A stretch of 64,000 nt of DNA, taken from Thozetella sp. PMI_491 (Eukaryota; Ascomycota; Sordariomycetes; Chaetosphaeriales; Chaetosphaeriaceae). The notes beneath the pieces are model-generated. The model did not search any database. It was not told the origin of the DNA and worked only from the letters and a program-made list of their open reading frames with translations. Positions 1 to 64,000 of this stretch are shown piece after piece. The first letter of the stretch is position 1. Every line of letters begins with the position of its first letter. Made by a program: the position numbers and the translations under genes. The stretch covers positions 1,186,594 to 1,250,593 of the forward strand of contig MU270021.1 of NCBI GenBank assembly GCA_021432635.1, read 5' to 3'.

Positions 1-1
1 G

Positions 2-514
2 GCATTCCACGCTACGCTGTTGCTCCTGGGATACCGGCTCGTTGCTTTCAGCCCGCTGGGCAGACCGCGACCAACATGCCCTCTAGAGAACGCGGTGCAC
101 TTGGGCCTCGTGGCATTCGTGATGCCCTTCATGCACCGCTTTGATGGCAAGATTCCCAACAGCCCCCTCCTGTCGCGGCTGATCCAATCAGCTTCTCAGG
201 AAGATTTCTCCATGGACAAGGGCGCTCAAGAAGTCTTACTATGGTTTCTACTGGTTACGGAGGCCTCAGTGGGTATGCAATCAAACGATGAATGGCTAGC
301 GCCTATGATCACGCAGGTGATGCAAAATCTCGGCCTACACACTTGGGAAGATGTCACTCGAACGATGGCGAGATATCCATGGATAGATGCATTCCATGCG
401 AAAAGGGGCCAAGCACTCCCTGAAGGATTGTCCCTCGGCGGACCGCTTTCCGTGGCAACCACCCTTCTCCGAGAGCCCGTTACGCCAAGGGAGGACGAGC
501 TGCTAGTTGACTGA
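2..514 (+). CDS. C-terminal part of a fungal-specific transcription-factor-like protein (partial at left edge)
   Basis: An open frame enters from the left edge (first full codon at base 2) and stops at 514, leaving about 170 residues of a longer protein. The pattern of alternating hydrophobic helices, an aromatic stretch (LLWFLLV), a Trp-rich turn and a late PWID motif is like the C-terminal regulatory domain of fungal C6 zinc-cluster regulators (Fungal_trans_2 type). In that family the segment is an all-helical regulatory region, and DNA binding would lie upstream, outside this window. No zinc cluster is visible, so the factor assignment rests on the tail alone. It could also be one of the many fungal proteins that keep this domain but have no known target. 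Confidence 0.6.
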   Translation, partial: AFHATLLLLGYRLVAFSPLGRPRPTCPLENAVHLGLVAFVMPFMHRFDGKIPNSPLLSRLIQSASQEDFSMDKGAQEVLLWFLLVTEASVGMQSNDEWLAPMITQVMQNLGLHTWEDVTRTMARYPWIDAFHAKRGQALPEGLSLGGPLSVATTLLREPVTPREDELLVD

Positions 515-562
515 GATGGAAGTACAGAAGTAGGCTTCAGCGTGGCGAAAATGCCTCCCCGG

Positions 563-1704
563 CTACTGCTCGGGATCCAGAATCTTCAGACAGCCCGGTT
601 CGATGGCCTCTAATTCCGCAGCGACAACCTCCCAAGCCTTCTTCTCTGCCTTCTGGCCGTCTTCATCCGTCAGCCAGCTCGGAATTGCCTCGCTGGGTTT
701 CGAGGCATGTCAGCAATCGCGAAGAGGACAGGGAAGGGGACACAGAAACTTACTCGTCGATCTTACACGACATCAGTAGGTGTCCGTGGCTTTCCGGGCC
801 AGCAACTGCTCCGTGCAGGAGCGTGCGGCTACCTACTTCCGCCGTCCGCCCGTATTGGTTTACCCGTTCTCGCAAGCTCTCCAGCACAGGTGGCGGCGCG
901 CTCCTAGCCAGTTCCGTGTCGCAGAGCCCTGGGTTAAGCACATTGAGAACAACCCCGGTGCGAGAAACGGGTATCCGGGGTGCAAGCTGGCGTACGACCA
1001 AGATCTCGACGACCTTTGTCAAGGCATAACTAGTGCGGAGTAGCCCATGTCAGCACCCACCAATAACATAACGAAGCCGATGGACAGCTTGGTCGTTTCT
1101 ATCGCTCCATGCGCAGGATAGCTTACAGTCGCGGCACTCTCTCCTGCTCGGCGTCCATCTTCACCAGGGGGTCATCCTTGACCGAGTCCCATTCTTGCTG
1201 AGACTGGAAGCCCACGCTACTCGCGACGATCGCAATGTGGGGAGTAATGCCCAATTCCGTCGCAATCTTGGTTAGCTTGGGTAGTAGGAGCACGGCGAGG
1301 AGGAATGTGCTGATGATGTTGACCGTGACGAGCGCGAGGTGGCCCTCAGCCAAGATACGCTTCCAATCGTACACGCCGGCGTTCTCGATGACGGCATCGA
1401 TGCGGTCCAACTCGGCAGTCGCCCGCGCAGCGAACGCCTTGACCGAGGCATAGCTCGCCAGGTCGATCTGCCAAACTTCGGCGACGCCTGTTACGCCCAG
1501 CTCCTCCTCGATCTTTTTCTTGGCCTGCTCGCCGGAGTCGACGTTGCGAACAGCGAGGATGACCTTGGCAGCACCCGCTCTCACAAGATGCTTTGTTGCC
1601 TCGAATCCCAGGCCGGTGTTGGCGCCAGTTACGATAAAGATGCGGCCGGCGCAGTGTTCCGGCGTGGCGTACAGCGGAAGGTCTTGGGACTGGCCGGGCG
1701 GCAT
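563..1704 (-). CDS. Short-chain dehydrogenase/reductase (retinol-dehydrogenase-like SDR)
   Basis: Three exons on the minus strand (1704-1127, 1029-754, 692-563) give 327 residues. The start ATG is at 1704. Introns of 97 and 61 bases have GTAAG donors and AG acceptors. A Rossmann motif TGANTGLG lies at residues 26-33, NAG at 108-110 and the catalytic serine near 162. The catalytic YxxxK (Y194, K198) is created just after the first splice junction, which strongly supports the model. The C-terminal tail is rich in Lys, Glu and Trp, as in fungal light-induced or retinol-dehydrogenase-type SDRs. The likely reaction is NAD(P)-dependent oxidation or reduction of a hydroxyl/keto group on a small lipophilic substrate. 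The substrate is unknown. Confidence 0.88.
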
Positions 1705-2654
1705 CTTGAACTACTTTATCGACAATTGGCGCTTTTTGGGCCGACCTTGTTAAGTCGGGAAGCTGTAGTGAAATATATGGCTAGCTATGCCGAATCTACC
1801 GAGCAAGATGCAGGTCCTGCCATGTCGCAGGAAGCATCGAGGCTCTTATATACTACAGAAAGCATCGGTCGGGCCATTCTCGCATGTGCCGTGCTGGTTG
1901 TGACACAAAGATGATCCTGCCGCCACGCGGGGCGATAGGCTCAAGCGGGATGCGAGGAACGCGAAACGCGAAGGCATTATCGAACAGAGGAGGGGCAGGT
2001 GCACACGGGGCGCTGCTGAGCGCCAATACGAGAGTGGCTTCCCAATCGGGAGCTGGGAGCTCTGCGAAATGGCCCCGGCCTAGATGACTAATGGCTCTGG
2101 GATGGTATTTTCTGCGCTGTTTGCTCATGGCCCCCTCCTGGAAGTAGCCAGTAGGAGAGAGGTTTCCAAAAGAGGAATGGCGCAACGCCATCTCTCCGTG
2201 CATGTCTCCACCAGCCGATCACTACACTTTTCTAGTCGAAGATGTCGTCGCCGATATCAGCTAGGAGAATATCCACTGGGCGTCATAAGCGCGGCAGGTC
2301 ACTCTGATCAGCTAGCACAGACCACGTTGAGTTCACATTACTGTAGCGAGACCTTTTAGGCCGCCTCTCCCCTTTCCAAGTGGGTTAGGTGGGTTGGTAT
2401 GGGACCCATATCGATCATTCACGAGGCAGGCATCCCAAGGCCGGAAAATGAGCTGCCTGCTGGTGAAGCCTATGGCACGGAGAACTTCGGTCATATGAGA
2501 TTCCCATCGTTGTTTAGATTGCGTAGGAGCTCGGGGACGGAAATCCCAAGTCCGTCCGGACTCCACAGGTCCCTCTACATCGTCTTCTCCCTATATATAA
2601 CTAAGGCGTAACTCTTTCTACTGTAGACAACCAAACCAGTACAACCGGCTTTAG
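1705..2654. other. Intergenic region with a TATA-like site
   Basis: No supported gene. This is the upstream region shared by the SDR (minus) and the amidohydrolase (plus). A TATATA stretch lies at about 2593-2599, some 60 bases before the first in-frame ATG of the amidohydrolase. Short stop-free runs here show no recognisable protein features. Confidence 0.6.
2593..2599 (+). promoter_or_regulatory. TATA-like box upstream of the amidohydrolase
   Basis: A run of alternating T and A about 56 bases before the ATG at 2655. The spacing would place a transcription start close to, and possibly upstream of, that first ATG. It is a sequence match only, with no other core promoter element seen. Confidence 0.35.
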
Positions 2655-3845
2655 ATGTATCGGCAATCGAACCTAAGACTTCCTACCCTAGGACACATTT
2701 TATCTACTTGGAATAGCCCCCAAGCACGAAGAAGCCTGACGTGCTCTACAGCTCGGTTTCTTTCCAACAAGAAGCTGCCAAAAGCCCAGCAGCGGGGACC
2801 AACCCTTGAGGGCACTCCAACTTCATCTCCAACGCCTCCTCTACACGGTTCGGCAATGGATATCCCGCTCATCACCCTCGAGGAACACTGGTATTCCGAG
2901 GCGGTGTTCCACTCCTTCGATAACGCCTTGAGAAGAGGCATTAAGGAATGGCCGGGAGTGCTCAACAAACTCCTCGACGCCGGCGAGATGAGACTGCAGA
3001 ATATGGGCAAAGGAAAGGTCTCCTTGCAGGTTATCTCACACTGTGCCGCTGAAGATCCCTCGCCGGAGGTATGCAGGGCTGGCAATAACCAGCTGGCGGG
3101 CGAGATCGGCAAGTCGGAAGAGGCGTCCAGGCGCTTCGCCGCCTTTGCCATCATCCCCTTAGCGCAACCCGAAGCCGCGGCGACCGAGCTCGAGCGGACA
3201 GTGAAGGAGCTCGGGTTTGTCGGCGCCCTGGTTGACCACAAGACGCAGAAAGGCTTCTGCGATGGACCAGAATACGACATCCTATGGAGCAAGGCGCAAG
3301 AACTAGACGTTCCGATCTACCTGCACCCTGCCTGGCCTACCGAGCAGATGCTGCATAACACCTACGCCGGCAACTACTCACCGCTGGCAGCTGCGGCCAT
3401 GGGCGGCCCGATGTGGGGCTGGCATAGCGAGGTAGCGCTGCACATCCTCCGCCTTCACGCCTCGGGTGTTTTTGACAGGTTCCCCAAGCTGAAGCTCATC
3501 CTGGGACATTTTGGCGAGATGATGCCCTTCATGCTTCCGCGTATCTTCAAGCAAGATGCGAGAATAGGGGGCCGGGAGCGTCTCTTCAAGCAGGTTTGGG
3601 ACGAAAACATATGGATCACTACCTCCGGTGTGTGGAGCCTAGACCCGCTGCGCTGCATTCTCGGCAATACCAAGATTGAACGTATTCTATATAGTGTCGA
3701 CTATCCATTCTCGTCGAATGAAGATGGCCTACGGTGGATTGAGGAGCTCGAGCGAAGCGGGCTCGTTACCCGCGAGCAGCTCGAGTTGATTGCCTACAAG
3801 AACGCCGAGGCTTTGCTTGGGATAAAGGCCCTAGTAATACAATAG
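2655..3845 (+). CDS. Amidohydrolase-2 family decarboxylase (2,3-dihydroxybenzoate-decarboxylase-like)
   Basis: A single intronless frame. The family-typical start is the ATG at 2856 (329 residues, beginning LITLEEHW). An earlier in-frame ATG at 2655 would add 67 residues. With the 2856 numbering, expected metal ligands and catalytic residues are visible: E9 and H11 in the EEH motif, H157 in YLHP, H218 in LGHFGE and D282 in SVDYPF. This set matches the TIM-barrel decarboxylases that remove CO2 from 2,3-dihydroxybenzoate, gamma-resorcylate and similar aromatic acids without oxygen. The first 51 residues of the longer form hold several Arg and no Asp or Glu, like a mitochondrial presequence, so two products are possible. 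The exact aromatic substrate cannot be read from sequence. Confidence 0.88.
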   Translation: MYRQSNLRLPTLGHILSTWNSPQARRSLTCSTARFLSNKKLPKAQQRGPTLEGTPTSSPTPPLHGSAMDIPLITLEEHWYSEAVFHSFDNALRRGIKEWPGVLNKLLDAGEMRLQNMGKGKVSLQVISHCAAEDPSPEVCRAGNNQLAGEIGKSEEASRRFAAFAIIPLAQPEAAATELERTVKELGFVGALVDHKTQKGFCDGPEYDILWSKAQELDVPIYLHPAWPTEQMLHNTYAGNYSPLAAAAMGGPMWGWHSEVALHILRLHASGVFDRFPKLKLILGHFGEMMPFMLPRIFKQDARIGGRERLFKQVWDENIWITTSGVWSLDPLRCILGNTKIERILYSVDYPFSSNEDGLRWIEELERSGLVTREQLELIAYKNAEALLGIKALVIQ

Positions 3846-3988
3846 CTGATTTTCTCACAGTTTATAGATCATTCTAGAACTTAATTGACTCTCTACTCCT
3901 GTTGCTAGACCTGTTGAGCAAGATTATAGGGAAGCTGAACCGGCGGACTGTTGAGAGGCATTACCCGGTAGAATGAGCCAGCACTAGC

Positions 3989-5089
3989 TCATGAGCCATA
4001 AAGTTTTTGGTAGAAATCCTGATAATCGGGAGACAGTAAAGGTTCCCACCAGCCCCGATTGCTTAAATACCATTCCACAGTACGCCGCAATCCCACTTCA
4101 ATGGTGACTGATGGTGTCCACCCCAGCTCCGTTCTAATCTTAGTGGCATCGATAGCATACCGTCGATCATGCCCAGGGCGGTCCTGAACATAGGTAATCA
4201 GGTTCTCAGCCGGGCGCACAGGCAGGTCGGGAGCGAGCTCGTCCATCAGTGCACACAATTTTCGTACTAGATCGATGTTCTTGACCTCGCTGTTGCCACC
4301 TATGTTGTAGGTCTGGCCCGGGACACCCTGGTGAATCACCGTATCCAGGGCGCTGCAGTGGTCACCGACGTAGAGCCAGTCACGAACGTTCTGTCCATCA
4401 CCATATACTGGCAAAGGCTTCCCTAGCAAGATGTTGATGCACATTAGCGGGACCAGCTTCTCAGGGAAATGGTATGGGCCATAGTTGTTGGAACAGTTGG
4501 TGATCAGCGTCGGTAACCCGTATGTATGGTGGTAGCTGCGGACGAGATGGTCGCTTCCGGCCTTGGAGGCCGAGTAGGGACTGTTGGGTGCGTAAGGCGA
4601 ACTCTCGGAGAAGGCCGGCTCCTCTGCTTCCAGACTACCGTACACCTCGTCAGTTGAGACATGATGGAAACGGAAATGTCCCGGACGGCCCTCCACAGCC
4701 CAATACTGCCGGAAGGCCTCTACCAAAGTGAATGTTCCGACTACGTTGGTGCGCACGAATTCGCCTGGTCCCAGGATAGAACGGTCGACGTGGGACTCGG
4801 CGGCGAAGTGAGCTACAGTGTCGACGCGCTCCTCTCGCAGCAGTTGATCGACCAAAGGGCGGTCACAGATGTCGCCGTGCACAAAGCGTAAGTTCACGGT
4901 GCTCTCTAGTACAGCCAAGGTATTGCGGTTTCCCGCGTACGTGAGAGCGTCGAGAACGATGACTCGGTCGCTCGGATAGCGTCCGCACCAGTGGTGTACA
5001 AAATTAGCGCCGATGAACCCTGCCCCTCCTGTGACCAAAATGGTCCTGGAGTTTCTAGGTATCACTTGTGGATGTTGAGGCGATATCAT
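3989..5089 (-). CDS. dTDP-glucose 4,6-dehydratase-like enzyme (RmlB type)
   Basis: One uninterrupted frame of 366 residues starting at ATG 5089. The frame stays open upstream to about 5206 but has no further ATG. The extended SDR Rossmann motif GGAGFIG is at residues 21-27. The dehydratase signature STDEVYG gives T146, D147 and E148, and the YSASK motif gives Y172 and K176. Long blocks typical of bacterial RmlB are present, including [20 protein letters not shown] and [12 protein letters not shown]. The family converts a nucleotide-glucose to the 4-keto-6-deoxy sugar, the committed step toward rhamnose and other deoxysugars. The Asp-Glu pair is the RmlB pattern. The gene has no introns and no sugar-nucleotide partner genes nearby. 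It looks much closer to bacterial RmlB than I would expect for a fungal protein, so transfer is plausible. Confidence 0.9.
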
Positions 5090-5480
5090 GGCTGAGATAA
5101 GTGCAAGGAAATATATGGTACGAGGGACTGCGAAGAGAAGAGAGTCGAAAAAGAGCTGTAGGAGTGCCCGACCGTACCTACCGGAAAGGAAGTATGTCGT
5201 GGTCAAAGACGACCAATTTTAGAGCGCTCAGTTTGGTGGTGCACCCACTTATTCCAGCCAGTTATATCGCTCATGAGTCTAGTCTTGATTCTCTCGGTTG
5301 ACAGTTTCATAAACTAGGTTAGGTACCTTAGGTATCTAGCATTCCCACAGTGCTTGGGGTAAAACAGTAACGCTCCATCACTGAGCCTAAGGGATAGACG
5401 TCGGAACAGAGATCCTTGCGAAGATGCTACGTCAGACTAGACAAGATAGGTTTGAAGAAAATCTTTGCAAGTCAAGAAAA
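5090..5480. other. Intergenic region
   Basis: Upstream region of the dehydratase and downstream end of the Mid2-like gene. No further gene or clear motif seen. Confidence 0.5.
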
Positions 5481-6743
5481 TCAAGCCAGTTCGCGTAGTT
5501 CGCCGCCGCTCCTAGCTATAGACAGCTCGACAGCGCCCGAGATCGATACTCGAGGTAAACGAACTTCGTGTGCTGGTTGCGGTTGCTGTTGGATAGAATT
5601 TGTACCCATCTCGCGATATTCTTGGCGGAACGAGCGTGGGCTTTCGTTTGGTGGAGTCTGGACAAAGGCTCGGTATGGAGGAGGCGGGGTCACTTGGCTA
5701 ACCGAGATCACACTGTCGGCTCTAGATGACTCGTAACCTCTCGAGTGCCTCGTGGCACTAGAGGATATCTGACGGGTGAACCAGTGCCTTATACACTTGA
5801 ACCTAAACGCGATAGCTGAGATACGAAACATATTAGATAGTGATCTCCCAGGCTTCGGCGTAGAGATGCTTGCCAACGCCGAGAAGAACGATAATCCCGC
5901 AGACAAGGCCTGCAATGGCACCGGCACCAAAGTTGGAACTCGAGCTGGTCGAGCTACTAGTTGCGTCGCTCGGGGAAGGACTAGATGCCGAGGTCGAGGA
6001 GCTACTCAGGCTAGGATTTGTAGGGCCAGTAAGGCTATGTGGCGTATAGCTGCCAGAACTAACTTCCGTAGTCTCAGGTACGGAAACCCTGGTGCTCGTT
6101 ACCGGAGCCTGGCCCGCGAGCAAGTATGAAACGGTGTAGGTAGTAGCAGTGCTGTCGCAGGTGTATCCCGCGTAGGCAAAAGAGTTACGATCCGTGTATG
6201 CGAGGACAGCACAGGCGGGAAGCTTAGAATCGGAACTGCGTGGAACGGTTAGCATTCTTTACGGCGCCGAAGGGCGAGAGCCGCCAAGCTACAGGCAACA
6301 TACCAATAAAGAGTGTGGGTACTGTCGCCGAAGTAAAAGGCTGAGTTCGAACTATCGATGCAGCTTGTCTGAACGGTACAGTGCTGCGCGCTGCAGCACC
6401 CAATAAAAGAGTTGACGTTGTCCGCATAACAGTTATTCCCTAGAGCGCAGGTAATGGCCGATTCTTCTCGTGTTGGTTAGTATGAGCCCGGTACCCAGAC
6501 TCTGCTGTCATTTAATTACTCACGCTTCCACATACCTGGTGTTCCAACGCCGTTGATATAGCCACAAGTATTGCCGCTGCCGGCCTGGCGCTTGAGATCG
6601 TTAATTTGGGGAGGCTCGGCGGTGTTCTTTCCGACCGGCAGCCAGCTCGTCGTTTCGTCTCGCACTAAGTTGATTAACTTGGATTCAGCCACCGCCAGGA
6701 AAGTGCAGCCGGCCGCCGCCGCTATTTGGAATTTTCTCTTCAT
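5481..6743 (-). CDS. Mid2-like single-pass cell-surface protein (cysteine-rich ectodomain, Ser/Thr-rich stalk)
   Basis: Four exons on the minus strand (6743-6536, 6463-6304, 6235-5874, 5815-5481) give 354 residues. The product starts with a hydrophobic signal peptide (about residues 1-20). A cysteine-rich module follows (NTCGYING, then ITCALGNNCY and IGCC), then a Ser/Thr-rich stalk. A transmembrane helix lies near residues 226-246, and the cytoplasmic tail is Pro/Ser-rich with PPPPY. This is the layout of fungal wall-stress-sensor-like proteins, where the tail signals inside the cell. Introns 1 and 2 have GTATGT donors and CTAAC branch points. The third intron (5816-5873) is GC-AG with a GCAAGC donor, and it is needed to keep the frame from helix to basic tail. 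Function as a sensor is inferred from architecture only. Confidence 0.82.
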
Positions 6744-7701
6744 ACTTGATGATGTTGAAGGATATGGGCGACTGTCGCGGCCAGCGGCGCTCATCTGAAC
6801 CCGGCCCAAGCTGCGGATGAAGCTGCTCAGAATACATGGCCAGGCTACTCCCATCAGTAGGGGAAAGAGAAAACCGAATGTCTCCGATGGTAGGCGGATC
6901 GGAAGCGGAGTTAATCACATGTGCCTATTGTTAGTAGCGGGTTCTGCGCCAGGCTGGATCATACCTAGTCGCATTCCTATTCGAGGCCAGGGCGAGAGGG
7001 TGGCTTCAGCGATGTTTCTGCACATTCGTTTGCAGAAGGTGCTTACGCCTAGGCAGAGTCATTGGTCCCGGTTTGAACGTGGCTGCAAGTTTACGCGGCA
7101 TCCAAGAGAGGGGTAGCTTGGCCGCTGATATGGTCTTCAAGTCTGGTCAAGGAACAGGCGTATCTACGTGACAGAGCGTCTAGCAGCTTAATGACATATG
7201 GCAAGAAAACTTAAGAGCGCGAACCAGCTTCCGCGCATAGTATAACTAAGATTCTGTTGCATTGTATCGATAAGCCGGACGGCCTAGCTCTACATGCTCT
7301 GTTATCACAGAGTACATCTATATGCGCCGATGGATGTCTTTGTGGTAGCTTGCAGGAAGGAACAGGAAGGAAATTCAGCCCAAGGCAGACTCCCAGGCGG
7401 GCAGCAACACATATTAGCACGCATGCCTCCCACACCACCTATCTCAGCCTCAGCCCTTACGCGGTTGGCTAGCGGATAATGAAAATACCAATATCAAACA
7501 GGTCGTGATGCACTTTCGGAACTTGCGAGCCGTGCAGGTAGAAAAATGTCCCCCACCCCAAGGCGCAAGCAGTGTCCAGGGTCCAGGCCTACCCGAGAGA
7601 GGGAGTTGGCCGATCTGCCACACCCTCCTATGCGAGTTAAAAGGCGCAGTTGAGCCCAAAGCCTCTCGTCAGGTACGGCCCAGCCTGCAATCCCTGCATT
7701 A
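6744..7701. other. Intergenic region between divergent surface-protein genes
   Basis: Shared upstream region of the Mid2-like gene (minus) and the secreted protein (plus). No supported gene. Confidence 0.5.
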
Positions 7702-8649
7702 ATGCTCGCTGCAAACATGTTGCTCCTCGTACTCCTTGTCGCATTTGCGAGCTTGACCTCTGGGTTCTCTACCTCAATCTATCTATACAGTACGGTTCTG
7801 ACAGAGGGATTCGGCGTCCAGAATGTGACCTTGGTGGCTTCCACCACTGGTGACGTGACCCCCGTGTCCAGCGAACTCTACACGTCAATATACAGTAGCG
7901 GAGTCTCCTCTGCCTGGGACAAGCTTCTATATGCCATCACATGGTCGTCCATCACAACCAATTTCTTCCTTACGGTGCCCACGTCCATATGCTTTCCGCC
8001 GCAGCAGATTTCCCTTAGCAATATGCCTAGCTGCTCAACCACTCCTACACAGACTGCCGGCCCGGCCATCCTGACACGGGTCTTTGCCCCAATGCTAGTC
8101 ACTCCACCAGCGTCCTGTACAGATACGAGCTTCTCCTATACCTCTTCGAAATGTCTCAACCCAGACACTCAAGCTTCGAACCCCCTTACCAGCATTGCTG
8201 GCGATCCTGACCAACTTTCTGCCGTCTTGATAACTACTTATGTCTTCACCCCCAGCACCGACGTGAGTGGCGTGGGCGCTGCCACCACATACTGCGATGT
8301 CTTCTTGAAGCCCGGTGCGGTCGAGGGGCCAAATGCATTGACTGCTCAGTCCGAAAACACCTACCTTTCACAGTGCATTGACCCTTCGAGCTACCTGTGT
8401 GCAGGAAGCACCTCAACTCTGGGCGGCTGTCAATCCACTACTGGCCCTATCGTCTACCCTCCGCAATCATTCGCTGGCAATGGCGTAGCTACCGGGGGAT
8501 CCGGACGTTACCAAAATGCTGCTCAAAGATTTGATCCAACAGCAGGCGAGAGCATGCTGATTATGGGTATTGCACTTGTAATACATGTGCTGATGTTAGG
8601 GGTTCCAATTTCTGATTCCTCTAACTGTTCACCCCATAGAGCCCTTTAA
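7702..8649 (+). CDS. Secreted or membrane-anchored hypothetical protein
   Basis: An open frame of 315 residues beginning at ATG 7702. Residues 1-21 form a clear signal peptide (MLAANMLLLVLLVAFASLTSG). The mature region is rich in Ser, Thr, Pro and scattered Cys, with several predicted N-glycosylation sites, and has no domain I recognise. Near the C-terminus a hydrophobic stretch (LIMGIALVIHVLMLGV) follows a polar Gly/Ser segment, like a GPI-anchor signal or a membrane helix. About 18 extra residues follow it. A small intron close to the end may change the last residues: a CTAAC-like branch and a CATAG acceptor occur at about 8620-8640, but no good donor fits. It is probably a wall or surface protein. 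Function is unknown. Confidence 0.6.
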   Translation: MLAANMLLLVLLVAFASLTSGFSTSIYLYSTVLTEGFGVQNVTLVASTTGDVTPVSSELYTSIYSSGVSSAWDKLLYAITWSSITTNFFLTVPTSICFPPQQISLSNMPSCSTTPTQTAGPAILTRVFAPMLVTPPASCTDTSFSYTSSKCLNPDTQASNPLTSIAGDPDQLSAVLITTYVFTPSTDVSGVGAATTYCDVFLKPGAVEGPNALTAQSENTYLSQCIDPSSYLCAGSTSTLGGCQSTTGPIVYPPQSFAGNGVATGGSGRYQNAAQRFDPTAGESMLIMGIALVIHVLMLGVPISDSSNCSPHRAL

Positions 8650-9018
8650 TGACCACCTGTATCCCACTATTTTATCTAATTAAACCCTTCCTATCTAGGC
8701 CTACTCTGCTCGAGGCCTCTTCGCTACTCTTGCATATTCACACACTTCTCCGAAGCAGCGACGCGATGATATGAACCCGCACATTGTACACGTAGGTGCA
8801 GCCGATTTCCGGCGGTCATTGGGTCAACATATAAAAGGACGTCCAATCCAGCTTGCAGGAAAGTACAATAACTTCAGCATTCTTCCCGCTTATCAGCCAA
8901 TTAGGGGGATTATGTTCCAAAGATTCGAGCTCTAGGTTAAGACAGAAGCTCCAGTTACTGCTATAGATGGATACGATAGTACCTCATAGACTTCACAGAA
9001 GGCTCCACCACAAGGTTA
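8650..9018. other. Intergenic region
   Basis: Lies between the 3' ends of the secreted-protein gene and the ankyrin gene. A TATAAAA-like string occurs near 8830 on the plus strand but no gene follows it. Nothing else supported. Confidence 0.45.
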
Positions 9019-12000
9019 TCACAGCTGCAACGATCTTAAACCTCCAGCTTCACCAAATCGGAAGAGGGCTAGCTTAAGCCTCTCTTCACAGCCCTGATGG
9101 CCTCCCTTCTCCGCATATGCCTTCGCGCTTTTAATTTCTTCCACGCTGTACCACGCTGCGCCTTCCGTGAGTAAGATATTCAGCGCGCTCATCCGACCAT
9201 GCTCAGCCGCCCCTTCAAGCGCCGTTCGTCCGTGAACGGCTGCCGGCGCAGCATGGATTTCGGCCCCTTTGTCCAACAAGAGCCTAACGATTCTCACACT
9301 CCCATGAATGGCTGCAAGCTGTAGGGCAGTCGCACCGCCATTCACAGCTGGTGGAGCATTAATTTCTGCACCCTCGTCGAGCAGGAAGCTCACCATCTGG
9401 AAACTCCCCTGCTCACAAGCTTTCTGCAAAGGTGTACGCTTCAGCCCCCGTCGTGCTGGCCGGTTGACATTCGAGCCTCGGCTCAGCAACAACGTCACGG
9501 TCGGTAAGCTTTTAACGGAGATAGCCTCTAATAGTGGGGTATTGCCGTCGACGGTTGCCTCCCGATCAGCACCCGCGTCGAGAAGCTGACAGATCATCCC
9601 CAAATCGCTCTCTTTAGAGCTCCTGATAGCAATGTGAAGAAGGTCAAACCTGGAGCCACAGAGGTGCTTGTAGTTGGTTACCGTCAGCTTCAAACTAAAT
9701 AATTTGCCCAAAGCAGAGGCATCGCCAGACTGAATGGCTGTCGTGAGAGCTCCCCCCCCGAAACAGCATATTCCATCTGGATATTTGGAAGAGAAAGCTT
9801 CGAAAAGGATATCTTGTAGTATTCGATTGCCGCTCTCGAGTGCGATGGAAAGTGCTTCGTCATTCGCCGGAGAAGCATCGTGTTGCAGTAAGAGGCGCAC
9901 CATGCGCTCATCGCCGGCCTTAACTGCGTCTTCGAGTCCACATGGGTAGGCCCCCCACTCCAAAAGGAGAGATGCAATCTTAGCGTTACGAGTTGCGATT
10001 GCGGCTTCCAGTAGTGCCTTTGAGTCACTCAGCTTCAGTCCCATTCGAATGAGGCATTCAAGTTGGGACGTCTCCCCCCATCGAACAGCTTCCGGGACTG
10101 CATCAGAGTGCTCACAGAAGTCGAGAAGCTGGCAACTGAAGCTGAAGTACTCCAGGACCGTATCCACAAGGCCCAAATACCGTAGTTTTAGTGCCAAGTA
10201 TAATAGCTTGCCATTCATCGCGCACTCATTAATTTCCGTGGTTTCGGCCGTTTCTGTTCTTGCAATATGAATTATCAACGTCATAGCCATCTCAACATGT
10301 CCCATTTCCATTACCTTCTCAGCAAGGCCCCGCAGGTCCACACTATGTCTAGTTGGCAGCAGTGCGAGAAGACGTTGGAGATAGGGACAATCACCCACTT
10401 CGGTTGCTGCAGACATTGCCGCTTCTAACTCCCGCATACTGCTTGAAATCTCATCCAATGCCCCATGTTGCTCGAGACGCCGGACTAGGTTTGAGTTTCG
10501 CAAGCGGATTGCCTCAGCTAGTCCGGTAGTTGGCCTACAGTTTTGTGACTCCGAGAGATCACATCCGCAAGTGGAGCGTATACCGTAGCTAGTATACCCA
10601 AATGCTTCGTATGAGTGGAACATGTGTGCGAAGCAAACCGCTGTTTGCCGTGCACAGCTACCATGCTTCATTAGAGTGTCTACCAACTCGAGTCGCCCAC
10701 TGTGAATCGCAGCTGCAAGATGACCATTGGATGGTTGGATATGTCCCAAGAGGTACTCCGCGAGCTGAAATTTGCCCTTTAAGATCGCCACGTGGAGACA
10801 CTGGTCCAAGGATCCACGGTATTTAACTGCACACGGTGGCGTACAATTCGAGACCTGGCAGGTCATTAAAATATTTCTGATGACTTTATCGGCGAGTTGG
10901 TCTTCCAATTTTCCCACAATGCAAGTAAGTATGGACGCATGCACCGCGTCTCCCATACGTTGGAAAAGCTCTTTGTGCCCTTCGTTTAGTATCGCTTGGA
11001 CACATATCTCGACCAAATCGCCGCTTTGGCTCATATGGTGAATAACTGTTCCGAAAAAGTCCACGGTGATCTTGGCTCCGTTGATAATTAGTAATCTCAC
11101 AATTTTGGTGATCTCCGTGCTCGCTTGGACTAGTTCTGGGATGTCTTCAGTGCTCTTGCGATGTTGCACTGGGATTATTGCTTCTAGTGCACAGCCGATA
11201 AAGTAGTGATTTGGCTCGTTGCTAGTGATACAGACACTAGCACCGTGGGAGAGCAGTATCTGAACGATTCTGAAGTGATGAAGACGAGAAGCTAAGGCAA
11301 GTGGAGTATAAGCACGCCCTTTGTACTCGCAGACGACCCGGTCTGGGTGAATCTGATTTATTCTGCCTGAGGTTATCGTGAGGATGATGTTCACCGCCTC
11401 ATCATCACCCGCTTCAATGGCAGCGCGGAAGAGATTGACAGCAAGGGGCTTCGCGATGGTGAGGTCGTCTGAGCGGAGACTCTCGAAGAGGCAAGAGCTG
11501 ATGTCGGGGTCAACTCTTAGTATGCCAAAAAGAATCACGTGGGGAATCTGGTGGAGGCCCGCAAAATTATTGACGATGGAGAAGAAAACTCTTTTATGGA
11601 TTTCCGCCGTGGCCATTCTTCCACGGAAAACTAGCGCAAGTGTCTCTCCTGGATCACTTTTAAAGAAGTCGTCGTCCACCAGCGATGTCAAATTATCCAG
11701 GATCATCTGGGCATCTGGAAAGCCAGCGTTGAAAGTAAACCTAAACCGGGGTTCTTGGGAGATACTCCAGAGCATCATGTCAATGCACTCCTTGGACAGC
11801 GTCCATTGAGGCAGACGCGGCCCGAAGTTATAGATCGCGCTTGCCGATGGACTAGCCAGGTCCCATTCATGAGAATCGAGAAAGGAGAGCTCTGAAAGCA
11901 TGCACTCGGCATCTAATGGACGGAAGTTATCGTTCAAAGGTTCTAGAGTGTTTTGAGGCGAAGTTATAGCCAACGGAAAGTTGGCGAGCTGGGGACTAAG

Positions 12001-12808
12001 CAGGGAGGCTATCGGGGGACTCTCTGGGAGCCATCCGAATAGATCCCCTTGTAGTGTCTGACTTTCGATTTCGAAGAGGCTGTTGTTCATATTTCTCAGG
12101 ACGAGAGCTGAAGAGATGGAGACTTCCGGAACGTCGAGCATTCCATCTTTGACAGAGTATTTCGTATATTGGCCATCCGAGCGGCGTACCTCAATACTCC
12201 AGAGACTCGACCGTGCTGACGGTGCAGCCGGCTCTAGAGCAATATTTGTTAATACCAAATTAACGTGTCACGATACCTTCGCTCTTACCAGCTGGCCCTT
12301 CAAGTGCTGTGCTTCTTCGTTTGTCGTAGCGTCGAGCTCTCTTAATCCTACTTTCGTCTAGGACGCAAGTGCCGAGTCTGATCCGGGGCTCAAGGCCCTG
12401 TCCGTTCAACTCGTCATAGATGGGTAAGATGGTTTCCCAGTCGCGCTTCTTCAGATTCTTAACAGCTGCCCATTTCTTAAGCTGGGTTTCATACTGAGAT
12501 ACTCTGAGGAGTGGTAAGCGTCTGGAGAACCGCTAAGTTTGACACGAGCTAAACTGGATAGGCTGAAGATGGAGCGCAGTGATTGCTTCTTGGTAGGAAA
12601 TAGTACGAAGAAGACACGAAGTCAACCTAAGTGTCAGTTTGACTCACGTTGCTTGAAATTGGTGCTCATCTCGCATGACTTGGATCATGTTTCGGCCGCC
12701 GCTCTTGGCGCTATCGAGAGGCAGATTCTCGCCGTAACGGAGCCCAATGATGGTCTCTTTGTGTTGCTCCCATACTTCTTGCTGTATTTCTTGTGAATTG
12801 GGCGCCAT
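9019..12808 (-). CDS. Clr5-domain ankyrin-repeat protein
   Basis: Three exons on the minus strand (12808-12648, 12503-12289, 12233-9019) give 1,196 residues. The first two exons encode an N-terminal Clr5 domain: WEQHKE near residue 13, then a conserved acidic/aromatic run and LKKW directly after the first splice junction. This domain is common at the N-terminus of fungal proteins thought to bind DNA. After a low-complexity middle, the C-terminal two thirds carry many degenerate ankyrin repeats, seen as repeating LLxxGA and TPLxxA-type motifs, clearest near the end. Intron 1 has a GTGAGT donor, and intron 2 (55 bases) has GTAAGA and a CTAG acceptor. Such proteins are usually of unknown function. 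A scaffold or regulator joining DNA contact to protein-protein contact is an inference. Confidence 0.85.
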
Positions 12809-12950
12809 CCTGGTAGCTTGAGTGATAGACGGTAATATGTGAAGTGTTTGGGATGCTGTCCTGTTTCTTGCTGTCTCGGGCTTTAAGCTTGGGGGTGAAG
12901 TCCAACAGCTCAGTGTTGGGACTTGAATTTGGAATTTATAAGTCGTCGGA

Positions 12951-13069
12951 CGCCCGGTTTTGGCACGCCCGGTTTTGGCATGCGCATTTGCTGCCCAAGG
13001 CCCCCGTTCGATTTTGGCGCCGGTTTCGTCACGCAAGGCTCTGGTCAGATGTGGCGTCCGGTTTTGTCA
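12951..13069. repeat. Cluster of short direct repeats (GGTTTTGGCA-like)
   Basis: A 15-base unit is repeated twice in perfect tandem at 12951-12965 and 12966-12980. Related ten-base copies follow at 13010-13019, 13022-13031 and 13060-13069. The cluster lies about 140-260 bases upstream of the ankyrin gene start. It could be a decayed minisatellite or a set of factor sites. Confidence 0.6.
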
Positions 13070-14576
13070 CCCTCTCCGAAGATTCCCTCGTGTGTTGCCG
13101 GCCAATCGGGCTTGAGACTTTTGGAGACAACTGAACGTGACATCTATTGGCTATTGCTGCAGATGTAGGTGCCTCTCTGGGTCTGTGCAGCTGACCTGGG
13201 CACACCGCTGCATCGCTGGTCGCTTTGGAGACCATCCATAACTCTCACGACGAAAGAGGCACGGGCTGACGCCTATGCCGGATCTAAAACTGATTGTAAA
13301 TAAAACAAATTGCGTACAATACGTATATACTTAGTCTATCGTCAAGAAGACCCGACTCATCTCACGAGTTGTGAGAAGGTTATGGAAGCGTGGCCATCTA
13401 ATCTCTCTACAATTTGTTCATACGCTATGCAATCCTCATCTTCGATAGTCAAGAGTACCTCCTGGTCAAAGGCAGTAAGCAGAACCAACTAGGTTGGTGC
13501 TTGTGTGTAATTTGTATTTGTAGCTTACTGCGACTACGTACTCTCTTAAACAACGCCGCAAGCTGGAAGACAATTGGCCATAAGCCCGCCCATGGTGTGG
13601 TTGTGACGGCATTGCTGCTGCACCTCTCACTTGATCATTTGCTGCCACATTTTTTCGTCTAGAGCGACCAGGAGTTAAAGCCGATAATTTTTTAACCAAG
13701 CCATTCCCCAAAGACGAATGGCTACTTAACAAATATATGATCAATTTATTTATGGACGTGTCCTCAAAGCCACACCCTTCCCCGCAAAAAATGTAAATTT
13801 CGATTGTACAGTGTCTCTGGAAGTGGCGATAAAATGCCGTGGCCCTAATGGGAATATATGTTACGCCATTCCCACGAAATGCCTAGGTGGATAGGCGAGC
13901 GCATCTTTGTGTCCCAGCCCAAGTCCTCTGAATCCTGCCCTACATGGTTGCACTATGCTTGTAACTGAAAACCATGAGTCAACATATGGGAAAAGCATGC
14001 CCAAGTATGTACTGCCATATGTTACCTGTGAAAAGATCATGGCCGTACCAGCCCATCCCACATTGCAGACGCCGTCCACATCGGGGATCCAAAACTCAAA
14101 CATGGTTTGCGGGTGCTGGTGTCCCCCATGATTTACAGTGCATGACGCCCGTATCTCGCCGTAAGTCCCCGTGCTGGCGCTAAACATTCCCCGCATGGTT
14201 CCCCGCACAAAGACGCAGCAGTGTCATATGTGCCTATATCTACCTCGACCGCGATTCCCCGCTCTACGACAAGGGGAATTGCCTAGGTGCTTAGACGGGA
14301 GTCATACACGTTCCTGGGCTTGGTGTCGGACCCCTCGCGGGTGCGTGAAGTTACCCCAAAATTCTAGCTTGGCCCTACGGAGCAGACGAGTGAGGACCCA
14401 GACCCACGCGCACTCGAACCGCCAAGCCCCCCCTTCCAACCCGATATATTCATGTGCACTTCGTAAGAGAAACACAATATTCCATCCAAGGTCCCTCGAA
14501 GAAAAGATTCATCATTCCGGTCGTCACATTGCATTGTGCTACTTAGAATGGCATGTTGGTCAGTCCATGTCTGCTG

Positions 14577-14643
14577 GCCGGGCCGGCCGGGTGAAGCCGG
14601 GCGTCGTATATAAATTGTGGTGGCCACCTCCGGCCGGCCCGGC
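14577..14643. repeat. GC-rich inverted repeat (hairpin)
   Basis: Arms at 14577-14590 and 14630-14643 are perfect 14-base reverse complements made only of G and C. They are separated by a 39-base loop that includes a TATATAAAT string. No coding context. Confidence 0.7.
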
Positions 14644-15303
14644 GCTAAACCAAGGAGCTTTGCGCTCAGAAAACAAATCGCTTTAGTTTAAGAAATGGTA
14701 TATAATCCCAATATCACTATGCGGGGAAGCCCACCAATGCCTGCGAAACGCGCTTCGTAGCGCGGATCGCAATGCTTCCAAGGTTTCGCCCTGGCTGGCT
14801 AGTTCCGCTCCCTCCCCCACATTAGCGTGAGGACGTGCAAGCCGTGCCGACAATCGCCGGCAAGCCTTTTAGGGCATGGCCTCCCTGACCGGCTAACCGA
14901 CGGCTGTCCAGGGGCTGGCGACTCGCTTGAACAATTCGGGTCGAGGGAGGGTCCACTTCTTTGTGGCGCCCGGGCCGGGGAGCTTGGTAAAGCTCAGGGC
15001 TGGACCCCTTCGGGAGCTAGAAGCCCCTGTTAGCGCAGGGCCGCCCTCCTATCCTCGGAATGTAGCCGGCATGACTCGCTGGAGCTACAGCTTAGCTGTC
15101 CGTGTATATCCGACGGCATGGCACTTCTTAACTGGGGAAGCCCCCACGAGCTCCAGCCCCTGTCGAAGTGACCGTGAGTCTCTACGGCCCAACATCTATT
15201 TCCCGCCTTCTCGCTGCTCGAACTGCTCTGAGAACTCGCCAGGGAGCTGTAAATTGCCAATTTTCTTTTCACCTCATCTGTACTACGTGTGACCTTCATC
15301 AAG

Positions 15304-17034
15304 ATGGCGGAATACCACAAGGAAGCCGTCTCAAAGGTGAGCAGACAGAAGAAACAACATGAGCCTCATCTCTTCCAAGGCTAATCATACCTACGCACTG
15401 TATACAGCTCAAGGATGGCAGCCTCCTCATCCAGGACGCTTTTATCGATGGCCAATGGGTTGCTAAGGACCTGAAGTTCGACGTCTACGGTCCGTCCTCA
15501 CCCCCGAAAAGGTGGTCTATCCCTCCAGCTGCTAACAGCAAAACAGAACCCTCAACAGCGACTGTCCTTGGCCAGGTCGCAAACTGCAATCTCGATGATT
15601 TCAAGAAAGCCATCGACAGCGCCAATGAGGCTCAGAGCACCTTTTTCGAGAGTACGACGGGCGCTAGCCGAGGCGCGATGCTGAGGAAATGGTATGACCT
15701 GGTGGTGGCTAACAAGGACGACTGTACGTATCTCCCTTAACTGCCGGTTGATACGAACTGACGAACAACGGAAAGTGGCCGTGATTCTTTCGCTGGAAAA
15801 CGGAAAGACGTACTCTGAAGCCCTCGGCGAGGTCATGTATGCCGCCGGCTTCATCTCGTGGTTTGCCGAGGAAGCGACGCGGTCGTACGGCGTGACGATC
15901 CCCTCATCTTCCCCTCACACCACCCTCATGACTATCCGGGAGCCCGTCGGTGTATGCGGCATCATCACGCCGTGGAACTTCCCCGCTGCCATGATTACGC
16001 GCAAGATCGCCCCCGCGCTGGCCGCCGGCTGCTGCGTCGTCATCAAGCCGCCGTCCGAGACGCCGTACTCATGCGCCGCCTTTGTGAAGCTCGCCATCGA
16101 GGCCGGCCTCCCTCCCAAGACGATCCAGGTTTGCCCGACGAAGGACCGCCAGGCCGCGACCGAGCTCGCCACCAACCCGTTGGTCAAGAAGATCTCCTTC
16201 ACCGGTTCTACCGGCGTCGGCAAGATGCTGGCCAAGCTAGCCACCGGCACCCTTAAGAAGCTCAGCTTGGAACTCGGCGGAAACGCCCCGTTCATCGTCT
16301 TCGACGATGCAGATGTCGACCTCGCCGTCGAGGGTGCCATGTTCTGCAAGTTCCGGTGCTCCGGACAGACTTGCGTCTGGTGAGGAACTTTCCCCTCCCT
16401 CTCTCGTGCAAATGGACTTGTTACTCATGATTGATTTTAATCCATCAGCGCCAACCGATTGTACGTTCAGAAAGGCATTGCCAAGGAGTTCACCGCCAAG
16501 CTTGTCGAGAAGGTCGCTGCTTTGCAAATGGGAGGTGGCCTCGACAAGGCCACCACACAAGGCCCTCTCGTCAACAAGGCCGCCGTCGTCAAGGTCAAGG
16601 AGCACGTAGATGACGCCACGTCTAAAGGCGCGCGTATCGAGACTGGCGGCGTCCTTAGCGATTCTCCAGGCTTCTTCTACCCGCCAACTGTCCTGTCTGG
16701 CGTGACAGCTGAGATGGTGGTGGCCAACGACGAGACCTTCGGGCCCCTGGCCCCCGTTTTTGAGTTCGAGACCGAGGAGGAGGCCGTGCGGTTGGCCAAC
16801 AACACTGAGTTCGGCCTGGCGGGCTACTTCTTCTCCAAGGACGTCGGCCGTGTCATGCGTGTTGCTCAGAAACTGCAGGTGGGAATGGTCGGCGTGAACA
16901 CGGGCAAGATCAGCGCGGCTGAGGCACCCTTTGGTGGCGTCAAGGAGAGCGGTTATGGAAAGGAGGGTAGTCTCTATGGTCTCCAAGAGTACCAGAACAT
17001 CAAGAGCATCACCATCGGAAATCTGAACGCTTAG
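15304..17034 (+). CDS. NAD(P)-dependent aldehyde dehydrogenase, succinate-semialdehyde-dehydrogenase type
   Basis: Five exons (15304-15336, 15408-15489, 15547-15723, 15776-16379, 16449-17034) give 493 residues. The aldehyde dehydrogenase signature is complete: LELGG with general base E263, and GQTC with nucleophile C297. The cofactor motif FTGSTGVGK and a C-terminal PFGGVKESGYGKEG are typical of succinate-semialdehyde dehydrogenases. The likely reaction is oxidation of succinate semialdehyde to succinate, the last step of the GABA shunt, though other semialdehydes cannot be excluded. The splice between exons 4 and 5 restores CVCANR right after the nucleophile. Intron 2 has a weak GTCCGT donor. 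The first exon is only 33 bases. No targeting peptide is obvious, suggesting the cytosol. A GABA-permease-like gene lies 26 kb away, not adjacent. Confidence 0.92.
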
Positions 17035-18140
17035 GGGAGAAGTGTATACCAAAAAAGAAATAATATCTTGGCACACCTCTGATGCCGGCACCACATTTCC
17101 ACAGACTTGCTCGGGAAGGGTCTCCGTAAACCCCATTTGGGAGCGACCGATGTGCTCAGCACGATGAACAGGCCGTCCTGGAACTGCCGTGATGATTTTT
17201 TTCTTGGGTGGCAACTACGGCAGGATTGACCCAGAGAGTTGTGTCAAGCCATCCTGTAGCTTGGGGGCGCAAGGAAGCAGCCCTTCGGGGCCTTGCGAGG
17301 GGTTGAGTTGAGAATCGCGAATGAGAAGACAGCACTCTTTCAGTGAGAGCACAGATTCTTCTAGCTGAGGTTGTATCTATGCTTGCCTAGGCTCTTGTTA
17401 TTCCTCCCGGACCGATCACACGCTAGGCGAAACGACTTGGCCGCCCCCATGCAGGTTTCAATCTGTATAGGGCTTCGGGCCAAGACCCGAGACCAGGCCC
17501 GAGCGGGAACATCCCAGGCCCGGGACGGTAAAGTATTTGTCTGTCTATCTAGCTACCTAATCATCAATTTAGGTACCTGGTCCGGAATCAGGCAACATTG
17601 CGGGATGCAGTAATCGCATGGTCCCACCGGTCCAAAAGGGGGCTGCCAATGACTGCTCGCGGCCCCCCCACCACCGTAGCAACGGCACAACTATTTTGCA
17701 TCTGCCGTGCTAACTTGGGCGCTGCGTGCCGGCGGCGCGCGCCCTAGCGGCGAGACCCTTCCGCGGGCCGCATCGGAAATGCCCCGCCTACCGGTCCTGT
17801 AAAACAGCAGCACCGCCGCCATGCATGGAAAATGCCACGCCCAGCGTGCGGCGGCGCTCCTCGCCGCCTCCCAAGGCAACCTGTTTCTATTTATTAACCT
17901 CGCCGCCGATATGCAGCGTCCCAAAAAATTCCGACTCCGGAGAAGGGGTAATGTAAACGTAAGAGCGGGAAGCATCCGTGTCCGGGTGGCACGAACATGC
18001 CCTTCTTTGCCTGCCCTTCTCCGTGTTTTGTCACACGATTTGCTCGCGCGGCCATAAGAAGACAGCTGGATTTCGATGCCGTGGGCATCAGCACGTAAAG
18101 CCGCACCATTCTACTGCAGCCCAGGAGCCTGCTCATCGCC
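17035..18140. other. Intergenic region
   Basis: Upstream region of the PTH11-like gene. It contains a GC-rich stretch at about 17700-17880. No gene supported. Confidence 0.5.
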
Positions 18141-19378
18141 ATGTCTGCTTATCGTCGTAATCAAATTCAGGAAGGGGCGCTTCCGTCTGAGGGCGCCAAC
18201 GACAGCTATGGGTCGGCGATTCTTGCTGTTTGCTGGCTGGTGGAGGTTATATCCACCATCTTCATCGGGCTACGCGTCTACTGCAAGATGAGGCGATCAA
18301 AACACCTTTGGTGGGATGACTACGTGCTTTTGGCAGCCTGGGTACGTTGCCCAGTCCGGTCCTATTTCGCATATGGACACAGCTAAAATCGCCGGACACT
18401 AACCCAACCATTGCTATACAGTCATTCCAATCTGTCGACATGGTTCTCATAACTACTAATGTGGCTCTTGGGGATGGCCAGCATGTATACAATGTGGATC
18501 CCAAGTACCTTCCGACAATCGCCCTGCTGGGGAACATCTCTGGGACCTTTTCCATCATCGCGGCGTTCCTGAGCAAGACATCGTTCGGCATCACCCTTTT
18601 GCGTCTGACAAACGGATATCTTTCCATCTTCGTATGGGTCGCTATCATAACAATGGACATCGCGTTGGGGCTGAGTGCCCTGTTCATTTGGATCCAGTGC
18701 GACCCGCCTGCTAAGAATTGGCACCCAGAGCTGCCGGGTACTTGCTGGGACCCATCCTTCATGGCTAAGTACGGAGCATTCTCTGGAGGTATGCCATCCA
18801 TCCTCTCACAGCCTTGGTACGACCCAGCTAACATAGCCAACCTCGTATAGCATATTCCGCCGCCATGGACATTCTTTTTTCTCTACTTCCATGGACCATT
18901 TTATGGTCCTTGCAGATGCACACCAGAGAGAAAGTGGGAGTGGCTCTTGCGATGAGCATGGGTATCTTGTACGTCGCCACGAACACAGGCAACTACATGG
19001 TGATTCAAGCTGACCGAGGGACGCCACAGTGCTGGCGGCACCGCCATAGCGAAAGTAATTCAGCTGCCGCGGCTGGCGAACGGGGACTTCACATGTATGG
19101 ACACGGTCTAAGCCATAGCCAAGTATTGTACATTGCGAGTAATACTGACACTCCAAACAGATTACGAAAGCCAGGTCGTCATTTGGGGCACGGTCGAAAC
19201 TGCCGTAACCATCATGGCTGCTTCGGTCCCATTCTTGCGCGTCCTCGTGATCGAAGTAAGAGGGTCTTCATTCCGAAGAAGCGGGGATGGAAAAGAGGCA
19301 AACCCAAGCCAGATTTCGCCAACCACCCCGAGAAACTTCTCTCGGCCTGTAAAGCGGCTACAGATTGGTGAACCATGA
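18141..19378 (+). CDS. Fungal rhodopsin-domain integral membrane protein (PTH11-like)
   Basis: Five exons (18141-18341, 18422-18788, 18851-18968, 19030-19094, 19161-19378) give 322 residues. Family landmarks appear in order: an early helix ending in LRVYCK, LWWDDYVLL at the end of exon 1, IQCDPPAKNW with a later TCWD, an AAMDILFSLLPW helix, an REKVGVALAMS loop, and a final VIWGTVETAVTIMAASVPFLR helix. About seven hydrophobic segments are present. The C-terminal tail is basic and Ser/Pro-rich. This matches the fungal-specific rhodopsin/PTH11-related family, thought to act as G-protein-coupled-like receptors or membrane sensors. It lacks the N-terminal CFEM domain of classical PTH11. All introns have GTA donors, and the four in-phase joins make the model secure. 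The ligand is unknown. Confidence 0.9.
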
Positions 19379-20310
19379 CCTCCACACAAGCCAGCTCATA
19401 TCACCCGAGGACCCGGTCTGGAGATTCTGGAAATTTCCAAGGCTCGCTCAGCATCACGCAGGCAACTACTTAGTTGCCAGACCCTACCGAGAGGGGACGT
19501 CTCGAGATACAACTATAACCTCGAACTGCGGTGCAATCTGCAGTAGCGCCCCGAGAGTAAACAGGCCAACGTCGCCTTCCTGAATACTTGGCTCGGCCAG
19601 TTCCGGTCGTCGTTTGCTATTGATATATGGTTTGGCTCGAGAGAGAAGTAATCGATAAAATATCTGTCGTTAATGCCCAAGCTGCAGAGCCTAGAATTAT
19701 AGATGACCGTACTGATCATCATTTTGAAAGTGGCCATGATATCGAGCGTTTATCTCGTTCATTCTTGACCATCTTTAGAGACTATAGATGACCTGTATTT
19801 ATATTATTGAGAGTGCTTTCTATCGCTAGGGAGCACAAGCTAAGTTGACGGGCGATTCACTCTACAGTTGACGGGCGATTCACTCTAGATCACCACGCCA
19901 AGATAGACCAAGTGCCTCCACCGCACAACAGAACCAATAGAAGAGAAGCTGCTTGATGATAGAACTTTTTTTTCCCCTGTGTTGGCTAGGATATCAAGGA
20001 TATATTGCGATGCAGGAGACTACAGTCCGATAGCGGCCTATGCATCGGATCCGCCCGCAATAAAGAGATGCGGGCCGCTAGATCTAAGTGGTGCGGCCAA
20101 TTAACTCGCCTGGAACCTTTGCCCGCGGGGGGATACAAGAGAGATAGCCCGAGGCTTACCTCCATCCAACTCCCTTGTTCCCTGTAATTCTCCAGAGGTC
20201 GGACTTGCTATTTTTCTTCTGATCTTACGACGAGGACGAACTAGAAGCCTCGGCGGAGTACCCTGTCTCGTTACCGCGCATCCCAACCTATTCGAGTCGA
20301 GCCTGTCAGA
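19379..20310. other. Intergenic region with a short tandem duplication
   Basis: No supported gene. A 22-base sequence is duplicated with a 23-base period at 19843-19887. Confidence 0.5.
19843..19887. repeat. Two-copy tandem repeat, 23-base period
   Basis: Bases 19843-19864 and 19866-19887 are identical over 22 bases. It lies upstream of the amidase and is probably a simple slippage duplication. Confidence 0.75.
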
Positions 20311-21998
20311 ATGGCCTTATCGCGAGAAGTCACATTATCGATAGCAGAGAACCTCTCCTTCCAGATACCTGAAGATGAGGTCGATGAATATACTCTGCTA
20401 CTCGAAAGGATGGAGAAAAATATAGCTGTGGTATCTGCCATGGAAGGTGAGGCCGAAGAACTACTGCTTAAAAAGGAGGCGCCGAAAGAGCAAGACTTAC
20501 ACCTCTACCTCAGACTACCAGCCAAGACCAGACTTAGCAAAGACCCCGAGGAAGAATTTACACCTCCCCACAGCAGAAGATAACCACCTGGGAGCATGGG
20601 CGTGGCGCTTCGAGCTCTCATCATCTGCCCCCTCCAGAACGCTTCTCCAGGGTAAGACGTTGTGCATCAAAGACAACATCTGCGTGGCCGACGTTCCATG
20701 TCTCCTTGGCACCGATACCTTCCAGGATTGGATCCCGCAAACCGATGCGACGATCGTCACTAGAATCCTGGATGCAGGCGGTGTTATCTCAGGAAAGGCT
20801 GTGTGCGAGAATCTCTCGCGAGGGGCCGTGAGCGCGACTGCAGCAACAGGCCCTGTCCACAATCCGTATGCACGTGGCTATTCTGTCGGCGGGAGCAGCT
20901 CTGGTACTGCTTCCCTGGTCGCAAGTGGCGCAACAGACATGGGTATCGGATGTGACCAGGGAGGCAGCATTCGCATCCCCGCCGCCCTAGCTGGTCTGTA
21001 TGGCTTCAAGGCGACGCTCGGGCTGGTACCATACACTGGAATCGCTAGCAATGACGCTAGCCTGGACTACGTTGGCCCGATTACGACGACTTGTCTCGAT
21101 ACTGCGGTGTTGCTGGAGGCCATTGCTGGCGCGGATGGTCTTGATGACCGACAAGGGGCTGGGATTCCGTTCCCGAGCGGTGTACCATCGTATTCCAAAC
21201 TGCTGCTCGACTCGGCTAACGAAGGTATCCGCGGGATGAGAATCGGTATATTAAAGGAAGGCCTACCATCGAGCACTTACTCAAATCTGGAAAGCAAGTT
21301 CCGAGATGCAGCTGCGGTCTTTGAGAGGCTCGGAGCAAGTGTGCACGAGATCAGCATCCCTCTACACGCGGATGCAAAGACTCTCTATACGGTCCTCAGT
21401 AAGATGGGGAACCACATGGGAATGCTTGGCAAAGCGACTGGGCGCCGCCAGGTTATGCTTACAGACCTATATGAAAAGAAAAATACCCCGTATAGCGCAG
21501 CCGTTATTGACAAGGCAACTAGTTACCCTGTCCCGTAAGCCTGAGCACTCGGGAAGCGCTAACCCTTACATCTAGATGAGCGTCACGAGTAAGGAGGGGC
21601 TTCTCAGTGGAGAGCACGCTTGGCAGCGCTATCCTTGCGTATATCCCAAAGCCGTCAATCTCAGTCGGAAGCTTCGGGATCTTTATGACGAGGCTCTCAC
21701 CTCCGTCGACGTCTTGGTGATGCCTACTACGCTGGATGTCGCCCGACCGCTGCCACCCAGCAACGCCACACCTGTGCAGCAAATCGACACCGTGGTCGGC
21801 ATGACAGACAATACCTGCCCGTTCAACGCGTCCGGACACCCATCCCTGGCCATGCCCATCGGTTTCGTCCCGGCTAAGGGGGATACGGAAGTGAAGGTCC
21901 CGGCTAGTATGCAGATTGTGGGCAAGTTCCACGATGAGCTGACTATCATGAAAATAGCCTACGCGTGGGAGCAGGAGATTAACTGGAAGGAATTTTGA
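20311..21998 (+). CDS. Amidase-signature family hydrolase
   Basis: Three exons (20311-20446, 20514-21534, 21581-21998) give 524 residues. The Ser-cisSer-Lys triad is visible as K98 (CIKDN), S173 (GGSSSG) and S197 (DQGGSIRIP), with the usual 24-residue spacing between the serines. The family hydrolyses amide bonds of small molecules such as acetamide, indole-acetamide or fatty amides. The long N-terminal helical part before residue 70 and the LGAWAW motif are common in fungal members. Intron 1 is well defined. For intron 2 the first AG after the branch point would create an immediate stop, so I used the next AG five bases on. That acceptor is less certain. A sugar-transporter gene ends tail to tail 205 bases away. 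Confidence 0.87.
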
Positions 21999-22203
21999 GC
22001 GTTTTTGATGGATATTGTACTAGTCGGGACGTCGCTACGAGTCTGGGTGCTACTATTCGAACATGGCTCAGGTGCAGCATGTGACCTTGATGCAGCGGGT
22101 GTCTCTGGCACGGGTTCAGAAGACCTCAATCTTGTTCTGTTTAACTAGTCCGAAACTTCTACTGCTCTAGCCTTACTCTGGTCGAACTTATCATTCCTGG
22201 CAT

Positions 22204-24157
22204 TTAAGCAATGCGCTCAACCCCAGTTCCGACAGTAGTTTCTTTCTCCGAGCTGGCTGCGGGGGCAGCGTGCGACATAACAGGCTTCTCCTCGTCCGTA
22301 ACACCGAAAAGCTCGTCCATCCTCTCGAGGGAGAGTCCTATGTCGCCGTTAGATTGATGGCCCGTTAAGTTGGAATCAAGAAAATGCTTACCCTTGGTCT
22401 CCGGAACGAAAAACCAGACGAAGAAAAACATGGAGAAGCAGAAGCTTCCGAAGAGGAGGTACGTCCTACGCGGGTGTTAGCTAAGATCCTATGCCTCTAG
22501 CGTCAGACCTCTATACGTACCCGTAGCCCGTCTTTCCTCCCACGGTAACAAGCATCACGGGGACGGAGCGTGCGACGACGAAGTTGAACAGCCACTGGGT
22601 GGCCGCAGCGAGCGCCACATTCATGGATCGAAGGCGCGCAGTAGGAATCTCGCTCGCGTAGATCCAGCAAGCGGGGCCCCAGCCGAATTGGAAGAAGCTG
22701 AAGACAAGGCGTTAGCGAGAGACCAATGGAATGCGATCTAGTGTAGAGGAACTCACGCAGCAAAGAGGAAGATGCAAACGAGGGCAACATAGCCGGCAGG
22801 AGGCACAGCCTGGCCCTCCACTGGAGGGGATACGCGCACGTAGATGCCAATGTAGAACATGGCAACTCCCTGTGCGATCGAAGTCCAGAGTAGAGACCGG
22901 CGACGTCCCAGAGAATCAGCCATGAAAAGCAGGAAGCAGATGCAAGACGTGACCTTGACGACGCCGTAGATTCCGGTGCTGAAGAGAGAGGTCTGGGTTC
23001 CGGTGATGCCCAAGTTCTTGAAGATGGTCGGGGCGTACGTGTTGATCGCGTTGGTACCTATGATCTCTGTTAGACGCGCGCGGGAAAGCGACATAACGCA
23101 TGCAGCAACTTACCTGTCATCTGCTGGCAGATCATGAGGATGATGCTGATTAGAGCACGGTTGCGGTTCCCCTTGATGGTCCACATCTCCTTCTGCAGGT
23201 TCCAGAAGGTCGCGTCGCCAATTAGCTGGCGCTCGTACTCGAGCTGATCGACAATCTCTTGGAACTCCTCCTCAATGTAGGGGTGCGTCTCAGGGAGGTT
23301 GCGGAGCCGCGCGAGTACCCCCTTGGAGTCTTCCCATCGATCCTGGCGCGCGAGCCAGCGCGGGGACTCGTTGCACATCAGAATGCAGCAGAAGAGCAAA
23401 AAGGCGGGCAGGGCTTGGATGGCCAGCGGGAAGACATATTGGGTAGAGCCCTTGAAGTGCAAGCTGACGGCGTAGTTGATCCAGAACGCGAGCATGCCTC
23501 CGGTGACGATGAACAGCTGGTAGAGACCAGTGAGGAGGCCGCGGATGGCACGGGCGCTGTTCTCGGACACGTAGATGGGCACGATGGTCGACGCGGCACC
23601 GACGCCGAGGCCGGCAATGAAGCGGCCGACGTACATGGGAGCTAGGTGGCCGGAGCTCGCAGCCTGCATAGCGACACCGGCGAGAATGATCCAGGCGATG
23701 ACGGCGAGACACCACTTTCGGCCGTATCGATCTGTAAGCGGGGAGGCAATCAGGGAGCCTGCGAAACAACCGGCCTGGAGCGTCGAGACGATATTGGCGG
23801 CGAGATCCTGGGATGCGGGTGTTTTGGTGTCGCCAAGATTATAATCCGCGACGAACGGACTGGAAAGACTTTAGCATATGTGCATCGCGGGGAGCCGTGA
23901 CCCGCGAAGGCTTACTCAAGAACGATGACTCCTCCGATCACCGACGAGTCCCATCCGAAGCACATAGCGCCGAAACACGCCTATCAACAGTGATGTCCAG
24001 GTCAGTGAGGAATCCAAACGAGAAAAGTCTAGCGCTGGGGACGACGTACCGAGCAAGCCAGCATGAACAGTCTCCAGCCATAGATCTCCGGAGGATCGTT
24101 CACCATGGCCTCATTGCGCACCACCTTCTGGAGCAGCCATATCGATTTCGACACCAT
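22204..24157 (-). CDS. Major facilitator sugar transporter
   Basis: Seven exons on the minus strand (24157-24050, 23980-23916, 23859-23114, 23057-22757, 22697-22521, 22465-22392, 22337-22204) give 534 residues. The N-terminus ([19 protein letters not shown]) and the [17 protein letters not shown] helix mark the fungal hexose/quinate-type carriers. Later landmarks are DRYGRK, the NESPRWL loop, [20 protein letters not shown] and PETKG. Twelve membrane segments fit. It is a proton-coupled plasma-membrane carrier for a hexose or related polyol; the substrate is not readable. The last intron (22338-22391, 54 bases) has no stop and keeps the frame, but its sequence interrupts the universal [16 protein letters not shown] end, so I treat it as an intron. 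Every exon junction is in phase. Confidence 0.93.
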
Positions 24158-26037
24158 CTTGATCGCGGTCCGTGACGAAGCTCCGAGCAATGGAAAGCTA
24201 GCGATCGACGCGCTGGCGAGGGAGCTAGAATAGCGTAGAGGAGGAGTCTCGAGCCAGAAAGCTGCGTCGGCCGCGCGTTGTTTATTAGGGAGCTCGAACA
24301 GGATCCCAGGCCCGCCGAGCCAGCTCGCTCGGCCAGACTGTGCAGTCCCACCGTCTCATTTTTAGCCGAGCCCTGGTGGTGTGCAGAGTCGCATGGCAAG
24401 GGAGGTTCACGTCCGCTGCTGCCATTCGCCCGGCCGGTGGTGCAGCGTCGCCCTCTTGGTGGCTCCCAAATTTTCCACCAACGGCATGGATGGTTCGCTA
24501 CAGTTTACGGGATGCTCGCCGCCGGCCCTGGGCGCGATGGGGGGTGAGACCTTGGATGACCTCTTGGCAGGCTAGCCGCTTCCAACCTGTTCCCGGGGGA
24601 GCTCTGGGGGCTGGCGAGGGGCCTCGTCGAACGGCTGGGCGAGAGCGGGCGCTTCCCCGCATCCCATCCTGCGCTAGAGCTCCCGGTGGCGGGCGTCCGG
24701 GGGCCAATCCATGCGCTCGAATGTGCATGGGACCATGGAGCTCACCTCATCCCTGCTCGTCTGCATCTGGAACCATTCCTCAGCCGAGTATACAGACTGC
24801 GAGCGTTCTGCACCGTCAGATGATTCCGACCGAGCTGATGTTTGTGAAACCGCTGTGTGGGGGTGACGCCGATAGGGCTGCACCCATCAACGTCTCCTGG
24901 CATCACTGTCCAGCCTTGAAATATTCGAAGTGTTGCGGACCTGAAGAGCTTCGCGGGCGGGAGGTCAATTGCAGATCTTCCCCGCACCAATCCTGGGCCG
25001 GGCTACGTTGCAGCGAGGCCTAGGATGCTGGGCGTCAAGGCAATAGGCTATTGGCGAGGAGGAATGGGCACAGCCCTGAGAGTTCTTCGAGCTGGAAGCG
25101 GCAATAGCCTATTGATAGCGAGCAGGCATACGCAGACAGCTCTTGTCAAGTGAGAGATCATAGCCTATCGGTAACTAATAGACAGATATTGACAAGTATT
25201 CAGGTTGGCCCAGCGCTGCGCTAGATCGAATGTGGAAGAGCTGTGCAGAACTGTTCAATATCATAAAGTCCATCATAGTGCAGGGTACCTATTCAACATG
25301 CTAAATTGGGCGATATGGAAGTGGAGTAGCACTCTCAGCTGTGTCGTTTTTCGTTAAGTATGGGTGGATGGCTGCTTCACTATGTATGAACATACCAAGG
25401 CGGCGGGCGGACCTGCGGGAGTCGACTAGAGAGTATGCAGAAGGTCAGACAGCTCCACATCGAGCTCATCTCCGCGCACCCCCGGTCCAGGCGGGCTGTT
25501 AGCAGACAAGGCAGACACGACTGACGGAGCTAGATGATCTCTGCGAATCTGCGGCACGATATCGAGTCAGCTGGATCCTGTCCTGAGGCCAGCCGCTGCC
25601 GCTGATACCAAGGCCACTCCCGGGGTAGGACGCGACGGAGATGGTGCAGATACGGATAGGCCTAGAATCACGATGCGTTTGCTCGGAATTACGCTAGTCA
25701 GTCTTCGAACTAGGGCCAGTAGCCCATCGATGTACAAAACACAGGCCAACACTACCAAGACCTTGGCGACGGAAAAACTGTGAAAGCCTTGGGATAAGGA
25801 CGACAATAGCCTGGTAAGAAATCAGTAGTGTGCGCCCCTCGCTGTTGATTCCTCCCATTGCCCCGACTTCTTCTCTGCCTCTGCGAAGCGAGGCGAAGCA
25901 CAGCCACCTCCCCCACGCGCTCGCAAGGAGCACAGGAGCACCGAGGACAAGCGGCCCAATACCTTCCCGCTTCGACCCGCTCCCATTTGGCCACACGAAC
26001 GGGCGACAGTCGCCATCTTGAAAGTCCCCTTTTCATC
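24158..26037. other. Gene-poor region with short inverted repeats
   Basis: About 1.9 kb without a supported gene. A GC-rich stop-free run on the plus strand (24340-25023) has no family features. A 13-base sequence at 25041-25053 recurs as its exact reverse complement at 25102-25114. Confidence 0.5.
25041..25114. repeat. Short inverted repeat pair
   Basis: CAATAGGCTATTG at 25041-25053 is matched by its exact reverse complement at 25102-25114. Each arm is itself almost palindromic, and a related ATAGCCTAT occurs near 25160. No gene is attached. Confidence 0.6.
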
Positions 26038-27713
26038 TCAAAAGCCTCCGTTGGGGTGGATAAGAACCTTCGTGTAGCCATCGACTCTCCTGTCGAACTT
26101 GTCGTAGGCGGTCTCAGCGTCATCGATGCCGATTTCGTGCGATATCACGAAGCTAGGCTTCGCACGGCCCGCGATAATCAGGTCGCGCAAGTAGCGATTA
26201 TATGCCTTGACATTACACTGACCGGTCCGGAGGGAGAGGCCCTGCCTTCACGTTAGCGCATCGTAGCAGAGGACAACTGAGGCGATCGGCATCTCGCACC
26301 TTTTCAAAGAGCTTTCCGAAGCTGAGGCTGATCATACCCTTACCGGATGCTTCGTCTGGAGCGCCCGGGTCACTGGTATCCCAAAATAAGCCACCGAACA
26401 CACAATAGCTAACTAGACAGGCACGCACCTAGGCACGTAGAGGCCCGGGATACCGAGACCGCCGCACGCCCGCGTGACGCGAATCATGTTCTCGAGCACG
26501 ATGTTCGGCTGCTCCTTGTTGCCGCCCTTGTCGACCGCCTGATAGCCGACCGCATCGACGGAGCGATCGACCATGCCATCGTTAAGCTTGAGAATCTGGT
26601 CGACGGCGTCACCTTGCGTAAAATCGACGGGCGTGCACCCGATCTTCTCGGCCGCCTTCAGCCGCTCAGGGACACGATCGACGACGAAGACGCGCGATGC
26701 CCCGCGGAGCACGGCCGAATACGCGGCCATCAGACCCACTGGGCCAGCCCCGAATACAGCAATACTCTCGCCCGGCTGGAAGCCTGAGATCTCGACACCG
26801 TGCCAACCTAGAGTGGAGAGATTGATTAATATCTTCTTATGCTATAATTAAGAGGTGTTAGGTATACCAGTTGGGAAGATGTCTATAGATTGCTGTTAGC
26901 TAGAGCGCCAAAGGGTAGCAACTACACTTTAGACGAGACTTACCTGCAAGCAAAATAAAATCGGATTCGTGTTCCTTGCCGTGTGGCAGCTTGAGGGCGT
27001 TGAAGTCTGCATAAGGAATTCGGATATATTGCGCCTGGCCTACATCGACCACGTCAGCCATGGTCTGAAGCTCCGTCTCGGTGGGTTGTGCGTACCGCCA
27101 CGATACGGACCCATAGCCACGTAGCCTAGATGACACCGACGTTAGTCTTGCCTTGCTCTGTCATATCGATTGACCACCGGTTGGGGAAGCCCACCATAGG
27201 CACCGCCAGCAAATCCGGGGTTGACGCCGGTGCAGAAGGCAGTGTGGCCTTCCTCGCAGTTCCGGCAACGCCCATCCGCAACGTTGAAGGGCATGACGAC
27301 TCGATCACCTTTCTTCAGCAGAGTAACTCCCTCGCCTAGCTCCTCTACTATGCCCATGTTCTCATGGCCTCGGGCCTGTCAGCACATTGTCGTCGAGGTG
27401 GAGGTGCTTGTTTATACCAAATGTGATACCGGGTTCGGCAGCTGTTCTGCCCTCATACATGCTGTGTCGCCGTTGAGCTAAGGGTGTTCATGTAGATTTT
27501 GAGCTCTACTTACTGGAGGTCGGAACCACAGATAGCCGCCTATGGTCTCCGTTCAGATATTGATCTCAGAATGGTACCTCCGCTCTGGGAACTCACGGTG
27601 GTGACCTTGACGATGATGTCATCTGGGTGCTCGATCTTTGGTCTCTCAACCTCCTGAACTTGGACTTTGTGAGGCCCAACATAGTTCACTGCCTTCATCG
27701 TCTGGGTCGCCAT
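26038..27713 (-). CDS. Zinc-dependent dehydrogenase, glutathione-independent formaldehyde-dehydrogenase-like
   Basis: Ten exons on the minus strand (27713-27597, 27539-27514, 27461-27418, 27368-27195, 27125-27096, 27039-26944, 26882-26868, 26807-26429, 26372-26300, 26241-26038) give 385 residues. The GroES-like domain has the catalytic-zinc motif CGSDLH, GHE, and the structural-zinc cysteines in CRNCEEGHTAFC. The Rossmann domain has GAGPVG. AYGYVAMGPYRGGQAQY and DIFPTGWHGVE match the FdhA-like subfamily, which oxidises formaldehyde or other small aldehydes and alcohols with NAD. The gene is extremely fragmented, with exons of 26, 44, 30 and 15 bases, yet each junction keeps phase. The true substrate may differ. 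It is transcribed away from the isomerase gene, from a shared 770-base gap. Confidence 0.9.
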
Positions 27714-28485
27714 GGTATCTACGAAGGTAATAGGTGTCTTTGAGATGTGAATCGGCAAAGAGTCCAAAAGGAATAGTGACACACGTCGAATGACGCCACA
27801 CGCTCTCCTTATTCCAATCTGAAGATCAGAGCTACCCCACAATTTAATATCGGACTTCTCTCGGGTTACTATCCATAGTGGTCGTGATGCGGGGGCAGCT
27901 CCTCAAATGGTGGGGTAGCGGGTCAAGCTACGGGCCAGAATATTTCCGATCTGGGGGTGGAGGAAGCTAAACGGCGATGTTTAGCGTCGTTTAGCATCGC
28001 CTAGCCACTTTCCATAAACAATGCAAGTCGCCTCGCGCTGTAGACCATCTATGTCCAGCCAAGCCGTCGCGAGACAGTCGCTCGCTCGCGCGCTCGCTCC
28101 CAATATCAATTGTCCTTTCCAGAGAGCCACCGATGGTTTATGTGAGGATAGACACTTGCAGGATGAGATGAAACAGCGTTAAGCCTCCCCCAGTCACTTG
28201 GCGCGACTCATGGGCTCGTGCTTAGTTGCCTCAAAAGTGAGAATGGGGCAATTCTCGCCGTCTATAGGCTATAGGCGGCAATCTGAGAGCGGTGCTAGTC
28301 CGGCTACACCAGCGCCATCGCGATCACGACAGAACTAGCAATTCATGAATCGGACCAAGCTCGGCATCTCAGAGTACCAGCGTTTTGGTCATAATGGGCC
28401 AAGGAGTAGGTGATAGATAGGCCGCTGCGATCCTGACCCGGTGTCTCTTAAACCGGTTGTAGATCTGGCGACCATTACCACCAGA
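27714..28485. promoter_or_regulatory. Putative bidirectional promoter region (dehydrogenase / isomerase)
   Basis: The 772-base gap between the start codons of two divergent genes. It includes a GCTCGCTCGCGCGCTCGCTC run near 28080 and short repeats of TTTAGCRTCG near 27980. No gene seen. Co-regulation is inferred from layout only. Confidence 0.4.
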
Positions 28486-29747
28486 ATGTCGAAGGTTTTG
28501 GCCATTCGTACCCCCTGGGGCATTGATGCAGGGGACAATCTCGAGAACTGGAAGACTTTGTTCCCGGCCTGGAAAAAGCAAGGATTCGGTGCGTTCTCTG
28601 CCTCACGGCGCCGATTTGGACAGGCTAACCAGCGGCGTCGGTTCGGCTCTCTAGCTGGAGTTGAGCTTAATGTTGGTAGGATTAATGACCCAGTCGCGGT
28701 TCGAAGCCTTTGCGATGAATATGGATTCGAGGTCATTGCGCAGTGAGCCCCAGGAAGCCGAAGCCCGGTATAGACACACTGAGGGTAGCTAACCATTGCT
28801 GGGAAGGGTCCATAGCGGATGGATAAACTACATCGGCCCTAGGCCTACAGGGTTCAGCGCCGAGACTTTACTGCGAGCATACCGCGAGGAGCTTGAGAAG
28901 GCGAAGCTCCTGAAGCCTTTTAGGATCAACGCACACTCCGGCAGGTGCGTCCATACTATTTTCGGCGTCGATCGATCTCCTCCATACTAACATACTGCGT
29001 AGTGATCACTTGCCTCTCGAAGAGTCGATCAAATTCTACCGTGGAACCCTGGAAATTGACGCAGAGCTCGGCCTAGAGGGCAAGGTGTCCCACGAGACAC
29101 ATAGGAAGCGCTCCTTGTTCAACCCTTATGTCACAGCAGCTATTCTGGACCAAGTACCTAAGTACTGCTTCCCGATTCATTCCAAGTACGAGCGAGCATC
29201 TAATAGAAAACCAAAGACTGCGCCTCACAGCCGACATTTCGCACTGGGTTGTGGTGTGCGAACGGCTCCTCAACGTCGGAGAGGAGGACAAAGCGCTCCT
29301 CGAGAAGATCATCCCCCATGTATGTGCTGCGATCCCAACCTCTTTCTGGCGCTTTCACTTTCAAGAAACCGCCTCACCACTTCAATACTCACCAGAATCC
29401 CTACCCAGGTCCAGCATATTCATACTCGAATGGGTACCGACCAGTCCTCACAGATTCCGGAGCCAACGAATCCGTTTTTCGATAAGGAGCGACAGTTCTT
29501 CGAAAACGTGTGGAAGAGGATGATTGAGGCGTTTGTTGCTGCCCGTCCGGGTGAGCCAATCACGTTTGTGCCTGAATATGGGTAAGACAAGGGGATTTTC
29601 TCTCCTACCAAGGCAGTTCACTGATCGCTCTGGCCTAGTCCATACCCCTATCACCCATTTGGATCTAAGACGGACAACAATGAAGTAGCGGATTCGGAAG
29701 GGGCGAGACTCCAGGTTCTGTTTGATAGTTTTATCAAGGGCGCTTGA
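28486..29747 (+). CDS. Xylose-isomerase-like TIM-barrel protein (sugar phosphate isomerase/epimerase family)
   Basis: Seven exons (28486-28588, 28655-28742, 28807-28944, 29003-29161, 29217-29319, 29409-29581, 29639-29747) give 290 residues. Features of the AP-endonuclease-2-like TIM barrel appear: GVELN after the first junction, IAQVH, RINAHSGSDH, the metal-binding E in VSHETHR, LTADISHWV, and FVPEYGPYPYHP near the end. Members isomerise or epimerise sugars or keto-acids (for example hydroxypyruvate isomerases and inosose dehydratases), with a divalent metal held by Glu/Asp/His. The substrate is unknown. The divergent dehydrogenase next door may act in the same route. Intron 2 ends in an AAG acceptor, chosen because it gives the conserved AQVH motif. 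Confidence 0.86.
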
Positions 29748-30092
29748 ATCGAGCGAGACAAGCATTGTTCGCCGAAAAGATCCTTACAGCATGGCGCTCT
29801 CTGCAACGCCTAGCCGCGAACGGCTTGCGTTAAGTGTTGCAGCGGGCAATGAATTGAGAGTGACAGGGCTTGGAGATGTTACTAGAGATTTCCTACTTTT
29901 CAAATAGACGGCAAGAGAATAGATCAAGAATGGTGCAGTACAGTCCAAAGACCAGGGTCTAGAAATTTTGTTTCGATGGATTGATTCCCTTCACCACGCC
30001 TTTAAGTGGGAACGTGTTAGTGTCCATGAGTTTATATTCTCACTCCCCTCCACGATCGTCCTTTGGCCCTCGGGCACATTCAAGGCCCGCCT
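29748..30092. other. Intergenic region between convergent genes
   Basis: A short gap between the stop codons of the isomerase and the FKBP gene. Nothing supported. Confidence 0.5.
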
Positions 30093-30724
30093 TTAGGCGA
30101 TCTTTACAAGTTCCGTGTAGAATACTGAGAAACAGGTTCAGTCAATAGCTAGAGCAGTATTATGAAGAGTAGGCACTCACGGAGAGTAGAGTTCGCCGGA
30201 ATCGGTCCCACCCCCCGGCTTCCATAGCCAAATTCAGGCGAGAGCGTTAAAGTGCTGTGAACTCTCGCATCAGTTGTTTTCGCCAAGCACCTATAAGGGT
30301 AGAGGTTGTGATTTACCGTCGGTCGCCGACGCACATGTAGAGCAAGCCAAGCTCCCATCTAGAAAACTTTTTAGTACAGAATACCGTAGATCTCCGCAGC
30401 TGGACGGTCAAGTACCCTTTGATCACGTCCCCGTGGCCGATGGTGAAGCTAAACGGTTTCGAGGTGCTGCCGCTGTATGCTGGACCAGTGTCAGCCAAGG
30501 CGAATACCCCCTCGATGCAGGGTTGTTTTCGGGAAGGGGCGCGAACTTGAATCAAATGCCTTTCCATCCGTGAGAGTTCCGTTGTAGTTTACCGAGATGA
30601 CATCTCCGCTCTTGCTCCTCGTAGTGCAGGACTCTGAATGAGTCGACTCGATCTTTAGAACGCCTTGTGCGCCGACTAGGCAGGAACCGATAGCGGTGAG
30701 AAGGAAGATGGTAAGACTCTTCAT
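30093..30724 (-). CDS. Secretory-pathway FKBP-type peptidyl-prolyl isomerase
   Basis: Five exons on the minus strand (30724-30547, 30479-30416, 30358-30317, 30254-30181, 30124-30093) give 129 residues. A signal peptide of about 19 residues (MKSLTIFLLTAIGSCLVGA) precedes an FK506-binding domain: DVISVNYNGTL, DGKAFDS, the active-site Phe/Asp region, GHGDVIKGWELGL, MCVGDRR, and the hallmark GYGSRGVGPIPANSTL flap. There is no HDEL/KDEL end. The length and signal fit ER FKBP2-type foldases, which speed proline isomerisation in newly made proteins. Intron 1 has a weak GTTCGC donor and uses a CAG acceptor that keeps frame. The other introns are ordinary. The C-terminal exon is only 32 bases. Confidence 0.9.
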
Positions 30725-31794
30725 TTTGGCCCTTTTTTACCTGCATCAATCTGAAGAGATCATACTTGAGAAGGGGAGGGGAGGCGCTGGTTGCCAAGCT
30801 GATAATTATAGCTGTTACCATCCGCTTGGTAGAGGTCAACTCAGGCTAAAGCGCGAGCGCAATATCCTCCGGGTAAGAGCCGCACTTCAACCACAGAGAT
30901 TGCTCCGGCCATGCGATTCCAGCTAAAAGCAGAGGCTACAGCCGTATAGTGTAAGGCCATACAGCCAGAAAGAAGAATGAGACAGCAGCAATGCTAAGAC
31001 GACGGATATGCCTGATTTGGTTGGGCAACCGATCGTCGTACAATTGTCGAGGGCAACAGACATCGGACGAAAGACTTCTGCACTGCAATTTTAGCCTCGA
31101 TGGGCGGTTGGTTGCTTGGCCTGCTATATGGCCACAAGTCCCAACAGGAGTGCACATGTATGCCATGATGCCTCTCGGTAAGATCGCCTAGCTAAGCCAG
31201 TTTTTAGTACCTAGCGCTGCACTGCCATATGGGTAGACAGTGCCACTAGGGTAAAATGGTTTGCTCGGTGTCCAGAGTGCTACTAGAGCTATGTACCAAA
31301 AAGCAATGGGATATTGTAGCGGAACAAATATGGGGCCGGGCCAGAACAACAACTGAGGTGGTCAGACTCATGGTCTATCGGTGAATTGAAGCTAAGACCG
31401 TCAGGCCAGCTACTCACGTTATACTCCACGATCTGCAGCTCTCATTTTAAATGCCGCGTCAAATATCCTACCTACATTGCTAGTTCCGCATATTACAAGC
31501 TTTCATCATGAGCTAGTGCTCGGTGCTTGGCGAGAGTTGAGCATACATGAGAAGTGAGATGGTCTATGGCGCCTGATACAAAGCGATAGAAAGTCGAGTA
31601 GATCTGCTCAGCCACGATGGTATTATCCACATAGGATGACAAGCATCGAAGCCTGGCGAATATTGGGGCGAAGTGCACATCTATCATGGTGTCCTAGGAA
31701 TTAGAAATAGTGAATGTGTCAGTCGGCTCTAATATTAAATATGACATTATGGCAATAATATTCATGTGAATATCTGAAACAAGAAAACCCCTAG
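30725..31794. other. Intergenic region
   Basis: About 1.1 kb upstream of the FKBP gene and downstream of the carbonic anhydrase gene, both on the minus strand. No gene or clear element seen. Confidence 0.5.
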
Positions 31795-32661
31795 CTAGCC
31801 ATCATATGGGATAACAACATAAGGCACCGCGATGAGCCTGCCACTCTTGATGTCATATATATAGCCGTAGACCCGGTCTTTCAGTTCTTCCCTAATGAGA
31901 GATGAACTCTTCAAAAGCTCCATGTCCTGCCTGACAGCGATTTTGTGTCTATGGATGATTCAAATTAGTATTTCATGGGACTCTTTGACGCGACCTACAA
32001 GTATACTCACTTCTCTAGACTGCTGCCGTCGTAGGTGCCGAATTCGAGCTGGTCAATCTCAAGTGCCTGCTCTGGGTTCTTAGCCTTCAATCCATCTCGA
32101 AGGCCTTCCTCGCTATTATGCGTGCAGCCGCAGTCTTTGGATCCATGTCAGACATCTTGACTAACTCAGGTCGCTTTGTCCGTTACTAACCGGTGTGATG
32201 GATAATGATGACGTCCTTCAGAGCTTGGCCCTTGGTGAACTCCTCAACAAAGAGGAGAGCATTTAGGCTGTTTTTGACTCGTCCGCCCAAGTTTCGAACT
32301 ACGAAGGCGTCTGTATCCGTTAGCTTCTAGCAAAGGTGAAGTCTTCAGAAGGAAGAGTAAGTAAACCTTCAGAGTGCATATCCAGGAGCTCCTCGGCTGA
32401 AGCTCGAAAGTCAATGCAAGAAACTAAGCCGCCAAACACGAACAAATTAGATGATTCAACTACACTGGATTTTGGATCCATGACGTACATATAAAGACGG
32501 AAGGCAGCTCGAAGCCTTCTTTCCCGATGGTGGCTTTTGCGCAGTGCTTCTCTTCAGAATAAACTCTAAGGAGCCCGTCAGGAAAACACGATCAATAAGA
32601 TAGGTGTATTTCTGTATTACTGGTTCTGGTGAAGCAAATCCGTCCATTTTGGGTGCGTCAT
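31795..32661 (-). CDS. Beta-class carbonic anhydrase-like protein
   Basis: Six exons on the minus strand (32661-32621, 32565-32489, 32423-32367, 32310-32191, 32134-32011, 31948-31795) give 190 residues. The zinc ligands of beta carbonic anhydrases are present as C42 (SCIDFR), H97 and C100 (HHTDCG), with the D44/R46 dyad. VVRNLGGRV is the conserved strand and turn after the dyad. Several motifs, including SCIDFR and HHTDCG, only appear after splicing, which supports the model. The enzyme would hydrate CO2 to bicarbonate in the cytosol; no targeting sequence is seen. The protein is small, like the short CanA-type fungal members, and the FR after D44 replaces the more usual PR/AR. It is divergent from the GFA gene 745 bases away. 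Confidence 0.9.
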
Positions 32662-33406
32662 GGTGATCAGACGAGGAAGTGGGTGAAGATATCTAGCAGA
32701 ACAGAGAAGAGGGGAAAGGGCAAGAGCTCACGTCCTGTGATTGTGATAGACTCTTTGAAATAGGGAGGAATATAGGTCAATTTATACAAGTACGTAAAAG
32801 CATTTCAAGGGAAATCCATATTGCCATCGCCACACTACAAGCAGAACTATTGGGAACTGTTCAAGAATCGCGTGACTAAGAGTCCTGATTCCAGCGTAGT
32901 ATCAGATGCGGGTTCCCGAATAGGCAAGTGCAGCAAACGCAGAATTGGGCTGTCGTCATATCCGTGCCGGTTACCAAATGCGTTCTAGGTTAATTATCAT
33001 AGCGGCTGACCCCTGAACTGGCCCGATAAAAAGAGATAGAATTACAGTGGATTGGGTATACGTCGCAGAGCACGCAGAGCACCTGAGTTGCTTTATGCCG
33101 TGCAAGGATTCATAGTGAAAGATATGCCCAAATTAAGCAAATAGGCCGAGCAAGACGATCTACAGTGAGTCATTAGATAGGGGCCTCAATTCTAGAAACG
33201 GAAAAGTAGTGCCGTAAATGCTATGGCTCGTTGGCTCTGACCGAAATAGCCAATCCGCAAATATAAATTCTTGCAATGAGCATATGACATGAACAACTTG
33301 CCTCTCTGGCCAACTTCATTGTGACTTTCGAGCTCATCTTTACTCGGTAAAGTTTTATCCAACCTGTTGCCCAACGGCAGTCTTACTTTGATACCTATGA
33401 TTCAAT
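32662..33406. promoter_or_regulatory. Gap between divergent carbonic anhydrase and GFA genes
   Basis: A 745-base region between two start codons that point away from each other. No gene seen. Shared regulation is possible but no specific site is recognised. Confidence 0.4.
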
Positions 33407-33987
33407 ATGGCTACCGGACGCTGCCTCTGTGGAAACATCAAGGTCGAGTTCGAAGGCAAGGCCACCAGAACAGTGAGCTCATTTATTCCATGGCCAGAGG
33501 TGCAAACCCGAACTCTTATGCTCACTCGGTTAGGCCATATGTCATTGCGACAACTGCAAGCATTATACTGGTTCATTGTATAGCCATAATCTAGTTGTGC
33601 CTAGCACAGCATTCAAAGTTCTAGGTACCCCGAAGGAAATCACCTTGGTAGCTGCGAGTGGGAAATCTATCACGAATTGTTTCTGTGGTGATTGCGGTAT
33701 GACAATGCCCTTTATTGCCTGCAGTACTCGCCTTTTAGGGAAAATAACATCGACCTAACTTGCGTTCTCGCCCAGGGACCACCTTATTCCGTTATGGCGA
33801 TAGCTTTGGCGGGTTTGATGGGGACAGGGTTGTGCAGGCTGGTGTGTTAGCCAGTATTGAGGACATTAACAACAATAGCCCAGAGCTGGAGATGTTTGTC
33901 GAGGGCCGTGTCCTCTGGGTACCTTCTCTCGAAGGCAACGGGGTGCGGCAATTTGAGGGTATGCCACCGGCAGATCCTGCGAATTAG
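33407..33987 (+). CDS. GFA/CENP-V family zinc protein (glutathione-dependent formaldehyde-activating-like)
   Basis: Three exons (33407-33472, 33534-33696, 33776-33987) give 146 residues. The zinc-binding cysteines of the GFA fold are all visible: CxC at 6 and 8, CxCxxC at 25, 27 and 30 (CHCDNC), and CxCxxC at 71, 73 and 76 (CFCGDC). RYGDSFGGFDG follows. The family takes its name from an enzyme proposed to speed the joining of formaldehyde and glutathione, but many fungal members have no proven activity. Each junction restores a motif (RTAICHC and CGTTLFRYG). The gene ends 74 bases from the end of the convergent regulator gene. Confidence 0.9.
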
Positions 33988-34061
33988 GAAGTAGAGAAAA
34001 GCAGAGGGTAAATTGACTCCCTATTTCTACCGATCTAATGACTCCGTCCTACCAATTCTTA

Positions 34062-35657
34062 TTACAGGCAGCATGTTACTCCGTCACAACACCGTCTCCC
34101 CAGCGAAGTACAGAAATTTTTAAGCCTCCACGTCTCCACCACCCTGCCGCTGCCAACTGCGCCCATAAAATCGACATGCGTAGCGAGTGCAGCGTCCGCT
34201 ATCTTGGCCTTTTGAGAGAGAAAGAAGCCCGCGCGGTGATTGCGTCCTACAGTTCCCTGTAGACCCCTTAGTTCCAGGGCAAGGCTCCCGACCTCTTCCT
34301 CTAGGAGGCCGCGCTCGCCAGGCACGAGACAGAGGAGCATGCGGTTGGCTAATATGTGTATTATAAGCGCCACGCCTAGTAGCTCATATCGCTTGCTCAT
34401 ATCACCTCGACGACCGTAGCTGACACTAGCTTGTTCATCGGCTACGTGGATGAGTGCCGTGTTAAAGTCACGCCGCCAGGAAACCACAGCAGTGCGCAAG
34501 GCCCGCACATCTATCGCAATTGTATCAAAGTCATCTTCTTGGAGTGTATCTTGGACTGTTACCGCGTGGCCGGTTCTTTTCGCTAGTGTAGGGATCTTTG
34601 TCATTAGTATCAACAATGCGATACCGAGAGGTGAGCGATCTGTGAACATTTCGTCTTGGACAGTGGCATTTTTGAGCGCCCGAGTCCACTGCGGGTCTTC
34701 GAGAAAGCATTTTTGGTTATTGAGAAGAGATTCGGCGCACTGAGCATGAGATGAGCATCCGGGCGAAGAAAATACAGAGATTCGGGGGTCGAGATGCTTA
34801 CTATTGGGTAGCTCAGAGCCATCAGCAGAGCCTTCTCAAATTCGGAGGTATATGCCTCCGGTCCATTAAACTGTATCAAGCGAGCCGCGCCATCTATATG
34901 ATGACACCAGAGCTGTCCATCTGTAGAGTGGAGGAGCTACAACGTGTGAGCCTTCTGTGGGCTAAAAATATGTGCCAAGTGCAAGAAGAAGGTAGTACCA
35001 ACCTCACAGAGCGCTAGCATCCCAGCAGCGCATACGACTTCAGCAATGCATTGGTAGTGGGGTTCGTTTACCGCATCCTGGAGACTCCGAAGAGCTTTTC
35101 CATAGGATGCAAGGATAATGTTATTGCTCGGCTTATAAGATGGTACCAGCATAGAGTGAGCCATGATTAGTAGGCAGCGGAAAGCATCATCAAGAGCTGG
35201 AACGTGTCCAAAGCGTGGGGGTATAAACGAAAAGTAGGACCATTGCCGGCATAATAACACATCTGACAGCTGACTAGGTGTCGCTTGGAGCATCGCAGAA
35301 GCGCTGGTAACCGGCTTTTGTGAGTAAAAACGGCAGCCCAAGGAGCCACGGGCGGTACATCACTTACATGGTTCCCATGTGGACGGATGTGAGAGCAGAA
35401 AGATCCATGGGATCTATGCCGCGGTCCCTGACCAACAACTCCAGGCCTGATAGTGGTATGGGCGGGAGGGGTGACGGCGGCGCCTCGCGGCGCTTCCGCA
35501 TTCGATAATAGTTAAATGCACCACCATTTGATCTATTTCGGGCAGCTGCAACTGCTTTCATCGAGTGCCTCCGAATCTTGGAACGAGTCTCCTGAGAGAG
35601 CTTCTCGTTAGGCCTGTGCAAGACGAAGGCAAAGCCATCGTCGTCTAACTCATCCAT
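34062..35657 (-). CDS. Fungal-specific transcription-factor-domain protein (no zinc cluster visible)
   Basis: Four exons on the minus strand (35657-35368, 35303-34999, 34920-34802, 34739-34062) give 463 residues. The N-terminus has the FAFVL...RSKIRRHSMKAVAAARNR pattern shared by a large ascomycete family. The middle has LLCRQWSYFSFIPPRFGH and the DGAARLIQFNGPEAY segment. The end, FFLSQKAKIADAA... WRLKNFC...GRRCCDGVTCC, is the family's conserved tail. These proteins carry the Fungal_trans_2 regulatory domain but lack an N-terminal Zn2Cys6 cluster, so direct DNA binding is unproven. Intron 3 precedes the CAESLLNNQ segment. Neighbouring targets are not known. Confidence 0.85.
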
Positions 35658-36016
35658 AGTGTTCAAATCGCGTGAATAGAGGGAAGAAAGAACAAGGAAC
35701 TGAGCATATTCGCACGCATGCGAGGGCTCTTAACTCCAGATGGCAATTAATCAGCATATGCAGCTGGCTCTATCGGGATTTGTTGACTGACTACAAATCC
35801 CGAGACCCACCCCAAACTACGGCAATGAGGAATCAAGTCATCTCAACATGTGAAGAGCCTACTTGCGTAGGTAGGGTGTCGTTTAGTAAGAATTGGCAAC
35901 AAGCAAATCAGCTTTGTATCCCAACCAGACATAAAATTTCTTACGCTACAAGACTAACCCCATTTTAGTGACCATTCTTCCTCGATCCCCCGCCCTTCCA
36001 TCTGCAGTCGAATTAT
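35658..36016. other. Intergenic region
   Basis: A short gap upstream of the regulator gene and downstream of the beta-helix gene. Nothing supported. Confidence 0.5.
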
Positions 36017-37816
36017 TCACGAATGAGGATATTCATTCATGGTTTGCCGCATGGCCGACTCGGGACTATTTCCATATACGCGTTCACCCTCTCCATTGAT
36101 TACGTGGGTGACTTCACTACCCGCGACGCCGTTCAGCCACACTGTTGTCATGTGGTGAATCTTTACCCCTGGAGCATTAGGCACCTCAATGGCATTCTCC
36201 AGTTTGACGGGGGCGTCGCGAAAATAGGAATAGATTCCCAAGCCCCAGGCCTCATGGTCTTTTACTTGATCTGCCACCTTATATGAGGCGTAGCCATTTT
36301 TGATGCCGTTCTCCGACATCCATCTTTCCTGGGCGGGCGGATCGTATGGGATTTCGGACTGGTAGAAGTACAATCGGCCTCCTTCACCATTCCAGAGTGT
36401 CTGGTACTCTTGATGATGCTCGTTGAAGAGGCCGTAGATCGTCACGTTGTCCCCGTTCACAACTATGCCGTTTTTAGTGCGATTGGTATCCCAACTCGCG
36501 CCAGCACCGTGGTCGGCACGCCACAGCCAGAGCTGATCACCTATGACATCATGGCTGTTGATCACGATGCCAATTTCGTTTTCTCCAGCGGTCGGACCAG
36601 CCGTGCGGACTGTGAGGTCGTATATAAAGGTGGGATTGGAGGTGTGTCGAGCTGAGCTACCCGGGGGGCCGATCTCAATTAGCGAGGGCGATTTGAGAGG
36701 GCCTGCATCAACAATTAGGCCTGCAATCGTCACGCCATCTACATCGGATATGCAGAGAGCAGGTTTGCCAGAAACTGGGATGATGGAGGGGAATCCAAGC
36801 CCCAGGATAATGGTGTTGGGTCTCGTGACACGCAGCGAATCATCAAGATTGTAGACTCCGGGCGTAAAGAGCACGTGCTTTTCGTCGCTAAGAGCCGAGT
36901 TAATGCTACTCGCAGTGGATGTGTCGGGCCGGGCAATGTAAAAGTCAGATATTGGAATCTGTGCTCCGGGTGTAGGTGTGCCTATCCAACTCGGTCCCCG
37001 GGTGTTGGTCTGCAGAGAAGGCAAAAAGACGAAGTAGTCGCCCTCTGCGCTGGCGCAGAGGTAGGGCTTTTCACGCACTACAGGAGTGGCCTCGACTGTA
37101 GTGTAAGGTTCTTTGGGATAATTGGCCTGGCTTGGAGCATTATCACAGCCCACGAAGACCATATTCCAGACACCATTGGCCCAGCTTCCCCATCTGCTGT
37201 TGCGGGAAAGCCATTGCTGCTGCGATCCGGGAAGAACCACCCCATCCACTAGCGAGTCGGCCATGTAACCACCGCTTGCCCAGCCGCCTGCGCCCGTGGC
37301 CGGATCAACTTGAAACAACCACATACCTCCGGCACTTTTGATGTGCAGGCGACGCAGCGGTGCCGCCTGGCGGTTAAGAGTCAGTAAATCGCAAGTCCTG
37401 TTGGAGGGGGAAAGAAGAGACAATCGCTCAGTTACCTGCGAGACGGCTATTGTTGTGGTTTTGTTTGTAGCATCAGATGCTTCGACGGCGAAGTTCTCAA
37501 AGGATCGCCAGAAGTTGCAGGTTGCATTGCGGTTTGGCATCCAGTATGCAGGAACGTTAACGCCGCCCTTTATTAATACATCGTCCGGATTCTGGCCTAG
37601 TCCCGCGACAGAGGTATAGAAGCCAACGTCGAACAAGACTTGGTAGCAACCGGGCCTAAAGAGGATGGCATAGCGTTGCTGACCAAACTCGTTGGCCTCC
37701 ATCTGTTTGAAGATCGCGGTCACCTGTTCTTGGATGAATTCCGTCCCCATGCTGGTGTCAAATATGAGGACATTGGGCCCAAATATGGAATCGTTTGCAG
37801 GGCTCGGGGAGGTCAT
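36017..37816 (-). CDS. Parallel beta-helix (pectin-lyase-fold) protein of the actinobacterial 'coagulation factor 5/8' annotation class
   Basis: Two exons on the minus strand (37816-37436 and 37366-36017) give 576 residues. The sequence follows, motif by motif, a group of secreted actinobacterial beta-helix proteins: QQRYAILFRPG, GFYTSVAGLGQNPDDV, NFWRSFEN, the SGSQQQWLSRNS-like block, REKPYL, KHVLFTPGVYNLDDSLRV, VINSHDVIGDQLWLWRADHGAG, NGDNVTIYGLFNEHHQ and KVADQVKDHEAWGLGIYSY. The repeating short strands suggest a right-handed helix that binds or cuts polysaccharide. No activity is established, and the bacterial names (adenylyl cyclase, factor 5/8) are misleading. The intron (37367-37435) has no stop and keeps frame, but removing it restores the conserved AVSQAAPLRRLH join. 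No signal peptide is seen in this model, so a small upstream exon may be missing. Confidence 0.82.
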   Translation of the reverse strand: MTSPSPANDSIFGPNVLIFDTSMGTEFIQEQVTAIFKQMEANEFGQQRYAILFRPGCYQVLFDVGFYTSVAGLGQNPDDVLIKGGVNVPAYWMPNRNATCNFWRSFENFAVEASDATNKTTTIAVSQVTERLSLLSPSNRTCDLLTLNRQAAPLRRLHIKSAGGMWLFQVDPATGAGGWASGGYMADSLVDGVVLPGSQQQWLSRNSRWGSWANGVWNMVFVGCDNAPSQANYPKEPYTTVEATPVVREKPYLCASAEGDYFVFLPSLQTNTRGPSWIGTPTPGAQIPISDFYIARPDTSTASSINSALSDEKHVLFTPGVYNLDDSLRVTRPNTIILGLGFPSIIPVSGKPALCISDVDGVTIAGLIVDAGPLKSPSLIEIGPPGSSARHTSNPTFIYDLTVRTAGPTAGENEIGIVINSHDVIGDQLWLWRADHGAGASWDTNRTKNGIVVNGDNVTIYGLFNEHHQEYQTLWNGEGGRLYFYQSEIPYDPPAQERWMSENGIKNGYASYKVADQVKDHEAWGLGIYSYFRDAPVKLENAIEVPNAPGVKIHHMTTVWLNGVAGSEVTHVINGEGERVYGNSPESAMRQTMNEYPHS

Positions 37817-38543
37817 TTTGTATGTTTCTTGGAAGAGAAAGGATTTTGCACCATCTAATCACCTGGCCACACTATTCATCAGATTTGGTAAGCGGACTTT
37901 TATCTCCAAAACGAGGCGGGTTATAGGTAAGGTAGGTGCCTCGACATACGTCAATAGTATTCTTGGAGTAGAGTGCTGCGAGGCGGGGCAAGCTCAGAAA
38001 ACCCCTCAGTTCCGCCATGACAGATGCAAACACCTGCCATCCCGTTTCGTCACGTGTTCAACTGCTTCAAGACTTGGACATTGGAAACCAAGCTAGGTGC
38101 CTTAAGTCTACAATACTGTACATCTGGCCAAGAGTGCCTAAGCGAGCAAATAAAACTCTATCTTCGTGTATACTCCGTACATCGGGATATGAATAGATCA
38201 TGCTTGACGTGCCTGCCGCGACCGATTGCGACGGTTTAGGAGGAGCTAATTAATGGATGACTTTTGTCATGAGAGTGCGCCACTTTATATCGCCCGGCGC
38301 CGTTACTATACTCAGCCGCAGTGCTAGTCGGCGCCCCCGACTCTCTCCATTGCCTCAGTGCCCCACTGAGCGGCGATTAGAATGGAGGCGAGTCGTATGG
38401 AAACGGGCGTCGTCTCATTCTTTGGGCTTACGTGCTAGTCCCTGTCCATAAATGTCCCATAAAGTTTCGCGCTTCCCTTCCCGTCTCTTGTATACCTCCC
38501 ACGCAGCCAAGCTTTCCTTAAAGATTTGTGGAACACAATAGTC
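37817..38543. other. Intergenic region
   Basis: Upstream region shared by the beta-helix gene (minus) and the membrane protein gene (plus). A missing first exon of the beta-helix gene could lie here but I could not place one. Confidence 0.45.
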
Positions 38544-39433
38544 ATGGCCTCCTTTACCAGCGGAGCCACGGTGACGCATAGCAGCACCGGCGGAGGCACA
38601 GCTACGGTAACCGCGGTGGCAACAACTCTTAGTCCTGCATTTTTCGGATGGACAAGTGTTGGAGTCCAGTCTGGTACCACAGTTTGTGAGTGTCGGACAG
38701 TCCCCTCGCTACGGTGAGGGACACAAGTCTGGCACATTAGACTGCTCACCCTTCTTCCCTCCGCTCATGGCACTGCTTTTTAGCTTTATAGCATGGAAGA
38801 CGCACCATCGTATACTGACCTGCGTGCGTCATTTTAGACTCTTCCGCCAACTGTGCGCAGGGGTATAGCTTTTACGCCTCGGACAAATTTGCAACATGTT
38901 GCGCGACCGGCGCTGGCAACTGCCCACTCTTCACAGGTTGTGCACAGAACACACTCGTAGGTGCACATTCAAGCACCATCTGCGGCTTGAATGCGGTGTG
39001 TCAAACAGGGATCATACACGCGGTCGCGCCAGAGTCCACGTCACAGGTTATCTTCTGCACCACGGCCGCGGAGAACAGCCTCACCTTCTATCGGGCGCTT
39101 CCGACACCGGGGTTGGTGTATTCGGCCGGCGCAACTGGGAGCCCACTTACTTCAGGAAGTGGTTCAATAATCCTCGGCGCGGGGGCAATCGCTGGAGTCG
39201 TCATCGCTGGCGTGGTTATGTTACTGGGGTGCTGTGGCCTCGTCTTCTGCTGTCGCAAGCTCTCAAGAAGGGACCGCGTGGCCTACACGGCCGAACCGAT
39301 CCCGATGACGGCTCGCGAACAGCGGCGAGAACGAGAGCGAGAGGCGCAACAGGAATACTGGAGGCATCGTGAGGAAGACATCCAGCGGAATCGGGACAAT
39401 GATCTCGCTTATAGGCTTAACCATAATAACTAG
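38544..39433 (+). CDS. Single-pass membrane protein with cysteine-rich N-terminal part and basic tail
   Basis: Two exons (38544-38685 and 38838-39433) give 245 residues. There is no clear signal peptide; the N-terminus is Ser/Thr/Val-rich. A cysteine-rich region follows (ANCAQGYSFY, TCCATGAGNC, CGLNAVC and FCTTAAENS). Then comes one strong membrane helix (AGAIAGVVIAGVVMLLGCCGLVFCC, about residues 160-186) and a 59-residue tail dominated by Arg, Glu and Gln, likely a charged helix or coiled coil. The intron donor is GTGAGT. The layout is common in ascomycetes and suggests an outward-facing sensor or adaptor. I do not recognise a named family, and function is unknown. Confidence 0.75.
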
Positions 39434-39817
39434 GATGTGGCAATAGTCCTATCCTCGGTTGCGCTATGCTCTTTAGCATTCGAGCGAGCAAGCTTTCCTG
39501 CCTCCTTGAAAGCATTAGCAGGCACTAATTTGGTCGGCTTCCACCAATCGTTTGTTTACGAGGGGCATCTAGCTACATAGATATTCGACTTAGACTAGGT
39601 ATGGTAGCTCTCATAACGCCGAGCTGAGAATGGCGTGCAGGTGGGCTGCGCTAGCTTTCAGTCCAAGTGCGCCACAGCATTTTCCACGATAATGGCGAGG
39701 CAGTCTGAACTAAAGCTGAGTGTTTATTTGTCAGCACTAGATCCCTTGTAAGTCGTGCCATCATGATAACATGAGGCGCGTGAAGGGGAGGATATGTTGG
39801 GAGAGAATCGAACCTCG
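39434..39817. other. Intergenic region between convergent genes
   Basis: No gene seen. A tRNA-B-box-like string near 39800-39812 was considered and rejected. Confidence 0.5.
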
Positions 39818-41174
39818 TTAAAAACGGATTTTCGGGTTCCACCCAACCGCCAGGACCCTTGCACCAGTATAACACGCGAGAGCGGCCACGTATGACAAGC
39901 CTGAGAAAAGGATCAACGCTGTCCATCTCTCGTCACCAGCTGTTACTCGGAGAAGTGTCCCACCGATAGGGATGCCTGTCAATGTCCCTAGGCCGGCCAC
40001 CACCATAGTCGAGGATAAAAACCGGCCGTAGTTTCTCGAATCGCAGAGTTCCCCTATACAGACTGGCAAGAGACTAACGTTACCTCCACTTGCAAAGCCA
40101 ATCGCCACCGAAAATACCACTAGCATCGCGTTCGAATCACGAGCAGGAAGCCACAAACCCAGAACGCTCGCGGCACATAGGCCAACGGTGGTTATGATCA
40201 TGTTGAACCCCCCGAAACGATCTGCTATCACGCCAGGGACGGCACGTCCCACTATGCTCGCGGCATTGAGAAGAGCCGGCAAGAGATAGCTTGGGCCCGC
40301 GTCCTGGCCGTGTTCCGCTGCATACAACACCACGTATGTAAGCGGGATGAGAACACCGTACTCCATAAAGAAAATTCCGGCGGCAACTAAAGCCAATTTT
40401 GGGTCGCGGAGGATCGTCAAATCCGGCCAGATGGACGTTAACGATGTTGCAGGCGGCAGCCGTGTGCGGAGCAGTACGTTCGCCGGCACGGCAAGAGCCA
40501 GGAGAATAAATCCCACAATCCGCATGCTCCAGGCGAATCCTACCCTCGGGATGGTAGCTTGGAGCAGGAACGGGAATATTACGCCGCCAATAGAGCCGCC
40601 AGTCGCGGCTAGCCCAGTTGCGAGTCCCCGGCGCGCCATGAAGAAGTGACCAATGGCAGCAACCGCAGGAGTGAAAAGTAGAGTGCCACCAATACCCATA
40701 ACTGCTGCAAAGGATAAATAGAAATGGTAATATTCTACAAGCCTGGTTAGTATACTTCTTGCCGCCGTTATGACATAGGATTCTCTTGCCCGCAGACACG
40801 CTCAGGAGGAAAGGAGCGAGAACCATGAATACACTCCCGGAAAAGACGAGGAGGCGCGGGCCATGGCGATCAAAGACAGGTCCTACAAGTATACCTAGTA
40901 TATATAGGAAGAACAGGTAGGACGAGAAAATCCAAGAAACGTCCGAGGCCGTATACCGCTCCAGTTGGTGCTCCAGGAGATAGGACTCAAATACGGCTGC
41001 CGAGTTCATGAGACCGAAGACAGAAACTTGAATACAAAAGGATGCGAATACGACAGCCCAAGCCGCGATGCCTCCCTCCGGATACGAGAGCTGCGACTCG
41101 CTGACCGCGCCGTTTCCGGCTTGCTGGTCGGGATTGCCGATGGCAGGGCGGGGATCTTGTATCTCGCCACCCAT
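39818..41174 (-). CDS. Major facilitator, monocarboxylate-transporter-like
   Basis: Two exons on the minus strand (41174-40790 and 40734-39818) give 433 residues. The N-terminus ends with YPEGGIAAWAVVFASF, the fungal monocarboxylate-carrier signature. The first bundle (SSYLFFLYILGILVGPVFDRHGPR) and the later ARRGLATGLAATGGSIGGVIFP block fit twelve membrane helices. Fungal members often carry small acids or riboflavin, and many have no known substrate. The single 55-base intron (40735-40789) starts with GCAAGA, not GT, and has a CTAAC branch and TAG end. Only this GC-AG splice joins SVSA to EYYHFYLSF in frame, the usual start of the next helix in the family. Confidence 0.87.
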
Positions 41175-41520
41175 AGCACGGGAAGGATGGTGACTTATCT
41201 ACCATACAGTCCAGGTCACTGAAAGGGTTTTACAGAGGGCTGATGAGATGATGTGCCATCTAGCAGCTTCGATGGGTAGAAGGGCCAAATTCAGAAGAAA
41301 TGATGAGCAGAGTGAGGGCAAAGAAGTCGCCGATACGCGGAGTTGTGACAAGTGGGGCACAGCCAGGATAAGAACAAACACCCCGCTCAACCTATAGCTT
41401 GGCTCCATACGAGACATTATAGGCGACAAGATGCCCTTCGTGTATTGAGCATGCTAATCCTTGCATCTTAGTTCCTCACTAAACTCATCCATTGTTATTA
41501 TTAATTTTTCCTTCACGGCT
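41175..41520. other. Intergenic region
   Basis: Upstream of the monocarboxylate-type carrier and downstream of the small hydrophilic gene. Nothing supported. Confidence 0.5.
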
Positions 41521-41818
41521 TCACGGAGCAGTCTTGCCCTCCGGGATGTCCTTGTTCACCTTCCCTTCTGCTGCTTCTTCTAGGACCGGGTTCCCCTTGG
41601 CGGCGACGTCAGGGGCATTACTGGCGCCCTCGAACCCTGCAATTGAGTGTACAGTCAGATATCTGGCTAGGCAAACTATTGAAGAAGAGCTTGCCTTCAT
41701 TCGTAGTTGTTTTACCCTCGTTCGCAACTGTTTTAGCATCCGACACAACCTTGCCGCGCTCTTCCATGTTTCCTGCCGATTTATTCTCGAGAGGATTCTT
41801 GACCTTAGAGGTGTCCAT
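41521..41818 (-). CDS. Small hydrophilic LEA-like/stress-type protein
   Basis: Two exons on the minus strand (41818-41695 and 41636-41521) give 79 residues. The product is almost without hydrophobic or aromatic residues and is rich in Lys, Glu, Asn, Ala and Gly. Repeated short motifs such as NEGK, AEGK and PEGK occur. It is probably unfolded in solution, like small LEA or conidiation-type stress proteins; this is inferred from composition. The 58-base intron (41637-41694) is GC-AG (GCAAGC donor, CTGAC-like branch, GCAG end). Reading through the intron would instead end the frame, so splicing is required for the longer product. Too small for most gene finders. Confidence 0.65.
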
Positions 41819-43038
41819 GGCGGGTAATATGGCTGTGAATAATACAACTGCTCTAAGATATTCTTCGCGGCAGATACTGTTATGTACGCTTACGTGCGAA
41901 CGCATCAAGTGAAGGGCGATTGCGACTAGATTTATACCTCCATCTCCTGTTGACCCCACCACTAGAAAGCTGGCGCTTCACTTACGATGACTTCAACATA
42001 TATTTTATCACGTCATGAATACTTCGTTTACTCGTACAGTAGTAATACGTGTGCTGGGGGCCGATGGGCCTAGGCTTGCCTCAATGTAGTCGTCATATCC
42101 CCACATTTTTGAAGCTACAGGGATCAATAAAATCTCTCCACGTCAAAATGATCACATTATGTTGAAATGCCTTTTTTTTTAGCCTTTTCCCTTCTAAGTC
42201 TCCCGTATTGTACCAGCTACGCTCAGATCCGTACTAAATGCTTTCACTCAATCTATTATGGAAAGTACTAAAAAAAACAGCTTAACTTTGTTGACTCTAG
42301 CGACAAGCGCTTTCACTGCACATCTTCGTTTTGGAAACAGTGAAAGATAGGCAATTACTGCGACAGCCTTGTAACGAGACGCTGTAGCTTATAGAGAAGA
42401 CGCTAAAGTGTATGTCCTTCACGTGGCCTTATGCGTTGTCTACTTGTATACAGGTCATACTAGACCGCTCTGGTGATACAGATCTCTGTGAGAACCGCCC
42501 ACACAATCAGCTGAATGTGCTCAACAGCTAGTCAGTTAAAAGGTTGGAAATTTGGGTTAACCTATTATTTTATAGTATTTCTAGCCAACTGCTAGATTCC
42601 TGTTCTAGCCCCTGTGCCTGCGTTTGTTTATCCACATATGGACTGTATCCTCCGAAACCAAAGGAGCAAAGACAGTCTTGGCATATGTAGCGTATCTGCC
42701 GTAACCAAAAGGGCGAATGTGATTTCTGCATATGTGAATATCTGCCGTTATTAAGTGAGCAGAGACAGTGACGGCATCTGCATGCAATCAGCCGCCGTGC
42801 ATGGCTCAAATCAATCGCTTCGGTTTGGTAGTATTCTTCGTCTAACCGTACGAAAATGGTTCCGGGTTACGTTACACAACATATAAGCATTTGCCGATAA
42901 CCACGAAAGACTCTATTGTCTGTGTCTACTAGATGCCTATTTATGTGCTGCTTCCCCTCACTTTGATGCCGTCTGTTCCATTGCCTTCCACTTGTCTCAC
43001 ATCATCTCACCACGCTTCATATTGCCAATCAGCCCTTC
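41819..43038. other. Intergenic region with diverged 48-base repeats
   Basis: Upstream of the small hydrophilic gene and of the permease gene. No gene supported. Three imperfect repeats occupy 42632-42774. Confidence 0.5.
42632..42774. repeat. Three diverged tandem copies of a ~48-base unit
   Basis: Units begin with a CATATGTAG/CATATGTGA-like string at about 42632, 42680 and 42727, followed by CTGCCGTAA/CTGCCGTTA and a GCARAGACAGT-like tail in copies one and three. Copies differ at many sites, so the array is old. It lies about 265-400 bases before the permease start. Confidence 0.55.
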
Positions 43039-44716
43039 ATGGAGAAGCCACAAGCCAACATGATGTCGAACTCCAAAGATATGGAGGACAATGATGAGCT
43101 GATGGGCTTTAGTGCCCCTGCAAAGAGAGGCACAGCGAACGACAGAGATGACATGAGACGGCTCGGAAAACAACAGCTGTTCAAAGTAAGGTTTCGTTGA
43201 TACCCGTAACCGATTGGGCTTCGCTCACGGTATAGCGCAACTACAACTTTGTGTCTACACTCGGCTTTGCACTGATTCTCATGGGAACATGGGAAGCGAT
43301 ATTGTCGACAATTGCGTTTGCACTCTCCAATGGAGGTCCGTCCGGGTTGATATACACCATGATTGCATCATTTATTGGCTTCACCCTCATCGTCGTGTCA
43401 ATGGCGGAGATGGCGTCCATTGCACCAACTGCTGGTTAGACGATGTGTACACCCTCCAGCTTTCCTTTGCTTACTGTCATATAGGGGGGCAGTATCACTG
43501 GGTCTCTGAGTTTGCGCCCAAAAGGTACCAGAAGCTTCTTTCTTACACGATTGGCTGGTTGTCAGTGTTGGGTTACCAAACTGGAGCCACGATCGGCGCT
43601 TTCGTCTCCGGCACTATGATCCAAGGTCTGGTCATCCTGAACGACCCGACGTACGTCCCAGAGCATTGGCACGGCACCCTGATTGCTATTGGAATCACTA
43701 TTTTTGTGGCCGCTTTCAACATTGTGTTCGCTGAGCAACTCCCACTTGTTCAGACCCTGATCCTAATTCTACACGTTGCGGGCTTCTTTGCCATCCTGAT
43801 ACCTCTCTGGGTCTTGGCGCCCAAGACCCCGAGCAACGAGGTGTGGTCTTCGTTCGTCGATGGCGGTCCCTGGGGCAGTATTGGTTTAGCCTGTCTCATT
43901 GGGATGTTGACCAATGCGGGAGCCTTCGTCGGAGGGGACTCGGTCGCCCATATCTCGGAAGAGACTAGGAATGCCTCTCGTATTATTCCCCAAGCCATGG
44001 TCCTGACAGTTGTCATTAATGGCGTCATGGGCTTGGTCATGGTTATTACCTTCTGTTACACCATGGGAAATCTCGAAGACGCCCTGATGAGTCCCACCGG
44101 CTACCCCATTATCCACGTTTTCTGGGTTGCAACGGGTTCAAACGGCGGCGCTATAGGACTGACGTTCATTCTTATCATCTTGGGAGTTGCCGGTAACCTG
44201 ACGGTCATGGCGGGTGCATCCCGGCAGCTGTTTGCATTCGCCCGGGACAAAGGTGTCCCTTTCTCGACATGGATTCAAAAGGTCCCTCCGGGATGGGATG
44301 TCCCTATCAATGCGATTCTGCTCACGGGAATAATCTCGTGCATCATCCACTGCATCAACATTGGCTCGTCAATCGCATTCAACATCATCATGTCGATGGG
44401 AACGGTGGCATTGGTGACTTCCTATATCGTTAGCATTGGGAGCATTCTATCCCGGAGGTTGCGGAAGGCGCCTCTGCTTCCAGGTCACTTCTCTTTGGGC
44501 AAGATGGGCATCCCAGTCAACGTGGTCTCCATCGCCTTTCTCGCTATCTTTTGGGTCATGGCGTTTTTCCCCCAAGTCCCAAATCCGGCGCCTGTCGACA
44601 TGAACTGGTCAATCGTCGTGTATGGAGGGGTCCTAACCTTTGCCAGTATTTACTACTTTTTCCGAGCCAGACATCGGTATGACGGCCCAGTAGCGTATGT
44701 AAAAAAAGAAGTCTGA
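43039..44716 (+). CDS. GABA/choline-type amino acid permease (APC family)
   Basis: Three exons (43039-43185, 43236-43434, 43485-44716) give 525 residues. A charged N-terminal tail of about 50 residues leads into RNYNFVSTLGFALILMGTWEA. The next exon ends in SMAEMASIAPTAG, joined across the intron to GQYHWVSEFAP, the signature of fungal GABA and choline permeases. A consensus run (HISEETRNAS) and about twelve helices follow. It would be a proton-coupled plasma-membrane carrier for GABA, amino acids or choline. GABA use would fit the aldehyde dehydrogenase at 15-17 kb, though they are far apart. All splice junctions are canonical and in phase. Confidence 0.93.
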
Positions 44717-45190
44717 GGCGGCTGCAATATATCGAAATAGACTATTGCAACACTACAAATGCTCGAATATCGTAATTTTTCCTTCTCTATCCTCGGACCC
44801 AAAGCTGGCTAGATGGAGTGGGAAGAAACTGAAGTCCCCTAGAGTTAGGTAGTCAAGGTAGAGAGGGTCGGAAATTGCAGTGAAATTTGATAGAGACGAA
44901 TGTGCGCTCACTGGAGCCCGAAGCGTTATAAAATGGCAATGAAGTGTCCGTGACATGCAATTCGTGCCCCTAGTTCACGCCGCTGCATGAGGCCTAGCCA
45001 GGCTGGGATGCTCGGTACTGCCCGAGCCTAACACTTTCATCCAGAAACAGAAGCACATCGGAACTAGAAGTAAGAACAGATTGATGAATTCTACATCTAG
45101 GTACAAATTTGCCTGGTAATATGACGGTTGTATCGCTACCTCTAGACGACCTCAGCTGTGTGTTAAATCCCAGATATGCTTGTGCACACG
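44717..45190. other. Intergenic region between convergent genes
   Basis: Between the stops of the permease and the acyl-CoA ligase. Nothing supported. Confidence 0.5.
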
Positions 45191-47252
45191 CTACAGCTTT
45201 GCTCCCTGCTTCCGTCTTCTCTCCTTCTCCCTGTCTCGCAAGAGCCGCCTCAAGATTTTGCCGCTCGGACTCTTGGGGATCTCGGGCAGAAACTCGACGC
45301 CGCCTTTGATCCACTTATACGAGGTCTTGTGGTCTTCGACGTGCTTGGTGATGATCCGTGCCACCTCGTCATCTGGCCGGGACGCGAACTCGGGCGACTT
45401 GACCACGAACGCCTTGGGAACTTCGCCGGACCGGTCGTCGGGTATCTGGATCACCGCACAGTCCGACACGGCTGGGTGTGCCAAAATATGAGCCTCCAGC
45501 TCGGCCGGCGCCACCTGGTGGCCCTTTACCTTGATCAGCTCCTTAATCCGGTCCACGATGACGAGGTGTTCATGGCCCGAGGGAGCTTTTGTGATGAGAA
45601 CCTCGTCGCCGGTCCGAATCCACCGCGTCCCATCTTCATCGTACACAAAGGTCTCAGCAGTGGCCTTCTCGTTGTGGAGGTAGCCGAGAGTGAGAGAGGG
45701 GGTTGAGACCAAGATCTCGCCGGGCTTGTTGTATTCGGTAATTTCGTTGCCCTCGGGGTCGAGGAGCTTAGCCCGGTAGCCCGGAAGCAGGGAACCCGAC
45801 GCACCGGACAGGACATCGTGTTCGCTTGTCGAGCTGATGACGACCGAAGTTTCGGTCATTCCTGCATGCCGTGTTAAATCTCCACGCGAAGGGATGAGAG
45901 ACACGACGACTTACCATAGGCCTGGACTATGGTCCATTTCGGGTATATCTCTTGCAGCTCTTTGGTTGTCTCCTGCCCCAGAGGTGCTGCACCAGAATAC
46001 ACTAGGCGTACGCTGTCCAGATTGTACTTGCTGCATATGTCATGCGACTGCAGCATCCGGATGATGATAGGTGGAACCTAGGCAACTTAGCAAGCTACCT
46101 TCGCAGCAAAGCCAGGAATCCGACTTACAACAATGAGATGCTCAATCCGGAACTTCTGGATCGCTGCCAGATAGGTCTCCAGCTCGAATTTGGGCAGGAC
46201 AACGATCTCATCGCCGCGCCAGGTAGCCGTGTGCGACACCACCACGAGCCCGTAAATGTGGCTCATGGGCATAAGCCCCAGCTCTACCTGTGTCACTACG
46301 CCTCGCTGTTTCCTCCCCACCGATTCGAAGGCAGTGTGTTGGAGCACATTCGCGATGACGTTGCGATGCGAAATCATAACCGCTTTCTAAAAACGGTTAG
46401 CGAAGGCCAGAGATAGGCTGACATATTCCATGAGGGGAAGCTTACAGGAAGTCCTGAGGTACCGCTTGAGTAGCACAAGAACGCAGGCTGGCGGGCTCCT
46501 TGACCCTTCCCCCACCGAAGGGGCTCGAGCTCCGGGAGTGATTGGCCTTCCACTACTAGATCCTCGATCGTGGCGAAGGAGGCCGGCTTAGCGTCACCCA
46601 CGGTGGGCAGGATGAAGACATGCTTCCTCGCAATCCCAGCGGCGTCCGCCGCACTAATTGCCGACTCAAGCAAGGGTACACAGGTGAACAGGGCCTTTGC
46701 GCCCGAGGATTTGAGCTGGTGTGTGAGCTCGGCGATAGAGTAGGCTGCATTGGCCGGGCTAACAATTCCGGATAAGCGGTGAGCCGCGTACGCCGCCGGG
46801 ATATAATCGATCTACATTGTGCTGACGTTAGACAATAACTTGGATTTTTTCTTCTCTCGGGATCGCACTGGGCGGGGCACGAACAGTGTTGACCGAGAAG
46901 ATGGCCACGACCTTGTCCCACGGTGTGCCATCGTTCGGCGTCCAACCCATGCGCTTGCTGAGCGACCTGGCCATATACTCGGATCGGTTGAAGAAGTCAT
47001 GGACGGAGAAGGTGCGCCCAGTGAGGCCACAAGTGAAAGGATTCCTGCTCTTAGAGGCTGGTCGGCGGCCATACTTTTCGTTCTGCATGAACTCCGCGAT
47101 AGGAATCGAGTCCGGCGGATCTGGCGGGCGGGTAAATGTCAGTGTCTAGCACGATGTGAAGCTCAAATCTAGCACGCGTGGGCGGGGAGGCCTTCTGGCA
47201 TCGACTGACCGATGGCGAGCTTGGGCACCCAGGATGGAGGATAGAAAACCAT
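45191..47252 (-). CDS. AMP-dependent acyl-CoA ligase (4-coumarate-CoA-ligase-like), peroxisomal AKL end
   Basis: Six exons on the minus strand (47252-47210, 47120-46885, 46811-46446, 46386-46129, 46077-45915, 45861-45191) give 578 residues. The AMP-binding motif SSGTSGLP joins KAVMISHRN across intron 3. YSGAAPLG, YGMTETS, RTGDE and the catalytic-lysine motif KSPSGKILRR are present. The enzyme would activate an aryl or fatty acid with ATP and CoA. The last three residues are AKL, a valid type-1 peroxisomal signal, so the product probably works in peroxisomes beside beta-oxidation. An upstream in-frame ATG at 47417 would add 55 residues with no acidic residue until near their end. I prefer 47252 because family members start at MVFYPPSWVP. 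Introns 1 and 2 have weaker GTCAGT and GTTCGT donors. Confidence 0.9.
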
Positions 47253-47810
47253 CTCGGCGACACAAAGCAGGTGTGTTTCTGGTTGCAAGGTGTTGTTAGT
47301 CGATTGGTGAAGAGATGCAGCCAAGGATAAGAGTTGCAGGTTGCAGACGCCGAAAAAAAGTCGTGAGAGCACAGATATCGTGACTCGCGTACCCATCCCT
47401 GAAGCTACCCCTGACATTTGTTTGCTACCCCGCGGCTTCGGAACTCCAAGTTCTCCACAGTCCCCAGATCAAAGGCAGTCCCAAAGCAGATAGCCGACTT
47501 CGGCTTCAATGGTTTGTGTCAAGAAAAGTGGAGCAAGCAGACTTCCCAGCGACCTGGCACGCTGGACACCGACCTGACAGGGGTAAACTAACTCAAGGGT
47601 GCAGGGGTGGGCGTAGGACCTCTCTAGGGGCACAGGAGATGACCATTGGCTTCGCGGCTTGCCTGCTTACCGATGCTCGCCGTCTAAGACAAGCATCGTG
47701 GCTAGGGCGATACCCCAGGCCGAAGGCAGATAGACAGAGACAGACAACGACAATTCCTCACCACGTTGCCCTACCTGCTAGAACTGTTGCGCCAAGAACA
47801 GTTGGACATC
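47253..47810. promoter_or_regulatory. Putative bidirectional promoter (acyl-CoA ligase / alcohol dehydrogenase)
   Basis: A 558-base gap between two divergent start codons. No gene seen. Shared control is suggested by layout and by the linked functions on each side. Confidence 0.45.
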
Positions 47811-49144
47811 ATGGATCTCGCCTTGCCCAAGACCATGTTTGCCTGGAGGAAGCACAGGGGAAACCCGGAGCCCGTACGTTGGCGCCTGCACGTCCGGCGG
47901 CCCTTGAGTTGACCGCATGACCAGGTATGGGAGGAGGTTCCGGTGCCAGAAACACCTGCCACGGGCGTTTTGTGTAAGATGCTGGCTTCCGGAGGTAATG
48001 AAAGTCCCTTGTAAAACCCTCCTAGTTAGACGGCTATTGATTTGTCCAAACAGTTTGCCACAGCGACCATTATCTAGTTGGCAGCGACGACCAGTCAAGC
48101 TGGTTCCAGCCAAAATTCACTTTAGTGAGCAGCCCTAATTTCTATGTCCGCGCAACCCAGCCTTTAACTATCCTCATAGGGCCATGAAGGCTGCGGTCGA
48201 ATCGTCCGCATCGGTCCTGACGTCAAAGAGCCTCGGTTCAAAGTAGTACGTCTCATGTCCACGTCAATAACTACCTTGGCGAGCTAACTCGAGCGGAAGG
48301 GCGACATTGTCGCCCTGCACGCGGTCCCGGGCTGCGCCATGCCCGACTGCGACGAATGCTCACGAGACCTTTCCCAACTCTGCGAGCGAGGTCATCATTC
48401 TGGGATAGGCCAGGATGGCTTTTACGCCCCGTACGCCGCCATCGACGCCCGTGGGGTAGTCCCCGTGCCCCAAGGCGTCACCCCGGGCGAGGCCGCCGTC
48501 GCCACCGACGCCGTGACGACCGCATACCATGCCATCCACCGCCGCGGTGAAGTCAAGGCGTCAGAGACAGTGTTTCTATTCGGCCTGGGCGGGCTCGGCT
48601 TCAACGGGCTGCAGATCGTGCGCAATATCGGCGCAAGGGTCCTCGTCTGCGACATCCGGCAGGAGCTGCTCGACGCGGCAGCCACCCTGGGGGTGCCTAA
48701 GAGTGACATCGTGCCAATCGGCAAGTCACCGGTGGACTTCGTCGCCGAGCTGGGTGTGCCTATCGACACTGTGCTGGACTTTGTTGGAACCCATCAGACC
48801 TTCGAGGATTCGCAGCACATAGGTGCGTTATGTGGAAACGCCTGCGAAAATGGCCCGGAGCGAGACGCTGACTGCTCACAGTGCGACGCGGGGGGAAGCT
48901 GCTGTGTGTTGGCTTTCTCGACATGGAGAATACTGTCCAGATGAAGATTGGCACGCGGAAACGGCTCACCTTTATCTTCACGTACGGTGGCCAGCCGAAG
49001 GATCTAGAGGAGGTGCTTCATCTCATTGCGAAGGGTGCAATTCAGCCTCAGGTGAAAGGTGGCAAATTAGAGGACTTCCCCGCCGTATTAAAGGATTTGG
49101 GAGACGGCAAGGTGGAGGGCCGGATTGCGTTGATGCACGAATAA
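47811..49144 (+). CDS. Zinc-dependent alcohol dehydrogenase (MDR family)
   Basis: Six exons (47811-47873, 47925-47994, 48054-48124, 48180-48245, 48300-48822, 48882-49144) give 351 residues. The catalytic zinc site is VCHSDHY plus GHEGCG, each assembled across introns. The structural zinc cysteines lie in the CAMPDCDECSRDLSQLC block, and the cofactor motif is GLGGLG. The enzyme would oxidise a primary or secondary alcohol with NAD(P). Exons 1-4 are only 63-71 bases. For intron 4 I used the GTACGT donor and an AAG acceptor because this gives the conserved FKVGDIVAL junction. It shares a promoter region with the acyl-CoA ligase and converges on the SDR 95 bases away. Confidence 0.9.
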
Positions 49145-49239
49145 GAGGCCTTTTCTAAGGTAGCAGTAGTCTATTGTTTATCCTCACGGGAAATCATGTT
49201 CTACATTAATTCGTCATGCTTGCAATAGTCTACTCTGCC

Positions 49240-50159
49240 CTAGCCATTGACACTCGCGCTCTTCGGCATGTTAGTGCCTACAGCGGCGGTAGTTCCTGCG
49301 TCGACTGGAATGATAGCTCCTGTGATCCACCTAGCGTGATCAGAGGCCAGGAATACTGCCGCACAGGCGGCATCCCAGCCGTTGCCTTCGGTGCCCAGCA
49401 AGCTCCTCGCCTTTCTCGCCGCCCTGGCATCCTCGGACATGCCCCCGGCGTACATCATCGGGGTGTAGAGCATCTACGAGATACACGTTAGTCTTGTCGA
49501 CACCACAAGATGCGTCACGCAGGACGGAATCGTTAACGTACCCCTGGGCACACGCAGTTGACCCGGATGCCGTCCTTTGCATGGTGCGCCGCCATTGCCC
49601 GTGTCATGTTCACCACTGCGCCTTTGCTGGTGGGATACAGCAGGTGCGGCGTACCGCCCTTCAGACCGGCCACGCTGCCCATGTTGATGATAGAGCCCTT
49701 CATCTCGCCGTCATTACGCGCCATGGCTGGCACCGCGTATTTGGTCATCTGTACCATACTCGACACGTTGATCTCGAGACCTTTGGCCCACTGCTCCATG
49801 TCCACTTCAACTGCAGTGCCCGAGGCACCGGCGACGCCGACATTGTTGACCAGGATGTCGAGACGGCCGAACTTGTCGAGCGCCAGCTTAACGGCGGCCT
49901 CACAGTCGGCGGCCTTAGTGATATCGCCCTGCGCGGCAATCGCTGTGCCACGTCCCGGGTGCGCATTGATCATCTCGGCTGTCTTGTTGGCCCACTCGAG
50001 GTTCAAGTCGACACAAATGACGTCGGCGCCGTCGTCAGCGAGGAGGATTGAGATGGCTCGTCCATTGCCGATGCCTTCGCCCACGCAGCCGGCGCCCGTG
50101 ACGATGGCAGCCCGGCCCTTGAGGGAGCGGCTCGGGGGTGTTATTGGTATGTCCGACAT
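49240..50159 (-). CDS. Short-chain dehydrogenase/reductase (classical SDR)
   Basis: Two exons on the minus strand (50159-49542 and 49473-49240) give 283 residues. The cofactor motif TGAGCVGEGIG lies near residue 21, NNVG follows the central strand, the catalytic serine is in NMGSVAG, and YPTSK provides Tyr and Lys. RVNCVCPG joins MLYTPMM across the intron, a normal SDR C-terminal transition. DLN after the second strand favours NAD over NADP. It could interconvert a ring alcohol and ketone, feeding the monooxygenase of the same block. Substrate unknown. Confidence 0.9.
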
Positions 50160-50855
50160 GATGGATGCACGTGCGGGAGGAGACGAGCTTCCTGAATGGC
50201 TTGCGAGTAGAAAGAAAGTAGTGACCAGGTCGCCTCCTATCTCATAATATTTTGTGGTTCTCCGCATCTCACCCAAGCTCCCACCAAGCTTCCCCTCATA
50301 TCCATCCGCACGCGGTTAGGGCCCGGTGGCGCTGGCTGCGTTACCGGACTCTTGACATTCGTGCGTCCTATTCCCGTGCCTCTCCCTACGTGGGGTCGGA
50401 TACCAGTCTCCGGGGTAAACTAGGGGTAGCCTCCAAGTTTGGACTCTTCAACAAATGCCGGTCTGGCAAGTTTGAAAATGCATAACCGCCACGCAAGTGT
50501 TAGTGTCGGCAGCATCGGCAATCCGAGTTGGGCAAAGCCATGCCGCCCCAGTCCAGTGGCAGCCGTAGAACCCTACATGGCGGGCCTGGCCGATCCCTAG
50601 ATCGATCACATGGCACCCAAGCCCACTACTCCCACAGATGCATGGAACCCAGGGCGCATCGTTGGCAGCACGCTAGGTTCCAGTTCATCCGGCAGGAGGA
50701 GCTCTACCAGTCTTGAGGAGTGGGGCCCCGGCACCAAGACATTGGTCCCTGGAGTGAGACACACAAGTGGCCGAACAGTGGGATGCTATCAAAGTCCCCT
50801 CACCACCAGCTAGCAGTTGAGGATACAGAGCCAGAAAACAAAAGGAGCGCGAAAC
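50160..50855. promoter_or_regulatory. Putative bidirectional promoter (SDR / esterase)
   Basis: A 696-base gap between divergent starts. No gene supported. Confidence 0.4.
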
Positions 50856-51978
50856 ATGTGCGACTTTTCGCGATATGGCGGACCAAGCGAGGAGTGGCTG
50901 GCGGTGCAGGCTGGCCTGCCAACCCCACCCAAGCTGTCGTTAGAGGAGAAGAAGCGGACCACGAATGAGGGCCGCGAGAAGCTGGCGGCCGAGGTGATGG
51001 AGCAACTTGGGAAGAAGGTTCGCATTCAAGACTACTCCATCCCCACGCGGGATGGGTCCTCCATCGAAGCCCGCACCTACCGGCCGGTGAGCATAGACGA
51101 GGCAGAGACGCTCCCCGTATACATACACTTCCACGGAGGCGGCTTCTTCTTCGGTACGCTGTCTTCCGAGGATGCCATAGCCGCTCGCATCGCCATCAAC
51201 GCCAAGGTTATTGTGCTGAACGTAAACTATCGCCACACGCCCGAGCACGTGTATCCCGCGCCGTACCACGACGCGCAGGATGCCTTCGACTGGCTGCACG
51301 CCAACATCGCGACGGTGAAAGGCAACCCGGAGCAAGTCGTCGTGGGAGGCATCTCGGCGGGTGCGCAGCTCACGTCATCGCTAACATTGCAGAAGGCCCT
51401 GGGCAAGGCGTGTGTCTCGGCTCCGCCCATCGCCGGCCAAGTGCTCATGATCCCGTGCGTGGCGCACATGGACTGCTACGGGCCACAGCTCGCCAAGATG
51501 AAGAGCCCGGACGTGTCGTCGTATAAGGAGAACCACGACGCGCCGATTCTATCGGTAGCCACGTGCCGGTTCTTCCTCGACCTTCTCAAGTGCGAGCCGT
51601 TGGACGATGCCGACCTCATGCTGAATCCAGGCAACGCCAGCCCGGACGACGTGCGCGGGCTGCCGCCTACCGTCTTCGGGATCGCGGGGCTAGATCCGCT
51701 CCGGGACGAAGGGCTACTCTACGCAAAGATGCTGACAGAAGCCGGGTGAGAAACGATCACCCACTCTGCTGTCCACTAGCTGGTATTCTAACAGGTGCAT
51801 CGCCGTGTTTAGGGTCGCGACAGACATCAACCTGTTCCAGGGTGTACCGCATGGCTTCAGGCGCTTCGGGGAGAAGCTATCGGCCTGTGAACGGTGGGAT
51901 GAAGTTATGGAGAACGGCATCCGCTGGGCTCTGAATAAGCCGCAGGCCACAGGCGAGTTTAATGTCAAGACAGAATAG
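50856..51978 (+). CDS. Alpha/beta hydrolase, hormone-sensitive-lipase (HSL/bacterial family IV) type esterase
   Basis: Two exons (50856-51745 and 51813-51978) give 351 residues. The family hallmark HGGGFF supplies the oxyanion hole. The nucleophile serine is in GGISAGAQ, the acid in GLDPLRDEG and the catalytic histidine in GVPHGF, which lies in exon 2. Such enzymes cut short- to medium-chain esters and some lactones. I used the TTTAG acceptor at 51811-51812 because it joins EAG to VATDINLFQGVPHGF without an insert; an earlier CAG acceptor would add six residues. The start at MCDFSRYG is family-like. In this block it could open the ester made by the Baeyer-Villiger enzyme. Confidence 0.9.
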
Positions 51979-52752
51979 GGGTTAATATATCAGAATACCT
52001 GTTCAACTCGCTCCGGTCATAAGTTCGAAACCCATGTTGACCATTGGCCATTCCTTCATTTTATTCTTTTAGTTATGCCCCTTCTCTCTTTCTCTTTTGC
52101 TTGCGGATTTTGCAGACTAGTGAGCTCCCAACTTTGCACATTTTTCTTTTGCTTAAAAAAAACCCCCAAATCACATTTGTTATTTATTCGGTAAAATGAT
52201 TACAACTAACATTCCGAATAGTAAATAATATTTATGTATGTATCTAAGAGATCTTTTGCAGCAGTATTGAAGGCAGAGCTGATTGGCCCGACGGGCTGCT
52301 GGAGGCTGTGCACGCTGAAGCAATTGCTGTAACTAGGTACTGTATTCCGTACTAGGTTTAGTCTCTAGCGATATAGTGATAAGGACTGGAACAGAATCAG
52401 CCTCACTGTCACAGCGGACGATACTTCTACTCCGAGCAAAGGCAATATGGCGCATGTGAAAATGGGATAGCTACAGTGTCGTTTGCATATACTAGCCTAC
52501 CAACGAAGTACAGACACGCGCAGACGTGGTGAGCCAGGGCTGCTGAGCAGTCGCTGCGCGTAACCCCTCAACTGGAGTGCAACCCCCACAATCAGGCACC
52601 ATCAGCACTTCACACACCCGCCGCTGCATCGGGTTGTTGTCTAAGATGTCGGTCAATAGGATCGGATTGACTCAAGTATACTGTCCAGCAGGTCCAGCGA
52701 CGGTTGAGTGTGTCCCCCCGTGAGTTGTCGATTGCTTCGAAGTGCTTACTAC
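51979..52752. other. Intergenic region
   Basis: Upstream of the NLR-like gene. A/T-rich near 52140-52240. No gene supported. Confidence 0.5.
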
Positions 52753-55700
52753 ATGACCAGCGTGTATTTCGTCCACGGACTTTTCGGGCACCCATACCGA
52801 ACCTGGGCCACTGCTGCACCCACGCCGGCCTTAGACGTTCCTGCAGCCCAGAAGCCCTCGAGACGATCAATATTCTCCCGGTCTTCGCTGATACGAACGA
52901 ACGTGACGCCGGAGTCGTCGGACAGACTTAGACCGGGATGGCTATCCTCGCGGTCTAGGTCATCTTCGCAGCACGAGAGCCTCGCGAGTGAGGATTCTGG
53001 CTTGTCGAAAGAATCGTCTATCGTAAGATGCACTCAGACCAAAGGAAACTTTTATACGTGCTCACTCTGGTCTCCCAACTCGTTAGCCTAGTACTAGTTC
53101 GGCACCAAATGGAGCAGACGACGACCTCGATCCTAGAGACGATGATAGCAATATTCACTGGCCCCGAGACCTGCTGCCTAAGTTGATGCCATCCGCAAGA
53201 ATATTTACCTGGGGCTACGATGTGGATATTGCAAAGCTATTCTCATCAACATCTACGGCGTCCGTCTTCCAGCATGCATCCACTCTGCTCTCCGATATCT
53301 CAGACAGCAGGATTGCCGCCGAGGAGAAGATGCGCCCCATCATCTTTGTCGCCCATAGTCTGGGCGGCATTGTTGTTAAAGATGCATTGTGTATCTCCAA
53401 CAGCGAGAGAACTCACCTGAATGAAGTAGGGAAAGCTACCGCTGGGGTATGCTTCCTCGGAACACCTCATAAAGGCTCGTCGTCTGCTTCAATCGGCAAG
53501 ACCGCATTCGGCATCAGCCGTATCTTCCTCCAACAGCCGAATATCGGAGTCCTGAGGTCACTGGAGCATAATTCAGAAGTACTGGAGCGCATAACTCGCA
53601 GCTTCAGCCTGCTTTTGCTAGACAGTACGATCAAGATTCATTCATTCCGAGAAGAGCTTCCGTACCATGGAGTCATGATCGTGGAGCCTGAGTCAAGCTT
53701 CATCGGGGACGGTCTGGAGACTACCGGCACCATCCATGCACACCACCGCAACATTACCAAGTTCTCAACCATCACTGACCCAGGGTTTCGAAGAGTCGCG
53801 TCAGTCCTTAAACGATGGGAGAAGGAGTGTCATGTATCAGGCGGTAAGTAGCGTCTGGTGCCTCCCGTGGCCATGTAGGTCGTCTTACTGAAGATCGGGC
53901 AACAGAAGAGCCTGACCACAACAAGGAAGAACATATTTTTCAAGGTTTGTGCCTTGTGACGTTTGGCTAGGTCATGCTGTGCTCATCATCAGTGTAGCCC
54001 TTTTACAAAGCCTGAACATGGTTCAATCTCGTCAACGACTTGAGGACGTTCAGGACCCATTTAAAGACACATATTCCTGGGTCTTTAAGTCAGATATTGG
54101 ATTCACTAATTGGCTCCGACAGGCCCATGGCCGGTTCTTCTGGATCCAAGGAAAGCCCGGGTCCGGCAAGTCTACCATGATGAAGTACATTCTGAACCAA
54201 GACGAAACGACACGTCTACTGCCTCCCCTCAGTCAAGGTCGCTGGGTTGTCAAAGGCTTTTTCTTCCACGACCGAGGAGCAGAGTCGCAGAAGTCGATCG
54301 AAGGCCTGCTTCGTGAACTTCTGTACCAGACACTTAGGAGCAACTCTAACCTCCTTCGCGTCATTGCTCGCATTTATATCCAAAAACTCATCCCCCGGCC
54401 GCTGGAAACTATTTCCGAGCATGGATGGTCCGCAAGGGATATCGCGGAAGCCTATGCCTTTCTAGGGAAGAAAGAAGTTGTCTGGGAGGCCAAGGATGTG
54501 CTCAGCGCCTTCTGGCTTATCAACACAGCCCGGATACCGCCGGTCCATCTATGCTTCTTCGTTGATGCTCTTGATGAGCATAGCGGCAACCACCGAGAAC
54601 TGCTCAATGTCCTCAACAGTCTGGCAGAACCAAAAACTCGAGGGGCACTATTTGTGAAGATGTGCGTCGCTAGCCGACCCGAGAACATCTTCCAAGACGC
54701 ATTCAGCAAGTGTCCTGGGTTCAAAATCCACGAACACACCAGAGATGACATCACAAAGTACGCGATCACGCGGCTCCGGGAAGAATCATACTTGGTAGAT
54801 GGTTACCTCGATCATTCATTTTTAGATGTCCTCATCCCCGAAATCTTGGAAAAGGCCGAGGGTGTTTTTATCTGGGTCCGCTTGGTCGTGGAGGAACTCC
54901 TCGAAGGACTCTGTGACGGCGACACCATCTCAGAGCTTCGTGATCTGCTCTCCGCGCTGCCCACTGAGCTTGGTGATCTCTACCACCGCGCATTGCTCCG
55001 CTATAGGGTTCGGCGGCGAACAAGAGTCATTACGCCGGGTCCTCGGCATGAGCTTGAAGCCCACATCATGCTGCAAATCGCTGCATGTGCTGTCGAACCC
55101 TTCCAACTTCACGAGCTTATCTCTGCTGCCTTATATCTAGCCGGCATATCGTCGTCTTCGGCAATGACCGAGGACGAAATGAAAAGACGGCTCCGGGCCA
55201 AGACCGGCGGCCTTTTAGAAGTCTCGGTAACATCGGAATCCAAAGTCGTCCAGTTTATACATCAGACGGCCAAGGAGTTCGTGCTTCAAGATCCACGGTC
55301 CGCTTGCCTAGCTCAGGCCCGTGGGCTGGAGGACATGGAAAACGGACACGTTCTCCTCCAGCGATACCTGATCCACCACTTCAGCAATGGGTCGTTCGTC
55401 AGAGTCAAGGAGTTCGCCACCTACGCAGCAAAGGCCGACCTGCTAACCGGGATGGCATATACAGAAGACCTCCTGAAACTCTGCGAAAATGATTCGAACT
55501 TTAAAATTTTGCTCTCGAACCTCGACCTTGGACCCTCCTTCTGGGCCCTCCTTGATCGGACCGGCGAGCCTGAGTTCTGGCTACTGATCCTGGCTGTAGC
55601 ATTCTCTCTTCATAACTTCCTCATAAGCCAGATTGAAGGCCACAGCCTAGGTGCTGAATTGTACCCTCAGCGGCTCGCCACGGCCATAGCTTGGGCCAGC

Positions 55701-56495
55701 TACTGTAGATGGCCGCGGTGGTCCCTCGCTGGCAAGACCGGAGTCGCCGATGTTCTCGATGCCCTTTTTAGACGACATTGGCCCGACATGAGGTATCGCG
55801 GAAATTTGCCCCTGCAGAGTGTCTTCTCGAAGTATCAGCTACCATACCATGATACCTCCACCACTAACAGGAGCGTGTTCGACAATTTCGACTCCAAAGA
55901 CTACGACTTGAAACTGATACAGACTTTGCTTAAGCTGGGCTCGGATCCAAATACCAGTGTGACGTGGGAAGAAAACACCTCACCGCCTTTGCACCTTGCG
56001 ATTAACAATGCAATTATGAAGGTGTGGTCGAATTTTCCGGCTTATACCATGGCGGAAGTCCTATTAAGGGCGGGCTCGGATCCCTCCGGGCTAGACAGCT
56101 TCGGCAACACCGCGCTCTACTACGCCATCGATAATAACGACACACGCATCATCCACCTTCTGGTTACCTATGGAGCAGACTTATGCCGGCTCAACGCGAC
56201 CGGGCTGAACTTCTGGCACCCCACGGAAGCAGCATTCGCCAAATCGGGCCGCAACTGTATGGCATTTCTTCAAAAGTGCTCGTCTTTGCGACCTCGGCTC
56301 ATAAATATGTATGGCTATGAAGAGAAAGCTGATGGGCCCATGGCATCTGATTCCTCCCACCCTGGCAGCAACCGAAACTCCAGCGGGCGCAGCTCACGGC
56401 AATCTTTGCTGTCTGTTCTATCCCTCTCCCACCGGCGATCTGGCTCTCAGGCATCGATACCTGAATCCCCTATTGACGGTGCAAGGAAAAGTTGA
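52753..56495 (+). CDS. NLR-like STAND protein: alpha/beta hydrolase - NACHT NTPase - ankyrin repeats
   Basis: Four exons (52753-53022, 53087-53843, 53906-53944, 53998-56495) give 1,187 residues. Residues 1-330 form a serine-hydrolase-like domain: YFVHGLFG at the start, the nucleophile elbow AHSLGG with S181, and FLGTPHKG. A NACHT-type NTPase follows, with Walker A GKPGSGKST at about 407-415 and Walker B CFFVDALDEH at about 541-550. A helical region comes next, then a C-terminal zone with ankyrin-like repeats near residues 1000-1080 (LLKLGSDPNT, LLRAGSDPSG and LLVTYGADL). This is the layout of fungal NOD-like receptors, in which an N-terminal effector is switched on by ligand binding at the repeats. 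They act in non-self recognition and regulated cell death. A role here is inferred. The exon-2 acceptor (GTTAG at 53086) is the least certain junction. Confidence 0.87.
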
Positions 56496-56712
56496 GAAGC
56501 ATTGGAAGGCGGGCTGAGGTAAAAGGCCGACCGTGTCTAGCTACTAGGAAGCAGATGCAAGGAACTTTTATTAAGTTGAATGTGTTATAGAGCTATCTAG
56601 AACTGTCTAGGGCCGAACTACTTCGGTCAAAAGGTAGAGGACACAATTGGTCAAGAGTGGTACATTACACGCTAGGGATTCCAAATTTATCGTGCTACAG
56701 CGAAATGGGTAA

Positions 56713-58408
56713 TCATCCTAGTACAAAATCCGCGTAATTCCTCGCCTTTACATCGTCGCATCGCTTCCTGTACCCCGGCGCGGGGCCGTTATACCTCGTA
56801 AGCGACCGCGCCTGCTTGTGCTTGAGGTTCTTGTTGACACCCGTCATCCACGAGTCGACCTCGTTCGCCAGCAGCCCTTTGCCGCAGTCGTCGACGTGCT
56901 GGTACCACATGTCCATGCTCTCCTGCGTCGCCTCGATTCGCAGCATGTTATTGTCGCGAGCCCACTGGATGTAGTCGGCGACCCAGTCGACGGCGTACTC
57001 AATGCTGCGCGGGATGTTGCCGAACATCTGGTGCGGGCCCATGACCATGAACATGTTGGGAAAGTCCTTGACCGTCAGGCCAAGGAACGTCTGGATGCCT
57101 TGGTTCCACGTGTCGCGGAGCTTGGTGCCGTTCACGCCCTGGAAGTCGACGGCGTTGAAGGAGCCCGTCACAGCGTCGAAGCCGGTGGCGTAGATGAGAA
57201 TGTCGAACTCAAAATCGGTGTCGCGCGTCTTGATGCCCTTCTCCGTCACCCGCTCGATCGGGTTCTCGTTGATGTCGACGAGATGTACGTGCGGCTGGTT
57301 GAAGGCCTCGTAGTAACCGCTCTCTAGTGGTACCCGTCGTGTGCCAAAGCCGTGGTTCTTGGGGATCAGCTTCTCCGCTAGCACCGGGTCGTTTATGCGT
57401 TGCCGGATCTTGTTGGCGTTGAACTCGCTGTACAGCCGGTTGGCCTCGCGATCCGTCGCAATATCTGTTGAGACGCCGAGCACCTTGGCGAAGCCGGGGA
57501 GCTTGTAAAGCTCTTCCCAGTGCGCGAAGAGCTCTTCTTGAGGGAGGTCCGTCGTCTTGCGCGTGTCGCTCATGTGGACGAAGCACGAGTAGGACTCGAG
57601 GCACTTTCGGAAGATTTCAGGGTATTGCTTCCGGATCTCGGCCATCTCCTCGGGGCTGATCTTAGTGTTTCGCAGCGGCGCTGTCCAGTTTGGTGTCCGT
57701 TGGAACACTGTCAAGTCACCGGCGATCTTGTAGATCTCCTGGATCGTCTGGATGGCCGTCGCACCCGTGCCGATGATACCGACACGCTTGCCCTTAAGCG
57801 CCGAGTGATCGCCGGGCCACCGCGCCGTGTGCCAAGCCTGGCCTTTATAGTCGTTAACGCCCGCGATATCGGGCAGGGTGGGCTGGTTGAGGATGCCCAT
57901 GGCGGTGACGATGTACCGGGTGGTGTACTGGCGTCCCGACTCGTCTGTGAGAAGCCACGAGTTTGTGGCAGTCTGGAAGTGTGCTGACTTGATGCGCGTG
58001 TTGAACTGCATGTCCTTCTTGAGGTCGAACTTCTTGGTGAGGAACTGGATGTAGCGGAGCGTCTCGGCCTGCGGCGCGAAGTGCTCCGTCCAGCTCCATT
58101 CGTCTAGGACTTCTTGGGAGAAGGAAAAGATGTATGAATAGCTCTCTGAGTCAAAACGGGCACCGGGATAGCGATTCCTAGCAAGAGCAGTAATATTAGC
58201 AGTAGCTCGCAAAATTTCTGCGCGGGGCGACCATGCCAGGCCATTCTCACCAGAACCAGGTGCCACCCTCCTCCTCGCCGGCCTCGAGAGCCTTGACCCG
58301 CAGACCGAGGTCGCGGATCTTGAGTAGGGAGTAGATGCCGCTCAGCCCGCCGCCGATTATGAGGACATCATAGTCCAAGTCTTTGTTGGCCTCCACGAAC
58401 GCCGCCAT
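56713..58408 (-). CDS. Flavin-dependent Baeyer-Villiger monooxygenase
   Basis: Two exons on the minus strand (58408-58251 and 58177-56713) give 540 residues. The FAD motif is GGGLSG. The intron join gives GGTWFWNRYPGARFD, the first Baeyer-Villiger fingerprint. The second fingerprint reads YKGQAWHTARWP, with Tyr in place of the usual Phe. The NADPH motif is GTGATA. The C-terminal half has ATGFDAVTGSFNAVD and GPHQMFGNIPRSIE, typical of cyclohexanone/phenylacetone-type enzymes. The enzyme would insert oxygen next to a ketone to give an ester or lactone, using NADPH and O2. The substrate is not readable. The gene is oriented head-to-tail with the lactonase gene upstream of it. Confidence 0.93.
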
Positions 58409-58979
58409 GATTCCTGTCTCCTGTGTGTGGTGAAGGCTGCAAGCTGAGGTGGGGCGGAGACGTTTGGGTTGGCCTGCAGAGTGAAACTAGGGTGTGTATG
58501 CTGCTGATCAAGTGGGATGGCTGACAAGAGACTATATCCCCTCCAGTAGCCGCACCCCTCCCTGCCGACTTGAGGCCATTCCCGCGCCGAGGGCCTAGAG
58601 GGGTTGTCTCGCGATGGCGGGGACCCCGCAGCGGGAACGCGACCGTCGGCTACCCCAGGAGGCTTTCTCCACGCCATGGCCGGCAATCCTAAAAGGGTCA
58701 ATGCCGGAGGTTTGACTCGTGTTCTGGGCACGGCAGCCCCGGCGAATGTCATGTAATAGTGGGCTGAGGAGTCCTGGGCTACCGAGCTGGGCCTCTCTCA
58801 GCGTTAGGCTAGAGGCAAAGACAGCGCCGAACCGACTCCACACCACCTACTTCGGCTGTCGTCGGTGCGTGGACAACGCGCCGCGTGCAGCCACAAAGCG
58901 ATAGCATTGGAATTTTTTTTTTTTCTCTACCTTTCGCCTCCGAGTGGATCAGATGGCGAGGTGCTAAGTTACCGTTGTC
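58409..58979. other. Intergenic region
   Basis: Upstream region of the Baeyer-Villiger gene. No gene supported. Confidence 0.5.
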
Positions 58980-60213
58980 TCAGGCTAGGCCCTGAGACTT
59001 CCAGTATGTGTCCAGATCGCGGAAGAACGCCCACTTCAACTTGTCGCCCCAGCCCTTCTCCTTCCATGCGTTCAGGCTCTCCGGGAAGTGTGGTACACCA
59101 TCCCTCACAGTTGAATCATGTGCTATGATTACAAATACATTCTCCAGACAATCCAGCTCTTGCAGCTTGCCTACCGTGTGAGTGGCGAGCGGGATGTCCA
59201 GGCCAAAGGTGATATCGAAGAGCGTGTCCGTAGGCTTCCGGTCGCGCGACTTCTGGAGCTCTTCCCAGGCGTGGCCGGGGCACAGGGACGCGCTCGCATC
59301 GTGCGGCTTGCACGGGTGCGGCGTGATGGTGCTCGGTACTGGAAGGTGCTCCGAGGGTCTGAAGATGCCAGCGTAGTGGCATACGTCGCCGCCAAGTAGG
59401 ACGAAGGTATCTGGGTTCATGGTTGTCCGCGCAAGACCGCACAGGTGGCCCACCGCATGTCCCGGGCTATCCAGGAGGTAGAATGAACCGTCTCCAAAAT
59501 AATCATGAGCAGGAAACCGCCCAGCCAGCAGACCCTCGCTGGCATCAAAGGTAATCTCCCGGAGGTTCCGGCCGCTGTATCTCCGTAAGTGACTAGATTC
59601 GGTGGCCCTTGGCATTGTCCGGCATAGCTGCTCTTACGTGTAATCACTCTCCTGAATGGGAGAATCCGGATTCGCCGGCGCTCCGGGCAGCATCGCTGCC
59701 TTGAATCCAGGGCCCACGACCAAGTCGGTCGACGGCGGGAAGGTAGACGGGTCCCCAATGTGATCCCAATGCCAGTGGCTTCATCCCACGCGCAGATACA
59801 AGTTAGCCATCGAGACTTTACGTTTCCAGCAGTTGCTACTACAGGGGAGGCCCTTCTTACCTCCAGATCACAGCCTCAATCTCACTAGTGGAAATGCCAC
59901 CCTCCTCGAGAATCTGGGCGACATCCCGGGGCGCCTGGATGTCGTATCCCGTTGTAGGAATGTACTCGGCAATCTTGGGTGAGTAGTTCAGGTAGTCCTT
60001 ACGGATGCCCAGATCAAACACCAGCTTGCGCCCCGATGGGTGTTCGAGCAGGAACGAGTGCGACGGGGAATCCTTGAATTGGTCCAGGCCAGGGACCATC
60101 GGGGTCATGAACCTTTTGATGATGGCGGGCCCAAAGTTGACGGGGTTGATGAGCTTCACCGTGATGGTCTCCCGCCCAGCGGGGAGCTGGAGTGTGCTGG
60201 CTTGGCCTGCCAT
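58980..60213 (-). CDS. Metallo-beta-lactamase-fold lactonase (AHL-lactonase-like)
   Basis: Three exons on the minus strand (60213-59861, 59778-59638, 59574-58980) give 362 residues. The zinc motif HxHxDH appears as SHWHWDH, built across intron 1. Further metal ligands fit DSPGHAVGH and LLGGDVCHY, with AHDSTV near the end. The overall pattern resembles N-acyl-homoserine-lactone lactonases and the fungal lactam/lactone hydrolases of the same fold. It would open a lactone or lactam ring in the cytosol. Its neighbour makes lactones or esters from ketones, so ring opening of that product is a natural guess. It shares its upstream region with the MFS carrier gene. Confidence 0.9.
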
Positions 60214-61225
60214 GTTTGATTTACCAGATATGATATGACACCTGTGATGCTGTTATTGAAACGAACTACAATCTCACGACAAGAGGCCAGGGTCGGTGTC
60301 GTACTGCTGCGGACCCGTCAATCTTTGTCTCCACTTCCACCACTAGTTACGTAGGAACCTATGCTGACGTCCTTTGCAAAGACTTCCTTTCTTATCGAGT
60401 TGGCCTATCCGAGCGTAGAAGTTCGGAGTCGTCTCGGTGCCCGAGCCACAGAAACTGCCTCGCCCCGTCTTGCCTCCTTTTTCACCTCGTGGGAGGGTTG
60501 TGTGTGGAGGTGTGGAGCAGCGAGGACCAGGAATTTCCCCAACGTGTTCAGTCCCCCGTATCAGCGCCCTTGCAGGCACGAAAGCGGAGATTACCCCCAT
60601 CGCCTCGAGACTAGCGTGCGGGGGAAACACAGGTTTGCTGCTTCGTAATGCGGCTCGACAGCCTGGAGCTGGGTGCTGGACCCTGCTACCCGGTTACTGA
60701 AATGCGCCGGCTATGGCGCCGGTAGTGTCGGTATTCCAGGCTGGGTTTAACGCAGACTTGGCGCCTCCACCGCACCAGAGAGACCGAGACGCCCGTTCTC
60801 TTGGATGAAGGAGCTGTGGGCAGCCACGCTGTCGCCAGCTCGGGACCTGGTAGGCTGGAGATTATCATGCATCTGGATGACTCGGGGACCGTCGTCTGCC
60901 TGACACTTCTGTATTGTGCTACGCAGCCTCACAGTTTATGCCACGCCCGGCCTGCATCCCAACCCGCCTCCGTGTGAAAAGATTTCCACCCTGCTGTGCC
61001 CCGGACCCCACGATCCTCCCCACGCGGATCTATTGCCATCTGGGGGTGTGTCTGGGGTTGTTTTGCTGTCCATTCCGAGGAGGTTTATAAAGCTCGACCC
61101 GGCAAGTTGGTTCACACCCTAGGCCTCCTGCACTCGTCATCTTCTTTTCTCGCTTGGCATCTTCCATCTACAGTGCCTGCCCATCTGCCTCTGCCTCATT
61201 GCCACCTGCTTTCTTTTCATTCACC
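60214..61225. promoter_or_regulatory. Putative bidirectional promoter (lactonase / MFS carrier)
   Basis: A 1,012-base gap between divergent start codons. A TTTATAAAG box at about 61084-61092 lies some 135 bases before the MFS start. No gene supported. Confidence 0.45.
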
Positions 61226-62997
61226 ATGTCGGAATCCGGGAAGGAGGAGCAGCCACAGATGCTCGAGAAGACGCCGACCGAGCACGCGGACCCCGGCGCC
61301 CTCAAGCCGACCAAGACCGTCGATACCGTCCACAATGACGAGGGCCTGCGCGTCCTTGCCGAATACAACGGCGAGCAGACATGGACGGATGCCGAGGAGA
61401 AGACCCTGCGTCGCAAAGTGGACTGGAGGTTGATGCCGGTGCTCTGCGTGACCTACGGTCTTCAGTACTATGACAAAGCCATGTTGTCACAGGCCGTACG
61501 CTCCCCCCCTTTAAGCAAACTTTTTCTCTATTGTTTCCAAGGCTGACAATGACACAAGGCTATCTTCGGGCTTCGGACGGATCTCGGTTTGCTCGTTGGC
61601 GATCGCTACTCATGGACGGCTTCGATCTTCTACCTCGGTTTCATCATAGGCTCCTACCCGGCCATGCTCCTCGCCCAGAGGTATCCTGTCGAACGCGTCG
61701 CCTCCGCCATCGTCACCCTCTGGGGCCTCACTCTGCTTCTCACCACTGTCTGTACCAACTACCAGGGCATCTACGCTCAACGCTTCTTCCTCGGCTTCCT
61801 CGAGAGCGGCGTCAGCCCCATGTTCATGCTCATCGTGGTATGTTGCTCCCTTCACTTATAAGAGATTTCGTTGACCTGACGCGTGGGATTTAGGGATCAT
61901 GGTACAAGAAGCCTGAGCAGGCCATGCGGATGGGCATCTGGTACTGCTGCACCGGCTACGTCTCTATCGTCTCCCCGCTCATCAACTACGGTTTCGGCCT
62001 GATCGGCGGCGGCGTGTCCTCATGGAGGTATATGTACTACTTCGCCGGCTCCATCACCATCCTCTGGGGACTAGTGCTTTACTTTGTCCTCCCGTCGGAC
62101 CCCATCCGCGCCAAGGGATTCAACGAGCGAGAGCGCTACATCTTGGTAGCCCGTCTGCAGAGCAACAACTCGGGCGTCCGCAACACGCACTTCAAGTCAA
62201 GCCAGGTCAAGGAGTTGGTACTGGACATCAAGTTCTGGCTCGTCTTCTCGGTTGCCTTCCTCGGCATGATTGCCAACGGCCCCATCTCGGCGTTCGTTCC
62301 TATCATTATCTCTGGCTTCGGCTTCAGCACTTTGAACTCGCTGCTGCTCCTGATCCCCGCCGGTTTCTACGGCGGCAGCATCATGCTGATTCTCTCGTTC
62401 CTGGCCTACAGGCTGCCCAACGCCCGTGCCTACCTTATCTTTGGCGCGCAGATGGGCACCACGCTGGCTGCCCTGCTGCTCTGGCGGCTGCCTCTCGATG
62501 CCCGCGGCGCTCTTCTGTTCGCCACGGCCATCATGCCTTCCCTCGGAGGCGGCTATGCCGTGCTCATGGGTCTGCAGATCGCCAACACGGCAGGATACAC
62601 AAAGCGCTCCATCGCCTCTTCGGGCCTCTACATCGGCTACTGTCTTGGTAGGCACTCTCAAGTTCTTGAAATCGAAGCACTATGCTAACCGCCCGGATAG
62701 GAAACTTTGTCGGCCCACTTGCGTTCAAATCGCAGGATGCCCCTCGCTACGCACCTGGATTCATCGTCGTGCTCATCACTTCGATCATCGCGGGCCTGCT
62801 CATTCTTGCCTACCGATTTGTGTGCGTGTGGCAGAACCGGAGCCGCGACAAGGCCGGCATCATGGAGGGCTATGACCATGCGTACGAGGATGACTCCACC
62901 GACATGACGGTAATTCTACCCCTTAATCTCCACTGAAGAATTTTTTTCCAGCTGACAGATATCTCCTCAGAATCCGCAATTCCGGTATATCCTCTAG
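61226..62997 (+). CDS. Major facilitator, allantoate-permease (Dal5) type
   Basis: Five exons (61226-61495, 61559-61837, 61894-62647, 62701-62909, 62971-62997) give 512 residues. After an 80-residue charged tail, the signature LRRKVDWRLMPVLCVTYGLQYYDKA opens helix 1. SWTASIFYLGFIIGSYP, GSWYKKPEQAMRMGIWYC and the closing NPQFRYIL are landmarks of the anion:cation symporter family, which moves allantoate, carboxylates, vitamins and related acids. The 27-base last exon restores the family's usual end. About twelve helices fit. It could import the substrate, or move an acid product, of the neighbouring lactonase/monooxygenase block. Substrate unknown. Confidence 0.92.
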
Positions 62998-64000
62998 TTA
63001 TCAGCGTTCGCCGTCGTGCTTTGCAATGCCTAGGGCTTTGTGCGACAATTGTGGTTACACTTAGATCGCGGTGCCTTGTAGATCGTAAATAGATCATCTA
63101 CCGACACTAGACTACGGTGTTGAATTTACTGGAATATTCATACGTGCATTGCAGCATCTTGTGTAGAAAATGAGTCAACTCTGATGCTCCCAATTCTTCG
63201 CTACGGATGCTTGCTGTGCTAGAGAACCCGACTTGCTTCGTCCTCCGTCAGCCGTATCACTACATGCACTCTAGACGCTTACAGGCACCAAAAACAATAG
63301 CCTGGTAGCCAAGCTTCCGGAATCGCTGGCTCAGAAGTTATCTCCTATGCCTCGAGATTTGGTCTACGCGGGTCCAATGCATCCGGGGCCCAAGGCACTA
63401 AATTAGGTATGCATTAGTCTCGCCGAGAGCATGTGGCCTGCTTCGGTACCGGCGGCTACTTGGGATCATAATTGGTTAGAATGCGCGTTATCACAGGGTA
63501 GCAACCCGGACGCTCGGGACAGTTACGTAGCCCTCGTACGTGCAAAGCTGTAGATCTCTTGATCTCCTCTTGGGCAGCATCCATGAACAATGGAAACCGA
63601 TCCCCTTGCCAGGACTATGCTCAAACCAGATCGAGTCTTTAGATGATGTTGAGTATCAGGCGTCATGGGTCGTGAAAAGATAAGATCTCGGTTGCGATGA
63701 GGCATGCGAGTCCAGGGTCATGAAGACATTCTTAAATAGAAGAGCTATTACGTATTTAGTGGGCTAACAATGGAAAACACATTATGTCCCGATATGCATT
63801 ACAAACAAGGTTTTGTTTATGCGATGCATATTGTGATGGTATAAGGGGAGGAAGGGAAGCAGGGGGAAAGGTGACTACACCCCAACGAATAGGAAGCTGC
63901 GAGGATAGAATGCCAAGGGGCCTAGGTATGGAATGTATTTAACTGTATATTTTTTTTCTCTTCCCTTCTCTACTGGAAGGGGGCTATCGGACGGTGGGTA
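62998..64000. other. Intergenic region to the right edge
   Basis: About 1 kb after the MFS carrier with no supported gene on either strand. Confidence 0.5.

What the first reader, a model, noticed from the sequence alone, without database searches (positions are those of the whole stretch)
45191..62997. Candidate catabolic gene cluster around a Baeyer-Villiger monooxygenase and a lactonase
Seven genes in 18 kb encode steps that fit one route: alcohol dehydrogenase and SDR (alcohol to ketone), Baeyer-Villiger monooxygenase (ketone to ester/lactone), lactonase and esterase (ring opening or ester cleavage), acyl-CoA ligase with a peroxisomal AKL end (activation for beta-oxidation), and an anion-type MFS carrier. 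Three divergent gene pairs share promoters. The enzyme classes are seen in sequence; the pathway and the substrate (cyclic ketone, terpenoid, or plant lactone/lactam) are inference. A related idea is a lactam-detoxification cluster, since lactamases of this fold occur in such fungal clusters.
Basis: partly seen in the sequence, partly recalled or inferred. Interest (0 to 1): 0.7.

Follow-up and report, generated by a model that had tools for sequence, protein, structure and literature searches.

The report
Fungal ring-ketone degradation gene cluster
This stretch of a mould's chromosome carries a cluster of enzymes that probably breaks down an unknown ring-shaped alcohol or ketone; part of the set has a partial duplicate elsewhere in the same genome, which suggests that these genes work together.

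Summary
The seven named genes are real, at the stated place, in three divergent pairs. In the same genome, C5 carries MFS, SDR2, ADH and MBL within 8 kb, each 66-68% identical to its counterpart here, so these four look like one co-duplicated module. BVMO, SDR1, esterase and acyl-CoA ligase lack such a copy, but BVMO-SDR and BVMO-ligase neighbours occur elsewhere in the genome above expectation; BVMO-MBL neighbours do not, so the title pair rests on adjacency alone. The two ADH promoters share a paired GCTACCC element; single copies lie in the other five promoter regions of the C7 cluster but not in the other two on C5. Best reading: an inducible route from secondary alcohol to ketone, to lactone or ester, to hydroxy acid, to peroxisomal acyl-CoA. 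Reactions and substrate are inferred. The lactam-detoxification idea is not supported. New variant of a known kind.

The parts
45191..47252 (-). Acyl-CoA ligase, 4CL-like, 578 aa, C-terminal GAKL (PTS1 type)
   Evidence: six-exon model; Pfam AMP-binding 1.5e-68; nearest solved chains 4-coumarate-CoA ligases; two paralogues end GAKL and KSKL
47404..47430 (+). Paired GCTACCC element (start to start 20 bp) in the ligase/ADH promoter; the C5 ADH promoter has the pair at 21 bp
47811..49144 (+). Zinc alcohol dehydrogenase, 351 aa; nearest solved relatives are carbonyl reductases and secondary ADHs
   Evidence: six-exon model; Pfam; PDB search; C5 copy 66%
49240..50159 (-). SDR1, short-chain dehydrogenase, 283 aa
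   Evidence: best long paralogue match in the genome 36%
50856..51978 (+). Esterase, Abhydrolase_3 family (HGGG, GISAG), 351 aa; candidate ester/lactone hydrolase
52753..56494 (+). NACHT-like (NPHP3_N) + ankyrin STAND protein with a lipase-like N-terminus, 1186 aa; probably unrelated to the pathway
   Evidence: model; Pfam NPHP3_N and ankyrin; the lipase-like part is read by eye
56713..58408 (-). BVMO1, 540 aa, motif YKGQAWHTARWP
   Evidence: full-length match to OTEMO 9.1e-143 and phenylacetone monooxygenase 4.8e-141; 48-54% to four bacterial BVMOs
58980..60213 (-). MBL-fold hydrolase, 362 aa, HWHWDHIG; candidate lactonase
   Evidence: C5 copy 68%; metal-ligand positions aligned with two paralogues
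61226..62997 (+). MFS carrier of the anion-symporter type, 512 aa
   Evidence: C5 copy 67%

Best explanation
An inducible catabolic cluster, about 25.7 kb long (C7:1231784-1257454, window 45191 to about 6.9 kb past its end), for an alicyclic, possibly terpenoid, secondary alcohol or ketone. ADH and/or SDR oxidise the alcohol to a ketone; a BVMO inserts oxygen to give a lactone or ester; the GDXG-type esterase and/or the MBL hydrolase opens it to a hydroxy acid; a dehydrogenase may oxidise the freed hydroxyl; the AKL-tagged ligase makes the CoA thioester in the peroxisome for beta-oxidation; the MFS carrier moves the acid or lactone; the Zn2Cys6 protein regulates. The locus is a composite: a module ADH/SDR2/MBL/MFS that exists in a second, diverged copy on C5, and a set BVMO/SDR/esterase/ligase whose families tend to neighbour each other elsewhere. 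Shown: genes, folds, the C5 copy, the shared ADH promoter element, PTS1 ends of the ligase and two paralogues. Inferred: reactions, order, substrate, regulation.
For: C5:728.7-736.5 kb holds MFS, SDR2, ADH and MBL, each 66.4-67.6% identical to its counterpart here, in another order. The near-equal divergence fits one block copied together. Over most of their length, MBL, MFS and SDR2 have no other relative above 60% among the listed matches; ADH has one, on C6. Outside the home region, within 12 kb: BVMO-SDR 9 of 53 loci against 1.95 expected; ADH-MBL 3 of 39 against 0.23 (one is the C5 copy, two are distant relatives); ligase-BVMO 5 of 47 against 0.82, three of them not NRPS-type. C9 carries BVMO, SDR, BVMO, zinc ADH, aldehyde dehydrogenase and an alpha/beta hydrolase in about 11 kb. 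C1 carries ligase, cyclase-family hydrolase, esterase, SDR and BVMO in 10 kb. Paired GCTACCC occurs 7 times in 72.3 Mb, 2 of them in the two ADH promoters; a shared 7-mer direct repeat at the same spacing arose in 1 of 20000 random segment draws. GCTACCC is in 5 of the 5 other promoter regions of the C7 cluster (expected 1.31, tail 1.0e-3). No ketosynthase (68 listed matches) or terpene synthase of PF19086 (12 listed matches) lies on C7.
Against: No expression, mutant or fungal synteny data. In the 17 kb read around the C5 copy I saw no BVMO, ligase or esterase, so they are not needed for what that module does. BVMO-MBL neighbours are not enriched (0 of 53 within 12 kb, 1 of 53 within 20 kb), nor are MBL-MFS (1 of 18, the C5 copy itself), ADH-BVMO (2 of 39 against 0.68), BVMO-MFS (2 of 53 against 1.3) or ligase-ADH (0 of 47). 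As blind discovery the motif is weak: 10 of 150 random real sets and 7 of 150 shuffled sets did as well; with the two other C5 promoters it is 5 of 7, tail 0.016, and I had seen the motif before that test. The paired pattern is no commoner in the genome than its reversed control (7 against 10). No aldehyde dehydrogenase is among the cluster models. A NACHT-type gene interrupts the cluster.
Confidence: 0.52

Rival explanations
1. Two independent catabolic sets that happen to be neighbours: a lactone-type module (ADH, SDR2, MBL, MFS) and a separate ketone/ester set (BVMO1, SDR1, esterase, ligase), with different substrates and regulation.
For: Only the first set is copied on C5; BVMO-MBL and ligase-MBL neighbours are absent within 12 kb elsewhere (0 of 53 and 0 of 47).
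Against: The genes of the two sets alternate (ligase shares a promoter stretch with ADH; BVMO1 lies next to MBL), and GCTACCC is in promoters of both.
Confidence: 0.22
2. Camphor-like order: the ligase acts first and BVMO1 is an OTEMO-type enzyme that oxidises a ketone held as CoA thioester.
For: Best solved relative of BVMO1 is OTEMO, an enzyme named for a CoA-thioester substrate (PMC4097962, passages); bacterial relatives lie among CoA-pathway genes.
Against: Phenylacetone monooxygenase scores nearly the same (its free-ketone substrate is recalled). The ligase has a conserved peroxisomal end and BVMO1 has none.
Confidence: 0.1
3. Lactam detoxification cluster of the Fusarium FDB type.
For: MBL with HxHxDHxG and an MFS gene together, as in FDB1 (PMC4726666, passages).
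Against: No amidase, dienelactone hydrolase, N-acetyltransferase or salicylate hydroxylase among the models from 45.2 kb to SDR2.
Confidence: 0.03
4. Tailoring part of a secondary-metabolite pathway rather than catabolism.
For: Fungal BVMOs also occur in biosynthetic clusters (e.g. MoxY of aflatoxin, PMC6315744, listing and start of abstract only).
Against: No listed ketosynthase or PF19086 terpene synthase match on C7 and no NRPS-type ligase match on C7 in the capped list; PTS1 ligase and anion-type carrier fit uptake and breakdown.
Confidence: 0.08

Closest known systems
Carveol/dihydrocarvone route of Rhodococcus erythropolis DCL14 (PMC4097962, passages)
   Same: Dehydrogenase, BVMO, lactone hydrolase, then oxidation and CoA activation into beta-oxidation: the same order of enzyme classes
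   Different: Bacterial; sequences not compared here; the window adds an MBL hydrolase, a second BVMO and a peroxisomal ligase
chn/cpn operons for cyclohexanol and cyclopentanol (recalled; one search gave a listing only)
   Same: SDR, BVMO, alpha/beta hydrolase and zinc ADH side by side; the C9 locus of this genome also has an aldehyde dehydrogenase
   Different: No aldehyde dehydrogenase among the cluster models; CoA ligase and MBL added; Zn2Cys6 regulator
BVMO, SDR and aryl-CoA ligase syntenic with the 3-hydroxyanthranilate cluster of Aspergillus terreus (PMC7842363, passages)
   Same: A fungal catabolic neighbourhood with BVMO, SDR and CoA ligase; the passage names all three as upregulated by salicylate
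   Different: No MBL, zinc ADH or esterase named in the passages; attached to an aromatic pathway
BVMOs of Grosmannia clavigera implicated in limonene use (PMC8120277, passages; the primary paper is not held)
   Same: Fungal BVMOs in terpenoid breakdown, listed there as peroxisomal
   Different: BVMO1 has no peroxisomal end; cluster content not compared
Fusarium FDB1/FDB2 clusters (PMC4726666, passages)
   Same: MBL with HxHxDHxG plus MFS; there too two clusters with paralogous genes in one genome, the MBLs 65% identical
   Different: Other gene content; benzoxazolinone hydrolysis depends on MBL1 there and is untested here

Membership tests
Type I Baeyer-Villiger monooxygenase (BVMO1) | Motif FxGxxxHxxxW(P/D) (motif recalled) | tested here: met
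   YKGQAWHTARWP, with Y for F; BVMO2 has FKGHITHSARWD
Type I Baeyer-Villiger monooxygenase (BVMO1) | Full-length similarity to proven BVMOs | tested here: met
   OTEMO 9.1e-143 over residues 13-539; phenylacetone monooxygenase 4.8e-141 over 12-539
Type I Baeyer-Villiger monooxygenase (BVMO1) | Ketone-to-ester activity | not testable with these tools
   none
AHL-lactonase-like MBL | HxHxDH and downstream H, D, H metal ligands | tested here: met
   HWHWDHIG, SPGHAVGH, GGDVCH, IAHD, aligned with two paralogues; equation with lactonase ligands is recalled
AHL-lactonase-like MBL | Score above a curated lactonase cut-off | tested here: not met
   AttM model 45.8 bits against cut-off 390; PDB best 8.9e-8 over residues 39-220 of 362
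FDB-type lactam detoxification cluster | Amidases and dienelactone hydrolase beside the MBL | tested here: not met
   none among the models from 45.2 kb to SDR2; an amidase-like frame at 20.4-21.5 kb was seen by eye only
chn/cpn-type alicyclic ketone set | SDR, BVMO, alpha/beta hydrolase, zinc ADH clustered | tested here: met
chn/cpn-type alicyclic ketone set | Aldehyde dehydrogenase in the cluster | tested here: not met
   none among the models from 45.2 kb to SDR2; an aldehyde-dehydrogenase-like frame at 15.7-17.0 kb, seen by eye, is 28 kb away
Peroxisomal acyl-CoA ligase | C-terminal PTS1, conserved | tested here: met
   GAKL here and on C42, KSKL on C15; a more distant ligase on C92 ends ASL in an automatic model
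Co-regulated cluster | Shared promoter element | tested here: inconclusive
   ADH pair strong; other promoter regions 5 of 5 on C7, 0 of 2 on C5; blind discovery weak
Co-regulated cluster | Co-expression | not testable with these tools
   no transcript data

The most novel reading that the evidence does not exclude
A fungal two-round Baeyer-Villiger pathway for a bicyclic terpenoid, analogous to bacterial camphor breakdown: BVMO2 or BVMO1 opens one ring, MBL or esterase hydrolyses, the ligase activates, and the other BVMO opens the second ring. The cluster would have been built by merging a portable lactone module, kept in a second copy on C5, with a BVMO/esterase/ligase set.
Probability: 0.12. 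Interest if true: 0.62.

Novelty: new variant of a known kind. Interest (0 to 1): 0.42.

Why it matters
Baeyer-Villiger catabolism in fungi is, to my knowledge, poorly mapped, and few fungal BVMOs have a known natural substrate. A diverged partial copy in the same genome says which genes travel together and gives an ordered test: assay ADH, SDR2 and MBL from both copies on lactones and hydroxy acids, and BVMO1, esterase and ligase on ketones and esters. If a shared substrate is found, this would be a genetically defined fungal route for cyclic ketone or terpenoid breakdown and a source of biocatalysts.

Tried and rejected
Lactam detoxification: rejected for lack of amidase, dienelactone hydrolase and acetyltransferase among the models. 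Biosynthetic cluster: lowered, no listed ketosynthase or PF19086 terpene synthase match on C7. BVMO-MBL as a recurring pair: not supported. Blind motif discovery: the best word (CTACCCC, overlapping GCTACCC) was not significant against real or shuffled sets; another word, CGACACTA, ranked high at length 8 (4 of 9 promoter regions) and was not followed. Longest shared promoter words between the C7 and C5 copies: no longer than shuffles for the four pairs tested. The MBL-fold gene beside the bacterial BVMO relative in L060 gave no BLAST match to the window MBL at 1e-3. A frame near the C5 cluster that I took by eye for an SMP-30 lactonase had no Pfam match. Plasmid search with the MBL: 12 records, none covering 80% of it. 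The ligase list includes NRPS-type frames: two of the five ligase-BVMO loci (C1:1667563, C28:279049; open frames 2140 and 3510 aa) are of that kind, leaving three (C1:1687669, C20, C92). One search tested 21 family pairs at two distances against uniform placement, which overstates significance if such genes share regions. Three automatic MBL models (L015, L018, L019) failed and were ignored; the automatic C5 ADH model is uncertain near its N-terminus. Structure prediction was not used: I judged that spliced proteins would not pass its stated rule. Paper search gave no hits.
Full report
What is there. The window is G000:C7:1186594-1250593 of a 72.3 Mb genome in 157 contigs. Spliced models give eight intact genes from 45191 to 62997: acyl-CoA ligase (-), zinc ADH (+), SDR1 (-), esterase (+), a NACHT-type/ankyrin protein (+), BVMO1 (-), MBL-fold hydrolase (-) and MFS carrier (+). 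Pfam agrees for each, the MBL only just above its cut-off; the lipase-like N-terminus of the NACHT-type protein is my reading by eye.

The cluster runs past the window. The next 20 kb hold a Zn2Cys6 regulator, a second BVMO (608 aa) and, divergent from it, a second SDR (SDR2), ending 6.9 kb past the window. Further right are a TPR-like frame and an aldo/keto-reductase-like frame (both by eye), a PEP-mutase-family gene, a third BVMO and a cutinase-like frame (by eye); I leave these out for lack of evidence.

A diverged partial copy. In the same genome, C5:728.7-736.5 kb holds MFS, SDR, ADH and MBL. BLASTP identities to the C7 genes are MFS 67.2%, SDR2 67.5%, ADH 66.4% (C5 model uncertain near its N-terminus) and MBL 67.6%. 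Over most of their length MBL, MFS and SDR2 have no other relative above 60% among the listed matches: next come 46-48% for MBL, 57% for MFS and 42% for SDR2; short exons around the MBL metal motif reach 61-71% elsewhere. ADH has one other, on C6 (61%). Order and orientation differ and promoters share no longer words than shuffles, so the copying is old. In the 17 kb read around the C5 copy I saw no BVMO, ligase or esterase, nor did the searches with those proteins list a match there. This shows a four-gene unit; it does not show that BVMO1 belongs to it.

The other half. BVMO1, SDR1 and the esterase have no near paralogue: long matches reach at best 36-39%, 36% and 41%. The ligase has two, on C15 and C42 (53-73% by exon), neither with a listed match of the other six families within 20 kb. 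I counted neighbours of the family hits outside the home region (n = 18 MBL, 53 BVMO, 47 ligase, 44 esterase, 39 ADH, 113 SDR, 75 MFS loci; the searches list best candidates only). Within 12 kb: BVMO-SDR 9 of 53 (expected 1.95), ligase-BVMO 5 of 47 (0.82; three if NRPS-type frames are dropped), ADH-MBL 3 of 39 (0.23, one of them the C5 copy), ADH-SDR 6 of 39 (1.44), ligase-esterase 3 of 47 (0.68), BVMO-esterase 3 of 53 (0.77; 5 of 53 against 1.27 within 20 kb). Not above expectation: BVMO-MBL 0 of 53 (0.32), ligase-MBL 0 of 47, ligase-ADH 0 of 47, BVMO-MFS 2 of 53 (1.3), MBL-MFS 1 of 18 (0.44, the C5 copy), and weakly ADH-BVMO 2 of 39 (0.68). The null is uniform placement, so uneven gene density inflates significance; 21 pairs were tested. 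I read three of these places: C9 has BVMO, SDR, BVMO, zinc ADH, aldehyde dehydrogenase and alpha/beta hydrolase (ADH and hydrolase by Pfam, the BVMOs, the SDR and aldehyde dehydrogenase by eye); C1 has ligase, cyclase-family hydrolase, esterase, SDR and BVMO (cyclase by Pfam, the rest by hits); C92 has BVMO, esterase and ligase by the same searches, and an iron-ADH-like, a Zn2Cys6-like and a sugar-porter-like frame by eye.

Promoters. GCTACCC occurs in all six promoter regions of the C7 cluster and twice in the C5 ADH promoter, but not in the other two C5 promoters. As a blind discovery this is weak (10 of 150 random real sets and 7 of 150 shuffled sets reach the same score). The stronger observation is the pair: two direct copies 20 bp apart upstream of the C7 ADH and 21 bp apart upstream of the C5 ADH. 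The pair occurs 7 times in the genome, no more than its reversed control (10), but 2 of the 7 are these two promoters. A shared 7-mer direct repeat at the same spacing was found in 1 of 20000 random draws of segment pairs (19 at any spacing; overlapping draws were skipped) and in 1 of 4 paralogous promoter pairs. Taking the ADH pair as definition, the other promoter regions hold GCTACCC in 5 of 5 on C7 (expected 1.31, tail 1.0e-3) and 0 of 2 on C5 (together 5 of 7, expected 1.86, tail 0.016); I had seen the motif before this test, so the tails are optimistic.

Enzymes. BVMO1 matches OTEMO and phenylacetone monooxygenase about equally. Its nearest relatives found are bacterial: 54% in two alphaproteobacterial MAGs, 51% on a Rhodococcus ruber plasmid, 48% on a Roseovarius plasmid (a third contig has 45%). 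In the two plasmids and two MAG contigs read, CoA-pathway genes lie nearby (CoA ligases, thiolases, enoyl-CoA hydratases or acyl-CoA dehydrogenases), and in R. ruber also acyclic-terpene-utilisation and cyclase-family genes (annotated; 47, 48 by eye). No fungal collection was available, so horizontal transfer cannot be judged. ADH is nearest to carbonyl reductases and secondary ADHs. The esterase's best solved relative is vibralactone cyclase. MBL has the HxHxDHxG motif and the further H, D, H positions, but lies far below lactonase cut-offs; 'lactonase' stays a guess. The carrier best matches the D-galactonate transporter subfamily, below cut-off (178 of 395 bits). The ligase ends GAKL, its C42 paralogue GAKL and its C15 paralogue KSKL, so peroxisomal targeting looks conserved.

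Reading. The enzyme classes fit the bacterial carveol/dihydrocarvone route (PMC4097962, passages) and the chn/cpn operons (recalled). For fungi, a BVMO, SDR and aryl-CoA ligase next to a catabolic cluster is in print for A. terreus (PMC7842363, passages), so that association is not new. What I did not find in the listings of my searches (open-licence papers only) is the composite with MBL and zinc ADH or its partial copy. The substrate remains unknown.

Noticed in passing
52753-56494: NACHT-like (NPHP3_N) + ankyrin STAND protein of the fungal NLR kind, lipase-like at its start by eye, inside the cluster between esterase and BVMO1.
   Followed up: partly
L010 5466-7065 (C7:1266059-1267658): A third BVMO about 9 kb right of the cluster; its C27 relative (45%) lies near an SDR, a regulator-like frame and the next-best MFS paralogue (56%).
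   Followed up: partly
L069, L025, L026, L070 (C9:1068001-1088000): A compact set of two BVMOs, SDR, zinc ADH, aldehyde dehydrogenase and alpha/beta hydrolase, closer to the recalled chn set than the window itself.
   Followed up: partly
L071 (C1:1687001-1697000): Ligase, cyclase-family hydrolase, esterase, SDR and BVMO in 10 kb; R. ruber also has a cyclase-family gene next to its BVMO1 relative (24% identity over 153 aa).
   Followed up: partly
L060 6784-9635: In two alphaproteobacterial MAG contigs the 54% BVMO1 relative is divergent from an MBL-fold gene (the L060 one unrelated by BLAST to the window's), followed by a hydratase-like gene, SDR and acyl-CoA dehydrogenase (names by eye).
   Followed up: no
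20426-21535 and 15363-17031: Amidase-like and aldehyde-dehydrogenase-like frames in the left half of the window, 24-28 kb from the cluster (by eye).
   Followed up: no
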